Program-made: the position numbers and the translations under genes | Assembly (NCBI GenBank): GCA_037576195.1 | Contig: CM075103.1 | Coordinates: 32,138,723-32,202,722, forward strand | Reading direction: 5' to 3' | Length of the DNA: 64,000 nucleotides | Origin: Phytoseiulus persimilis | Lineage: Eukaryota > Arthropoda > Arachnida > Mesostigmata > Phytoseiidae | Shown: piece by piece, positions 1 through 64,000 of the stretch | Layout of the letters: every line of letters starts with the position of its first letter | Position numbering within the stretch: the stretch's first letter is position 1 | Notes under the pieces: model-generated | Told to the model about the DNA's origin: nothing | Database searches by the model: none | What the model saw: only the letters and a program-made list of their open reading frames with translations

Positions 1-272
1 AGTAATGGTCAGATTGATCTCGGAATCACCCCTCCAGCTTTTGAAAAGTGTGGTCAGATTGGACCCGGAATCGCCCGTCCAGAGTTGAAAAATAATGGTC
101 AGATTGATCTCGGAATTACCCCTCCAGAGTTCGAAAGTAATGGTCAGATTGATCTCGGAATCACCCCTCCAGCTTTTGAAAAGTATGGTCAGATTGGACC
201 CGGAATCCTCCCCCCAGATTTGGCGGAGTATGGTCGGACTGGTCCCCAAATCATCCCTCTAGTCAGTGATTC
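1..272 (+). repeat. 45-bp minisatellite, edge of an array (about 6 units)
   Basis: The core 'ggtcagatt' recurs at 7, 52, 97, 142, 187 and 232, an exact 45-bp step. The same unit fills 44.2-47.5 kb (opposite strand) and 55.15-55.78 kb (same strand). The array continues off the left edge of the window. It is stop-free in some frames only because 45 is a multiple of three. About 100 bp past the array, at 376-388, lies the motif TTTGCGACCCCTA, which also occurs just past the 55-kb array at 55853-55865, so the two copies share a flank. Confidence 0.9.
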
Positions 273-494
273 TCAAACGAAAGTCAGCCTCCGTTTCCGA
301 TCGTACTAGCTCAGAATCAGAGATTTTGGGACTCGAACCAAGCCAAGAGATAAGGACTCGTCGGACTCGTGGATTTTTGCGACCCCTAATTGTAATCCTA
401 CGGAACGTAACATACGACTCGACGAGCCATCCAACATAAGAACCGACAGCGAGGAAGTAGCAGGGTAGTCAGCGGAGTTGAGACGAACGCAAGC

Positions 495-582
495 TGTGGA
501 CTAGCCAAGATACCGGCAGATGTGCTGAAGGAATTGGATGAAGCCGGCCTCGAGTACATCGCGGAAACAATAAACGACATAA
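495..582 (+). pseudogene. LINE reverse-transcriptase fragment
   Basis: About 30 codons read KIPADVLKELDEAGLEYIAE. They match the segment just before the RT palm of the LINE at 40.9 kb, which reads KIPAKVLKALYEVGYEYIS. Everything else of this LINE copy is missing. The fragment runs directly into a SINE piece on its right. Confidence 0.7.
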
Positions 583-585
583 CCT

Positions 586-737
586 TCGTTTTCCGGCTGA
601 ACCTCTCAGCCAGCCCTCAGAAGTGTCCCAGAATCACCTTTCGGTATTGCTTCAGTGACACTCCCTATCGCCTCGCAAATCCCATTGCGGGCGGTGGGCT
701 TGGGTCTTAAGATGGTTCAGATTTAATTCTGACTCCC
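586..737 (-). mobile_element. SINE, 5'-truncated copy
   Basis: This is the reverse complement of 61690-61826, with about 97% identity by eye. It includes the blocks 'ccaccgcccgcaatgggatt' and 'ggttcagccggaaaac'. The tRNA-like head present at 61.56 kb is absent here, as expected for 5' truncation of a retroposed SINE. The LINE at 738 begins exactly at its end. Confidence 0.8.
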
Positions 738-3700
738 TGCACTAGTGGTCGACGACCACAAACGCAAGCTCCGACAAGAGGACACCCCGCTAGAGGCCGC
801 GGACGGGGCCGAGGTCGTGGTCATCCGGCTAAGAAGCATTCCTAACACCTTGGAAGCCGCACCCAGAGAGAAGCAGAATCGAGCAAGAGGAAACTTCGAA
901 TCGGGTGGCGGCAACAAGTGTGGAAGGGCGGAGCCTCTGGGTAGAGAGCCAGCCCGAATAACACGGAGAAAACGCCCAAAGAGAGTCAGGAAGGGAAGAA
1001 CGCCCGAGAGTGATGTCTCAATAAAAATCGGAATATTAAATATCAATGGGTGTACTAATTCCAAATGGGCTCAATTAGAACTAGACATGCTCGAGAATGA
1101 GGATATCAATATAGTTCTGATCCAGGAAACACATCTAGCAAACCTACAAACGCCACCGAAAATCCAAGGTTTCGAATGGCTGGGAAGCAACAGAAACGTG
1201 GCAGCAGCAAAAACTGCCACCGGAGGAGCAGGCATCCTACTCAGCTCCATTCTCGACCAAGAATGGATCGAGAAGGGAAGAGATTGGATAGCTGTAGCGA
1301 CTAGATGTGAAGAGAAACGAGTCATTCTGGTCTCAATATACGTAGCACACGAGAACAAAGATGAGAATGAAAAACTCTATGAGGAGCTGTCGAATCTGAT
1401 CAGGACCAAATGTACGATAACAGACGTTGTCCTGATCGGAGGAGATATGAACGGGCATATCCAGCAATATGATGGGAAATCAGATATGCGAGGAAAATTG
1501 CTCGAAAGCTTTGCAAGGGAAAACGATCTGATCATATTAAATGGATCGGAGAAATGCAATGGTACATATACCAGGAAATCAGCGGTAATTGACTATGTGT
1601 TGGCAAATCAACTGGCAGGTGAGACTGTCCAACACATGTACATTGACGAGAAGAGACTGATAACGGATATATCTGACCACAACCTCATAATGATACAATG
1701 TGAGATGCGCGGGAAGGACAAACCCAAAACAATCCACTCCTCGGTCATAGACTCCCGAAAAGCAGCAACCATAGCCCAGAGAGGGCTGTGGGAGAAAATG
1801 CTGAAAGATGACATATCATATGATGTGCTCAAGGGAGAAATCGAATCCGCGTCGAAACGAGCCCGCCGGACTCTTAAGATGCAAGATCGCCCTATGGTTT
1901 ACTCCACGGAAATCAAACGGGAGACCAAACTGAGGAAAGAGGCTAACCGAGTATACCGCGCGGCACGAAAAGCCGGCGTAGGAGCGGAAGATGCCTTGGA
2001 TGCCTACAGAGCACACCAACAAAAGGTCAGAGAAGCGGTGGAGAGGGAGCTACGAAACAGAGAAGGAAAAACCCTCTCATTCATCCTAAACTCACCGAGA
2101 CACGAGAAGAGCAGACGCTTCTGGAGGATCGTGAATCGAAACAATCGAAGCCAACACAAGGAAGAAACATTGAGGGACGAATCCGGGAATGTAGTACCAG
2201 GACCCCACATTGTTAGCCACTTGACTCATGTGGGGAAGAAACTCTTCGGGGACACGCCGGCTAATGACGTGATCCCACCAGCGTACAGAATCAGTGAGAC
2301 CGGAATTATACTCACAGAGGCGGACATCTCGAAGGCACTGGCCAGCATGTCAAAAGCATCCGCGATGGGCCTGGACGGGACTCCAAGTGGTATACTTAAG
2401 GATTTCGATGAAGTAGGAAGGGGATACATAACCCAACTATTCAACAAGATCCTAGCTGGCAAAGAAGAAATCCCCAGAGAGTGGAAAGAAGGTAGACTCG
2501 TCATGATAGAGAAGCCAAACTCTACCAGAGGAAATCTGCTTACCTACAGACCACTCACAATCTTCCCAGTACTCTACCGGATATTCATGAAGATACTGGG
2601 ATCCAAAATCTCAGAATGGATGGAAGAGAAAAATCTGATAGGAGAGGCACAGGCCGGCTTCCGAAAGAACCGCCGAGGGGAAGACAATATCTTCATCCTC
2701 ACGAGTGCCATAGAAGTATCCAGACGACTCAAAAACGGACTGGTGTGGTGTTTCTTGGACTGCTCGGCCGCATATGACCGAGTGTGCAGAGAAACACTAT
2801 GGAAAACCCTGGAGGAACAGGGGATGAACCAAACATGGATAGGACTACTCCGAAACATCTACTCCGGCACCAGATGCAAACTGATACACGGAAAAGAGAA
2901 ATCGGAATGGGTTAATACCACAGGAGGCCTTCGACAAGGTTGTCCTGCCAGCCCAATCCTATTCCTCCTATACATCGCTTCCCTGGAAACTCGACTACAG
3001 AACAGTGGACTAGGCTTCCGGGTGAAGAAAAAAGGAGACTTCTGGAATGTGCGAGAGAAGAAATACTCCAACATAGCCGCTCTCCTTTTTGCCGATGACC
3101 TCATATTAATGGGAAGAGACTTCTCAGAAATGGAAAGACTGTTGGAAATCACCTCACAGTTCGGCGATGAAAAGAAACTAACATTCAATCCCTCAAAAAG
3201 TGCGATTGTGGTATTCTCCAAGGGCGGAACAGCACAGGAGAGACCCCTCACAATCCAAGGGAAGACAATACCTTGCGACACGCACTATAAATACCTGGGA
3301 ATAACTATTTCGAACTCTGAGAACTACCTAGATCGCCAGGAAACCATCTGGATAGAAAAATCCCAGAGAGTCCAAAACCAATTGAGAGCGAGAGCCTTAT
3401 GGGGATTCAATCGATTTGAAATCTCCAGGACTCTATGGAAAGCGGTAGCAGTTCCATCGCTCACATACGCAAATGCGGTCACAGTTATGTCCAAAACTCT
3501 GCAAAAGAAAATAACAACAGCCCAAACGGAGGCGGGGAGGTACGCTCTTGGTATCCCCAACAGTAGAGTGGCAAACGAATTCGTCACAGGAGAACTGGGC
3601 TGGTCTTCGTTCGAGGCGAGAGAAGCCCAGAGCAAGACAAGATATTTCACCAGAATTAAGTCCATGCCTGACCATAGATGGCCGAAGGCCATACTGAACA

Positions 3701-4310
3701 TGATGGATCTAACCGGAGTCGAAACAAAAGTATATCGGAGAGAACAGGAGTTACGCCGTGTATACAAGTGCGAAGACATCACACTGACGTACACGGAACT
3801 AGGTACACCTCTACAGGGGATATTCAACAAAGCGATCAAGGAAAGGATACGCGAAACTGAAATGGCTAACTGGAGAAGCTCGATGAGATACAAAAGTAGC
3901 CTGACCCGTTACCGAACCCACACGACTGGAATGGGACATAGAAACAGTCCATACGACAACAGTCGAGGTTCGGCTCTACTGGCACTGAGCCGAGCAGGTA
4001 TGCTCAGGACCAGAGAATTCAGACAAAACTCCGAACCGGGATTAGATACCACATGCGTTAGATGTGGAGTATACCCGGAAACCCTGAGCCACGTCATCTG
4101 GGAATGAAAGGAAATATACCACGAGGAAGAGGAAACACTAAATCGACTGGGGCTCGACGAAAACCCTTCCTCAGAGATGACAGGCCACACCAAGAGACTC
4201 CTACAGCAGTGGGAGAAAGAAACTACAAATATCCGCTGAGGCAACTCGCCACTGAAACGAAAGTGTCATATATACATGAGGATAAATAATTACCAATACC
4301 AATACCAACG
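738..4310 (+). mobile_element. LINE (I/Jockey superfamily, APE-type), 5'-truncated
   Basis: This is a non-LTR retrotransposon with apurinic endonuclease, reverse transcriptase and a C-terminal zinc-knuckle region. It lacks ORF1. Its right end is the simple tail 'ataccaataccaatacc' after 'gataaataatt', the usual kind of microsatellite LINE 3' end. Relatives in the window lie at 4.56-6.27 kb, 38.6-43.8 kb and 59.6-61.1 kb. Confidence 0.85.
745..4107 (+). CDS. LINE ORF2: endonuclease + reverse transcriptase, C-terminus lost to a stop
   Basis: The 1,120-codon frame opens without an ATG because the element is 5'-truncated. The endonuclease occupies roughly residues 93-325, with LNINGC, IQETH, GGDMNGHI, IDYVL and the terminal SDHN. 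The reverse transcriptase occupies roughly residues 560-850, with TYRPLTIF, QAGFRKNRRGEDN, CSAAYDRV, GLRQGCPASP and FADD near residue 783. A Cys-x2-Cys-x7-His knuckle follows. Its last Cys position is a TGA stop at 4105-4107, after which the same frame stays open to 4240. The ORF is therefore nearly intact but misses about 44 residues. It would nick DNA and copy its own RNA at the target. No RNase H domain was seen. Confidence 0.9.
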   Translation: MVDDHKRKLRQEDTPLEAADGAEVVVIRLRSIPNTLEAAPREKQNRARGNFESGGGNKCGRAEPLGREPARITRRKRPKRVRKGRTPESDVSIKIGILNINGCTNSKWAQLELDMLENEDINIVLIQETHLANLQTPPKIQGFEWLGSNRNVAAAKTATGGAGILLSSILDQEWIEKGRDWIAVATRCEEKRVILVSIYVAHENKDENEKLYEELSNLIRTKCTITDVVLIGGDMNGHIQQYDGKSDMRGKLLESFARENDLIILNGSEKCNGTYTRKSAVIDYVLANQLAGETVQHMYIDEKRLITDISDHNLIMIQCEMRGKDKPKTIHSSVIDSRKAATIAQRGLWEKMLKDDISYDVLKGEIESASKRARRTLKMQDRPMVYSTEIKRETKLRKEANRVYRAARKAGVGAEDALDAYRAHQQKVREAVERELRNREGKTLSFILNSPRHEKSRRFWRIVNRNNRSQHKEETLRDESGNVVPGPHIVSHLTHVGKKLFGDTPANDVIPPAYRISETGIILTEADISKALASMSKASAMGLDGTPSGILKDFDEVGRGYITQLFNKILAGKEEIPREWKEGRLVMIEKPNSTRGNLLTYRPLTIFPVLYRIFMKILGSKISEWMEEKNLIGEAQAGFRKNRRGEDNIFILTSAIEVSRRLKNGLVWCFLDCSAAYDRVCRETLWKTLEEQGMNQTWIGLLRNIYSGTRCKLIHGKEKSEWVNTTGGLRQGCPASPILFLLYIASLETRLQNSGLGFRVKKKGDFWNVREKKYSNIAALLFADDLILMGRDFSEMERLLEITSQFGDEKKLTFNPSKSAIVVFSKGGTAQERPLTIQGKTIPCDTHYKYLGITISNSENYLDRQETIWIEKSQRVQNQLRARALWGFNRFEISRTLWKAVAVPSLTYANAVTVMSKTLQKKITTAQTEAGRYALGIPNSRVANEFVTGELGWSSFEAREAQSKTRYFTRIKSMPDHRWPKAILNMMDLTGVETKVYRREQELRRVYKCEDITLTYTELGTPLQGIFNKAIKERIRETEMANWRSSMRYKSSLTRYRTHTTGMGHRNSPYDNSRGSALLALSRAGMLRTREFRQNSEPGLDTTCVRCGVYPETLSHVIWE

Positions 4311-4379
4311 GTATTCAATACGAGATACCCCAAAATTGAGCCTCCCGGACCCCCTGCCGACCCCTCCAGTAAAGAACTG

Positions 4380-4495
4380 CCTGTAACTCCTCAGGGAAGC
4401 CGATTTCGGAAATTTCTCTGATGGCAAAAGTTTCTTATTTTGAGCCTAACTACCCGGAAACGAAGTCACCGAGTCAATCCGATAACTTTTTTTTT
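4380..4495. repeat. Dispersed repeat shared with 63.74-63.85 kb
   Basis: The block starting 'actcctcagggaagccga' and running through 'gatggcaaaag' and 'actacc' is matched at 63745-63850 in the same orientation with moderate divergence. No ends, TIRs or coding signal could be defined. The stretch 4311-4560 holds nothing else recognisable apart from a T9 run. Confidence 0.7.
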
Positions 4496-4559
4496 CCACC
4501 TCAAAAGTCATGAGATGAGCGCCCAGTGACTTTTGAGGCGGTTGAGAATCGGCGATTTC

Positions 4560-6275
4560 CTGATTAGTTCTTTCAGGGACCATGGATTGGATTGAGGAAA
4601 ACTTCGACAGGCTCTGGAAAACTCAACACTGATCTGATGATCAAAAATAATGAAGCGAAAAGATGCGTCTCTTCAAGAGCTTTCGATCGAAAAAAAATTC
4701 CCACATCGGATAAAATTTGACCGAAATACAGCCCAAAACAGAAAGGCCACGAAAATGTTGCAGCTTAGAGGACACACCCTGTACTCCTCAAACAAGACGA
4801 GAATCATCGAGCGAGGAATCGAATCACAATGGGTCACCAACGACAAAGGGCTGAAGCCGGGACGCCCCCGTCGAGCTTCCTGTTCACACTCTACATAGCG
4901 GACCTAGGAAACAGACCACGGAAGACAGGAGCAGGGATTCTAGTCCGAACAAAAAAAATGGCAATGGAATCTGAAGAAAGGAAAGACCCTAAGAATACCA
5001 TGCCTTTTCTTCGCCGACGACATCGTACTGATGGCGACGAGCAAAAAGGAAATGCAAACTCTCCCCGAGATAAGAAGTATCATCCGGGGACGAGAGAGAC
5101 ATTTCCTCCAACCCAATAAAGAGTGCCATAGTCATATACGCAGCGAGTGGAGAATCAAACTGCGAAGGACTGCGGGTATAAGGGAACCAAGTGCCCGTGG
5201 GCAACGAATACAAATTTCTGGGGATCCAAATGTCTAACTCAAAAAACTACCTGGCAAAACAGGGATCCATTTGGGAGAGACAGGCAACGCATTCATTGAA
5301 CCGAATGCACGCAACTTCCATATGGGGACTCAATGGATTCGAAGTCTCCAGAGCGAAATGGGGAGCGACCGCAGTTCCACATCTAACCTACGCGAATTCG
5401 GTCCTGGTTACCTCAGGGAAGCTGCTAGCAGCGCTAGAAAAGAGGCAACGAGAAGCGGGCAGATGGGCCCTAGGCATCCCTACCACCAAAGTCGCAGACG
5501 AATTCATCACTGGTGAGCTCGGCTGGTCCTCGTTCGAAGCGAGAGACGCGCATAGAAAAATCAGATACATGAACAGAATTGCGGTCATGGATATAGAAAG
5601 GTGGCCAAGAGCCGTTCTGAACATGATTTCCATTGTGGGCATCTATACCAAAGCGTGGAACAGACCTGAACTTCTGAAAGAGAGGTATAACTGCGGAAAT
5701 ATCGAAGTTAGATTTACAGGAAGGGAAGAACCATGCATGAACGTCTTTAATTCTCAGATAAGAAAGAGGATTGGAGAAACACAGGAGATCAACTGGAAGC
5801 GAGATATGTCGCGGAAACCAAGTCTGGAATTCTACCGGCAAGGCAAAACGAGCCTTCCTCTGCGGGAACCGAAGAGGCGACGCTCTCCAGGCCTTGGCAA
5901 GATCGGGTAAACTACCGAGACCACGCCATGGGAAGCAGAATCCACACAATAATAACAACAGCAATATCAATGGCGGTGAAAATGAAAACAGATACATCTT
6001 CCATCGATGCGGTGTGTATGAAGAAACCGTGAAATGCGTGATCTATGAATGCAACGACGCATACTACACGGATGAGAATTCCCCCCTCAGACTGGGCCTC
6101 CAGGAGGAAATGAGAGACCCCTAAATCGTGATACGAACGAAACGAATCCTAGAAAAAGTGGGAGAAAGAGACCTGCGATCAGCTGCAAAGCTCCTGACAC
6201 GAAAGGAAGAATGGTGAAGGATGTAGCATAGACACACTAAACCGAATCTGGATTGATAAATACCATATCATTCAT
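4560..6275 (+). pseudogene. Decayed second copy of the same LINE family (RT to 3' end)
   Basis: The best-preserved frame, 5191-5910, parallels the first LINE from the RT thumb onward: YKFLGIQMSNSKNYL, WGLNGFEVSRA, AGRWALGIP and GELGWSSFEARDA. Upstream, pieces of the RT palm (GLKPGRP, LFTLYIADL) occur in shifted frames between 4760 and 5050. The copy ends near 'gataaataccatatcattc'. Several frameshifts make it dead. Confidence 0.8.
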
Positions 6276-6499
6276 TCAGCACCGCGCTGCCGATCGGATC
6301 GGCTCGGACTGCCAAGTTCGCGGAATCATCCGCCCCAGCCCGGTTATTCATCTGACCAGCCAGTCCGAATAATCATTGGCCCTAGTCTGATGGTCGGGAA
6401 AGTAACTTTCCGTTAGGAGAGACCCTGCTGAGGGATTTCGCACCGATTTAGCCCCGATTCCGACTGAGTAGCCGAGACCGACAGCGAGTTTACCGCGAG

Positions 6500-7490
6500 C
6501 TAACGTTTGTTCATGCGATTCAAGGAGCGCCACAACATCAAGATTCAGGGGGAGTGCACTTTCTCCGATCATGCGGCAGCTGCGTAATTCCCGGAGACCC
6601 TCAACGAGGTCATCAGGGAAAAAGGATTGCTGCCGAATCAAATTTTCTATGTCGAAGAAACCGCGTTGTTTTGGAAGAAGATGCCAAATCACTCCTATAT
6701 CGCTCAAGAGGAGAAAACAATGCCTGTCTTCAAATGCTCCAAGGATCGTATGATAGTCTTGCTCGGCGAGAACTGTTCTGGGAACTCTAAACTAAAGCCC
6801 TTTCTGATATATCGATCTGAGAATCCCAGAACTCTCAGGAGAATCCCCAGAGCAAGTCTACCCGTGGTGTAGAAATCGAATCGAAAAGCCTGGATGACCG
6901 TTTCAGTCTTCGACAACTGGTTCACCAACCATTTCGTCTCAGCAACGAGGGATCATTGCGCGGAGCTGAAGATTCCTCCCAAAATTTTACTGTTATCAAA
7001 CAATGCTGCCGGACATCCAAAGAGCGTCGACGATTTGCAATCAGAGGTGACCGTCGTTTGCTTACCACCGAACACGACTGCTCTCATTCAGCCGAAGGAC
7101 ACGTGATCGCTAATTTCAACAGATACTATCTACGATCAACCTTCAGACAAGCGGTGGGAGCTCATGGTTCAGAGGAGAAAGTCACTGTGCGTGAATTCTG
7201 CAGAACTATGACGTATACAAGGCCGTCTACAACGTGGGTCGAGCTTGGAACGAGGAATCGAAGCAGTGTCTCAAAATGTCCTGGAGTCAGATATTCCCTC
7301 AATTCGATGTGACGAGCAGCCTTATCAAGAACCCATCCGCGATTTGGTCCGGATGAGTGAGTATCTCCAGCTGCGACTAGATGAGGACGATTTCATTGAT
7401 CTTTTGGGCACCAATGAAGAGCTCCCCTCTGATGGGGAGTTGATGAATTTCCGTTACGACGCAATCGAAAGCGAAGCGAGTGCTGGTGAA
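6500..7490 (+). pseudogene. Tigger/pogo-type (Tc1-mariner superfamily) transposase, dead
   Basis: Read through its frame changes, the region follows the DDE_1 transposase order: FKERHNIKIQGE near 6515, ALFWKKMPN near 6660, KLKPFLIYRSENPR near 6790, KAWMTVSVFDNWF near 6885, LPPNTTALIQPKD near 7060 and VIANFNRYYLR near 7105. An acidic tail (EYLQLRLDEDDFIDLLG) ends the protein near 7480. Breaks are TAA near 6569, TAG at 6870, a 1-bp loss near 7103 and another shift near 7200. Two catalytic aspartates are also gone: the usual ADET is VEET and the usual LDNA is SNNA. No terminal repeats were found. Confidence 0.85.
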
Positions 7491-7581
7491 TCAGAGAGTG
7501 AGCGACGGGACTTCCGCATGGATAAGACGCGGGAAGGATTTTTCCCCATCGCTCGAGCGCTGCTATCCTCTATTCGAGGAT

Positions 7582-10500
7582 ATGGACCCTGAGCCGCAAC
7601 GTTTCACGGAGATGATGGGCATGATTAAGGACGCCCTGACACCTCATCACGCTATTCTAGAAAAGGAAGTGAGGCAGACCAAACAAACCAAGGTCAAGAG
7701 CATGTTTGTCCCAGACAGGGAAGCTTTGAATGAAAATCGACGAGGCTTAGCTTCGGAGGAAAGTAGGGACCAGATTCTCAAAGGGTTACGTCCAGAGTAT
7801 AGATTCTTGATTCACGAAATGCGCGGAAGGGTGCATAAAACGACGGCGGACTTAATTAGAGATATTAACCGGAGTATGGACATCGAGCGAGAAGTCAGGG
7901 GGGAACGTTTGCCGCCAGCGGACCGACGGGAAACGAGGCCCGGAGCAGGAGTGACTTGCTACATTTGTCGGAGGGAAGGACACAAGCAGATGAACTGCCC
8001 GGACAGAAGGGAGCGTCGCGCGGTAGAAGGATACCCGAGTCGACCACCGAGGTCGGATTCGTTCGGAGTATCACCGAGAGGAAATTCCGGAGATTGGCGA
8101 AGACAACCGACGGACGATTCGAGACAGCGCGGCAGGTACGACACGAGAGGCCAACCAGGCCCATCAGGAGGTGGACATCGCGAACTGACGTGGAGAGAGA
8201 CAGCAACACCGGGACCCGGACCAATCGTTTGTGGTCGATGCAATTTAACTGGTCACCACGCGAGGGAATGCAGACGAGCTCGCCGAATAACAGCGACAGG
8301 AGATCACGAAGGGCGGACACTGCCAGAAGTCGAAGAACCTGCACCAGAAGTTTGCCAGATCCTAGATGGACTTGCGGGAGTCGAAACTGAAGAGGAAGAC
8401 AGGGGAAGCAAAACTGTCCGAGTTAATGGAATCGAATGGCAAGCGAGAGTGGACACCGAAGCGCAGCTGAGCGTCATTCCTCAGAGTGCGGCGGAGGCTC
8501 TCAACTTGAAGATCAGCCCAGGAACAGTTCGACGAGTTCGAGGAGTAGGCGGAGGTTGCAACACGCTAGGTCAAGCGATAGCAAGTCTAGCGGTGGACGG
8601 CATCGAGGCGAAGGAGGTAACGTTGACGGTCTTGCCGAACGAGGCGATGGAAGGAGAAGAAATTCTGATAGGGGAGGATTTCCTAGACGATCCAGGGTTG
8701 GCGACCGTATATCGTAGGGGAATGGCCTGGGTGGTAGAAGAACGAGCGATCGAAGACATCGCCAAGCTGCTGCCCCAACAAGGGAAGAAGGTGAAGCTGA
8801 AGCTACAGGAGGAAGTGACTCTGGAACCGAGAACAGTGTCATTCGTGACCACCACTCCGATCGATGGCGATACGGTGAGGAGTGAAGGGATGATAGGTGT
8901 CGGAGACCACAGGGAAGTCACCGAATTCGGAGCCCTGTACGAACTACAGGAGGGAGGCCTGACAGTTCCAGTTGCAAACCCGGGAGAATACGAGCTCATC
9001 TTGAAGCCAGGGACAATCGTTGCGAGAGGAACCTTAGTGGACGAAGGAGATCTTTTCAGGCTGAAGAAGAAGGCAGGCAAGGGCAAAGGAGCCACCATCG
9101 GACAAATAACAACCAACAAACCAACGGAGAAGAATTGGATCAAGGAAAGTGAGATAGACGTCGGACCCGCACTGCCGGAGGCCGTGCAGGATAGGTTGGT
9201 GACGATGGTCAACAAATATCGGGAGGTTGTCGCGACATCGATGGTAGAACTAGGTCGCACGTCATGGGCCGAATTTGACATCAACGAAGTGGAAAGAAGT
9301 CAGCCGGTCCGAGCCAAGCCATATCGTTTGGCGGCACCGAAGAAGGAAGCGCTCGAAGAAATCATCAAGAAGATGAGGGATGCAGACATGATCGCACCAT
9401 CGCAGTCACCGTACGCGAGTCCGGTTCTGCTCGTCAAGAAGGCGGACGGAAGTTGGAGGATGGTCATCGACTATCGGAAGCTGAATGCACAGACGGTGCG
9501 ACTGAATTTTCCTTTACCGCTCATCGACGAGATCCTAGACGAGATAGGAGGCAGGGAGATGTACTCGACATTCGATTTGGCGTGGGGATTCTTCCAAATC
9601 CCAATGAAAAAGAAGGCGGCGGAGAAAGCGGCATTCTTGACACCAGGAGGTCACTTTGAACCGAAGGTGATGATGATGGGACTCTGCAACGCACCAGCAG
9701 CATTTCAAAAATTGATGATGAGGGTCAGGGATAGAATCAGGTCCCGGCAGACATTTCCATTCTTGGATGACCTGATTACAGCATCAGACCTCTACAACGA
9801 TCATCTTGACGGGATCGAGGAGATTTTCATAGCGCTGAAGGCACCGGGGCTAACGATTAGATTGAACGAATGCGAATTCTTTAGGACATCGGTACAATTT
9901 CTTGGATTCACAGTGGCGAAGGATGGAATCAAGCCAGGAACTCAAAAGCTCGGGGCGGTCTGGAAGTTCAAGCAACCGAAGGACGTTCACGCCATGAGAA
10001 GATTCCTTGCGCTGACATCGTTCTCCAGAAGGTTCGTGAAGGATTACGCAACTATAGCATGTCCGCTGACGGAGTTGCTGAGAGAGGAAGCGAAGTTCGA
10101 GTGGACGAAGGATTGCGAAGAGGCGTTCGCGAAGCTGAAGGCGTCGCTGACAGGAGCATCGTTGGCTCGTTTCGAAAGAGGGAGACCAACTCAACTACAC
10201 ACAGATGCTTCACTTGTCGGCCTTGGCGCAATACTGATGCAGGAAGCCGAAGGGAAGTGGAGAATGGTCTACGCAATAAGCAGGAAGCTTTCGAACACAG
10301 AGCGAAATTATCATTCGACGAAGTTGGAACAACTTGCAGTAGTCTGGGCAATGGAGAGTTCCCGGCACTACTCGCTGGGGATCCCGTTCGTTGTGGTGAG
10401 CGACTGTGTAGCGGTCTCAGCCCTGAAGGCAAAAGGAGGATCCGCACAACTGAACCGTTGGCTCAGCCGAATCGCGGAGTTCACGTTCGAAGTCAAACAT

Positions 10501-12213
10501 CGACCAGGGACAGGCATGGCGCACGTGGATGCTTTGTCACGAGAACCGCATGAAGAAGCTCAAGAAACGGAAGACGTAGACTTACCAACAATTAACATGG
10601 TACGAGCCGAAGAAGATCAGTTTCGAGCGGTGCAAGCAACGGAGAAGGACATCCAGAGAAGGATGAAGATTTTGGCAAAAGAGGAGCAAGACAGAACAAT
10701 CCAAGAAAGAGCATTCATTGGAGGAGGATTCATTTTGCATCAAGGACTTCTATACAAGGAAATGGAAGGCCGAAGGCTGTACGTGGTTCCGAAGATACTG
10801 AGGAAATACATATTGGTGCTGAATCACGACAAAGCTGGACACTTTGGAATGGAAAAGACGATGGAGTTGCTCAAGAGGAGATATTGGTTCCCGAAAATGG
10901 AGAAGTATACGAAGTTTCATCTGCGAGCGTGCGTAGATTGCATCTACAACAAGGAGAAAAGTGGCAAGGCAGAAAGCCTCACGAACATCATTCGATCGGA
11001 GAGACGACCATTTGAGAAGGTTTTCATAGATCACCTTGGACCACTGATAAAGTCAAATAAGAAGGAACACATCATAGCGTTGGTCGACGGATTCACGAAA
11101 CTCGTTCTTCTGGGAGCAGTGTCTAGCACTAAGACAAAAGAAGTGATCAAGTTCTTGAAGGATTTCTTCACAGTGTATGGCAAGCCAGCGAGAATCGTCT
11201 CAGACAGAGGATCGGCATTCACATCGAAGGATTTCGAGGAACTGCTGAGGGAAAATGGAATCACTCACGTCGAAATTAGCACACAACATGCATGTGCGAA
11301 CGGTCAGGTGGAGCGCCTGAACAAGGAGATAGCTAGGTTGTTGAGATCCTTGTGTGAAAAGGAGGATCACAGCGATTGGTCATACAAGCTGAAGGACGCG
11401 CAGATGTGGCTGAACACAACCATGTCTAGGAGCTTAGGGAAATCCCCATTCGAGGTGTTACATGGATATTTGCCGCGAATGAATAATCATGAGCAAGGGT
11501 TTGAGGGGGCTCAGGAAAAGCTTTGGACACCCGCGGAGGAAGTTCAGAACGGAATTAGGGGAGTTCTCAGGAAGAGTCAGGAACGGTATAAGTACTATAG
11601 TGACTTGCGGAAGAGAATACACGTTCGCTTCAACGTAGGGGATGTCGTTTTCGTGAAACGGTTGCCAGTGCCAACGGGTCAGCCAACCAAACTTCAGCGA
11701 AAGTTCAGGGGTCCCATGACCATAACCAAAGTCCTAGCCAAGGATTCGTACGAATTGATGGAGCTTGGAGCGAATCAAAACTACGTTTGCACAGCTCATA
11801 GTTCACAGTTGAAGTGGTTCAAACCTCACAACGAGGAAGACATCGAGGAAGATGAGGAAGACACAGAAGAGGAGGCGCAGAAGGACGTCAACACAGGAGT
11901 CTCCAACGATATCTTGAACGAGAGCGACACGCAGCCCATGGATTGGTCTTCTGTCATGACACCAAGGACACCGATGCGATTCGAAGGAGGATACCGAGAC
12001 AGGTCACAGTTGTCATCGGAAGGAGATTCATCAGCAAATTCAGTGCAAGTGGAAGCGGACATTCAGACAACACAGCATGGAGAACCCAGGAGAACGGTAG
12101 ATCTAGATTCAGCGATTATAGAGTCTCCTGGCGAGGATAGAGTAGAACCTCAACGTAGGCAGCAACCTTCTAGGCAGGTCAAGTTTGGACCCGGGTTCAG
12201 ATACTCTAAGTAG
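7582..12213 (+). CDS. Gypsy gag-pol polyprotein (gag truncated)
   Basis: From the first in-frame ATG, 1,543 codons are uninterrupted. Two CCHC knuckles lie near residues 126 (CYICRREGHKQMNC) and 217 (CGRCNLTGHHAREC). The protease near 291 reads VDTEAQLSV, with Glu where retropepsins have Gly, followed by EILIGEDFL. The RT has FLDD at about 727, a variant of YxDD. RNase H follows with HTDAS near 873 and ALSREP at its end. Integrase has an HHCC finger near 1083-1115 and the triad IDHLGPL, SDRGSAF and GQVERLNKE. A GPY/F-type module (KFRGPMTITKV) and an acidic tail close the protein. Gag is only about 250 residues, so the capsid N-terminus is missing. Such proteins assemble particles, copy the RNA and integrate the cDNA. 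Confidence 0.92.
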   Translation: MDPEPQRFTEMMGMIKDALTPHHAILEKEVRQTKQTKVKSMFVPDREALNENRRGLASEESRDQILKGLRPEYRFLIHEMRGRVHKTTADLIRDINRSMDIEREVRGERLPPADRRETRPGAGVTCYICRREGHKQMNCPDRRERRAVEGYPSRPPRSDSFGVSPRGNSGDWRRQPTDDSRQRGRYDTRGQPGPSGGGHRELTWRETATPGPGPIVCGRCNLTGHHARECRRARRITATGDHEGRTLPEVEEPAPEVCQILDGLAGVETEEEDRGSKTVRVNGIEWQARVDTEAQLSVIPQSAAEALNLKISPGTVRRVRGVGGGCNTLGQAIASLAVDGIEAKEVTLTVLPNEAMEGEEILIGEDFLDDPGLATVYRRGMAWVVEERAIEDIAKLLPQQGKKVKLKLQEEVTLEPRTVSFVTTTPIDGDTVRSEGMIGVGDHREVTEFGALYELQEGGLTVPVANPGEYELILKPGTIVARGTLVDEGDLFRLKKKAGKGKGATIGQITTNKPTEKNWIKESEIDVGPALPEAVQDRLVTMVNKYREVVATSMVELGRTSWAEFDINEVERSQPVRAKPYRLAAPKKEALEEIIKKMRDADMIAPSQSPYASPVLLVKKADGSWRMVIDYRKLNAQTVRLNFPLPLIDEILDEIGGREMYSTFDLAWGFFQIPMKKKAAEKAAFLTPGGHFEPKVMMMGLCNAPAAFQKLMMRVRDRIRSRQTFPFLDDLITASDLYNDHLDGIEEIFIALKAPGLTIRLNECEFFRTSVQFLGFTVAKDGIKPGTQKLGAVWKFKQPKDVHAMRRFLALTSFSRRFVKDYATIACPLTELLREEAKFEWTKDCEEAFAKLKASLTGASLARFERGRPTQLHTDASLVGLGAILMQEAEGKWRMVYAISRKLSNTERNYHSTKLEQLAVVWAMESSRHYSLGIPFVVVSDCVAVSALKAKGGSAQLNRWLSRIAEFTFEVKHRPGTGMAHVDALSREPHEEAQETEDVDLPTINMVRAEEDQFRAVQATEKDIQRRMKILAKEEQDRTIQERAFIGGGFILHQGLLYKEMEGRRLYVVPKILRKYILVLNHDKAGHFGMEKTMELLKRRYWFPKMEKYTKFHLRACVDCIYNKEKSGKAESLTNIIRSERRPFEKVFIDHLGPLIKSNKKEHIIALVDGFTKLVLLGAVSSTKTKEVIKFLKDFFTVYGKPARIVSDRGSAFTSKDFEELLRENGITHVEISTQHACANGQVERLNKEIARLLRSLCEKEDHSDWSYKLKDAQMWLNTTMSRSLGKSPFEVLHGYLPRMNNHEQGFEGAQEKLWTPAEEVQNGIRGVLRKSQERYKYYSDLRKRIHVRFNVGDVVFVKRLPVPTGQPTKLQRKFRGPMTITKVLAKDSYELMELGANQNYVCTAHSSQLKWFKPHNEEDIEEDEEDTEEEAQKDVNTGVSNDILNESDTQPMDWSSVMTPRTPMRFEGGYRDRSQLSSEGDSSANSVQVEADIQTTQHGEPRRTVDLDSAIIESPGEDRVEPQRRQQPSRQVKFGPGFRYSK

Positions 12214-12451
12214 TTCTGTTGAGGACAACAGCGTAGGTAGGTGTGCCGAGCGATTAGGTATGAAGTAAACAATCAGGAAAATCAGCTGGAAGAACAGCGG
12301 CAAGATTCAAATCAGGATGAAAAATCGAGGCGCAAGAGGGCGCGCAAGAAGATGGAGACCGTGACGTAAGAGGGCGCAACGATCAATCTCGAGCTTCATC
12401 TTGGAAGGAGAAGTCCAGAGAAATCGCGCAATCGAGGCGCTGGCCACAGGG

Positions 12452-13024
12452 ATGACCTTTCCCTGCCGACATGAGGAGTTTGGGTGCGTAGAGCGGCCCG
12501 AGTGGCAACAGAAGGCGTCGCACGATCGGGAGTGCCGGATGAGAGGGACGGAGTGCCCGCTCCGCGAAGATGAGTGTCGTTGGCGAGGACCCAGCACGGA
12601 GGTCGGAGCACACGCCCAACCACGACACAGGTGCAGCATGATCCAGGCGGACGCGCAGACGGAGTTCTCAATGTGTAGGATGAGCCGGCCAAACTACGAG
12701 GCCAGATGGATCTGGACCCAACATGAGGAGTGGGTGGTGCTTGGAATCCTGGTGGAGGCTACGTTCGACCTGGAGCCGCAGTTGGTTCTGAGCCTGGTGG
12801 TGATAGGAACGGAGGAGCGAGCGTCAGCGTTCCGAGGGCGCATTTCAGTCATGACGGCCCAAACGCAACTGATTTGGGAAGGGACGCCGTTGAGCTCCGA
12901 TGTCGAGGTTCGGGAGGCGATCCATGCCGGGAGCGGCTTCTACATCGACGGGCGAGCGATGATACGACTCGACCGAGAGGGAACAATCCGCATCGCGGCG
13001 TCAATCGAACGGAGTCATCAATAA
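12452..13024 (+). CDS. SIAH/Seven-in-absentia-like protein without RING, carried by the gypsy element
   Basis: The first ATG gives 190 codons; the frame is open from 12365. The double zinc finger is C-x6-C-x11-H-x3-C-x6-C-x6-C-x11-H-x4-H, the same spacing as animal SIAH proteins with every ligand present. The lead-in RNRAIEALATG before the first finger also resembles SIAH. The C-terminal part (GTEERASAFRGR, LIWEGTPLSS, AIHAGSGFYIDG, IRIAASI) follows the SIAH TRAF-like substrate-binding core. The RING that recruits E2 enzymes is absent: 12214-12400 has no cysteine cluster. SIAH proteins pick ubiquitin-ligase substrates, so a RING-less form could bind substrates or dimerise without ubiquitinating. 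That role is inference. The ORF sits between pol (188 bp upstream) and the 3' LTR, has no signal peptide or membrane segment, and is unbroken. Homology is assigned by motif only. Confidence 0.82.
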   Translation: MTFPCRHEEFGCVERPEWQQKASHDRECRMRGTECPLREDECRWRGPSTEVGAHAQPRHRCSMIQADAQTEFSMCRMSRPNYEARWIWTQHEEWVVLGILVEATFDLEPQLVLSLVVIGTEERASAFRGRISVMTAQTQLIWEGTPLSSDVEVREAIHAGSGFYIDGRAMIRLDREGTIRIAASIERSHQ

Positions 13025-13142
13025 AACCATTGTGATAGGTTAGCGTACGCTCGCGCACAACTAGAGTCATTATCCAGATAGTTGATTTCTTCTAGGGTTA
13101 GCATTTGCCAGGAGGCGTAACGACTAGGGTAGCATGGTCGAA

Positions 13143-13433
13143 TGTAACAGCCAGTTGGATTCTTGAGGAGAGCTAGCTAGAATGTTCTCTGGAGATGCAA
13201 GTCGGAGGCGGCAATGCCGGCGGATCGACATGAGAAAGGGAAGCGGCGTTGACGAGAGAAGCCGCCAGTAGCTAGAAGAAGAGAGTAGAGAGTGCCGTGA
13301 ACGGTGTGAAGGACCGTGGCTGCCTATCGAGGAGCCGGTCGAGAAGAAGTGAAATAAAGAGAAGTTGAACTATAAGTGCACTGTTCCTCTTCCCTGAGTG
13401 AATCCAGGTATAGGTCCCTATCGGCCTGTTACA
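13143..13433 (+). repeat. 3' LTR of the gypsy element (291 bp)
   Basis: It begins TGTAACAG and ends CTGTTACA, a perfect 8-bp terminal inverted repeat. It carries AATAAA near 13352. The first 233 bp recur at 63115-63347. No strong polypurine tract is seen just upstream, and the lack of a 5' LTR prevents a TSD check. Confidence 0.9.
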
Positions 13434-13778
13434 CGTGTCATCTCAACTCGAGATTGCGAGTTGGATAGGAATTGGCATCCAACAGTTCATTTCATGCGGT
13501 TCATTCGAATTTTACATATTTTTCACCGAAATGCAGTTCGTTGAGACGCAAATACTCTGGAACTGAATGACTCAACTAAAGAACTACCGCTGTGTCGGTA
13601 CTAGCTCATAACAATCGCCCACTTCCCGAGCAACCCGTTCTCTCGCACCGATTCGCAAGCGAATGGAACAGTTATTTGTGCCAATTTTCCAGATTCTGAA
13701 GGGGGTAGACAATTGAATGCCGCAGACTCTTTCACGCTTGTCAGAACAACACCAAAATCTGATACAAGACTTCACCGT
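13434..13778. other. Unassigned spacer
   Basis: No coding, repeat or RNA signal was recognised between the gypsy LTR and the inverted repeat. Confidence 0.5.
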
Positions 13779-14773
13779 AAAGGGTCTCGGCCATCGGCCC
13801 CGCGGATTTTGCACTACTCCAGACAAAACTTGGTCAACTTAAAAGGCTCATATCTCGGCTCCCAGATGGGTTTTGGAAAGCTGAAAAAGAGAGCTACCGG
13901 ATAGCATACATGCCGTTAGGATCGAAGATGGACGAATACCTTTAAAATCTATGAATTCAAGACCGATGCGAAAATAGATAGCGTCGAGTGCGCACTCTGG
14001 AGTTTAGCTGAATCGAAAGGTCACTGAGAGTCGAAGGTTGTGCAAAAAAAAATCCAAAAAAAAGAGGCGTTTTTTTTTCGCCGAATTTTTTTTTCACCTC
14101 GGACTCTCCCTCCCCCCCCTCGCGGAAAAAAAACGCCCGTGATGGTTCCGGCGAAGTAAGTGATCTTTATTCGTCGGCATCGCTCTCTTCTGAGCCTGTC
14201 TCTCCCTATGAGGGTATGAAGAGATCGGTCAAGGCTTCCGCTGGGCGCAGAAGTGATGGCAAGATTCTCAGAAACAATGTTTGTGGCTTCTGGTCTCGGG
14301 ATTCGACTCCCTGCGCCGATGGATGCATTTGCTTCCAGCCGTTGCTCCCGGGCGATGAGCTATGCGCAGGTGCTCGAGCCTAACATGTATGCATGTTTTG
14401 AGCTCCGACTTCATCACTAGAGAGCTCAGGGAGGTCAGGGGCCAAAAAAAATCGGAGGGCCGACCGAAGGAAAAAATATTTTCGGCGAAAAAAAAGCGTC
14501 TCTTTTTTTTTTAAATTTTTTTTTGCAAAACCTTCGACTCTCAGTGACCTTTCAATTCAGCTCAACTCCAGAGTGCGCACTCGACGCTATCTATTTTCGC
14601 ATCGGTCTCGAATTCATCGATTTTAAAGGTATTCGTCCATTCTTCAGCTTTCCAAAAATAACTCGATCGGCGCTGTAACCCATCTGGGAGCCGAGATATG
14701 AGCCTTTTAAGTTGACCAAGTTTTGTCTGGAGTAGTGCAAAATCCGCGGGGCCACTAATGGCCGAGACCCTTT
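13779..14773. mobile_element. Foldback/MITE-like element with ~310-bp inverted arms
   Basis: The left arm from 13779 (aaagggtctcggcc...) is the reverse complement of the right arm ending at 14773 (...ggccgagaccctttt-like). The match runs through 'actccagacaaaacttggtc', 'aggctcatatctcggctccc' and 'aaaatagatagcgtcgagtg', with about 90% identity and a few indels. The arms end in poly-A/poly-T tracts near 14045-14095 and 14475-14530. The centre of about 400 bp has no ORF. No target-site duplication was found. Transcription through it would make a long hairpin RNA. Confidence 0.8.
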
Positions 14774-14899
14774 GCAAGCTTTTAAGACACGCGGGAGTCC
14801 TCTATCCTCGTCAGAAGCGAAGTTGTACGGCTTCAAAAGCGGACAAATTTCGTCCCTTGAATGACGACTTAAACTCAGACTGGCCCATCAAGGTATTCG

Positions 14900-15065
14900 A
14901 TAAAATGTTCTCACGTTTAAAAATATGCCTGGAGTGCTCTCCATTTTTCGGGAGTCTCCGCGAATTGAAAACGTTCTGACCCACGTGCGGGTCCAGTGAA
15001 CCGCCCTAATCGGTTATCCGGGCCCCCCTGGGATTAAATAACAGCCCCTTGTCAAAAATCCAGCC
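14900..15065 (+). repeat. Gypsy-family 5' LTR/leader fragment
   Basis: It shares 'tggagtgctctccatttttcgg', 'ctgacccacgtg' and 'tgaaccgccctaatcgg' in order with 15.76-15.9 kb and 56.18-56.83 kb. Those two copies lie upstream of gag starts, so this is probably LTR or leader sequence of the same family. The stretch 15066-15590 has nothing else that I recognise. Confidence 0.6.
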
Positions 15066-15599
15066 CAAGGGAACTGAGGAAAGCACAGAATGATGGCATA
15101 CGGGCCGCAGCAGCCTCAGAACGCAAGAGCGGGTTTTCGCAGAACTTTGCAATCCAAACACTTGCGACTCTCGTCCTTCCGGAATGAGAGCCGAGTTGCA
15201 ACTGATTCTATTGTTTACTCTGCGTGCCGTCGTGCAGACGACTTCATGTCTTCAGCTCCCGGTCCGAGGCTCTGCTCAGGTCCCTTTATTTATTGATCTC
15301 ATTCCCTTGGTATACATTCCAAGTCGAGCTCATGGACGTTTGTAGCACCGCTACCTAGCTCTGGAAGTCTATCCTAGATGCCGCTGCTCGGCCTAGAGTT
15401 CGCCCAGCAAGCGGCGCCCTCTGGCGGGCTCCGTCCGCACTCGGGCCGCCTGAAAAAGCACCCAAATCTCCGACCCAACTGGTCAGGTCGGCATATTTGT
15501 TAACACTCCCGCCGAATCGCTGGCGGTTCTGGATACATTTGATGTTGTATGCTGATTGCTGCTGCTTTGACAATTATTTCCTTCTACCTATCATGGTTG

Positions 15600-16505
15600 T
15601 CTCTCGCGGTCCGTCTTCGTTCCGCTCCAGTTCACTTTCTCCACATACACAACGTGTCGGATTTACGATCCGTCTGAAAGTCAAGACGCGCTCTCGAGGA
15701 ATGCCGTGTCGTTTCTCACCAGAAAGACTAGGAATCGGATACACTGCTTATGCTGGGATCTTATGCCTCGAGTACCCTCAACTCTGGAACAATTTCCACG
15801 AATCAGACTCATCCTGACCCACGTGTGTATGTATTGAATCGCCCTCCGAGCTGTCTCCTTCCCCCCTCGGAGGGTTTAAAACGTCCCTTCTCGGCCTCCC
15901 TCGTCACTTCGTCTCTCAACGTTCTTCCGTGCCGAACAACTTTACGTCAGCCCTGCTACCCGGTCACCATGTCGTCGCCTTCAGCAACCCCAGCTGCATC
16001 CAGTTCATGAAAATATTCCCGGTACGGGACTTCCCCCCTGGGACTCCTTTCCACGGTGACGGCCGGATTCGACCCTGTCTTCGCAAAGCTCACCGTAAGT
16101 CAACGTCGCGACGTGCTGGATGAGTATTTCCTCGAATGTCCCGAAGCCACACGGCGCCACTGCCGTGCCGTCTACGCTACTTTGGACGCTTCTGGACCTT
16201 CCTTCTTACGATGCTTTTTGTGTTCGAAACGTGCGTCACCACAAGATTTCTCCACCATCCGCCGCTACCTGCAAGATGAGTTCCTAAGCATCCGCCACTG
16301 CCAACATTGCCCCGGTCGCTGCCAGCGTCACCCCACTGCGTCCAGCAACGCTCCTGTCGCCCCTCACGCTCACGAGAACGTTCCCCGCTGCGACGGGGAC
16401 CTCCACCGCTACGGCATCTCTGGGGCTGCTCTTCACCTTGGCGGCTGGCTTAAACCAGGACTTTGCCAAAATTCCGTGAGCGCTGGCTCACGTCCGTTCT
16501 CTTGA
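15600..16505 (+). pseudogene. Gypsy 5' leader and gag start, rearranged
   Basis: The leader matches 55.99-56.88 kb. A gag start at 15969 (MSSPSATPAASSS) stops after 13 codons but continues in another frame as FAKLTVSQRRDVLDEYF, close to FAKVSVSQRRDVLDEF in the copy at 57 kb. A second partial repeat of the same gag start follows at about 16200-16480, so the segment looks duplicated in tandem. No complete gag remains. Confidence 0.7.
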
Positions 16506-16511
16506 ACGGAG

Positions 16512-16835
16512 AGTTTCATACTGAACATGCAATATTCCGACATGCGGCGCTGCATTGCAGCCGACCGCCGTGCACCATGGGAACGACTTTGACCATCTTT
16601 ATTTTGCCTTCTGATATTACTTAGCCATATTGCTGGCTGACATTTTACCTAGATACATGAATGGATGTAGCGCCCTGGCGCTGCACTCCAGGAATTTCCA
16701 GTGAAACGGAGCCATTTGGTATTTCCAACCGGTGCGCTTGCGTTGCCCCACGGTGGCCTACGGCCGAACTACCGAACTCGCTTCCACAAACGTGTCGGGA
16801 CCCTGAGGTCCGACTACCTTCCGTGACATGCAGTA
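16512..16835. repeat. ~320-bp dispersed repeat, also at 49645-49966
   Basis: Both copies share 'catactgaac', 'gcagcgccctggcgctgcac' (or near), 'ggcctacggccgaac' and 'accttccgt' in the same orientation. On the minus strand the unit begins TGT(A/C)ACGGAAGG, which resembles an LTR start, so it may be a solo LTR. It sits between gypsy gag and pol debris here and inside an R1 LINE at 49.6 kb. No TSD was seen. Confidence 0.7.
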
Positions 16836-17335
16836 TGCAATGGTTGAGGCATCATCTATACGGTCAAAAATTCACAGTAGCTCCGGACTGTAGCGCAGTA
16901 GCGGCACTGAAAAAAGAGGGAGGTTCAACACAGATGCGTCGGTGGCTCGACAGGATCGCGGAATTTATCTTATCGGTGAGACATAGACCGGGAACAACGA
17001 TTGGGCACGTTGACGCGCTCAGCAGAGAACCATTCCAAGATTAGAGAGACTTGGAGGAGAGGGAATCACCTGCAGAAACCGAGGCAAAAACTATATCCAC
17101 AGCATTGGCTACCCACGACGAGTTTCAAATCATCCAGACAGCCCATCAAGACATCAGGGAGAGACTGGAAGCATTCTAGGAACCCAAGGAAGGGAGAACA
17201 AAGACGGAAAATAATATAACGCAGGGGCTTTGCGTGAGGCATGGAATACTTTGCGTATAAGGAACTCGAAGGGAAACCCATGATTTTGCTTTCACCTCCA
17301 ATCATCTTATTCTACCTCGTCTAATCCTCCTTAGC
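16836..17335 (+). pseudogene. Gypsy RNase H to integrase fragment
   Basis: The frame ending at 17044 reads APDCSAVAALKKEGGSTQM, RRWLDRIAEFILSVRHRPG and HVDALSREPF. It parallels the end of RNase H in the gypsy pol at 10.4-10.54 kb. After a stop at 17042 and frame changes, the start of the integrase region can still be followed to about 17330. It is a divergent, dead relative. Confidence 0.8.
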
Positions 17336-18060
17336 ATATCTTTATCACTGATGAAATATTCGTCATCATCGAAGTTTGCTTTAAATATCGTGATCGCGAT
17401 AAGCTTAGTTCATGTACCGAACGTCTACCGGTGCCTTAGCTTGAGAACAAGGCTAATTCAAACACGCCACCTCATCTTGAGGGTCAGACTCTTTTGCACA
17501 GCCGACCTTAGTTCAAGGCCTGACGTCAATTCAAACTGGCGACCTTACCTTCAGTATTTGTATCATTCATCCACGCAACCCACCCACGCATTCATCCACG
17601 TATTTTTGATCTCGGCGTCGACCGCCCTTAGAAGCTCAGGGGACTTGGTTGCTTGCTCAAGGGGGCTGTTCATCTTGGTTTCGACGAAAAATGGCATTCT
17701 CTGTTTGAGCCATGATTTGATAGAGGAGTTTTCCCTCTACAATTCCGAACAAACCGGGCCTCGATATCTATCCTAGTTTTTAGCATATATGTTTTTTCGT
17801 ATTTTCTATCGAGTCAGCGCAATCGAGATTTTCAAATTCGAGCAACTGAGTCCTCGATATCAATTCTGTTGGTTCGCAAATATTTTCTCGCTTGCTGGGG
17901 CACAAGGAGAACCTGCTCAGAGCAGCCACCTTTGAAATCGCCCGCGCAGACGAACAGCCGACGCTGATCGAGTGCGTTTCACAGTAAACACGGAGCGATC
18001 GGCGCGCGCTTCTGAGAACCGACGTCCGACGGTCGTCAGTTCGTGAGTCGGTATATTCAG
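17336..18060. other. Unassigned stretch before the Mutator pseudogene
   Basis: I found no convincing coding or repeat signal. The last 250 bp could be the 5' flank of the transposase. Confidence 0.4.
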
Positions 18061-18075
18061 ATCTTTTCGTGAGAC

Positions 18076-19805
18076 ATGGCATCTAGAGATGGTCATGGAG
18101 CTTCGGGCTCAAAATCTAGCGTGGTTGTCAGGAAGAAACGGAGGCAGACAAAACGCTGTTATTCCCTCAAGCGGCGATTCCATGGGAATCGTTACGCCAG
18201 CGCCGAAAACGGAGCCGCGGATCAGTTCCTTGAGCGAACGTGACAGCTCTGAAAACGAAGAAGAAAGGACATCCCCGTGGACCGGATATCGGATATTTGA
18301 CCTCGATTTGCTCCTCAATGCCATTGCCAAGTTCTGCAGGTGCACGTGTCGCGGTGCTGTGAAAATGATCGAAGATGGTGTCTACGGTCTAGCCTCGGAA
18401 TATAGCTTGTACTGTGATATTTGTGGCAGATGAGAGCAGATTGGAAACTCGTCTTAGATCGAGTCGAAAAGACGCTCGTACGAGATCAACAGACGATCGA
18501 TCTTGGCACACGATCGCTCGGCTTGGGCTGGAATGCTCTGGAACGGTTTTGTGCGCACATGGAACTCGCCCGTCGGAAAAACAGCGTATCACCAGATACT
18601 CCAATAGCTCCACATGGCCTCTGCAAACGCATCTGAGAACAGCATGCTTCGAGCCGCTGAGGAAGAGGCGCGGTTGTCCAATGGTTCCGACATCGCCGTC
18701 AGTGGTGACGGATCGTGGCAGAAGCGGGGGCATAGCTCCCTGAACGGTTTAAGCTCCGTTATCGGAATCAAAACTGGCAAAGTGATCGACTTGCATATCG
18801 CATCATAGGTATTCGATTGTTTGATCATCGGAAAGCTGGGAAGCTATTGTTCCATCGGTCGAAATGAATGAATGGTGCTAGTGATCGTCCCAAATTTCTC
18901 CAGTTTTGTCATGGGTGCTCAAGTTTCAAGGATGATCCCGGATCTTGGGAGTAAACTGAGTGGTGGGAGCGGCACAAGAACCTTTGCCCACGGAATCATT
19001 GGGGCCTTAGCTCTGCTATGGAAGCCCAGGGTATAGTTGCCCTCTTCGAGAGATCAGAAGCAACATGCAAGTTGCGCTACGTTGTCTATTGCGGCGACCA
19101 AAATTCCGGCACGATGGAGACTATATGCGATAGAGATCCGTACAGCGTCAAAGTTGAAAAGAAAGAGCGCGTCTGTCATGTCGCCAAGAAAATGGGACGG
19201 AACCTGGGAACTCTGAGAGACAGGATGAGAAAAAGAAGCTTGCCGATGGAAAGCCACTGAGTGGTGAAGGTCGGTTGACGGATGTTGCGATTCGGAAGAT
19301 TCAGACTTATTACGGAAGAGCCATTAAGAGAATCCTGACTCGGTTTTGAAAATGGAAGATGCTCTATGGCCTATCTTCCATCATCTCCACGCTGTCTCCG
19401 CCGTGGATCATAATTTCTGTCCGAAGGGTCCGGACACTTGGTGCAAGTACCAGAAAGCTGTTAGTACCGGACAAGCAGACGACTTCGTTCACGGTGATCC
19501 ATATATTCCCCAAGTCTGTGTGCAAGCTCGCAGGCCGGTATTCGATGATCTCACCTACTCACTCACATAGAAATCGCAGCCTCCTCGGCGGTGCTCGATT
19601 TCGATGACGACCAAACTGCCAAGAGAGGACTCTTCGAAACTTTGAAATTGAAAATTGAAAGAAATCTCCATCGTTGGATCCGGAGGACTGATGAAAGACG
19701 CGACCAACAAGGAGAAAATAGATTGAGTACCCGAAACAATTCATCTCGCCGATCGTCCGACGGCGGGGATCGTAATACCAATGGGGATGAATATTATTGT
19801 GCTGG
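18076..19805 (+). pseudogene. Mutator-like (MULE-type) transposase, dead
   Basis: From ATG 18076 the protein can be followed through several frames: FDLDLLLNAIAKFC and YGLASEYSLYCDICG (18290-18430), SLGLGWNALERFCAHMEL (18515-18570), IAVSGDGSWQKRGHSSLNGL (18690-18750), SAMEAQGIVALFERSE and KKERVCHVAKKMGRNLGTL (19010-19220), DGKPLSGEGRLTD (19245-19280), and a CPKGPDTWCKYQKAV zinc-binding-like segment (19430). This order matches the Mutator-like transposase family common in invertebrates, in which the SGDGSWQKRGH Asp is part of the catalytic core. Stops and shifts at 18234, 18430, 18806 and 19260 make it non-functional. No TIRs were found. Confidence 0.82.
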
Positions 19806-19962
19806 CATGTTCTAAAACTTAACTTAGAACATCACTCATATGATCCCGAACAAAAAGAGCCATCGTTGTTCTTGTCGACGGTGTTTCCTCGGTACACTCG
19901 GAGCCACTGTTCAGCTCATATCCTCATGAAGAGTGTCGGTTTTTGAACTTCTTTCTTCATCG

Positions 19963-21050
19963 TGTAGCTCATGGATGTGCCTCTCCGGTGAATTGAAACG
20001 ATCTTATTCAGAGTCCGTTTCTCTGAAGGAATCGTTGAAGACGGGGGGAAGAGAAAGAACTTTCCACTTCAGAACGAATTCTAGAATATTTCCCAGACTC
20101 AGACTCCGCTCGTTCTAGTTCAACATGGAGGCGAGCTCTTCATCTACTTTTCAAACGAATAATCAGCTCTCTAGCTGGCTTCAGCATCCCGAAATCGTCT
20201 GAAAACGACGAGGTACCCATCGGTCGGGGTTGGCAAAATTCGAGGCTCGAAATATTGGGGGCCGGATCGAGCCCTTGTTCAGGTGATATCTCCTCGCCCG
20301 GTGGATCGATCTTGATAGATGTTTAATCAATTGTAGCTCATGAATAGGGCTTCCCGGTGAACTAAAACGATCTTGGTCGGACTCTGTCTCTCTAGAGAAA
20401 TCGTGAAAGACGAGAGCGAGAGATTTTTCCACTTCGGAACGAATTCTAGAATGTTTTTCAGTCTCAGACTTCGCTCGTTTTAGGTCAACATGGAGACGAG
20501 CTCTTCATACACGTTCCAAGAAAAGAACCAACTCTCTAGCTCGTTTTAGCGTCGAGAAATCGCCTGAAAACGGCGACGTACGAGATACCCATCGGTCGAC
20601 GTGGGTAAACTTCGGGGTTAAATATCTCGAAATCGCTTTTTGGGCTGATTCGGACCCGAGTTTAGGCGATTCCTCCTCGCCAGGTGCATCGATTTCGATA
20701 CTTCATTTCTCAGAATGTAGCTCATGAATGTGGCAACGAAGTCAACTAGAACGATCGTCTTCGGACAGCGCGTCTTCGGAGGGTGCGTCGACAACCAAAA
20801 AAAAGGTACGAATTTCTCATTCCGCATTCTTGAATATTTCCATCGGTCCGAATCCATTCATTCTAGTTCTCCTCCACGAGCGCTCCATTATCCACATTTG
20901 AAAAAAAAATAAGACTCTAGGTGCTTTTGGCGAGGCGAAATCATCTGAATTCGGCAAAATTATGATATTATTCGTGTGGAAGGAGAGGACGGAGTTAGGC
21001 CTAGTTTTTCCTTCAACGAATAGTTCGAAGCCTCCCCTTCATGGGGATCA
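19963..21050. repeat. Tandem repeat, ~375-bp unit, about 2.9 copies
   Basis: Units start with 'tgtagctcatg' at 19963, 20332 and 20716, spacings of 369 and 384 bp. Shared internal blocks are 'acgaattctagaat', 'caacatggag(a/g)cgagctcttca' and 'acccatcggtcg'. The third unit is degenerate. This looks like a short satellite array. Confidence 0.8.
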
Positions 21051-21119
21051 CTTCGGATTGAGTCTAGCTGCTATGGATGCAAAGTTATAGCCCGACAAAA
21101 AAGACCTAGATTTGAGGTG

Positions 21120-22812
21120 AACAGCCCCCTAATGGATTGAATCAGCCTGGAGTACGCTAGTTTCTGGTTGTCTCCCGACGTGTTCAAGTTGGACTTGGAG
21201 GGGAGCGACTTGATGTAACGACCCGTTTCGGTGCGTTTCACCGTTTGTCTGAAGAAGCGGTCCATTTTTTCCGTTGATGCCACGTCGTCGTCGAATTCCG
21301 AGCAGCTCGTTCTCCAGAAAGAACTCCAATGAATCCGCGATGTCTTTCGGCTTCGTCTGCTGGCTCGATGATTGACTGGTTTCGCGCACTGACTTGATGA
21401 CACCCAACGAAGTGACAACCGAGTTGCCGAATTGATTTAGGCCGTCGCCGCCCCAGAGGAACCATCCGAAGATTCTTGGTTGCGCCATGAGACTGTTTAT
21501 TTTCTTTGTAGGTGCCGCGGTAGACATAGTGGAGTACGTCGGCGCCAAGGAGGAGGTCTATCTCATTTGGCAATGACTCGAGTTTCTTGTCCGCGAGCTC
21601 CAGATTGGCTCGCTGAGTGAAGCCCTGGACGGGACGCTCTCGATAACTTCGGGTACTGCGATACAACGCGCTGATACAACGGCGCGAGAGAACCGGCTCT
21701 TGATTTTGAATTCTACTGAGTTCAGTTTTTGGCCATCCGACCCACTTCCGGCTACACCGTGGAAACTAGTGAGTCTTTGCTCCACCGGGCTTAGCTTGAG
21801 CGATTGTACTATCCTGTCTGAGACTATGGAAATTTGGCTACCCGGGTCGAGTATGGCTCTGCAGATGGTTTTGCGGTTCTTACCCGCACTGACCCACACG
21901 TAGCCCGCCTGGAGGAAGGCGCTGTTGGCGGCGCCTCCGGAGGGCAGCGGGAGGCGGGAGGAAGCCACCAATCCTTCATTTGCGGGCCGTTGCTCTCTCT
22001 GCCGGGAGCACACTAGGCTCGAGTGCCTGCCGTTGCGGACCGAGCAATCGGAGACGCGCGCTCGACATTTCTGGGCTGAGTGGTTGCGTCGGAGGCACCT
22101 GAGACACGCGTTTTTCAACTCTGCCGTTCGTGGTCTCTCCTCGTTTGACATTCTTCTCGAACACTTGGAGCTGGAACATGATCTTTCGCGCAAAAAATGC
22201 AGGAGTGGTCAACCGATCCGATGCCGCCGGCGAAGGAGTACTGCGATTTTTGATCATACCGAGTTTTTCGATTGCGGTTTCTGATCCTCCGGACAAGAAT
22301 TCTGACCGTTTTTCGAGTGACCCCTACGATTTGCCGTTGGCCGTCGTTCTGGTAGCCTCTGCGGAACTTCTGGCATCTTTAATGAGATCGGCTTCGCGTT
22401 CCAAGAAGCTCATCAAGAGTTCTGGTTCGCAGTGATCTCCTGCGCACCGAGCGGCGTTGAATTTTCTGATGTAGCTCCTGAGGAGCGTTCCTAGGACTGT
22501 GGGCGCTAATGCCGCCGTCAGCATAATCGAAGCCTAACATTATCGAGGACTGCATGTGCTACTTCAGGGAGGCAACGAAATGTGGAGATCCCTCGATCGG
22601 CACAGTTCTTGAATCTTTCGCACGTGTGTCCTCCTGGCTTGGGCGTTGTCCTGGAACTCTCTTTGCACGATCTCCTTCATCAGCTAGTGGTTTTCGGCGC
22701 AAATCTTGAGGTGGGGAACCGATCTTGCCGCCCTCCCGAAGAACGCGTTTTTAGGCATTCGGCACTTCTCCGTCACTTCCAACGATTTGGTGTCGACGTA
22801 GTACTGGAGAAT
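21120..22812 (-). pseudogene. BEL/Pao gag-protease-RT start, decayed
   Basis: On the minus strand the 21558-22193 frame has zinc knuckles (CLRCLRRNHSAQKC) and a protease motif DPGSQISIVSD, where the usual DSG has become DPG. It then passes in another frame to LLLGADVLHYV and RMVPLGRRRPK. The segment FFRQTVKRTETGRY near 21230 corresponds to the linker before RT. The copy breaks off at the RT start. Stops and frameshifts are frequent. The 22560-22812 part reads LKICAENH and IQELCRSRDL and may be upstream gag, but less surely. Confidence 0.75.
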
Positions 22813-22814
22813 AT

Positions 22815-24540
22815 CGTAGAATTGTAAATGCTCTCGCCCTATTCAGCTCCAGCCCTAGGTATCGCTCATTGTTCCCGCCACCGCTAGAGAGCGCCCCGGC
22901 CATCTCGGAGAAGATGGTGCGAGGGCGGAGGGAATTGGAAAGGAGAATTAGAAGTTGATCATGGAGAGAGAACAGAACCGGTTGGCGTCAACTGGTAGGA
23001 TTCAAGGTGGCGCCAGGAAGACGAATCTGAGGGAGAGGGGAATACGGCGCCTCTACTCGTAAACATAGACATTGTGTCTCATACGCAACCCGGCTGTAGG
23101 CCAAAATGTAGCAAGCAATCTTTAGTGTAGCAGACCGATTCGAGGGAAAGGATAAGGCGACATCCGATGCACTGGTAGAGGAGTCGCGCACTATTCAAAT
23201 CAAGGGGGGTTCTTTGAGGGCGTTGGCGCTCGGACAGGCTCTGGAAATCGCGATTTACGCGGAATGCGAGGTCTTCAGACGATGCTGCTGGAGGCAATGC
23301 CCGAAGGAATGGGCATGGATGATCCGAAAATCATCACATCCTCATCTTCGTGGATTTCCCAAGTCGATGCCATCGCTAACAAGCCGAAAGATGGGGCATG
23401 CGCGTAGATATTCCAATCGAAGACCTCTCACCTTGGGGAAACAAGACCGACATGGTTCATCCGTTGAATGACTGAGCACCGAATTCTTGGTTGTACATTC
23501 AGCGATCGGTCTCAGAAAAGAGAGTTTGATTCGGGCCTTAATCGGGCATATGAAACCAGCACCTGGAATATAACGTATGCGATGATCCTACTCCAGTGGT
23601 CTTCTTGGACCGGCCGATATCCTCTACGAGCCCTCGGTTATTTGGATCGGGCTCGCTCCCTCTCCGACTGCCGTGGGTGTCGGCTCCTCCTCTCCCTCGA
23701 AAATATAGACGTTCCGCTTCATTGTTTGCGACCCATTGGCCGTTTTCCTCTCTCACCGCCTCCTCATGCTCCTCTCCCTCGTGAATCAGTCTGCTCATCC
23801 TACCACAGCACTACCAGTTGACGTAGACCCAACAGAACGACATTTTTGTGGCGCGTGAGATTGAGGTCGGTCGCAACTGCGATATCCGATTGAGATTTAG
23901 CACGCCAGTGAATAAAAAGCCAGTAGGAGACCACAGCGAGTCATCCCTACAAGTGGTAGAGAGTGCGTTCCGGCCCTCGGTACGAACATGCCAATGTTCA
24001 AGTCCCCGCCGAAGAACTCGACGAAGAAGCGCGCAGCGCGCGCCGTCCAGCGTATGGATCCAGCCCGATCCTGATCCTCCACACGGATACGAAAAGGGCA
24101 TCACTCATGCCCAAGCAGTAGCCGTGGCTGAACAAGGATTCGCCGACCCAGAACAGGAACCAGCTTTTCAACAAGGCCCGTTAACACCATAAGACCCGCA
24201 CGACCACGTGCAAGGGCTAACTACAGGTATGGAAGTTCCATACCAGATTTCACTCTACTACCAGGTCGTGGTACCCGGAGAGACCAAGCACGCTCCAGCT
24301 GTGGGACCAAAGATTGATCCGGCAAAGAACGTCACTGGAAGATACATCGATCCGGCACAGCCAACTCAAGCACCGCCCTAAGAACCGGCTCCCGCACCAG
24401 CAATGCTCGAGGGAAGGAATAGCCTCGATCTTTCGAATCGACCCAACATCCATTGATCCAACACCGATCGACCCAGCACCCATTGATCCAGCGCACCCCT
24501 GGCTTGGACGTCGGCTGAAGGACGGGGATGGCCTATAAGC
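22815..24540 (+). mobile_element. Non-autonomous LTR element, copy 2 (split LTR, partial interior)
   Basis: The LTR starts at about 22815 (cgtagaattgtaaatg) and ends CTACA at 23951 after removing an 852-bp insert. It matches the 264-bp LTRs at 41.7 and 42.8 kb. A primer-binding-like 'tggtagagagtgcgttcc' follows. The short gag start MPMFKSPPKNSTKK at about 23989 and a run of 'gatccagc'-type repeats encoding PIDPA-like units match the 42-kb copy. No right LTR is present, and the integrase-end segment seen at 42.3 kb is not. Confidence 0.75.
22979..23830. mobile_element. 852-bp class II (TIR) element inside the LTR, 8-bp TSD
   Basis: It is flanked by AACAGAAC at 22971-22978 and 23831-23838. The ends are inverted: cggttggcgtcaactggtag on the left, and the reverse complement of the right end is gggtctacgtcaactggtag. 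An 8-bp duplication fits hAT or P-type transposons. The interior has no long ORF, so it is non-autonomous. Confidence 0.82.
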
Positions 24541-25495
24541 ACTGGGTTACACAGAGTACTGGAAGAAGCTCCCTAGGTTATCTCCGTGCAGCCTACCTAC
24601 GGATGTGCCTATATGACGAGGAGAGGAGACGCGACCTCTATTCGCTCCAGAAAGTCTAGTATCCCTCTGTATCGCAACCGCACGATCGACCGAACTTTGA
24701 TGTGAATTGAACGCGCCGAATGTGCCGAGGTGACCTGGATACTTTACTGTTTCCCTCGCCTGTCCCTTGGAGATCGGACGGGATTAGAGAATGGCACTCC
24801 ATTCCGTAATGGAGCGAACCAGCCGACGCAGTCGATCTCTCGCAAGCTCCCCCACGGGGGTGCTCTTGATGTGGTTGCGGGTTCACCACCCGGAGGTGGC
24901 CGAAATCCCTTCAGAGGAAGACGGCGCTCTTGCGGGGGCAGCCTGGCTGATCCTGACCAGGGCTGTGCGCCGGCGCTCCGGCGCGCCGAGCCAGACAGCG
25001 CGCCGCCAGGCGCTGCGAACTCCTCCGCATTGTTTTCATGGCGGCGCTTCATGGATTCGAGCCCGAATCCCGAGGTTGCTAAGATAAATCACGACGAAGC
25101 GGAATTCAGTGCTACGTATATTTTCCCCTTCCCGCTTTTGGCTTCATTGATACTCCGACGCGTGAACTCCGGCGTCGGGCACCAACTACAGAGACTCAGT
25201 TCTCAGTGATCGCTCAACGAACGTCGGCATATTAGACATATCCATGAATTCGAAGTGTCAGGCTCTCAGCTGAAGGTTTCATATCTCCGACGAGAGTGAT
25301 CTGTAACGATGTGTTCATGAAGACGGGGTGTTTTGAGTGGTCCCTTCCAGCCAGAAGAATTTGACGATATTCGCGTGATAGTCGAAAAACACTGGACGGG
25401 TTCAGAACCTAATTTAGAAGACCCGTCCCTGCGATGAGGGTTTTTCACAAATGGCCAAATGTACATGGTCGACGAATGGTTGCCGAGCGGTTCCA
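24541..25495. other. Unassigned region with a GC-rich short ORF
   Basis: The only notable item is a GC-rich stretch (24830-25070) open on the plus strand from ATG 24791 to 25087 (98 codons, Ala/Arg-rich, EIPSEEDGALAGAAWLIL). It lies downstream of a minus-strand BEL integrase remnant, the same relative place as the antisense ORF at 30.6 kb, but the two proteins are not clearly alike. It may be non-coding. Confidence 0.35.
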
Positions 25496-25712
25496 AGAAA
25501 TGGTTGAGAATCAATTTTGAGGAATGGTTGACGATCGATTTCGAGGGATGGTTGACAATCTATTTTCAGGAATGGTTGACAATCGATTTTGAGGAATGGT
25601 TGACAATCTATTTTTAGGAATGGTTGACGATCGATTTCGAGGGATGGTTGACAATATATTTTTAGGAATGGTTGACAATCGATTTTGAGGAATGGTTGAC
25701 AATCAATCGATT
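25496..25712. repeat. 24-bp minisatellite, about 8-9 units
   Basis: 'ggaatggttgacaatc' followed by 'gattttga' or 'tattttta' repeats every 24 bp. On the minus strand it gives the 8-residue unit STIPxNRL. The open frame follows from the length being a multiple of three; no gene is claimed. Confidence 0.88.
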
Positions 25713-25759
25713 CATCAGTTATACAGGGACCGGATTTCCCGGCGCGTCATGGCGCGCCG

Positions 25760-26545
25760 CGACACTTCCGGTCCGCCACTGTTCGCCGTGGCGAGCGTCG
25801 CCGCTGTGTGTTTTCCAGTCCTTCGCCGCGGCGCACACCTCTGATCCTGACCGCTGAGCCGGCGGTCCGTCCAGCCTGAGACATGGCTGGCAGGATTCGA
25901 GGCCGCCCTGCGACTGACGGTCGTTCGGTTTGACAAGGTTGAAAAATATGAATTATGGTTGCGCACCTCGAGCGGATACAGCAACTGGATGGGACGCCGC
26001 AAGCGCTTGCCCTCAGTGGTGCGGATCCAACACGATCGTTGCCGACGGTCGGTTCCCTCTTCGCTGTGGAGCGACTCCACCACGCAAAGCGGCCAGTAGG
26101 CCCTGGAGGAGTCGGCCGAGTGCAGAAGGCACACGTCTCCGGCTCGGAGCGGGCGGTCGCGCGCGGGGGTGGCGGAGTGGTTGGAGCGCAAGTGTGGGAG
26201 GTATTCGACGTGGAATGTTGTCCAGAATACGCGGAGCATTGATTGTTGCCGGCGCCATCTCTCGGAGAAGACGATCGCCGTCGCCCACTCTGCCTCCTTG
26301 ACGATTTGCTTCGAGTCTGGGAGTCCTGCCTGCGAACTGTAGCTGCAGAGGAGATTGGCCGGGGACAGGGCACTAGGCTCGTTGGCGTCCGAGATGAGTG
26401 CCGAGATCGGCCTGTCGTTGACGACCTTCTCTATCTCAGTTAGGACGGTCTCCAGTTCCCGGAACCGAAGCGCATGGGTGCCGAGGATCTCCCTCAAAGG
26501 TCATTCGACCATTTGCTAGCAGCGCTCGAAGAAACCGTTCGGAAA
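25760..26545 (-). pseudogene. BEL/Pao integrase C-terminal part
   Basis: The minus frame reads LREILGTHALRFRELETVL, VVNDRPISAL, ERWRRQQSMLRVFW, RAGDVCLLHSADSSRAYWPL and RRPIQLLYPLEV. It tracks the BEL element at 31.1-31.9 kb but is clearly a different subfamily. Upstream codons carry two stops near 26510-26525, and the copy ends where a dispersed repeat starts. Only the last third of pol is left. Confidence 0.82.
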
Positions 26546-26550
26546 GGCTC

Positions 26551-26750
26551 CCTAACGCGCGTTGTGCGACTGAGACTTCCGAAATTTGAGCAATTGAGGT
26601 CTTGGAACCGACACTGGATGATCTTTAAGAAACTGAAATCGTGTCAATACCGAGAGGACACCGATATTTCCCCTTCCGTCCGGAATTCTGGCTGTCTCGA
26701 ACTTCCAGAATCATTGTCTAACGAGCTGTGTGACCGAGTGCATCCCTATG
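26551..26750. repeat. Dispersed repeat shared with 30408-30600
   Basis: 'gagacttccgaaat(t/c)tgagc', 'gacactggatga', 'gagaggacaccga' and 'tttcccctt' occur in the same order and orientation at both sites, about 85% alike. No ends or coding were defined. Confidence 0.7.
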
Positions 26751-27870
26751 TCAGCGCCGATAGCGCTCATCGTTGCCGTCACTCTCTGGCTCTTGAACTC
26801 CGTTCCCTCATCAGAGTGGAGATGATACACACAGAGAATCCGCTTCGATTCTGGAACCATTTGACGAACTCCGCTATCCTGCCAGGGCTTTGATCCTCTG
26901 ACTTCAGAGAGTGGACATTCCGAAACCGGGTCATGTCGTTGATTAACGTGAGAAACAGATTTGCTTAACCGAGGGATGCCTTACGCACAGCGCAGGTATT
27001 CGCGTGTATGTACCCTGGTCTTGGAGCTACCACTTCCACGGGATTTGGCCTGTTGCTCGAACGATGCACCTTTCCTCAGGTACATACGTCACACTTCACG
27101 AAGTCGTCGATTATTTCGTAACCTTCATGGTTCAGCATTTTTCTGAGGGTCTCAACGTTGATATGTACGAACATCCCATGTATCGCTTCCAGACTCACTT
27201 TCTCCTTCAGTCCCGCAACGTTTTCCTCAACCGCTTCACTCGCTCGGAACACGAACAGTCCGTTTTGTTGTTCAGATTGTACTTCTCCGTCCTCACGGAT
27301 TATCGTGACGGCTCCCGCTCTTACAAAAATGCAGAGCTTCTCGTTTACCAGCTCTGAAACTGAAAGTTGATTTCTGCGATGCCAAGGCACGCACAGAGCG
27401 TCCTTCAGACGTAGCATCGTAGTCTTGCTGTCGCTGTTCACAAGCACGAGTGCGGTTCATGACCCCTGGGACACTTCCGAGGGCTGGCTGTGAGCTTCAG
27501 CCGGAAAACAAAGGGTTCATCACCTCTGTGCACTTGGGGTGTTGGATTCGCCTCCCTGTAGTCCGTCATCCACCTTAGGTTGGTCAGCATGTGGTGAGTC
27601 GAGCCGCCATCAAAAGAAAATATCCCCCTCACCTCTTGCCTGATTGGCTCCAGCTTGTTGGCACTCTACGATCAAAGCTTCAGCGACGTTGGCTTGCGGT
27701 GGTAGTGTTCTCGGTTGTCCTCTGCCTTGAAATCCGCCTCAGCGTTGATTCCCGCCTTGTCGGGGAAGACTGCAGGCCGATTGCATGTGTGGTCGTTGAT
27801 TGCAGTTGTAACATACAGCTTCGGACGATTGCACAAATGATCTTCGGTAGAATCTGGAGAGCATCACACT
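26740..27870 (-). pseudogene. Copia-type gag-pol fragment
   Basis: Minus-strand order: CCHC knuckle CYNCNQRPHMQSAC near 27800, protease region STHHMLTNLRWMTDYREANP near 27590, the pre-integrase module LKDALCVPWHRRNQLSVSEL to HINVETLRKML (27400-27130), KCDVCT plus GKVHR near 27070, and integrase pieces FVKWFQNRS and HSDEGTEF near 26850. This is the Copia arrangement, with integrase before RT. Frames are broken and a short SINE piece interrupts it. Confidence 0.75.
27463..27511 (+). mobile_element. Short 3' SINE remnant
   Basis: It matches the last 45 bp of the SINE at 61.56-61.83 kb ('ggctggctg' ... 'ttcagccggaaaacaaa') and is flanked by 'ggttcat' on both sides, a possible 7-bp TSD. It lies inside the Copia protease region. 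Confidence 0.6.
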
Positions 27871-27879
27871 GATTTCGTT

Positions 27880-28195
27880 GACGTCACTTTGGTTTATTTG
27901 AATGGTTTCTCCTTCGATCAGATCCGTCTGTGTGTCCCGATGTTTGTCTGAATCCAGTCTGGTGCTCCAGCCTCGTCGGAATGGCTCCTACGAGCTTGGC
28001 AGTGTTTCCAGGAGTTTGGAACGCTGGATGTCGTCTGCTATGTTGATTCAAAGTGTGTTGAGTTCGTAGATGACTTTCTTGTGAGCAAGGAGGTTATCAT
28101 CAACGGATAGTCCTTGCTGGCATTGGAACGTCATGAGATTTGATACTGCCAGTCCTTTCCTCGTTCTCACCTCGTTCTTGCGAGCTATCTCTCGC
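27880..28195. other. Unassigned spacer
   Basis: No feature was recognised here, although upstream RT sequence of the next LINE may lie in part of it. Confidence 0.4.
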
Positions 28196-28640
28196 AACGT
28201 AGGAACTCCTACTGTGAGGCCCTCTCTCCGTTGTGTGCCGGTGTTCCCCAAGGCTCGGTTCTTGGGCCGACGTTGTGAAACATAGGATATGACGGAGTTC
28301 TCCGGCTTCAGTACCCCCCGCAGGTTACCCCTATAGCTTTCGCTGATGATTCGGCCCTCGTCATCACGCATGCTGATCCAGTCATCCTCCAGACCAGAAT
28401 AAACGACTCACTCGCCATGATAAGCCACTAGATGCGCCCAAGAGGCCTCCTTATGTCACCTACCAAATCGATGGCCATCTTCCTCAACGGTAGAAAGCGC
28501 CCACCTGTCATCTCGGTTATGCTTGACGGCAGCCAAATACCCATCAGATCGACAGCCCGTTATCTTGGCTACACCCTGGACGCTGGCCTCACCAGCAGAG
28601 CACACATCACCCTTGCCGCTTCCAAGACGAACAGGATGGC
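28196..28640 (+). pseudogene. R1-type LINE, RT part 1 (interrupted by the BEL element)
   Basis: The frame with GVPQGSVLGPTL then a stop (TGA where Trp is usual) continues as TPIAFADDSALVITHADP, the RT catalytic block. After another stop comes SMAIFLNGRK, ARYLGYTLDAGL and KTNRMA. The protein resumes at 37330 after the inserted BEL element. GVPQGS and the small FADD loop are typical of the R1 clade. The copy is 5'-truncated and dead. Confidence 0.85.
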
Positions 28641-28769
28641 TGTGATGCCACCGTTTGGGCTTACTCTACAAGAGGGAATACTCTGGTCTGGCTCTGGAAT
28701 CCTCCTGTAGACGCCGTCGTGGCCGCTCTCTCTTGTGCTCGGTGCGTTGTCTCTCAAACGCTGTGAGAC

Positions 28770-30121
28770 GGCTACAGCCCATCACCGCGAAAACCCATCA
28801 CCGAGAAAACCCATCACAGCGAAAACCCATTACCGCGAAAACCCATCATCGCGACAGAATCTGGAGCTCGCTCCATGCTAGGGAAGCTTCTAAGCGAGGC
28901 GTCGAAATCTTTCAAGCCACTTGCTGTGCACTCTCTAGATTGAGTTGCTGCTCTGGCTATTCGATAATCCTGTCCTCAATTCCCAATCAGGAAGAATAGA
29001 AGTCTCGTGGGTTTCTTCGACGGACTCCCATTCAACATTCCCTCGATTTCCTATTTCCACATGTAGTGGCCTGGTCCAGGTAACGTTCCTGAAGAATCTT
29101 TTCGACACTTCACATGCGAGCTGCTCCACTCCTCTCTAGGGCATCGATAGTCGTACTCTCCCTTTCATACTCGTCGCCCCTCCTTGCGGCAAAGCTGGCT
29201 AACGATAGGTTGTCGTGGGAGAATCCACTGTGGAGCAAGACTTCAACAGTCTTAGAGACTGAGTACAGTGGACTCCGCTTAACGAGAACACCGGATAATC
29301 GGATCATCACATTATTCGGATCGAAAGTCGAATTCCCCAATTCTCTCCATAGGACACGCTCCGGTTCATCGGTACAAGGCTCCGCTTATTCGAGTTATTC
29401 CGTCACGAGCGGAAATTTCGTCGAATGAAAGAATGAGAAGTTTCCGCAATGCGGAACGCCTAGCCGAATTGATCACTTTGACCAAACCGATTCCGATCTG
29501 CTTCCAAGTCGAAATCTCGGGACATTCTTGTCCATTGACGATAATGTCCAGTGCCCCTCTTCAGTTAAACCTCACGAAGATGAGATCGTCCAGGAAATCG
29601 TGGCGAATCAGGGCTCTGTGACTCTGGTTCAGAAAACGGAGAGGAGTGCCGAGAGGCGACGAAGCCTACAGCTGTGCATGGAGCTGAACGGACGATAGAA
29701 CGACTTCAATGGTTCTTCGTGCAAGATTCCGAGAAGGACAGTCCACGAACGTCTTCAGTTTGCATCGACTTCGTTTGTGGGATCTCGAGGACGGAAAAAA
29801 GACGGACTTTAATTGATGAATCCTTCGTCAAGCATTGGAAGCTCAATCGCTGTTACATACTCCATCAACTCGCATCAGAGAGAGTTTCATCGTGTTCCTT
29901 TAGGTATCGCAACCCGGGAACAATGAGCCTAAGCGCCCAAAGATCCATTCGAATCATGAATCATATATTTTCGACGCCTCGCATAGAAGCTTCCCTAGAT
30001 GAGAGCGAGCTCCAGATTCTGTCGCGGTAACGGGTTTTCGCGGTTATGGGTCTTCGCAGTCATGGGTTTTTACGGTAATGGGTTTTCGCGGCAATGGGTT
30101 TTCGCGGTAATGGGTGCACAC
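28770..30121. mobile_element. Foldback/MULE-like element, 1,352 bp, 9-bp TSD
   Basis: Both ends carry 4-6 tandem units of 'cgaaaacccatcac' type (28775-28850), mirrored as 'gggttttcgcggtaat' at 30028-30118, then 'cagaatctggagctcgctc' mirrored at 30005-30025. Inverted arms of at least 120 bp with internal tandem units and a 9-bp TSD fit foldback elements mobilised by Mutator-like transposases. The interior has no complete transposase. At 29264 it contains a Tigger-like terminus (tacagtggactccgcttaac), so it has itself picked up another element. Confidence 0.85.
29264..29700. mobile_element. Tigger/pogo-like fragment inside the foldback element
   Basis: 'cagtggactccgcttaac' followed by 'ggataatcgg' resembles Tigger-type termini. 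The decayed coding downstream (EDEIVQEIVANQGS near 29575) could be the acidic transposase tail. No matching right terminus was found. Confidence 0.45.
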
Positions 30122-30407
30122 CTGTGAGACACCTGACTGCCGACCGACTGTCGGCTGCCCACCGGCATCGCCTCTGGCGGCGCATGCGCGGTGGGCCTAC
30201 CGCACGGAGAGAAGCAGCACGACGCGTACAGACGAGGATGCTCTTTATTCGGTTTTATCAATAAACAATAAGCACTCTGTCGAGTGCGTGACACTCCCGG
30301 CCAAATTCTCAATTTACAACGGTTTCCTGCCTAGAGCACTTTTGACACATTTTTGGTGACCTGAGATGGTCGATCGGAACTTGAGAATTTGAGTAGCTAG
30401 ATCCTAT

Positions 30408-30600
30408 GGCGCGTTGGTGCAACCGAGACTTCCGAAATCTGAGCAATTGAGGTCTCGAACCCGACACTGGATGAGCTTTAACGAGACGGAAATTATGTCA
30501 TTTCCGAGAGGACACCGACATTTCCCCTTTCCCCTGGATCGAGACCCTGGCTGTCCTAACCTCCGAGATCATTCTCTGTCGAACGTTGCGAGTCCACACC
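30408..30600. repeat. Dispersed repeat shared with 26551-26750
   Basis: This is the second copy of the repeat at 26.55 kb, located between the antisense ORF and the 3' LTR of the BEL element. In both places it lies next to BEL sequence, so it could be part of BEL 3' non-coding DNA in some subfamilies. Confidence 0.6.
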
Positions 30601-30606
30601 CGAACA

Positions 30607-31008
30607 ATGTCGACCTTTGCGTATAGCCCCCTTGGGATGTTCCACCAAGCCGCACTCGCCTCCGGGCGGTTCGGGACCCCACCCAACGCGCAACTCCGTT
30701 ACGCGACGCGCAGTGTGTGGGACGCCCTCAGTTACGATGCGCGACGGGCGTTCTGTGACGCCGCGACCGCCGCTCGGCGGCACCGAACCAGGGACCCTGT
30801 GCCCCCAGCGTTTCCCGCGGCCCTCGAGGGGCCCGTCCTCCTAGCGCTTCAGGCGTGGAAGCGCGAAGCCGACGCCGCGCCCGAGCCTGCCGCCGGGAGT
30901 TCCCGGGACCCGACGCCCCCCGCGCCGTCGGTGCGTGACGCGGAGACGCAAACCGACGCGTATGAGATGGGCCTCGGGCGCCATCGCAACCTCTCTCCTT
31001 TCGTGTAA
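30607..31008 (+). CDS. GC-rich ORF antisense to, and inside, the BEL element
   Basis: ATG 30607 opens 133 codons on the plus strand, opposite to BEL pol, between the end of the conserved integrase (near 31110) and the 3' LTR. Third codon positions are mostly G or C (roughly 80% by eye), unlike the sequence around it, which suggests a real coding past in this frame. The product begins MSTFAYSPLGMFHQ, has a helical Ala/Arg-rich middle (WDALSYDARRAFCDAATAA) and ends Pro/Ala-rich with DAETQTDAYEMG. No family is recognised. It overlaps the pol frame extension on the other strand (30841-31060), so one of the two frames is accidental. It may be an element accessory gene or a captured fragment. Confidence 0.55.
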   Translation: MSTFAYSPLGMFHQAALASGRFGTPPNAQLRYATRSVWDALSYDARRAFCDAATAARRHRTRDPVPPAFPAALEGPVLLALQAWKREADAAPEPAAGSSRDPTPPAPSVRDAETQTDAYEMGLGRHRNLSPFV

Positions 31009-33411
31009 ATTGTAATATGTTTTTTTGTTATTTTGAATGTATATTTTTTCGCTGAACGATCGCCTTTTCATTCTATACCAGAACGTTTCTTCCGCCCACG
31101 GCCGTAGCTCGCCCGGTAAGACCTCCAGTGGGAATAGTAGCCGTATTGGTCGGTTTAGCGTTTGGCCTGTGGCCGTCTTGATTAGGCAGGATCGCTTGCG
31201 TCGATCCGTTCTCTCCCCGCCGGAAAGACCGAGAACGCGACACAGCGGCCAGTGTGCTCTCGACGGACTTGCGTCCCTCAGGAGGCAAACGTCGCCTACC
31301 GCTATCGGTCTGCGATCCTCCGGTGGCCGAATGTGCGCGGAACGTAGGTGAGACAGATATTCTCCCCGGAATCGTTTCCACAGCGCGCGCAGAACCGACT
31401 GCTGATGTTCCCAACGCTTCGAGTAAACTATTGAGGTTGCCGCTTCGCGGTCGTTCGCCTTTATCTTTGTTTCCGGGAGACCCTGTTTGGCTCTGTAGCC
31501 GTAGAGGAGATCCGCTGGGCAGAGAGCGCCAACTTCGTTGAGATCGCCCTGGACTGCCGTGAGCGGTCTCTGGTTGACCATCGCCTCCACTTCTGCCAAG
31601 ATTGTTTCTAGCTCCCGGAACGGCAACGAGTTCCTACCTAAGATCTTCCTAAGTGGTCTTTTTACGCACTGCACCAAACGCTCCCACCATCCGCCCTGCC
31701 AGGGGGCCCTGGCTGTGATAAATTCCCATTCTGTTTCTGCGGAAGCTAGGTGGTGCTGAACGGCTGGCGACTTGACGTGCTCGAAGATGATCTTCAGCTC
31801 CTTGGCTGCTCTAACGAATGCGAGCCCGTTGTCGGACATGATTCTGGTGGTTCCGCTGAATCGGCTCAAGAATTTTCTCAATGCCAGCAAGAATTTGTAT
31901 GCCGACAGGTCTGGGACCAATTGCAGCTGGACTGCTCTCGTATTCGAGCACACGAATAGCAGTATGTAGGACTTGGCGAGATCTCCGCTTGGGAGTCGAT
32001 AGCTGATCGGTCCCGCGTGATCTACTCCGCAAACCGTGAATGGAGGGGCTGTTGACAGCCTGAAACTCGGAATCGGGGGCGCTGGCTCCGCTGCCGCCTC
32101 GATCCGGAACAACATGCAAACTTTACAGTCTCTGAGGACTGCTTTGACTGCCTTGCGCGCCGCGAGAATGAAATACTTCTTCCTCAACATGGTCAATGTT
32201 GCCGCGACTCCGCCCACGTGGAAACATTTTTTCTCGTGGAAAAACCTGATGAGCAATCTAACGGCGTGCGCTTCCCCTTGAAGCACGATTGGGTACTTTT
32301 CATCGTATCCCCACTCCTCGCCGCGTTCCAATCTGGAACGACACCTAATTAATCCCTCGGCATCCAGGAACGGTGCCAATTTGAACAGCTTGCTTTCTTC
32401 CTGGATTTCCTTACAGGCTGACTCCAGCTCTGCCCTAAACTGGCTTTTTTGGAGACTTTGGATTACTTTGACTGTTGCTCTCCATGCCTCGGTTGCTGAA
32501 ACCGGAGCATCCCGCGGGGATTGTCTCGCTGGCGAGTATCGGCTTGAAAGCCACCTGAGGATTCGCGCCGTGGAGTTGACCAGCACGCTCCAAGATGATA
32601 ATCGGGAGCCATCCAATATTGACTGATTTTGCTCTACCGTCAACATGCTGACCGCTTTCCTTTCTGACTCTATTTCGCTTTCGAAGAACTTGTTCAGTGA
32701 GTGCTTCTCTGTTGGCCGCCCTTCCTCTGCTAGCCAACTCGGCCCTTTAAGCCACATGGAACTGTATTCCTCTGACGCGATGTTTGCTCCGCGACTCAAC
32801 AGGTCGGCTGGATTCTGCGCGGAGGTGACGTAGTCCCACTCCGGCGCCGCTGTCAGGGATTGAATTTCTCTCACTCTATTTGCCACGAAAACTTTCAATC
32901 TGTCTGGCGACTCTTTGATCCAGTGTAGCGTCGGGGAGTTGTCGGACCAGTAATGGGACGATTCGAAATGATAATTGAGATACTGCTTGATCCTCGACCC
33001 CATTCTGGCCGCCATGACTGCCCCGACTAGCTCTAACTTATGGATCGAGTAGGTCGACTTTATTGGAACTACTCTCGCCTTTGAGGCGACGAAAAAGATC
33101 TGCGCGGCGCCGCGTTTCGACATCTCTCTGACGTACGCCACACATCCGAGTGCCGACAGGCTCGCGTCGCAGAACACGTGCAGTTCTCGGGTGACGTCGC
33201 GCTCGTTTGTGTTTATGTTTCGTTGTATGCGGAATTCCCGTGCGTGTTTGAGCGCGTCTGTAGTTTCTAAGAATTCTCTGCGAGTGTCTCCTGTCAGTTC
33301 TGTGTTCCAATCGAGTTTTTGCTTCCAGCACGTTTGTAGCAGTATTCTCGGTCTGACTGTGAGCGGAGAAATGAGACCGAGAGGATCGTAAATCTGTGCT
33401 GTGCCTTTCAA
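30841..33411 (-). CDS. BEL pol, RNase H and integrase part
   Basis: The frame opens after an in-frame TAA at 33478-33480 and carries AQIYDPLGLISPL, RNase H (HVFCDASLSALG), an integrase zinc finger (HEKKCFHVGG to DCKVC), and the catalytic core with CGVDHAGPI, MSDNGLAF and the Glu of the WEF-to-GGWWERL segment. It ends with RPIRLLFPLEV near 31115. The last 90 residues, RMKRRSFSEK onward, are Arg-rich and outside the family's usual end. Integrase would insert the cDNA. Confidence 0.85.
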   Translation of the reverse strand: MKGTAQIYDPLGLISPLTVRPRILLQTCWKQKLDWNTELTGDTRREFLETTDALKHAREFRIQRNINTNERDVTRELHVFCDASLSALGCVAYVREMSKRGAAQIFFVASKARVVPIKSTYSIHKLELVGAVMAARMGSRIKQYLNYHFESSHYWSDNSPTLHWIKESPDRLKVFVANRVREIQSLTAAPEWDYVTSAQNPADLLSRGANIASEEYSSMWLKGPSWLAEEGRPTEKHSLNKFFESEIESERKAVSMLTVEQNQSILDGSRLSSWSVLVNSTARILRWLSSRYSPARQSPRDAPVSATEAWRATVKVIQSLQKSQFRAELESACKEIQEESKLFKLAPFLDAEGLIRCRSRLERGEEWGYDEKYPIVLQGEAHAVRLLIRFFHEKKCFHVGGVAATLTMLRKKYFILAARKAVKAVLRDCKVCMLFRIEAAAEPAPPIPSFRLSTAPPFTVCGVDHAGPISYRLPSGDLAKSYILLFVCSNTRAVQLQLVPDLSAYKFLLALRKFLSRFSGTTRIMSDNGLAFVRAAKELKIIFEHVKSPAVQHHLASAETEWEFITARAPWQGGWWERLVQCVKRPLRKILGRNSLPFRELETILAEVEAMVNQRPLTAVQGDLNEVGALCPADLLYGYRAKQGLPETKIKANDREAATSIVYSKRWEHQQSVLRALWKRFRGEYLSHLRSAHIRPPEDRRPIAVGDVCLLRDASPSRAHWPLCRVLGLSGGERTDRRKRSCLIKTATGQTLNRPIRLLFPLEVLPGELRPWAEETFWYRMKRRSFSEKIYIQNNKKTYYNLHERREVAMAPEAHLIRVGLRLRVTHRRRGGRRVPGTPGGRLGRGVGFALPRLKR

Positions 33412-33477
33412 GATGGTTCTCTTCGACGGAATGTTTGCTTCTAGAGTTTCTATCGCCGGCGCGACGTCTACGTGAAG

Positions 33478-34425
33478 TTAATCTGTCCTCTGGTTCCAAC
33501 CTATTCCTAGGAATTTGAAATCCTCTTGATCGAAAGAGACTTGAAACTCTGGGTCGCTGAGCGATCTTTCTATCTCTCGACCTAACGCTGAACTATTTGT
33601 TGCCCATTTCCGCAGCCTGAAGCCTCCCGTCTGGAACGCCTTGAACATGAACTTGAAACACTCTGCGCCTTCTTTTTCTGACTCTACTGTGAAGACCAGA
33701 TCGTCCATATAGAAATGCTGTTCTACGTCTTTCAGAAAGTGCGCTCTGTCTGGGTGTTGTTGCGCGAGGTGTCTGATATGGTACGTCAACCCGGCGCAGT
33801 GAGTGAATGGCGATGCTGATGTCCCGAAATCGAGCGTGGTGCTCCAGAACTCTTTGATTGGCGCCCGTGGATCGCTGCTAATTCCCGGGGCCCAAAAAAA
33901 TCTCAGGAAAGTGCGGTGGTCGGGGCGGATCCTGTATTGCAGGAATGCCTTCCCTATGTCCGACACCACCGCGATCTCGTCCCTTCTGAATCTCAACAGG
34001 ACCTTGAAAATGTCCGGCAATAGATTTGGCCCATCGTGGAGAACGTCGTTTAGCGCCGCCTCGTCTTTCCTGCGCGCGCCCGCGTCCTTCACGACTCTAA
34101 CTTTTAGAAGCTTTTTCTCCGGGTCTCTTTTGACCACTGGCAGAATCGGGAGGTAGTGAACTAGTTCGCCTGGCCTTTTTGGGGTTGCTAGCTCCGCGTA
34201 GCCCTTTCCTATGTACCGGCTCATTTCTTCGTCTACCGCCGCGAGGAGCTCTCTGTCTTTGGAGGCTTTGATTAGAAATCTTTTTAAGCTGCCTCGCGCT
34301 ATATCTTCGTTGTCCCCCAGCGTTCGCAGATTCTCCTTGAAAGGGAGACTGACCATGTATCGGCCATCTTCCAGCCTTTCTAGGTTATTTTCGGAAAAAA
34401 ATTTGCAACTCTGCCTCGACCGCAT
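33478..34425 (-). CDS. BEL pol, reverse transcriptase part
   Basis: RT motifs LPILPVVKRD, VSDIGKAFLQ, FGTSASPF and YMDDL (catalytic) are present in order. The frame meets the gag-protease frame at a T7/A7 run near 34390, where a one-base indel would rejoin them, and ends at a TAA that is followed in the same frame by the RNase H part. So RT is intact but cut off from both neighbours. Confidence 0.88.
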   Translation of the reverse strand: MRSRQSCKFFSENNLERLEDGRYMVSLPFKENLRTLGDNEDIARGSLKRFLIKASKDRELLAAVDEEMSRYIGKGYAELATPKRPGELVHYLPILPVVKRDPEKKLLKVRVVKDAGARRKDEAALNDVLHDGPNLLPDIFKVLLRFRRDEIAVVSDIGKAFLQYRIRPDHRTFLRFFWAPGISSDPRAPIKEFWSTTLDFGTSASPFTHCAGLTYHIRHLAQQHPDRAHFLKDVEQHFYMDDLVFTVESEKEGAECFKFMFKAFQTGGFRLRKWATNSSALGREIERSLSDPEFQVSFDQEDFKFLGIGWNQRTD

Positions 34426-35857
34426 CGCCTGACTCCTGAGCTGGATCTTCGATCCCTAGCAACTCTGTTGACCACAGAAGCTGTAGGTCGGCTTTGATTT
34501 CCTCGTGGAGTGCTATCTTGGCGGCGGTTCCTGGCCGCGCGTCTTCGGCTGAACCGAGAGCAGCTGGACTGGGCGCCGTCTGCGCTGCGCCGGCTTCCGA
34601 GACGTCCACCGCTGTTGTTGTCGCCATGCTGACGACCTGTGCTGGTCTCAGCCTGGTACCTGGTTGGTACAAATTCGCTGTCACAAAGACCTGCGACTGT
34701 GCGTTTCCGCTCCTCGATTCGTCCATTCCCGCCACTATCCAGCCGAAAATGGTTTCGTTGGCGACCATTCTGTTTTCGAAGACTCGCTCCGTTCCGCATT
34801 TGATTTTGGGTATGATGTCCCAACCTAAGAGGACGTCTATTTCGCGCCTGCCTATGTTTTCGCCGTGGTCTGCCAATGGGGCAAGGTCCCACGACTCCGG
34901 CGAAACCGGGAAGTGCCCTCGCGCGATCTCTGGAAGTTCTGTCGCCTCGAGTTCCACGGCCATCTCGCTGTCGAATCTGCTTTGGAGCCCGATGCGATAC
35001 ACGTTATGCTTTTCGAAGCTTGATACATTTCCGCCTATCGTTATCATCGCGAGGCTTTCTTGATATGCTGGTTTCAATCTGAGGGCTTTGACGACGTGTT
35101 CCGACACGTATGACCGTTCCGATCCTGAGTCCAAGAAAAACCTGAAGACCTGCCTGCCTGAAGGGCAATTGACACACACCAGGCCGGTCTGGAAGAAGAC
35201 CAATCCCTTCGGCGCCCCTCTAAGCTTGCTCGTGGATATACGGGTCGATAATGCCTCTGTTCGTTGACCCGTCGCTCTGTCGGCATTGCACATAATCGTG
35301 TAATGTCCCCGGTTGCACCTTTCGCACTTGACATTCCTAGCTCTGCATTTCTTCGCAAAATGATTGCGCCTAAGGCACTTGAAGCACGCGTTGTTTCTGT
35401 CGCAAAGTTCCTTCCTCTCCTCATACGACAATGATTTTCTACATGATTTCGATTCGTGCTTAGGGCTAGAGCAGAATATGCATGAGTGGTCTACTGTTTG
35501 GTTCTTTGCGACAAATCCCACGGTGCCCCTTCCGGGTTCTTGCTGATTGCCTCTCCAGCCATTTGGCTTGGGACTGAATTGCCTATCCCTATTGCTGAAA
35601 TCTTTGCCGAAACGGCCCTGTAAACCTCCTGGCCCTGTAGGCCCTGGAGCTCCGCAGGCTCGCTTCACCGCTACCTCATTTTCTAGGTACTCCATCAATG
35701 GTTTCAGCTCGCTGTCGGAGTTGCCTGGCTCTGTTACTGTAGCGAGATTCTTCCTAGTGAAGTCCTCGCTCATGACTCTTGGGAGGCACCGGAGTACGTC
35801 CTGTGTGACTGCCATAGAAATGGCTTCGAAAGTCCTGCCTAGTGAGACCAGCGACAT
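34385..35857 (-). CDS. BEL gag zinc knuckles and protease
   Basis: Three knuckles are visible: CIFCSSPKHESKSC, CFKCLRRNHFAKKC and CERCNRGHYTIMC. The aspartic protease follows with FLDSGSERSYV and VLLGWDIIP. An Ala-rich linker leads to the RT. The N-terminal gag lies in another frame (36656 to about 35840), so a frameshift occurs near 35840. Confidence 0.88.
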   Translation of the reverse strand: MSLVSLGRTFEAISMAVTQDVLRCLPRVMSEDFTRKNLATVTEPGNSDSELKPLMEYLENEVAVKRACGAPGPTGPGGLQGRFGKDFSNRDRQFSPKPNGWRGNQQEPGRGTVGFVAKNQTVDHSCIFCSSPKHESKSCRKSLSYEERKELCDRNNACFKCLRRNHFAKKCRARNVKCERCNRGHYTIMCNADRATGQRTEALSTRISTSKLRGAPKGLVFFQTGLVCVNCPSGRQVFRFFLDSGSERSYVSEHVVKALRLKPAYQESLAMITIGGNVSSFEKHNVYRIGLQSRFDSEMAVELEATELPEIARGHFPVSPESWDLAPLADHGENIGRREIDVLLGWDIIPKIKCGTERVFENRMVANETIFGWIVAGMDESRSGNAQSQVFVTANLYQPGTRLRPAQVVSMATTTAVDVSEAGAAQTAPSPAALGSAEDARPGTAAKIALHEEIKADLQLLWSTELLGIEDPAQESGDAVEAELQIFFRK

Positions 35858-36656
35858 TCTGCGACAACGAGGAAACGAAACGAAAGAACTTATCGTTATC
35901 CTGTAGGTCCCTCGCCGAGCAGAGTCTTCTCAGCTCCTGGAGATGTTCCTTCTCGGCCGCTCTGGGGCACCCGAATTTGGCTCCGATGATGTCGATCGCC
36001 TCCTGGTACTGCTCTGCCGTGAGCTCAAGGTGTGCGATTTCCAATGCTGGTGCTCCCGATAGCGCCTCCTTCAGGAATGAGTACTTTTCGATGGAGTCCA
36101 TCTTCTTCCGGTGAACGTGGACGTTTTAGAGTTGCCACCATTCTCGGAATTTCTTCAGATCTCCCGTGAACTTGGGCAGGGTGAATCGTCTGCTCTGCGC
36201 TTGGCACGAGTAGCTTGCTTGCGGTGTCGGATCTTGCTGCGGTGCCGATTGCGGCGGGGTGGTCTTTTCCCGCAGCTTGGAGACTGTGAGCGCGTACTGC
36301 TTGTCGTACAGTGCTATTCGCTCTGGCGCTCCCTCGTACTGATCAATCGAGCACTTAATGAGGAGGGGGGTGATCTGCTCTCGGAGCTCGCTGTAGATGG
36401 ACTCCAGCTCGCCCCACTGACTGGATAGCTGGTTCCAGGTCTCATCTTCCAAAACGTCTTTTGCCATTGTCCCCTCGACTTCTTTGACCTTCTTTGTGAA
36501 TCGCGTCCTCACTGTTTTCTCCAGTTTGATGAGTACCGAAAAATTTGCATATTCTTCGTCTGTGGGTTTGCGCGCCCTGAGGAGGGCCTCTGCCCTGACT
36601 TCCATCGCGTCTGGTTCGTCGAATGTGGCTGTGAGATCTGGTGCCGCTTCCGCCAT
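35754..36656 (-). pseudogene. BEL gag N-terminal part, one stop
   Basis: ATG at 36656 starts MAEAAPDLTATFDEPD with an acidic, coiled-coil-prone segment (LIKLEKTVRTRFTKKVKEVE). A TAA at 36126 interrupts FREWWQL, and the same frame continues with YSFLKEALSGAPAL, YQEAIDIIGAKFG and HLQELRRLCSARDL, which belong to the BEL capsid region. The 380-bp leader between LTR and ATG has no other ORF of note. Confidence 0.82.
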
Positions 36657-37037
36657 TTGCCTAACTTTTGCGAGATTCGGGCAACTGGATGTGGTGGAAA
36701 CGCTGGCTACCTGCCCGCGGGAGCTCTGAGGTTTGACTCACCGCCTGGAGCGAGGTTGCCTGGAGCACTGATACTGGACGCTGATTTCGTGACGCGCGTG
36801 ATGACGCTGCACTTCTGAACTGTGTGCTTTCCGAAATTTCTCGTGGAATTCTTCGGAAACTGTCGGTAGGGTACGATGCGATGTCCCTCCGCTACTGGCT
36901 CTTGATTTTCCCGTCTGAATCGGCCGAAAGACGTCGCGAACACTCTCCGAAGTCGCCGCCTGAATGCGTACGATCTGGAATCCTGGGACGCTGACTCTTC
37001 CGTGCTGGTGAGGGATCTTCCCAATTCGCTGCCACCA

Positions 37038-37329
37038 TGTGATGCCACCGTTTGGGCTTACTCTACAAGAGGGAATACTCTGGTCTGGCTCTGGAATCCT
37101 CCTGTAGACGCCGTCGTGGCCGCTCTCTCTTGTGCTCGGTGCGTTGTCTCTCAAACGCTGTGAGACACCTGACTGCCGACCGACTGTCGGCTGCCCACCG
37201 GCATCGCCTCTGCCGGCGCATGCGCGGTGGGCCTACCGCTCGGAGAGAAGCAGCACGACGCGTACAGACGAGGATGCTCTTTATTCGGTTTTATCAATAA
37301 ACAATAAGCACTCTGTCGAGTGCGTGACA
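37038..37329 (-). repeat. 5' LTR of the BEL element (292 bp)
   Basis: It is uninterrupted, unlike the 3' LTR, and differs from it at two sites (ctctgccggc/ctctggcggc and ccgctcgg/ccgcacgg). It is bounded by the ATGGC duplication on its right. Confidence 0.95.
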
Positions 37330-38106
37330 ATGGCTATGGCAATCGCGAGGGTTCTTCCCCGTGCCAGAGGTGCATCCGACTCTCGCCGGCGGGTCCTCTC
37401 TTCTATGGTAGACACTGTCTACCAGACAGTGTCCTTCTCTACGCAGCCCCGATCTGGGGATCAGCCATCCAAAAGGACTATGTCAAACGCACCCTTGGCA
37501 GCACCCAGCGGGCTGCTGCCATCAGAGTGGCTCGAGTGAATCGGACTGTTTCGACAGCCGCGCTCCAGGTGCTCTATCGATCCCTCCCATACGATCTAAG
37601 AGTGAAGGAGCTCACAGCTCGGTACAACTAAAATGAATGGACGCGTCGGTCGGATGACGACCTCGATGACCCGGAACCGGAGGTTGCCTCCCGTGACCAA
37701 CTAATATCGGAATGGCAGGCTAGGCGGGAATCTATCACGGAGGGGAGCGCGGGTTTCTGGACCAAATCACTCATCTCGAGTATTTCGGCCTGGCTCGAGG
37801 TCTCCCACGGAAACACCAGCTACTCGTTGGCCCGATTCCTCTCGGGCCATGGCTCGTTCATGACTTACCTGCACAGAATCGGCAAAGTCCCGTTCTCCTG
37901 ATGCTTGCTCTGCTTCACGCACACTTCCGAGCTCGCTCTGGCTGACAGTCCTGCCCACGCGTACGAGGAGTGTCCAGCCCACTCTGATCTTCGCACACAG
38001 CTGGCTTCTTCACTTGGCCTCCTGCTCCCCCTCCCCTCCTCCGAGATCGCTGCTCAACTGCTGCTTGACCGCGAGCCATGGATTGCGTGTAGGGAACGGG
38101 AGTGTT
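37330..38106 (+). pseudogene. R1-type LINE, RT part 2 and C-terminal finger
   Basis: It continues the frame from 28640: MAIARVLPRARGAS, LLYAAPIWGSAIQK, AAIRVARVNRTVSTAALQVL, WQARRESITEGSAGFWTK, ARFLSGHGSFMTYLHRIGK, then a Cys-rich finger (CLLC ... HAYEECP). Stops at 37629 and 37899 and a short frame change break it. The RFLSGHG-to-finger order is the R1-clade C-terminus. The 3' untranslated part continues to about 38190 and recurs at 62.58 kb. Confidence 0.85.
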
Positions 38107-38199
38107 GACACGTTTGGAAGGGAATGGACGTGCACGAGAAGAAATGTGAGTGGCACGTAGGAAGCACGAGCAGTGCGTCTCGGTCGCGGTGACAGTATT

Positions 38200-38357
38200 C
38201 CTCATCTGTCCATCGCAGATATCTCTTCATTCAGCCATGCCCCCATAGTGAGCGTGGATGCTGAGATGTTTTTCTCCCAGTACAAGTTGCTGCTCTCTGA
38301 TCGAAGACAATCTCTCACTCCCGAGAACGCGAAGCTCCATCTGATCCCGATGTGCTA
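38200..38357 (+). pseudogene. hAT-type transposase C-terminal (dimerisation) fragment
   Basis: About 45 codons read SHAPIVSVDAEMFFSQYK and LLLSDRRQSLTPENAKLHL. They resemble the hAT C-terminal dimer domain, where 'SVDxExxFSxYK' and 'LSDKRQSL' are usual. The rest of the gene is missing. 38358-38600 holds nothing recognised. Confidence 0.65.
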
Positions 38358-38658
38358 AACCTCAGAAGCCGAAACCGAAGAACGCCTCGGTGGACGCGAT
38401 TCTACCCGCGATCGTCCGCAGTTGGGTTCGAGACGTAGATACCGAAGGTCTCCAGATCTGACCCAGTTTCCAGAGGGACCACAATACAACTTCGCTTCCC
38501 GGTCACTGGTCTCTGTACCCCGCGTGGCCAATAGCGATGCGTGATTATGCTTCGCCAAGCTTTTCAAAAACCACAGAGGCCTCAGATGGAGACAGCATGC
38601 GGTTTACACGATTCAGCGGCTATGCCAAAGAGCAGCCGTCGATATCGGAAAACTCGAC

Positions 38659-39451
38659 ATGCAGAACCAACTGACGGTTCTCGTGTGGGGAGGACTGCGG
38701 GCCCTACTCGCCGAAGCATATGACAAGCAAACAGCTGTCAATGAGGCAGTGGAGGCCTTCGGGAATCTACGAGCGAACCAAAATGTGTGCAAAGTCATCT
38801 TCGTAACTCCCAACATGAATACGAAAGACTTTGAACAATCCATGTTCATGGAGGAGCTCATCCAGAAGCTTCCCACAACAGAGATTATCGACCTAAGATA
38901 TATCTCAAGAAACCCCATGCGGCCTAGCGGAGGCGTTCATTAGGCTGGGGCGAGAGATCGCGAAACACCTGTCGATAGTGGACGCTGACATCGACCAATT
39001 GCTGGCGGGAATACGAGCCATGCTGCGACAGAAAACCTCAAGCGAGTCAGAAGCGAAGGACAAGGAGGTGAAAACCTCCGATAAAAGTCCCCAGCAAACG
39101 ACAAGCGCCGGGGAATCGGGACGAAGCCGACTAGGCCGTCCCGAAGATCGTTCAGCGCCAAGCACCGAAAGGCCCAACAAACCACCTCACCCGCCGCACT
39201 CCATACCAGACTTTCCAAGGGAAACTGGGACAAAGAGGAACACGGGTGACAGGTCGGTGGATCTCGGCCACAGCGATAACAAAAAGCAAAGACCAACTGG
39301 TCCGCGCGAAGACGAACGGAGCTCGGGCAATCGTCCAACCAACTCCCAAGGGGGGAGGGAGCCAACTATGCCTCGATCCTCCACACCAACCCCACGGCGG
39401 AGAGGACGACGGGAGGAACTGATTGGGCGGCCTCCTACGAAAACGTCCTGA
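38659..39451 (+). pseudogene. LINE ORF1 (RNA-binding gag-like), one frameshift
   Basis: The first frame (MQNQLTVLVWGGLRALL to YISRNPM) shifts near 38930 into FIRLGREIAKHLSIV and DQLLAGIRAMLRQKTS, then a long basic, Pro/Ser-rich tail to 39451. The same layout is present in the ORF1 at 59.65-60.75 kb. No zinc knuckle was seen. ORF1 proteins bind the LINE RNA. Confidence 0.6.
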
Positions 39452-39485
39452 AGGAGGACTTACAACACGTACCCCCCATGAAACG

Positions 39486-40807
39486 CAGAGTCAGACCAAT
39501 AAAAAATTATTTTACTCGCTTAAGGCTCGGTGTTTTCAATATGCAGGGGGGGGGGGGGGGAAAGTGTAACAAAGTGGAAGAGAATAGCAAGAGATTTACT
39601 AGGAATCCACGGGAGGAGAACATCAACATACGACGTGCTCCTCCCGTCTGAAACAAGCCTAATGAATCTAGAGGAACCACCGCAAATAGAGGGTTACTCA
39701 TTTCACGGAAGCAATCGAATCGGTCACTCAGGCGCAAAATCATCGGGCGGAACCGGAATACTTGTCCGGTCCGACCTGGGTGAACCGCGCTGGCTAGAAA
39801 AAGGCAACGATTTCATTGCTATTGGGATTGATATCAATGACCAGCCATGGATCATTGTGTCGGTCTACGGGGCTATAGCCCACCTCCAGGTGAATAAGGA
39901 ACAAGTCAACGAGATTTGCGAGGTTATTCAGCGCCGAAAAACGGAGAACAGCAGAACTCTGGTGGGAGGCGACATGAACGCCCACCTATCAGAACTAGAC
40001 GGGAGAATGGACGGGCGTGGAAGACTCGTCAGGGAGCTTGCCAACGAAAAAAACCTGACTATTCTGAACCTCACAAAAACATGTCGCGGCAAAATCACCC
40101 GAAGACAGGGAGGAATTGCCTCAACAATCGACTATGTGTTGTGCAATTCTCTAGCCTTCAAAGAAGTGGAGAACATGCACATATACGAGAAAAAAGAAAT
40201 CCTCCACAGGAGTGATCACACCCTGATAACCATACAAATGGGGAGACTAAAAGGTGAAGGTTCACCCAAGAAGGTGCAAGTGCGTATTCTGAGACCGAAA
40301 AAAGCTGCTGAGGCGGTGACAGATATCCTTGCAGCCAAAGGGGAGCCGATAAGACTCCCCAGCTATAAGGACCTGCTAAACACCCTTCATGATGCAGTGG
40401 CACAGAATACTAAACTCGTAACTCTAAACCCGAGAGAGAAATTGTTCTCACCAGAGCTATCGAAATTAACGAGACTCAGGAAAGAACGACATCGGGAATG
40501 GAGAAGAGCGAGGAAGAACAAACTCGACGGCAGAGGAGCGGAAACACGATACCGACAGGCACACGATGATGTTCGGAACGAAGTAACACGCTTGCTCGAA
40601 ATTGAAGATCGCAAAGTTTACGATCGAATCATGGGTGCACCTAGACCAGCAAGATCCAAAGCCTTCTGGGACCACATCAAAAGAGGGGAAAGGAGACCGC
40701 CAAACACAGCCCAGCTGATAGATGAGAGTGACAACATCATTCAAACACCTGAGATCGCGTCTTATCTCAGTCAAGTAGCAAAAAGCCTGTTAGGCGCTAG
40801 GGAGTAA
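39486..40807 (+). pseudogene. LINE ORF2 endonuclease part
   Basis: The start (RLGVFNMQ) is separated from the rest by a run of 15 G (39546-39560), which throws the frame. Then come VLLPSETSL, GGTGILV, VSVYGAIAH, VGGDMNAHLS, STIDYVLCN and RSDHTLITI, the APE motifs in order. A TAA at 40805 ends the frame, but the same frame reopens directly into the RT part. Confidence 0.85.
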
Positions 40808-40858
40808 TCACAAGGAAATGCACCCCCCCCCCAAACCAGGCAACCGGTAGAACTGACC

Positions 40859-41669
40859 ATGACGGGGGAGATGATAGAGGCGACGTTCACGGCGATGTCA
40901 GCCTCCTCCGCTACTGGCCCAGACAAAATACCTGCCAAAGTCCTCAAAGCGCTATACGAGGTTGGATATGAATACATATCAAACACCTTCAACGCGATTC
41001 TAGAAGGGAGACACGAACTCCCTGGGGAATGGAGGAGAGGAAGAGTATCCTTGATAGAAAAACCAAACTCTACCAAGGGAAAGCTCACAACATACAGACC
41101 CATTACTGTGTCGGACTTAAGGAGAGATCGCAGGGGGATGATAATATCCTCATGCCCACTGCGGCCATCGAGATCGCAAGATCCCGGAAGAAAGGACTAT
41201 ATTGCGTCTTCCTGGATGCCACGAAAGCCTACGACCGAGTCGATCGGGAGAAGCTCTGGCAAACACTAGAAGAGAGAGGAATGAACACACCGCTGCTCGA
41301 ACTCCTCAAATGCATGTACGAGGACACACAGGTGACCCTCAAACATGCGGAACATGCCTCCGATAAGTATCCATACCAATTGGGCTTCGACAGGGCTGTC
41401 CGCTCTCCGTACCTCTCTTCTGTCTGTACATCGCGAACCCGGAACGCGAACTGCTTGCCACAGGGATCGGATTCAGAGTTCCGACTGGAATAGACCATTA
41501 CTGGAAAGAAGGGGGCAACAAGCCCCTCAGAATCCCGGGATTGCTATTCGCTGATGATATTATCTCAATGGCGAATAACTCAACAGACATGGAAAGACTT
41601 CTCGGGGTAACAACGAATTTCGGGGACAAAATGTCCATCAAATTCAACCCTCAAAAGAGCGGCCTGATG
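40859..41669 (+). pseudogene. LINE ORF2 RT palm with an internal deletion
   Basis: KIPAKVLKALYEVGYEY and TTYRPITV are followed immediately by KERSQGDDNILMPTAA. Compared with the first LINE, about 35 codons between TYRPLT and GEDNI are missing. After a shift near 41380, QGCPLSVPLF and LLFADDIISM (catalytic) follow. The frame ends at the LTR insertion site (41673). Confidence 0.85.
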
Positions 41670-41673
41670 ATAT

Positions 41674-43093
41674 TGCAGGATTGTAAATGATCTCGCCCCA
41701 TGTAGCTCCAACCCTAGGTATCGTTCATTGTTCCCGCCACCGCTAGAGAGCGCCCCGGCCATCTCGGAGAAGATGGTGCGAGGGCGGAATTGGAAAGGAG
41801 AATTAGAAGTTGATCGTAGAGAGAGTCACCTTTTACGGCACACTCAGTCGAGATCGGTCGCAGTCACGATACCCGGTTTAGACTCGAAGAGCCAGCGAAT
41901 GAAAGCGAGTGAAATCCCCCGATCCGGCAGTCTTACAAGTGGTGGAGATAGCGAGTTCGAGCCACCGTACGGAATGCCGATGCTCAAGTCGCCACCCAAG
42001 ACCTCGCCGAAGAAACGCGGTTCGCGCGCGGTCCAGCATAGGGGTCCAGCCCGACCCGGATCCTGCACAAAGTTACGAGGAAGATATCGCTCAGGCTCAG
42101 GCAGTGGCCGTGGCCGAGCAGGGGCTCACCGACCCAGCTCAAGAACCAGCCTTCCAACAAGACCCAGCAGCACCGTACGACTAGCACGACCACGTGTTAG
42201 GGCTAGCAACAGGTATGGAACCCCAATACCAGATCTCGCCTTATGACCAAGCCGCGGCGTACGAAGAGACCAAGCATGCCCCAGCAATTCCGAAGACCGT
42301 TCCAGCCCGGAGATTTGGTTTGGCTCCACGTACCGCTACGAACGGTCGGCCAGTCGGACAAACTACAAAGCCCCTTCTTCGGACCGTTTAGGATAGGCGA
42401 GCAAAAAGGTCCGAAAACGTTTTTGATCATCCCCGAGCCCGGGGCGAAACTACCGGGACCAAGAACGAAACCGCATGTGGTCCACTCTTCACGCCTGAAA
42501 ATAGTAGTAACTGCAGAAAGCCAAGCAGACCCAGCTCATCAAGACGAACAGATCGAAGAAGCCGACAGCACTTCAGAACCGGCCCAAGAGATTGACCTAA
42601 CACAGAGTGAACCAGCACACACCGATCCGGCACCGATTGATCCAGCGCCCAGCGATCCAGCACATGTCGATCCGACAACCTTCGGTCCAGCATCCAAGGA
42701 TCCAGCCCGGAAGACTAATATAGAAGAAGATACCCCACGAGGAACCGCAAACGGCCCGAGTATTTGGCGGAAGCAAACCAGCAGAGCATCGACACGAACC
42801 GGGTCGGTTCTTCATTAGTAGGGGGGTCATGTAGGATTGTAAATGATCTCGCCCCATGTAGCTCCAACCCTAGGTATCGTTCATTGTTCCCGCCACCGCT
42901 GGAGAGCGCCCCGGCCATCTCGGAGAAGATGGTGCGAGGGCGGAATTGGAAAGGAGAATTAGAAGTTGATCATAGAGAGAGTCACCTTTTACGGCACACT
43001 CAGTCGAGATCGGTCGCAGTCACGATACCCGGTTTAGACTCGAAGAGCCAGCGAATAAAAGCGAGTGAAATCCCCCGATCCGGCAGTCTTACA
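41674..43093 (+). mobile_element. Non-autonomous LTR element, 1,420 bp, 4-bp TSD
   Basis: LTRs 41674-41937 and 42830-43093 are both 264 bp and differ at 4 positions (1.5%). ATAT is duplicated at 41670-41673 and 43094-43097. After the left LTR, 'tggtggagatagcgagttcg' looks like a tRNA-primed start; before the right LTR lies agtagggggg, a polypurine tract. The 892-bp interior keeps only a gag start and the end of integrase, so it depends on another element for movement. A related copy lies at 22.8-24.5 kb. Confidence 0.93.
41975..42818 (+). pseudogene. Gag start joined to gypsy integrase C-terminus
   Basis: MPMLKSPPKTSPKKRGSRAV at 41975 begins a short gag-like frame. The 42243-42818 frame has FQPGDLVWLHVPL, SPFFGPFRIG and HVVHSSRLK, the usual end of gypsy integrase (GPF/Y module), then tandem Asp-Pro-Ala-rich units (DPAPIDPAPSDPAHVDP). 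Protease, RT, RNase H and integrase core are absent. Confidence 0.8.
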
Positions 43094-43097
43094 ATAT

Positions 43098-43830
43098 TCT
43101 CTCGACCACGCGACGACCATATCGATGGTTGGGACCTGAAAATACGAGGAAATTCAATACCAATGGTAGAATTCTACAAGTATCTTGGGCTCGATCTATC
43201 GGCAGAGGAAGACTATCTCGCCAAACACCAGGAGAATATGTTCACCAAAGCCAACCTAGCTAGCCAGAGACTCAACTCGAGAACCCTTTGGAGCTTCAAT
43301 AGATTTGAAGTGACAAAAATTTTCTGGAAAGCCACAGCAGTCCCTCAACTCACATATTGCAACTCTGTGATAACCATGCCAAAGAGACTAAGAAACCACA
43401 TCGAGGTCAGGCAAAGAGAGGCGGGACGGTGGGCCCTTGGCACACCACACTCCACCATAGCCAACGAATTCACGGAGGGTGAACTAGGCTGGAGCTCGTT
43501 CGACGCCAGGGAGACCACAAGTAAACTGATGTACTTCGAGAGGGTGAAACAAAGGGACCCACACAGATGGCCGAAACTTTTCCTCCAGGCTACCGAAACA
43601 ACGGACACCAGATTCAAAGCGACAGAGAGACTCAGGAAACTGAGAACACAATTCGACCAGAGTGACTTCGGAATAGCCAGAAATACATCAGGACAGCCAA
43701 TGTTGAACGCATTCCGCAAAGACCTTAGAAAAAAGGTACAAGATAAACTGGACTCTACATGGAAACAAGCCATGCAGTCCAAATCCACCTTGGCGTGTTA
43801 TCGACAACACAAGGAGGTTGTTAGGTTAGG
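43098..43830 (+). pseudogene. LINE ORF2 RT thumb and C-terminal part
   Basis: FSRPRDDHIDGW, YKYLGLDLSAEEDYL, WSFNRFEVTKIFW, AGRWALGTPHSTIANEF and GELGWSSFDARETT continue the split LINE. The protein stops near HKEV, about 100 residues short of the finger seen in the first LINE, where TTAGG repeats begin. Confidence 0.85.
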
Positions 43831-43839
43831 TTAGGTTAG
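43820..43839 (+). repeat. Short telomere-type (TTAGG) tract
   Basis: Three perfect TTAGG units and a fourth partial unit lie between the broken LINE 3' end and the Helitron start. TTAGG is the usual arthropod telomere unit. The tract is only 20 bp, so it may be chance or a repair scar. Confidence 0.6.
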
Positions 43840-43848
43840 TATCCGACA

Positions 43849-46800
43849 TCTATATATATAAAAATCCAGGGTCTGTTTGTTTGTATGTATGTATGTATGT
43901 TTGTTTGTCCTCAATAGGCTCCTCCGGTATTGATCGGATCGACTTGGAACAAACTGCATAATGTAGGGCGGCTCTCCGGGAAGGACATAGGCCACCCACC
44001 CCTTCCCCCCTCCTCCTCCCCTCCTCCCCCCCTCGCGATTTACCCCAACCTTGACCCCCTCCATACTGTCATCCGCATCCAAATTCTGACGATAGGGTGC
44101 ACCGCCCCGTGATGACGCCAGCCAGACTCTTAGGCCTCATCCCATCGTCATCGGATATCCTTCCCCACCCCCTCTCCTATACATCCATCATAAAAATCTA
44201 TCATGAAAATATCTGGGGGGGTGATTCTGAGACCAATGAGGCCATTACTTCCCAACTCTGTTGGGATGATTCCGAGACCAATCTGGCCATTAGTTTCCAA
44301 CTCTGGAGGGGTGATTACGAGACCAATCTGGCCTTCAGATTCTAACTCTGGAGGGGTGATTCCGGTACCAATCTGGCCATTACTTCCCAACTCTGTAGGG
44401 ATGATTCCGAGACCAATCTGGCCATTAGTTTCCAACTCTGGAGGGGTGATTACGAGACCAATCTGGCCTTCAGAGTCTAACTCTGGAGGGGTGATTCCGG
44501 TACCAATCTGGCCATAACTTTCCAACTCTGGAGGGGTGATTCCGAGACCAATCTGGCCATTACTTTCCAACTCTGTTGGGGTGATTCCGGGACCAATCTG
44601 GCCATTACTTTCCAACTCTGGAGGGGTGATTCCGGGCCCAATCTGGCCATTACTTTCCAACTCTTGGGGGGGTGATTCCGGGACCAATCTGGCCATTACT
44701 TTCCAACTCTGGAGGGGTGATTCTGGGACCAATCTGGCCATTACTTTCCAACTCTGGAGGGGTGATTCCGAGACCAATCTGGCCATTACTTTCCAACTCT
44801 GGAGGGGTGATTCTGAGACCAATCTGGCCATTATTTTCCAACTCTGGAGGGGTGATTCTGAGACTAATCTGAGCATTACTTCCCAATTCTGGAGGGGTGA
44901 TTCCGGGACCAATCTGGCCATTACTTTCCAACTCTGGAGGGGTGATTCCGAGACCAATCTGGCCATTACTTTCCAACTCTGGAGGGGTGATTTCGGGACC
45001 AATCTGGCCATTACTTTCCAACTCTGGAGGGGTGATTCTGGGACCAATCTGGCCATTACTTTCCAACTCTGGAGGGGTGATTCCGAGACCAATCTGGCCA
45101 TTACTTTCCAACTCTGGAGGGGTGATTCTGGGACCAATCTGGCCATTACTTTCCAACTCTGGAGGGGTGATTCCGAGACCAATCTGGCCATTACTTTCCA
45201 ACTCTGGAGGGGTGATTCCGGGACCAATCTGGCCATTAGTTTCCAACTCTGGAGGGGTGATTCCGGGACCAATCTGGCCATTACTTCTCAACTCTGGAGG
45301 GGTGATTCTGGGACCAATCTGGCCATTACTTTCCAACTCTGGAGGGGTGATTCCGAGACAAATCTGGCCATTACTTTCCAACTCTGGAGGGGTGATTCCG
45401 AGACCAATCTGGCCATTACTTTCCAACTCTGGAGGGGTGATTCCGGGACCAATCTGGCCATTAGTTTCCAACTCTGGAGGGGTGATTCCGAGACCAATCT
45501 GGCCATTACTTTCCAACTCTGGAGGGGTGATTCCGAGACCAATCTGGCCATTACTTTCCAACTCTGGAGGGGTGATTCCGAGACCAATCTGGCCATTACT
45601 TTCCAACTCTGGAGGGGTGATTCCGAGACCAATCTGGCCATTACTTTCCAACTCTGGAGGGGTGATTCCGAGACCAATCTGGCCATTACTTTCCAACTCT
45701 GGAGGGGTGATTCCGAGACCAATCTGGCCATTACTTCCCAACTCTGGAGGGGTGATTCTGGGACCAATCTGAGCATTACTTTCCAACTCTGGAGGGGTGA
45801 TTCCGAGACCAATCTGGCCATTACTTTCCAACTCTGGAGGGGTGATTCCGAGACCAATCTGGCCATTACTTTCCAACTCTGGAGGGGTGATTCCGAGACC
45901 AATCTGGCCATTACTTCCCAACTCTGGAGGGGTGATTCTGGGACCAATCTGAGCATTACTTTCCAACTCTGGAGGGGTGATTCCGAGACCAATCTGGCCA
46001 TTACTTTCCAACTCTGGAGGGGTGATTCCGAGACCAATCTGGCCATTACTTTCCAACTCTGGAGGGGTGATTCCGGGACCAATCTGGCCATTAGTTTCCA
46101 ACTCTGGAGGGGTGATTCCGAGACCAATCTGGCCATTACTTCCCAACTCTGGAGGGGTGATTCTGGGACCAATCTGGCCATTACTTTCCAACTCTGGAGG
46201 GGTGATTCCGAGACCAATCTGGCCATTACTTTCCAACTCTGGAGGGGTGACTCCGAGACCAATCTGGCCATTACTTTCCAACTCTGGAGGGGTGATTCCG
46301 GGACCAATCTGGCCATTACTTTCCAACTCTGGAGGGGTGATTCTGGGACCAATCTGGCCATTACTTTCCAACTCTGGAGGGGTGATTCCGAGACCAATCT
46401 GGCCATTACTTTCCAACTCTGGAGGGGTGATTCTGGGACCAATCTGGCCATTACTTTCCAACTCTGGAGGGGTGATTCCGAGACCAATCTGGCCATTACT
46501 TTCCAACTCTGGAGGGGTGATTCCGAGACCAATCTGGCCATTACTTTCCAACTCTGGAGGGGTGATTCCGGGACCAATCTGGCCATTAGTTTCCAACTCT
46601 GGAGGGGTGATTCCGAGACCAATCTGGCCATTACTTCCCAACTCTGGAGGGGTGATTCTGGGACCAATCTGGCCATTACTCTCGAACTCTGGAGGGGTGA
46701 TTCCGAGACCAATCTGGCCATCACTTTCCAACTCTGGAGGGGTGATTCTGAGACTAATCTGAGCATTACTTCCCAATTCTGGAGGCGTGATTCCGAGACC

Positions 46801-47630
46801 AATCTGAGCATTACTTCCCAACCCTAGAAGGGTGATTCCGGGACCAGTCTGAGCATTACTTCCCAACTCTGGAGGGGTGATTCCGAGTCCAATCTGAGCA
46901 TTACTTCCCAACCCTAGAAGGGTGATTCCGGGACCAGTCTGAGCATTACTTCCCAACTCTGGAGGGGTGATTCCGAGTCCAATCTGAGCATTACTTCCCA
47001 ACTCTGGAGGGATGATTCCGAGACCAATCTGGCTATTATTCTCCAACGCTGTAGGGGTGATTCTGGGACCAATCTGGCCATTACTTTCCAACTCTGGAGG
47101 GGTGATTGCGACACCAATCTGGCCATTACTCTCCTACCCTGGAAGAGTGATTTCAGGACCAATCTGACAATATTCTTCCGAGTCTGGAGGGGTGCTTCCG
47201 AGTCGAATCTGACCGTACTTTTCAAAACCTGGAGGGATGATTCCGTCTCCAATCTGACCATTACTTTCCGAGTTTGGAGGAGTGATTCCGAGACCAATAT
47301 GGCCATTACTTTGCAACTCCGGAGGGGTGATTCCGGGACCAATAAGGCCATTACTTTCCAACTCTGGAGGGGTGATTACGAGACCAATCTGGCCGTACTT
47401 TCCAAAACCTGGAGGGGTGATTCCGTCTCCAATCTGACCATTACTTCCCGAGTTTTGAGGAGTGGTCCTGGAACCAATCTGGCCATAACCCAGTGAAGAG
47501 AGGGAAAAGGGCCTCGATCCCAGATCAGAATCCTATCGAGAATCGGTGGCCACTCCCGAAGGTGTCCCGATGACACCACATACTGTCAGCAGTAGACTCC
47601 CGAAGCAAGGGACGGGCCAGCCAGCGTAGT
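43849..47630 (+). mobile_element. Non-autonomous Helitron filled by a minisatellite
   Basis: The 5' end tctatatatataaaaatcc follows an A, then gtttgtttgtatgtatg. The sequence after it (cggtattgatcggatcgac ... ggacataggccacccacccc) has the wording of widespread insect Helitron 5' ends. The 3' side reads gggacgggccagccagcg then TAGT. The homologous end at 54987 keeps the full ccggctag, i.e. CTAG next to T, the Helitron terminus. No Rep/helicase is encoded. At this copy about 9 bp of the 3' terminal hairpin are missing. Confidence 0.8.
44205..47490 (-). repeat. 45-bp minisatellite array, about 73 units
   Basis: The unit (as read on the plus strand: ttccaactctggaggggtga, ttccgagaccaatctggcc, attact) repeats with an exact 45-bp step from 44.2 to 47.5 kb; units in the centre are nearly identical and those at both edges more varied. 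Because 45 is 15 codons, frames of up to 813 codons stay open on both strands. One extra base near 44664 shifts the frame. Confidence 0.95.
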
Positions 47631-47719
47631 ATATATATATAACCACTACATATGTATCAACTCTGACATCACATGACGTCATGTCAAAACCTATAGCAAT
47701 GGCCCCACATGACGTGACT

Positions 47720-48092
47720 CCGAAGCTACTCTAAGGCTAATTTCAACAAGCAGGCCATAGCCTAAGGCTGAGGCTGAATTCCACAAGCCACCCTGTGGCG
47801 AAGGCAAATTTCCAGAAGCATATCTTAGCCAAAGGCTGAGACTAAATTCCACAAGCTTACCTTAGCCTAAGACTAAATTCCACAAGCATACCTTTAGCTC
47901 AAGGCTAAGACTGAATTTCCAGAAGCATATCTTAGCCTAAAGCTAAATTCCACAAGCATACCTCAGCTCAACGCTAAGACGAAATTTCAGAAGCTTGCCT
48001 TAGCCTAAGACTAAATTTCAGAAGCATATCTTAGCCGAAGGCTGAGACTAAATTCCACAAGCATACCTTAGCCTAAGGCTAATTTCCACGAG
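47720..48092. repeat. Degenerate tandem repeat, ~35-42-bp units
   Basis: 'ctaaattccacaagcatacc' plus 'ttagcctaag' variants repeat about nine times. The units contain the small palindrome ttagcctaaggctaa. Confidence 0.75.
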
Positions 48093-48260
48093 CAAACGTC
48101 AGAGACGTTGCGCATGCGCAACTCTCAGCAACACACACATATTCCTCGAATTAGGTCATTATCAGCACATGGTGCACGTTTTCCACATGCAGGTCGCAGG
48201 TGAGGCACACATTTTTCGATACGTGCATGTACGCAGCGAACGTGCATGTGATCCTTCCAC

Positions 48261-48268
48261 TATATAAG
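48261..48268 (+). promoter_or_regulatory. TATA box (tatataag)
   Basis: 'ccactatataaggccc' is a strong TATA box. It lies about 320 bp before an ATG in excellent Kozak context. A candidate splice donor (aatGTAAGT, about 48372) and acceptor (catcccAG, about 48528) between them suggest a spliced 5' UTR. Confidence 0.6.
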
Positions 48269-48579
48269 GCCCTTTCTGAGCATTTTTCTTTGTTTGTGTG
48301 GTAACCTCGCTCCACACAAGCCGACGGTTCTCGAGCTGTCCCCAAGTGTCACCAAGCTTTCATCAATCTAATGTAAGTCCCAGGTGGTGGTCTTCAAGAC
48401 ATGTTATGATGGTAACGGAGAATATTTACAAGCCTGTGTTTTCAAAAAATACTCATTTCACAGATTCTCATCCAAATTCAAATTAATCATATTTATTCAT
48501 TCATCATTCAAGTTCATCCCAGCTCATAATCTCATTCATTCATCCTTCATCGCTGACACCAACATCATCATCGTTCACC

Positions 48580-49140
48580 ATGGCTCATTATTCACCTCCA
48601 TCTAACGAGGACCCGGACGACATAGTGCGCGAAATCTGGCAGATCATAATTCCATCTAAACGGAGGGCCCGGAATCTGGAAGACACAATACTGACAACAC
48701 TAACACAATGCCCCATGGTGCGCCGTTGTCGAATTCTTCATGAAGCACGGCGTACCCACGCTGTTGCAGTTCAGACCCCATGTCGGGCGCTGTACGCACA
48801 CTTTCACATTCTTGTGAGGCGTGTTCAGCGGGTGTCCGCCCGCTTGTTCGATGAGCTCTTACCTCATAGTGGAATTCAAATCCATTATGTGGTCTCTCGA
48901 CAAGTGTGGCGGCACCATTTCCGGCATGCGCGGTCCAGCACCAACGAACTGCTGGCTCATAACATCGAGCCAAACAGTGCGTCCGGGGCCACACAACACG
49001 CACCTGAACATCAGCAACAACAAAACAGCAACATACAACACAATGAACAACAACAACAACCGGAACAACAACAACCAGAACAACAGCAACAACAACAACC
49101 ACAACACGAACATTATCAAGAGGAACCGAAGTCCCTTTCA
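48580..49140 (+). CDS. Unknown gene with Gln-rich tail, cut by a LINE
   Basis: ATG 48580 (tcaccATGG) starts MAHYSPPSNEDPDDIVREIW. The first 130 residues are Arg/His-rich with several predicted helices (RNLEDTILTTLTQC, FHILVRRVQRVSARLFDELL). From about residue 145 the protein is a run of Gln and Asn (QQQQ, PEQQQ). The frame then enters a minus-strand LINE 3' end at about 49140 and stops at 49311, so the natural C-terminus is lost. I do not recognise the family. It could be a host gene, an LTR-element gag, or a DNA-transposon accessory protein. The TATA box and Kozak context favour a real, once-expressed gene. Confidence 0.5.
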
Positions 49141-49142
49141 AT

Positions 49143-51130
49143 CTATTGCTTGATGTCGGCGATGCCTTGGTACGTCCACCTTCCGCTTTTCGCTGTGTCC
49201 CACTGTTGCTGCCATTTTCTGAGGGTTTCCCCTATGATGGCGTCATCCGTCAGCTCTTCTTCGCTGTTGTCAGATTCGTATGGGTCGTCTCTTCTCTCCG
49301 CTTCTTTGTAGAGCTTAGTCCTTTCCTCGGCGAGGAGTGGCCAGGGGATTCTGCCCGCCATGGCCAGAAACGCTGTGGTCGAGACTGTTCTATAGCATCG
49401 GGCGATTCTAATGCCTAAGAGTCTCTGAGCGCGCTCGAGGGCATCTCTGTTCCTTTGGTAGAGCAGTGCCGTCGGAGCTCAAACGGGCGCTGCATAGAGC
49501 GCGATCGATTTGGCCACTGTTCCAAGGACTCTTCTCTGAGATTCTGTCGCTCCGAATCTCCGCGGAAGAATCTTTGCGATATCTGAAGCGGCTTTGGTGG
49601 CTCTTTCCGACACGGACCTGACGTGCAGCATCCCTTTCGCGTGGGAGTATCATACTGAACGTGCAATGTACCGACACGCGGCGCTGCAATGCAGCCATTC
49701 GCCGTGCACCATGGGAACGACTACACCATTTTCATTTGAATTCGAACATCGTTTAGCCATACTGTTGGCTGGCGCTTTACCTAGATACATAAATGCATGC
49801 AGCGCCCTGGCGCTGCACTCTAGGAAAATTTCACTGAAACGGAGCGGTTTGGTGATTCCGACCAATGTACTTGTGACGCCACGCGGTGGCCTACGGCCGA
49901 ACCACCGAAATCGCTTCCACGGACGTGTCGAGACCCTGGGGTCCGACCACCTTCCGTTACAGGGTCGGTGGTCGCGAGGAGATCTATGAAAGATGAGCCC
50001 ATTGCGCCTCTTTGGAGTGTTGGGGTGATTCCGTGGTTGATGACGAATGGCCCATTCCTCGCTAGCATCTCTTCAAGCTGTCCGCCATTTCCGTTGGTGT
50101 CGTCTCCGCCCAGCTGGTGGACTTCGCATTGAAGTCACTCGCTATGGAGATTCTCCCTCTCATCCTCCGCGTTATTTCTCCTATCAGTTGAAGGTATACT
50201 CTGAATTCCTCCAATTCCTTCCAGGGGTCCATTGGGGGAGAAATAGTAGCTCAGAAGCTGTATCTCTTTCCGCCAAGGAGACCCTGGCGTTTCCTTTTGT
50301 TATTTTGTACTCAGTGACTCTGCATCCGTTGTTGACCCAAATAGCTGTTTCTCCGTCTTCATCTGCAATCCAACCTTCATTGGCTCTGGTTTTTTGTTGA
50401 GATATCTTAATGTTGGCTTCGTTGATGATGCAAACGTTGATGTCTAATTTCCGTACTTTATCTTCGGAAATCGCCTGTGCCGCCCTAGAGCGGTTGAGAT
50501 TTATTTGGAGGATTCTTGAGCTCATTGCGGGCTCGTCACTGGTACTACTTCTCCTTTCTGCGTGACGCGCCATTCTTTGTCGCTGTTATCACGCTGAGTG
50601 TCGTCTACATGCGTCGGGTGGGGTCCTGCTTGATTTTCGATTTCGACCGTCACTTCCTATGAGTGCGAGTTTCGTGGCATGGCCTCCGGCTGACTTCCAG
50701 TTTTCCCTCGGAGCTTCTGGATGACTTCTCTGTACTTCGGACGAGCGGCGGAATAGCGTGAGTGACCCGCACTGTTGCAGCTGTCGCATTCGATCTCGGA
50801 GGCTTGGCCTTACTTGGTCAGGTGGCCTGCTCTCCCACATTTATAGCATCTCCTTTCCTTGACTTACCGTGCCATGCAGGAGTTTGCCCTGTGTCCAACA
50901 TCTTGACATTTGAAGCATAATGGAACGTCGTACCATGCTCTGACCAGGCAGACCTGCCATCCAATTTTGATCTTCCCTATCTTGAGGATTCTTCCAGCAT
51001 ACAGCTTCGATAGTCTGACTAAGGCGCTCCTTTCTCCTTTCGAGTTCTCGCGAATGTTTTCTGCACGAATGTATCCCGGTTCTTTGCGTCCGAGAACCTT
51101 CCTCCTCTCTTCCTGTATTTCTTCTTGTAT
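49143..51130 (-). pseudogene. R1-type LINE with ORF1 knuckles, endonuclease and RT end; middle deleted
   Basis: Reading the minus strand from 51.1 kb: ORF1 ends with CFKCQDVGHRANSC, CYKCGRAGHLTK and CDSCNSAGHS (50890-50770). ORF2 starts near 50530 with SRILQINLNRSRAAQ, VCIINEANI and INHGITPTLQRGAMG plus SFIDLL (endonuclease). After a large deletion comes SERATKAASDIAKILPRRFG, ALYAAPV, RCYRTVSTTAFLAMAG and WDTAKSGRWTYQGI (RT end). The dispersed repeat 49645-49966 sits at the deletion. Stops at about 49490 and 50820. Confidence 0.82.
49645..49966. repeat. ~320-bp dispersed repeat, second copy of 16512-16835
   Basis: It matches 16.5-16.8 kb along its length and interrupts the R1 LINE. It may be a solo LTR (minus-strand start TGTAACGGAAGG), but the ends are not proven. 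Confidence 0.7.
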
Positions 51131-51235
51131 CCAGTGGCGTGCCCAGGGGGGGGGGGGGGGGGGGCAAGGGGCTTTGGCCTCCTCCAATAAAAATTGTACA
51201 TACTGCCCCTGTCGGCGCTTGGATACCAATTCGAT
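51131..51235. mobile_element. Possible hAT-type terminus with a G19 run
   Basis: 'cagtggcgtgcccagg' followed by 19 G (51146-51164) is a wording often seen at ends of class II elements. It lies exactly where the LINE 5' end stops and the hAT-like pseudogene begins. A matching right end was not identified. Confidence 0.4.
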
Positions 51236-51239
51236 TCCT

Positions 51240-52245
51240 CAGTCTCAGGTCCGAGTGAGAGATTTTAAGAGCGCTCAAAAACTTGTCACACTTCCGAACG
51301 GTGACGTGCTGAATATGTCAGGCACAGATGAAACGCAATGCTACCCAAAATGCTTCGTGATGCTGCCGCCCTGTGATTGCTTCATCAGCTCTCAAGGATT
51401 ATGACCACAGGTCGAAGCAGGCCGATGCCGGAACATTTGGAAGCACGATGGAGAACATCGGGATGCTGGACATGCTGGCGCACAACGACCAGGAATGGCT
51501 AGCGTTGGTACATTCGGTCGAGGATACGAGGATCAGGTTTACTATTGGCACGATCGCCAGCACTTTGTTGTTCTTTCATCACTGCATCCACTAGTCGAGA
51601 GGAACTCCTCAATGATGCAGTCGAGTCGATCATAGCGGGAGCCAGGGATCGCCGACTGAATCCTCTTTGTGCTACTTGGTGAGTGGAGTGTCACTAAGCG
51701 TACTTAACTCTCAGATACCTCCTGAATCACATCGCACTTACGTTTGAAGCCATCGCGGACGAAAGAGAAGATCCAAGAGTCCGTGCGAATGAGCTACTCT
51801 CGGCCATCTGCAGATGCGAACTCACCATCTCTCTATTCGTCATAGACCGTTTCGCAGCTCTCTTCCAACGTCTTTCGATTCAATTGCAATCGGAATACTT
51901 GAATGTATTCGGTGCACTCGATGCAGTCGAAACTATCGCGGTGGTACTGCAGACTTCGAGAGAGACTGCGGAATCGGATTTCAAGGGAGTTTTTGAAGAG
52001 GCCCCAGCTGCAAGTGCTGTTCTTGGAATTGACTGGAATCGGCGGCCATGCGGTTAACAGACTCAGAGACCCAACTACTTTGTCAATGGTATCGAAGAGT
52101 ATTTCCCAGTCGCTGTTCACTTGCCATACGCCGATTGGTTGATCGAAGAGTTCGCCTCCCGATTCGGAGACCTGCGAGAGAACGCGCTGAAAACTCAGCT
52201 CTTGCTACCGCATTGCATCGGAAAGAGTATTTTCGATGGTATTGA
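51240..52245 (+). pseudogene. ZMYM1/hAT-like transposase-derived gene, dead
   Basis: The preserved parts are DMLAHNDQEWLALVHSVEDT (51460), LLNHIALTFEAIADERED, RANELLSAICRCELTISLF, ALFQRLSIQLQSEYLNV and ALDAVETIAVVLQTSRE (51720-51960), then HLPYADWLIEEFASRFGDL (52110). This order is that of the zinc-finger MYM type 1-like hAT family. TGA and TAA codons near 51680-51700 and later shifts break it. The zinc fingers and the catalytic N-terminal region were not found. Confidence 0.65.
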
Positions 52246-52399
52246 GGGTGCTCTCTCATTTTATGAAGCCGAACTGGACTGCAGCAGAGGTGTGTATTGC
52301 ACGGAGAGAATCGCAGGTGGGAATGGAAGTGGGCTGCCGTTCCCGCAGCAGCTAGGCCGAGTACGGCCATCGACGCGCTGGAAAAATGTTCGTTCGAAA

Positions 52400-53340
52400 T
52401 GATTGTTTGATTTGAAATACAAAAAATATTGAGTATTATTATTATAAAAATATGTTCTCAACTTTTGTAATGAATCATCATTTCAATTCAGGATAATCTA
52501 TTTTTGATATAGTTTGTATTCGACATATCAATATTTATATTTCAAATCATATTATTATTTATTGAGTGATGCGGTTACTGAAACTTATTAGAAGGAATCA
52601 GAAGTATTCATGTAAACATGCCCGTGTTGTGTATGCACGTATATGAGTGTTCTTTCCATCAGCATCAAGACCAGCTAATGGTGGAATCACTATGCAGTCG
52701 CGAAAGTGTTGTGTCAGCACGCAGTTGTCCCAGCAGTTATTGGTGTATTAGAGTGCAAATACTGAGTGAGTTGATGAATTCTAGATCATCTTCCTCTATG
52801 TTTTCATTTAACTGTTATATTTATTTCTCTTTTTCATGAACAGAAATAGGTATTAGGAATAGTTGACTGTAAATGCTATAGTATCAGAGATTTTCATGCT
52901 ATACATGATGACACTGCAGTATTTTAGCAATCATATTCTCATCAGGCAGAGTAATGAACATTTTTGAATCGGATCTTTCGTAATCAAGGATTATTCGGAA
53001 CGAATTCATTGCCACGTGTAAGTACGAAAGGGTTCAAACATCCAATATAATAATAGTTTTCTAGGGATCAGATATCATATATTAGAATTCTAAAAGTTTT
53101 GAAACTATGTTTTCAATCCCATAATTTAACCTATTTTTAAGACAGAATAGCCGATATCCAAATTATATTCATCAGCAACAGCGATAACAGCTATAGAAAT
53201 TCGTATAAATGCATTGCAGACACTCAGTTGAGACGAAATCATCGGAAAGCAAACGGCCATCGGTATTGGTATTATAACGTTACCGCCTTCGGTTTTTGTC
53301 AGCTGATGAAGTAACTTATCAGATCCTAGGAAGAATTAGT
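52400..53340. other. AT-rich stretch, nothing recognised
   Basis: The composition drops to well under 40% GC. There are no ORFs of note and no repeats shared with the rest of the window. It may be unique host DNA. Confidence 0.5.
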
Positions 53341-53426
53341 GATTTACTCAAAGCCAAGTGATGTTCAAACATTCATATCATCATTATAAGTTTGTTAGCG
53401 CAAAAGAAGACGTCTCTCTCTTTCAG

Positions 53427-54806
53427 ATGCCTCCGAAACTTATCAAATTGTGGAGTGCAACGTCATCTCTAGATAATAATCGATCTATGAATGAGGAGCA
53501 AAAATACTTAATCGAGGCACTCCGAAACAATCCCAATGTTCTTCGAAATAGTGTTCGACAAGCGTTCGATATCTGCCAAAGAAAGTCTTTGTTCGATGAG
53601 TTAACCTCATTTTCACATGATCGTGAGGGCTACGGTTCCTATAGATGGGAAAGTGATTCTTCCTAAACTGTTTGCTCAGAGAAAAGTAACCGCTAAAGGT
53701 ATTAGAAAGGCGGATGCCTGGAAAGAACATTTTTCGGATCTGAAGGAAACAAATAAGAAAACTGCTGTTCCCATGACTATCATTAATGAAATACTCGATG
53801 AGTCTTTCAGTAATCCAGAGAAATCCGACATGGATATGGAAATTGACGTCGAAAGTCGGGATGACCTACAAACTGTTAGATCTTCAACCGGAAATGGTAA
53901 TCATGAAGTTCACGATAGTGAGAAGGAAAATGATACGGGCACTGGTTCTATAGTATCAAAAATACCATTCAAGAGGAATCGTTGTATTGAACAACAAAGT
54001 TTTCTGAAAAAGCTTGTGAAAAAAAACGTTTATCAAAAGACCACGTGCCACAATTGATCACCGAAGTTTTTGACAATCCATTATTAGAAGCAATTGCTGT
54101 GTCCAAAACTTCGGATGATGCATTTTCATGCGTCAGCGACCGCAATTGTTCCTTGGCTGCCAGGTACTATAATAATTTCAAGTCTTATCTGGACCACATT
54201 TTCAAACTAGGTGCTTTTGCTATTAATCGGATGCTGAAATTAAATGGATACGTAGGAAAGTGTATACATTCGAAGGATCTAGTTGATATAGCTAGTGATG
54301 TGGAAGAGGATGAAGATGTTCAAGGTTCTTCAAACGAGCATCATGAATCTGCGCAAGATATTAACACCAGTAAACGTGATCCAAGAGGATCTAAATCATT
54401 GACGTCTTCATCAACTACTCCTGACAAAGACTGTCAGGGAAGTATTCTAAAAAAGATACAAAAGATTGCAAGTGTTGAATCAATTCAGCCATCAACTATA
54501 TCTAATGGTCAAATTTCATCGAAAACTAGGAGTGGTAATGATCTTGCTGCTCCTGATCTGAATCGATGTTCAGATGTTGATATAGATTCAGATGATTTCG
54601 ACATGAATATGATTGATGAGTTATCATGTGAACAGATAAATCCCAAGTGTAGTACACCTCTTGAAATGAACGAAGTCATTCTCGACAGGCCTAAGCTTTC
54701 GTTTGATGAACTGGTAACCGAGATTCCGGAATCAGTCGAATCCTCGACAGAATGGGAGTTTTATTCGAGAATATATATCCAAGAGAGGTATTCACGAAGT
54801 TTATGA
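53427..54806 (+). pseudogene. AT-rich coding region of unknown family, two frameshifts
   Basis: ATG 53427 directly follows a textbook splice acceptor (gtctctctctttcAG). The frame (MPPKLIKLWSATSSLDNN) shifts between 53605 and 53666 to TVPIDGKVILPKLFAQRK. It shifts back at an A8 run near 54020 into ITEVFDNPLLEAIAVSK, and ends at 54806. Together about 455 residues are encoded. The middle and end are Asp/Glu/Ser-rich and probably disordered; ARYYNNFKSYLDHIFKL looks helical. I recognise no domain. GC content and codon use differ from all the transposons around it, so it could be a host gene or a laterally gained one. Two indels argue for a pseudogene or, at the A8 run, a sequencing error. Confidence 0.5.
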
Positions 54807-54986
54807 ATTGATTCTTGAATATCATGTAAGCATAGAGTTTTTATGATCGTGTCTGATTAATATTTCGAGATAAAACGTTTTGTGTTTTCAATATTCGATT
54901 GTGTTTTATTCATATAAGTATATCAGCAAAAAAATACATGTTTCATGGATCTAGTTTATTTGATACTTTTGTAATTTTCCAATAGA

Positions 54987-55790
54987 CTAGCCGGCCTTCG
55001 CTGGCTGACCCGTCCCTTGCTGCGGGAGTCTACTGCTGACAGACACACCTTGCCTTACATGTAGTGTCATGAGACCTTCGGGAGTGGCCACCGATTCCCG
55101 ATAGGGCTCTGACCTGAAACCGAAGCACTTTTCTCTCTTCAGTGGGTCAGAATCATGGTTTTGAGAAGTATGGTCAGATTGGTCTCGGGATCACCCCCAG
55201 GCCTGGAAAGTAATAGTCAGATTGGTCTGGGAATCACCCCTCCAGACTTGGCGGAGGATGGTCAGATTGGCCCTGGAATCACGCCTCCAGACTTGGAAGA
55301 GTATGGTCAGATTGGTCCCGGAATCACCCCTGCAGACTTGGGGAGGATGGTCAGATTGGTCTCGGAATCAGCCCTCCAGCTTTCGAAGAGAATGATCAAA
55401 CTGGTCTCGGAATAACCTCTCCTGGTTTCGAAGAGCATGGTCAGATTGGTCTCGATTCACCCCTCCAGGTTTTGGAGAGTACGGTCAGATTCGTCTCGGA
55501 AGCACCCCTCCAGACTCGGAAAAGTATTGTAAGATTGGTCTCGGGATCACCCCTCCAAACTCGGGAAAGTATGTTCAGATTGGTCTCGGAATCACCCGTC
55601 CAGAGTTGGAAAGTAATGCTCAGATGGACCTCGGAGTCACCCCTCCAGACTTGGAAAGTAATGCTCAGAATGGTCTCGGAATCACCCCTCCAGAGTTGAA
55701 AAGTAATGGTCAGATTGGGACCGGAATCACCCCTCCAGACTTGAGAAGTAATGGTCAGATTGGTTCCGGAATCGCCGACTTCCGGAACCG
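54987..55790 (-). mobile_element. Helitron 3' end with 45-bp minisatellite (5' part missing)
   Basis: On the minus strand the terminus is gggtcagccagcgaaggccggCTAG then T, with the flank shared with the 47.6-kb Helitron end (ggagtggccaccgattc and ggagtctactgctgacag, in reverse). The array occupies 55155-55780 with 45-bp units of lower identity than the main array. Beyond it (55790-55865) is a sequence of repeated 'acccgg' motifs ending TTTGCGACCCCTA, seen also at 376-388. Confidence 0.8.
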
Positions 55791-56232
55791 AGGCTCGACC
55801 CGGGTAGTCGGGGTCGGAACCGGGTACGGACCCGGTTCCTGATACCCGGGTATTTGCGACCCCTAGACATGGCTCATGACCGGAGAGAAGTTAATCGGTG
55901 TCAGCGTTAATGGAGTGCCTGACGTACTCGCATTGTATCCCAGGAGGTATGATTTGGTAACACAAAGCCGCACCACGGATGCCTCCGAGAGAAATAAGAA
56001 GAAGTGAGCCCCTCCGAAGAAAAATTTTATTCACATTTTACTTGTCTTCCTACTCTCACGACAAGTGTGGGATTTGCGCGCCGTCTGAAAGAGAGAACAC
56101 GCTCCAGAGGAATGCCATATTGTATTTCACCGCAGTTAGAGATTGGGTCGGCCGCTCATGCGAGGCTGCTATGCTTGGAGTGCTCTCTATTTTTCGGAAT
56201 TCGCCGCGAATCAGAAACGTTGTGACTAGGCC

Positions 56233-56740
56233 TTCCAAAGATCCGCAAATTTTGAGATCTGCGGATCCCTTGAAGTAGGATCCGCGGGTCTCTACGGAAC
56301 CGATCCGCGAAGTTTCCCGGTCGACTCATACTGTTTCCAGCTCATTGCTACCAAATAGACTCGCAGCGCGCTGTCCTCGAGGCGTGGTTCAGTGCATCTT
56401 CTCTTCATAACTTGATATGGCGGAGCAGTGAGAGAAGAAAAGCCAAGTGCATACTTGATGAGCTCCTGCATTCATGTGGCAACTCGCCAAATGAACGCAT
56501 TGTTCAATTTACTGTAAAGGAACAAGCAAACTATGAACTAAGTACATCAAAGCGAAGGCTCGAAAATTCCCGAGTTAAAAATACCCTGTACGGCTGACAC
56601 CATTGGGCTACGGAACCACGGACGATAACCACAACAAAAGACAGGTGATCCGTGTTTGCCCTACGACCATTCCCTCATGGAATTTCACGATTAAATGTGC
56701 GCTGGTCTTGCAGATCCGGATCCGCAGGGTCACAACATGT
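56233..56740. mobile_element. ~508-bp insertion in the gypsy leader
   Basis: It is absent from the related leader at 15.8 kb. GTGAC flanks it on both sides (56228-56232 and about 56741-56745). Near its left end is an inverted gatccgca...tgcggatc pair. A short frame (56412-56597) has no recognised product. Family unknown. Confidence 0.6.
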
Positions 56741-56879
56741 GACCCACTCCAATGAACCGCCCCAATCGGCCATCTAGCCCCCTCCTCAGAGTATATAGCA
56801 GCCCCTCCAGACCTTCCTTCTTACCATGCTTTCTGTACTTGATCCGTAAGTCACTACATGATCCACCGCTCCCCGCAAG

Positions 56880-57200
56880 ATGAGTTCCCATACATCCGCT
56901 ACTGCCAACACTACCCCGGCCGCTGCCAGCGTCACCCCCACTGCCTCCAGCAACACTCCCTTCGCCCCGCACGTTCACGAGAACATTCCCCGCCGCGACG
57001 GGCACCTCCACGGTTATGCCGCCTCCCCCCTGGGACTTCTCTCCACCGTGGCGGCTGGCTTCAACCAGAACTTCGCCAAGGTATCTGTGAGTCAACGTCG
57101 CGACGTTCTTGACGAATTCCCAATGGACTGTCCCGAGTCCCCCTCCCGGCGTCATTGCCGGGCCGTCTCCTCCTCTGTTCGGGCCATGAAGGAGCGGGAG
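56880..57200 (+). pseudogene. Gypsy gag N-terminus (copy 2)
   Basis: MSSHTSATANTTPAAASVTP starts a Thr/Ala-rich leader; FAKVSVSQRRDVLDEF is shared with the 16-kb copy. The frame then passes, after a deletion of the capsid and knuckles, to the protease frame at 57202. Confidence 0.7.
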
Positions 57201-57201
57201 C

Positions 57202-58270
57202 ATGAGGAGAAGCAGAACAAATCGACGAAGGAAGGTCGATTGCAAGGAATGGGCGGCAAATTTGGATACAGAGGCAGATCTTGGTGTAATCGCGGAAGAG
57301 GCGGCGAATGCGTTAGAGCTCCCGCTGCAGCCAAGTCTGATCAGAAACGTTCGCAGAGTCGGTGGGTCATGTGTTCCGGTCGGACGAGGAGTTGTGACAT
57401 TGGAAATAGATGGGCTGTCGTTCGAAGACTTGATTCTGACGGTATTACCGAGAGGGGTGTTTGATGAAGAAGAGATACTGATAGGGGAGGAGCTGATCCA
57501 CAGCGGAATAGTTACAATCTTCCACGAGGATGCGGCATGGATTCTCGGGAAAGAGGAGTTTCCGAAGATACAGAAGTTGTTACCGAATCGAAAGACCCGA
57601 GTTCAATTGGCGACGAAAGAGAAAGTCAGTGGGAGACCGGAATCGATGTGTTTCGTGAGAACGGAGCCGGTCGAGCGGAACGGAAATTGGAATCGGTTCG
57701 AGAGCAACAGTAACATGGAGGCGATATGCGAGATTCGCGGCGACGAGGTGTTGTTGCCGATCATGAATCGTGGAGAGGAGCAGCTGAGTGTGGACGAAAG
57801 AACGGTGGTAGCTCGAGCAAGTTGGGTAGATCCAGAGGACGAAGAATATTTCACACTGAGAAAAGTAGGGGTTCGAGCATTCACGGCAGAAAGCGAAACG
57901 GGCGCAATAAAAATCGAGCATTCATTAGTCAACGAAGACATCCCCGGGGGGATGGAAAGAAGCGTTAGTAGGCCTAGTAAACAACTACAGGACGTTGTGG
58001 CGACATCGATGAAGTAGCTTGGAAGAGCCAAGGAAACGGAGTTCGGGATAAACGAGGTACCAGGTAGCGCACCGGTGCGATGCAAGCCATTCAGCCTGTC
58101 GATCAGAAAGAGAGAAGCTTTGCAGGAAATTTTCAAGCAGATGAAAGAGGCGGGAATGATCGAAGAATCACAGGCATCATATGCTAGCCCGTAAATGCTG
58201 GTGAAGAAAGCAGATGGAACCTTCAGCATGGTGATGGATTATCGAAAGTTGAATGCGCAAACGGTGAAGT
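57202..58270 (+). pseudogene. Gypsy protease and RT start (copy 2)
   Basis: The frame reads NLDTEADLGVIAEEAANAL, EEEILIGEEL and further pro-linker sequence to 58017. It resembles the first gypsy at moderate identity and shares the DTEA motif. A TAG at 58015 interrupts ATSMK, then KPFSLSIRKREALQEI, VKKADGTFSMVMDYRKL follow with a TAA at 58192. It ends before the RT catalytic centre. Confidence 0.82.
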
Positions 58271-58533
58271 CGAATTATCTATTGCGTCATGAGCGTCGCA
58301 GTGTTGGTGAGAAAAATTAGCGACTTTCCCCGGACTTTTCGTGTTCTGCCAAGTGTCTGTCGTCGTCAGGAGGATAAAACAACTGTGGACCCACCCTAGG
58401 ATACATCGATTTGTGTCCAGACTCGCCAGCGGAGAGAAAATCTTCAGGGATGAGTATTCCCGTCACTCATTGCCTCGTTTTTCCGTAAGCGTTTCGAAAA
58501 CAATCCACCGTACTAATCAATTCATTCATCGAC

Positions 58534-58870
58534 GAATTTAATCTGTATCCTGACTTGACGTTCGGTTCCTCGCATTTCTGCGCCCCGGTACAGCAACAGG
58601 TTGAACCGTTCCTTGTTTCAACATTCTTTGAAGGAATATTTTGAGATGATCGAAACGTCTTCCCATACATACGTTCCATAAAAGGCTGAGTTGAAGTTCC
58701 ACACCCTGGTACTGACGTCGTCGACCACGGTTCCATCAATTTGATTTTGCTTCTCGTGGCTTTGACCATCGAGGCTATGTCCACTCCTTTGCCTGAATTC
58801 AATCTGTATTCCGACTTGACGTTCGGTTCCTCGCATTTCTGCGCCCCGGTTCAGCCACAGGTTGAATTGG
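58534..58870. repeat. Direct repeat pair, ~75 bp, 260 bp apart
   Basis: 'gacttgacgttcggttcctc' with 'gcatttctgcgccccggt' occurs at about 58553 and 58815. 'gattttgcttctcg' follows the second copy and precedes it at 58741. It is a small local duplication of unknown origin. Confidence 0.7.
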
Positions 58871-59334
58871 ATTTTGCTTCTCGAGGTTTGGCCATGGAGG
58901 CAATGTCGCAGCGTGATGAGCATTCTTTCCAAAACCACTATCACTTCATTGTCATCGACTAATGACAAGACACCACCCGAAATTCAACTTGAATTCAAAT
59001 TTCCCTCGCTTCCACCAAATTCCTAAAGGCCTCCCGCTGCGATTTTTTCGTTCCGCTCCCAGTTACACCCTAGTAAACACGCCCGAAGAAAAGCGCATTT
59101 CTGCGCTAAAAATCTTCAAGGATGAGTGTTCCGGTATGAAGCTCGTGCGCCGTGGAAGCCGACGGAGGAAAAACTAGTGCGGCCACAAACGGGTGCTGTG
59201 TGTTCGGCGAAATGAGGGCCAGAACCGAAGAACTGGTTACGTCCAAGCTAGTAGCCGATGAGAACGCCATGACACATTCGATGGAAGCGGACAGTTTGAA
59301 GGGAGACATTCGGTCCGCTCATTCGGTCAAATAA

Positions 59335-59464
59335 CCGAGTTGAACACACACCCAAGTTCCTTGGATATGAAGACATGGAACGGAAATATTGGAGGAATAT
59401 CCGGTTCAACCGACCCATTTATGGGGCGGACGTCAACGGCAGTCTCTACGATGCAGACGTCGAC
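59335..59464 (+). pseudogene. KDM4/JMJD2-like histone demethylase exon
   Basis: The frame reads [20 protein letters not shown] then [20 protein letters not shown]. It matches the JmjN-to-JmjC region of KDM4 lysine demethylases, where ERKYWKN and PIYGADxNGxLY are diagnostic. The match stops exactly at gac|GTGAGT, a good splice donor at 59465, in phase 0. No upstream or downstream KDM4 exons were seen in the window, so it is an isolated exon among transposons: either a captured fragment or part of a split host gene. Alone it encodes no active enzyme. Confidence 0.75.
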
Positions 59465-59609
59465 GTGAGTTGGCCATATCTTCTCAACCTGGCTATTCGG
59501 GAAGAACTAGAGGAAACAAAAAAGCTCCGCAACGAAAAACGGGTAGAGATCGACGCGGCTGAAACCGCACAGAAGATTAGAGGCATCAACCTCTAGATGC
59601 CACTACTAG

Positions 59610-61088
59610 CGGAGCTTACCTGGAACCCGTGAGTAATACTTTAGGCGGACAAAGTGATTCGCAAGTTGAGGAGGGGAAAGGCTGAGATCGATCTCCACGC
59701 GAATTTCGCCGGGCAAGTAACTTTCGGTGAAACCGGGTGCCGAAAAGGGCCAACGATCCTGGAGTCTCTTGCAGCCGTCGCCGCATTCTTAGAAAGCTAC
59801 CCGCAGATGAGGTCACACATCATTTGTCATGCGGGGAGAGCCGAGGTGGTCGCGACGATGGCGGGTGATACACCCAGCATGGTCGGAGCCATCGCGGCCA
59901 GGATCATCAAGCCTCTGGTGGAGCTAAGAGCAAAGCCAGGGGTACTCTCAGTAACGTGGTGCACCCTAGTGGAACCAACACAGGTTTCCAGCACCCCAGC
60001 TGTGAACACGGCGATACTCTCCTCGCCAGAGGTCAAGAATGCACAGATTCAGGTATTCGATCTCAGAATCCTATCAGGAGACGAGCGAAAACTGACCAAC
60101 ACGGAGGGCGACCTCCGAGAAGTACAGTATGGGGAACTGGTACTAAACACATTGTACAAATGGTTCCGGAGCCAGATCATATCTATGCTCCGACTTTCTG
60201 ACCAAGACATGGACGACATCTCAGAAAAACGAGATGAGTTCGTGGCTAACTTGGCTGAGAGGGACACAAAAAAGAAAGAGATTCAACAGCTCATCGACGC
60301 TAAGAAAGAGGTCCTTAGAAGCACACTTGAGGAGCTGGACAAATCAAACACCGAGACCTGCGCCCGTTGCAAGTGCCCAAGAGCAGCGGCAACGGGGCCT
60401 GGGCAACAACCCCACAGCAGTGGAACGGAAACGAGGAACAGGAAGAGGTTCCTCACAAGCCCGAGGGAACACCCGGAACGGCGAATTGACTTCCAAGAAT
60501 TCCATCAGCGTGGGCCGCACCACGCGGGCCAACCGCGGGGAAGAAACCCAGCAGGAGGCTACCATCACCCGGGAGGAGCTCGGCGAAGGGGACAACCTCG
60601 CGGCCGCGAAGACCAAAACCGAGGTGGCGAAAGAAGGGATAACCCTTCGAGTAACCCGGCCAGCTCCGCGAAACACACTGCTAATCGACAAGTCTCGGGG
60701 CGTCGGAAACGGAAGAGTAGAGGGAACGAAGCATCAACGCCGAAACCCTGAATAAAATTACTTTTTGTGCAATCAATATGAATGGTACTAAATCTAATGC
60801 TAGCAAATGGGCTCTTCTGGAACGCGACGTCCCGTTGAAATTGAACGCGAGCCAATAGAAGCCAATAGAGTAGGACTCAGTCACCGACGGTCCAATGGTG
60901 GTGTAGGCATTCTGGCCGGATCAGATCTAGAAATACTCTGGACAGTGAAGGGCACAAACTGGCTGGCACAAGCTATGATGTTGGGCAACCAGAAATGGGT
61001 GGTCGTATCCTTCTACATAGCGCACGGGCTCATCAAGCAAGACAAGAGATTTTTCGAATCGGTGAGCGAGTTCATTCACAGCTATCAG
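59610..61088 (+). pseudogene. LINE ORF1 and start of ORF2 (endonuclease)
   Basis: The 59654-60751 frame is an ORF1-type protein: LRRGKAEIDLHANFAG, AARIIKPLVELRAKPG, FDLRILSGDERKLTN, a helix-rich segment (EKRDEFVANLAERDTKKKE) and a basic tail. ORF2 begins at about 60755 (ITFCAINMNGT), loses its frame, continues with GGVGILAGSDLEI and WVVVSFYIAHGL (APE), and ends abruptly at 61088, where a gypsy tail begins without any spacer. Confidence 0.72.
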
Positions 61089-61430
61089 TGCACGGCTCAC
61101 TGTTCACAATTACGCTGGTATGATCCATCCGAGGATGAGGTTGTAGAAATTGTTCCGTTCGATGACTGCCTGCTTGAGATTCCAGAATAGAACAGATTCG
61201 GAAAAGCTGACGAAGCAGGACGTCAAGAGCAAAGCAGAATGGACATCACGATGGAAGGAGCGGGAGACGAAGAGCAAGTTGACGGTGATGATGGAAGAGT
61301 TGGGAAGAGATAAGGATGGCGAGGAACGAGAGAGTCAGGCAAGACGAACCACGGACTTGAATTCAGCTTTCATGGAAACGCCGGCGCAAGTAAAAAGAAA
61401 TCCACGGAAAATATTCTGAGTAGCGGGGAT
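61089..61430 (+). pseudogene. Gypsy pol C-terminal tail (copy 4)
   Basis: CTAHCSQLRWYDPSEDE and RRTTDLNSAFMETP correspond to CTAHSSQLKWFKPHNEED and RRTVDLDSAIIESP at the end of the first gypsy pol. It is joined directly to LINE sequence on its left. Confidence 0.75.
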
Positions 61431-61556
61431 AAAACGATTTGATGATAGCAATGAGATAGGGAGATAAGGAAAAAGAAAACTGAGTACACATAGGCAGTCG
61501 AGAAATTCTAGCAAATCGCGATGAGGACAGCAGCGGCGGTGGCAGGAACGAATGCC

Positions 61557-61830
61557 ACCGGCTCGTTGGCCGTGTGGCATAAACCAACGCCTTGGGTGCC
61601 ACGCTAAGCTAGCAATCGCGGGTTCGATCCCCGCCCGGGACAACAAATTTCTTATGTGGTAAAAAGAGGATTTAATTCATATCAGAATTAAATCTGAACC
61701 ATCTTAAGACCCAAGCCCACCGCCCGCAATGGGATTTGCGAGGCGATAGGGAGTGTTACTGAAGCAATACCGAAAGGTGATTCCGGGATACTTCTTAGGG
61801 CTGGCTGAGAGGTTCAGCCGGAAAACAAAA
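61557..61830 (+). mobile_element. Full-length tRNA-derived SINE (274 bp), 13-bp TSD
   Basis: It is flanked by aggaacgaatgcc at 61544-61556 and 61831-61843. The head has an A-box-like tggccgtgtgg and a B box ggttcgatcc inside a perfect T arm (gcggg/ttcgatc/cccgc). The acceptor stem does not pair, so it is not a working tRNA. The body is shared with 586-737 and the tail ends ggaaaacaaaa. Pol III transcription and LINE-driven insertion are expected. Confidence 0.88.
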
Positions 61831-61945
61831 AGGAACGAATGCCGCTAGGGGGCGTGGTGGAAGTGCGACTGGAAAAAGTGGACCCAACGGAACAGGAATC
61901 AGTAGACTCGAAGCCTGAGCGAGAAGTGTCAGCGGCATACTTAGT

Positions 61946-62401
61946 ATGGCGAGGTCCGCGCTGAAGCAAGTGGAGGTGGCACGAGAAGTGGTAAGGTCGA
62001 TCACCGACGCCGTGATAGCCCTACGGGAGGTCACGGATCGGCTGCTTTCGGCGGTAGCCCGAGCCGGGGTGGGAGAACCGCCAGCTGAAGAGGAGGGAAG
62101 GAAAGTTGCCCTCGCTCCGCGGCGGACCACGGTGGAATTTTACGCAGGAGACGAGATTGAGGAAATCGCCGAAGAAGAAGCCACGGCAGTGGAGGTCACG
62201 GAGGCAGAACCGAAACCAGCAACGGACACGTGTGCGCAGTGCGGCGAGTACAGCCACGAGAGGGTACGGACCGTGCGCATGGCGCGAACCAAAAAGAGCT
62301 TTCGCTGTGATCGCAAAGGGCACTTGTCACGACTGTGCCCAAAGAAGGCGACGATGCTGTGCTTCTGGTGCGGAGGACGGGGGCACGAGCGGCGGCACTG
62401 A
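61946..62401 (+). pseudogene. LINE ORF1-like protein with zinc knuckles, C-terminal Cys lost
   Basis: MARSALKQVEVAREVVRSIT starts a helical N-terminus, followed by an acidic stretch and three knuckles: CAQCGEYSHERVR, RCDRKGHLSRLC and CFWCGGRGHERRH. The last ends at TGA where the fourth ligand (Cys) is expected. 'ataaaactactttttgt' at about 62481 resembles the ORF2 start at 60754, so this is probably a LINE ORF1 with ORF2 deleted. A gypsy accessory ORF is less likely. Confidence 0.6.
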
Positions 62402-62569
62402 GAACGGTTCCGCGAGTATCTCCTTGGAGTCAGACGAAGGAGGCATCGCGCGCACGGAGTAACCGGGAACGGTCATTATGATAAAACTACTTTTTGTATT
62501 CTCTAGGCGACCGGCTACTCAGTCTTGGGATAGATATAGGTAAATGAGGACATTTATGGTGGTTAGCAG

Positions 62570-62680
62570 TGGCCGAACTGTAGGGAACGAGAGTAAAGGT
62601 ACGTTTAGCAGTGCGAGGACGTGCACGGGAGATGATGTCAGTTGCACGTAGAGCACACAAGTAGTGTGTCGAGTGCCACC
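62570..62680 (+). repeat. R1-type LINE 3' fragment
   Basis: 'tgtagggaacga', 'gtacgttt', 'ggacgtgcacg' and 'gcacgta' occur in the same order as at 38089-38190, the 3' end of the R1 LINE. Confidence 0.6.
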
Positions 62681-62937
62681 ACGAGGAGAAGCAGCACGAA
62701 TGAAGCGTCCGAGTATTCTCTACCCGGAGTTCCTTGTCAGTCCCCACACTTTAATTACACTTGAACATTCTTTGCACAGTCATTGTATGAATCGATTGGC
62801 TATATTTCACATTGGTTGGCATATTTTCCTCTTGCTTCGGCGTGGATGGTTCCCAGACCGCCGTACAATTTCTTGAGATCGACGACAGAGAGAGCTTGTG
62901 AGTAACACGAGTCTGTTTCGGAAACACGAGAGCCACT

Positions 62938-63114
62938 TATAAAACCGACGGTCCGCAGACTTTCAGAACTGCTTTTCTCGAATCTCCCCGAGACGACCGC
63001 TTTTGGAACCATTGCGACCGCGCTCTACAGCTCTAATGACCGAGTCGCTCCCACAACACGCTCCCCCGACCGCCCCGCCCGACGACCCAGTGCACCTGAG
63101 TTCGTCGTCACTAG
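62938..63114 (+). promoter_or_regulatory. TATA box and leader of a truncated transcription unit
   Basis: 'cacttataaaacc' is a TATA box. About 100 bp on, ATG 63037 opens MTESLPQHAPPTAPPDDP, which is cut by the LTR starting at 63115. It may be an LTR-element leader and gag start or a host gene start; not recognised. Confidence 0.4.
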
Positions 63115-63347
63115 TGTAACAGCCAGTGGGATTGTGGAGGAGAGCTAGCTGGAATGTTCTCTGGAGATGCATGTCGGAAGCGGCAATGCCGGCGGATCGA
63201 CATAGGAAAGGGAAGCGGCGTTGACGAGAGAAGCCGCAAGTAGCTAGAAGCAGAGAGTAGAGAGAGCCGTAAACGGCGCGAAGAACCGTGGCTGCCTATC
63301 GAGGAGCCGGTCGAGAAGGAGTGAAATGAAGGGAAGTTGAACTACAG
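63115..63347 (+). repeat. Truncated gypsy LTR (first 233 bp)
   Basis: It matches 13143-13375 from TGTAACAG through 'gaagttgaacta' with about 93% identity, then diverges, so the last ~58 bp are missing. AATAAA has become AATGAA here. Confidence 0.88.
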
Positions 63348-64000
63348 GGTAGTCATCGTAAGTCGGGGATTTTCTTACCCTCTCTTCTTTTGCTCATCAA
63401 TCGGTGAAAAGTTATCCGATTCTGTACTTTTTTTTTCATTCGATAACTGGAAGCACGGCGCATCTTTTTCTCGATTTTTGTGAATCGGTAGAAAACTGAA
63501 TTTCGCAAATCGGCTCAAAGATTGCCTTTTTTTTTCAAGTTTTCTCAAAGAACCAGTCGACAAACTTCTGAAGTCGATCGATCGAATTCGTATCTGTCAA
63601 GGTCGACGCAGGATGGGATGCTGCCCAAACGCTCAACTCCCGATTTCTAGCTCAGGATCTGTGAGGAGGACGAAAGATCGTTTCAACCTTGAGCTCAAGA
63701 TCGACCGCCTGACAAGATCGCGTCCTCTTCGCATTTTGGCACCTAACTCCTCAGGGAAGCCGAATTCGGGGAATCTCCCGATGGCAAAAAGTTCTCAGAT
63801 TGGTCCAAACTACCTGACGAAGAAGTTTACGGGTCGATCCGTGATAAGCCTTTTGGGCCTGGCTCTAGCTTCTTTGCGGCTGGATGAGAAGATCGGTGGC
63901 GCGTACGAGACTTGCCTAGAGACGACGGCTACCGAATGAAAACGACAATTTTGGTGGACAGAATGTTTGGCTCCCCCAACACACTGAAGTTTTATTCCGG
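63348..64000. other. Right edge: dispersed repeat at 63745-63850, otherwise unassigned
   Basis: 63745-63850 is the second copy of the repeat at 4380-4495. A frame at 63613-63939 (108 codons) covers it but has no recognised product and is probably accidental. Confidence 0.55.

Follow-up and report, generated by a model that had tools for sequence, protein, structure and literature searches.

A Ty3/gypsy retrotransposon family of Phytoseiulus persimilis whose third open reading frame probably encodes a SIAH-type ubiquitin ligase

A SIAH-like frame between pol and the 3' LTR

Why does an open frame resembling the SIAH ubiquitin ligases lie between the pol gene and the 3' LTR of a gypsy retrotransposon, and how much of such a protein does the element encode? 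An earlier note, made from the letters of the DNA alone, had described the frame as RING-less, with only the substrate-binding part of a captured host gene kept. We analysed the window (the whole stretch of 64,000 nucleotides) together with the genome from which it comes (181 Mb, 127 contigs). As described, the frame is open from stop to stop over 219 codons plus the stop, with pol upstream and an LTR downstream (Table 1). The zinc-finger spacing reported for it, C-x6-C-x11-H-x3-C-x6-C-x6-C-x11-H-x4-H, is exact at residues 34-88; a scan of the window in all six frames found it once, and none of 20,000 shuffled ORF sequences contained it. Pfam searches support the assignment to the SIAH families, Sina_ZnF (E 9.4e-15) and Sina_TRAF both scoring above their cut-offs, the latter barely, and a phmmer search of the PDB aligned residues 26-188 with SIAH1 (4c9z, E 1.7e-12). 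A chance zinc-finger pattern is ruled out by the Pfam scores and the shuffles. The earliest methionine of the frame is residue 30 (position 12452).

Table 1. Features of the element copy in the window and a second LTR fragment of the same family.
Feature	Position	Strand	Basis
Ty3/gypsy element copy (family A), 5'-truncated: part of gag, pol, ORF3 remnant, 3' LTR	7743..13433	+	blastn against the C2:13281484 copy; LTR search
pol frame: PR, RT, RNase H, integrase H2C2 + rve; matches the sister copy only from 7743 on	7480..12213	+	ORF list, Pfam, blastn
ORF3 remnant: SIAH zinc finger and TRAF-like core, N-terminal half deleted	12365..13024	+	Pfam, PDB phmmer, pattern
Deletion scar TTGGAAGGAG, 10-bp repeat, site of 638-bp loss	12401..12410	+	comparison with the C2 copy
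SIAH zinc finger (PF21361)	12440..12646	+	55.2 bits, cut-off 32
SIAH TRAF-like core (PF03145)	12767..12955	+	25.4 bits, cut-off 24.8; PDB SIAH1 alignment to residue 188
3' LTR, 291 bp, TGTAACAG...CTGTTACA	13143..13433	+	LTR search
Second LTR of family A, fragment, 92% identical over 230 bp	63115..63344	+	LTR search

The pol gene of the window has the PR-RT-RH-IN domain order of Ty3/gypsy elements by Pfam; 17 of the 120 matches listed for it had a named organism (11 arthropods, 6 plants or algae), and the best match listed reached 60%. Searching the genome with the ORF gave at least 32 protein matches, and searching with the LTR region at least 40 (40 scored of 50 candidates). Five sister copies made up our set of LTR pairs, with pairs such as C1:8773450/8776715 outside it. 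All five pairs examined are flanked by 4-bp target duplications (catg, tatc, cgtc, gagg and aagg), and their LTRs are identical at 292/293, 289/293, 282/290, 285/290 and 289/293 ungapped columns (97.2-99.7%). The LTRs end in TG...CA, with deviations: one 3' LTR has two additional bases at its start (TGTCGAACAG), and the end of one 5' LTR reads CTGCTACA. SIAH-ORF sequence lies directly before the 3' LTR in all five copies, two of which (C4:8451907 and C3:23233213) are short and internally deleted; the element at C2:13281484-13288566 measures 7083 bp from LTR to LTR. A one-off insertion of the ORF is ruled out by these five independent two-LTR insertions that carry it. The SIAH ORF belongs to the gypsy element itself, which we call family A, as had been proposed. 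An older relative of family A, now damaged, is present about 34 kb past the end of the window in two nearly identical copies separated by about 9 kb (C3:32236355-32250200).

Compared with the C2:13281484 copy, ORF3 of the window copy lacks 638 bp between two 10-bp repeats (TTGGAAGGAG), and this gap removes the start codon (ATG) and, with it, zinc knuckle, acidic repeats and RING. By Pfam and by the comparison with the sister copy, the window copy has no RING. When window positions 5001-14000 were aligned by blastn with the same copy, the match started at 7743 and continued to the 3' LTR; since it starts only there, this copy lacks its 5' LTR and the beginning of gag. The LTR search found no 5' LTR for it. 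The changes unique to it (5 synonymous, 9 replacement) are compatible with neutrality (p 0.32) and barely different from the 17 and 7 of the young copies (Fisher p 0.047). The window copy is a dead, 5'-truncated deletion derivative of family A and no purpose-built stripped-down form.

Domains and selection in ORF3

In three sister copies (L007, L008 and L009) the frame extends upstream into a RING, CPICLEVAGPPVLQCINGHGVCSQCRARLDRC(A/G)QC, so that the description of the ORF as RING-less, with only a substrate-binding part kept, does not hold for the family. Sina_RING matched all three at 45.5-45.9 bits (cut-off 29.3; E 6.3e-12 to 8.2e-12), and Sina_ZnF matched them at E 1.2e-13 to 1.1e-15; all four sister frames scored 51.7-59.4 bits for Sina_ZnF (cut-off 32). 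The spacing of the RING ligands equals that of the host SIAH in these three of the four family-A frames tested; in the fourth, L010, which is damaged by one TAG, the exact pattern is absent. Another copy, L006, retains half a RING (20.2 bits). Altogether, ten family-A loci match half or more of the RING (68-100% identity), with the exact pattern in three of the four tested.

The ORF3 of L009 is intact. It comprises 395 codons (C2:13286944-13288128), starts at an ATG 263 nt past the pol stop and lies in an element with LTRs identical at 292 of 293 positions, the most alike of the five pairs. Its predicted domains follow in the order knuckle, acidic repeats, RING, SIAH finger and SIAH core. The CCHC knuckle reads CFLCRRVGHFGRLC and scores 14.2 bits for zf-CCHC, under the cut-off of 20.8, and the acidic repeats read TTEEDEDVVR. 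Among PDB entries, the protein matched 9g0l, the RING-ZnF1 part of SIAH1 (E 1.1e-18), as well as the SIAH1 core (E 3.7e-12). For the core, the Sina_TRAF scores of L007 (24.1 bits), L009 (23.6) and L006 (24.5) are just under the cut-off of 24.8, compared with 25.4 for the window copy, and Pfam gave no TRAF match in L008, which is cut by a stop; the family-A core aligns gap-free to the last host SIAH exon. L008 is damaged by a frameshift and a stop, and L007 is open through the RING and the whole core, without the knuckle. No envelope family was among the Pfam matches of ORF3.

Structure prediction upheld the resemblance to SIAH1 for the RING and first finger and left it weak for the core. The AlphaFold2 model of ORF3 is confident only for the RING and zinc finger (pLDDT 86-90 at residues 141-230, RING plus first finger); the core is poor, at pLDDT 47-57, dropping to 24-33 at the tail. 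A second model, of the zinc finger and core alone, had a mean pLDDT of 47.2 and was left out of the conclusions. Foldseek aligned the ORF3 model with 9g0l at an rmsd of 2.0 and a TM score of 0.78 by target; SIAH2 and SIAH1 cores were also matched, with a best E of 9e-8, yet at an rmsd of 5.0-8.3 and a TM score of 0.43-0.52 by target. By its predicted domains, ORF3 of family A is a full SIAH-type protein, RING included. It shares with SIAH1/2 and the host SIAH the order of RING, zinc finger and, in ORF3, a putative TRAF-like core, together with the host RING spacing and, as predicted, the RING-ZnF1 fold. It differs from the host SIAH in being one uninterrupted frame, 33% identical over RING plus zinc finger, with two extra residues between RING and finger, and from SIAH/SINA proteins generally in adding an N-terminal CCHC knuckle and acidic repeats and in being encoded by a retrotransposon. 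An open frame at C2:7013500-7014800 (L087) holds three CCHC-like knuckles and by eye resembles the N-terminus of ORF3; several similar loci were matched. Such a frame is a possible source of the knuckle part.

The earlier note had taken the intact ligands as a sign of selection, a view that stood for the family and failed for the window copy. Over RING, zinc finger and TRAF, dN/dS was 0.06-0.23 in all six pairs of the young copies L006-L009. From RING to core these copies vary at 23 synonymous, 8 replacement and 2 stop sites, which against a neutral replacement share of 0.71-0.75 gives p 1.2e-8 to 2.4e-7 (kappa 1-3); these are simple counts on few copies with shared ancestry and possible gene conversion. 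The RING alone (L007-L009) has 9 synonymous, 2 replacement and 1 stop sites (p 1.7e-4 to 6.2e-4). These results show that the RING-to-core codons of family A are under purifying selection. L010, in opposite orientation, stands outside the main pairwise table and was counted in a separate comparison. Pairs of the window copy with the others gave 0.20-0.48 from RING to core, and its unique changes look neutral. Values for single parts were as follows: for TRAF alone, 0.64 for the pair L006-L008 (1 synonymous, 2 replacement) and 0.65 for L013 or L014 against the copies at C3:32.24 Mb; for the knuckle, 0.45 (L009-L008), 1.24 (L023-L021) and 1.11 (L016-L025); for the pol tail, 1.65 (L009-L007; 1 and 6); and for the core tail, 0.68 (L009-L007) and 2.28 (L016-L025; 1 and 7).

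Forms lacking the ligase domains are also present. Four loci (L015, L016, L017 and L025) have one common junction, at which the knuckle part (to about residue 80) is joined in frame to the last 71 residues of the core, without the RING, the zinc finger and half of the core; L025 carries an additional stop and frameshift. Since four loci share one junction, this ligase-less form has spread. At L017 (C1:8773986, minus strand) a 953-codon open frame by eye joins reverse-transcriptase-type sequence directly to the knuckle-core-tail ORF3. RING-lacking forms have thus been amplified, and the ligase part, selected where it is present, is dispensable for copying, at least if it can be supplied in trans.

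What the ORF3 protein may do

SIAH proteins recruit an E2 through the RING and pick the substrate through the core. On this evidence, we consider it likely that ORF3 of family A is a SIAH-type RING E3 ubiquitin ligase placed behind a nucleocapsid-like CCHC knuckle and an acidic repeat linker; it would then probably be an element-encoded ligase tethered to the element's RNP. In such a protein, the knuckle would hold the ligase at the element RNA or Gag particles, the RING would recruit a host E2, and the SIAH core would select the protein to be ubiquitinated, either one of the host's restriction or silencing factors or one of the element's own, for instance Gag.

The ligase may be directed at the element's own particle and not serve as a weapon against the host: held there by its knuckle, it would ubiquitinate Gag or Pol and so act in assembly, turnover or ESCRT-type release. 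We regard this as a credible alternative, if short of probable. The nucleocapsid-like knuckle sits within the same protein, and it is retained in the multi-copy derivatives without a RING, which points to a function at the RNP of the element; the SIAH core, on the other side, is a substrate reader of host type.

Related modules and known systems

SIAH-type modules recur after pol in other elements of this genome. A second lineage (B; L077, L078, L080, L081 and L082) has a related gypsy pol; the pol of L081 and that of the window are 59% identical across 536 aligned positions. A knuckle and a Sina_RING (42.0 bits) share one frame in L077; in L078, Sina_RING (45.5 bits) and Sina_ZnF (42.8 bits) fall in two different frames; L080 has a RING (39.2 bits) and a partial zinc finger whose 27.2 bits are under the cut-off; and L081 and L082 have knuckles. 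For zf-CCHC, L077 scored 22.1 and L081 30.4 bits (cut-off 20.8). None of the lineage-B loci read holds the whole module in a single open frame. Six lineage-B matches over ORF3 residues 125-174 (or 114-175) each contain one TAA, and the two of them that were read, L081 and L082, both stop in the RING; three other matches span the RING without that TAA. Like the ligase-less form of family A, the copies with this stop speak against an essential ligase.

In the third lineage (C), L079 has a 299-codon frame with knuckles, a RING under the cut-off (20.2 bits) and a Sina_ZnF match of 40.3 bits, and it stops inside the core. It comes directly after a pol tail with DUF5641 (PF18701; C3:24825281-24825553, 41.6 bits, cut-off 23.1), a domain that we take to be a mark of BEL/Pao elements; the integrase frame of L079 had no Pfam match. 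We call lineage C BEL/Pao because of DUF5641 and its appearance by eye. Further DUF5641 tails, scored against the same cut-off, lie at C2:1344770 (43.8 bits) and C1:53084689 (29.5 bits): at C1:53.08 Mb the tail is followed by knuckle, RING and zinc finger, interrupted by an insertion and stops, and at C2:1.34 Mb only tail and knuckle are found. These searches show ORFs with predicted knuckle, RING and SIAH finger, mostly damaged, downstream of pol both in another gypsy lineage and in elements that we class as BEL/Pao, with the domain order in common as far as the zinc finger.

Was the module captured once? In an unrooted tree of RING plus zinc finger (14 rows), A, B and C are grouped with modest support (0.77), beside the host SIAH and apart from the plants (0.99); the tree and likewise alignment A2 used 7 of the 8 plant matches, and L012 and the zinc-finger piece of L078 were omitted. 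In all three lineages the stretch from RING to zinc finger is two residues longer than in the host and plant proteins. Pairwise identities over the same domains are 35% (A-B), 36% (A-C), 38% (B-C), 33% (A-host), 31-35% (A-plants) and 28% (C-host), the A-B and A-C values being hardly above A-host. The donor may have been a SIAH gene of this host, as proposed, but over RING and zinc finger the element protein is equally near to plant SINA-like proteins and to the host SIAH. Close relatives of ORF3 were found neither in the protein collection, which gave only plant SINA-like proteins (8 and 4 matches; scoring was confined to the roughly 8,000 candidates with the most words in common), nor in viral contigs, where one stretch fitted a pattern and was not confirmed.

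On balance the comparison makes a single old capture, with later exchange among the elements, the likelier history. Each element type might instead have acquired its knuckle-SIAH ORF on its own, for instance from a host gene that combines the two, or the ORFs might be host genes lying beside elements. The modest support for the A, B, C group, identities barely above those to host and plant SIAH, and a further Sina_ZnF match at C1:34258082 (46.6 bits) would fit such a history, which we nevertheless find improbable: the five insertions with target duplications have the ORF3 of family A between their LTRs, the two-residue insertion is common to all three lineages, and the recognised host SIAH (C3:1397898-1399504) is an animal-type gene in four or more pieces, with no CCHC pattern in the frame tested.

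The earlier note had also suggested that a RING-less SIAH protein blocks or redirects host ubiquitination. As the state of family A, such a decoy is refuted by the sister copies with a RING; a blocking role is conceivable for derivatives only. The window frame does retain the zinc finger and core ligands, and RING-lacking forms are multi-copy. We nonetheless give the decoy very little credence, for three sister frames have a complete RING under selection, the window form is a deletion with no early methionine and with unique changes compatible with neutrality, and the multi-copy RING-lacking form of lineage A is also without the zinc finger and half the core. Captured genes can be mere passengers, and copies without the RING do amplify, but that the element picked up a host gene by chance and makes no use of it is highly unlikely, given the strong synonymous excess among young copies and the presence of related modules in three lineages from two superfamilies.

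Returning to the RNP-tethered ligase, a broader reading can be offered tentatively: a mobile module of knuckle and complete SIAH E3, common to two superfamilies, may act at the RNP of the element and ubiquitinate proteins with which the host silences or restricts it, with ligase-less elements as free-riders. It would be a counterpart of the retroviral accessory proteins that borrow host ligases.

Among the entries listed for the topic in a collection of open-licence papers there was no SIAH-bearing retrotransposon, in agreement with the earlier note, which knew of no such gypsy element. The nearest cases differ in kind. The giant planarian Burro/GYPSM1 gypsy elements are reported to have AIR1, MATH_TRAF_C, BIR, ankyrin and SUMO-like motifs, and meddling in host ubiquitination was suggested; they exceed 30 kb and carry these motifs in a giant polyprotein or accessory ORF, whereas family A measures about 7.1 kb and has a separate ORF3 (PMC6431247). 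Neither "siah" nor "ring finger" occurs in the text of that paper. In bdelloid rotifer Vesta/Juno LTR elements, a non-env ORF3 in the same position as in family A encodes other enzymes (GDSL esterase, DEDDy exonuclease), common to unrelated retroelement types; ring, ubiquitin and siah are absent from that text (PMC5408684). An orchid Ty3/gypsy element acquired, like family A, an extra enzyme ORF, which was retained through subfamily diversification; being a plant element with an RNA demethylase domain (2-ODD, m6A demethylase-like), it differs from family A (PMC9289625). Plant LTR elements with additional ORFs are described in PMC7264820, whose passages on the subject leave ubiquitin unmentioned. 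Against these cases, the predicted SIAH-type ligase as ORF3 appears new; LTR elements with non-env ORF3s (PMC5408684) and gypsy elements with ubiquitination-related motifs (PMC6431247) were already known. A compact element with a complete, selected SIAH-type ligase, and with relatives in gypsy and BEL/Pao, makes it testable whether the putative ligase acts against the host or on the element's own particles, and the amplified copies with and without it are natural, built-in comparisons.

The window holds other repeats besides. At 745-4107 there is a non-LTR retrotransposon with a 1120-codon open frame containing endonuclease and reverse transcriptase domains. DUF5641 is matched at 25973-26263 and 31129-31419 (minus strand; 50.7 and 51.4 bits), so that BEL/Pao elements are probably present in the window too. 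A satellite with a 45-bp unit occupies 44212-47486 (about 73 copies, 90% matches); since contig C1 opens with a unit that by eye resembles it (L084), this satellite may be a subtelomeric repeat.
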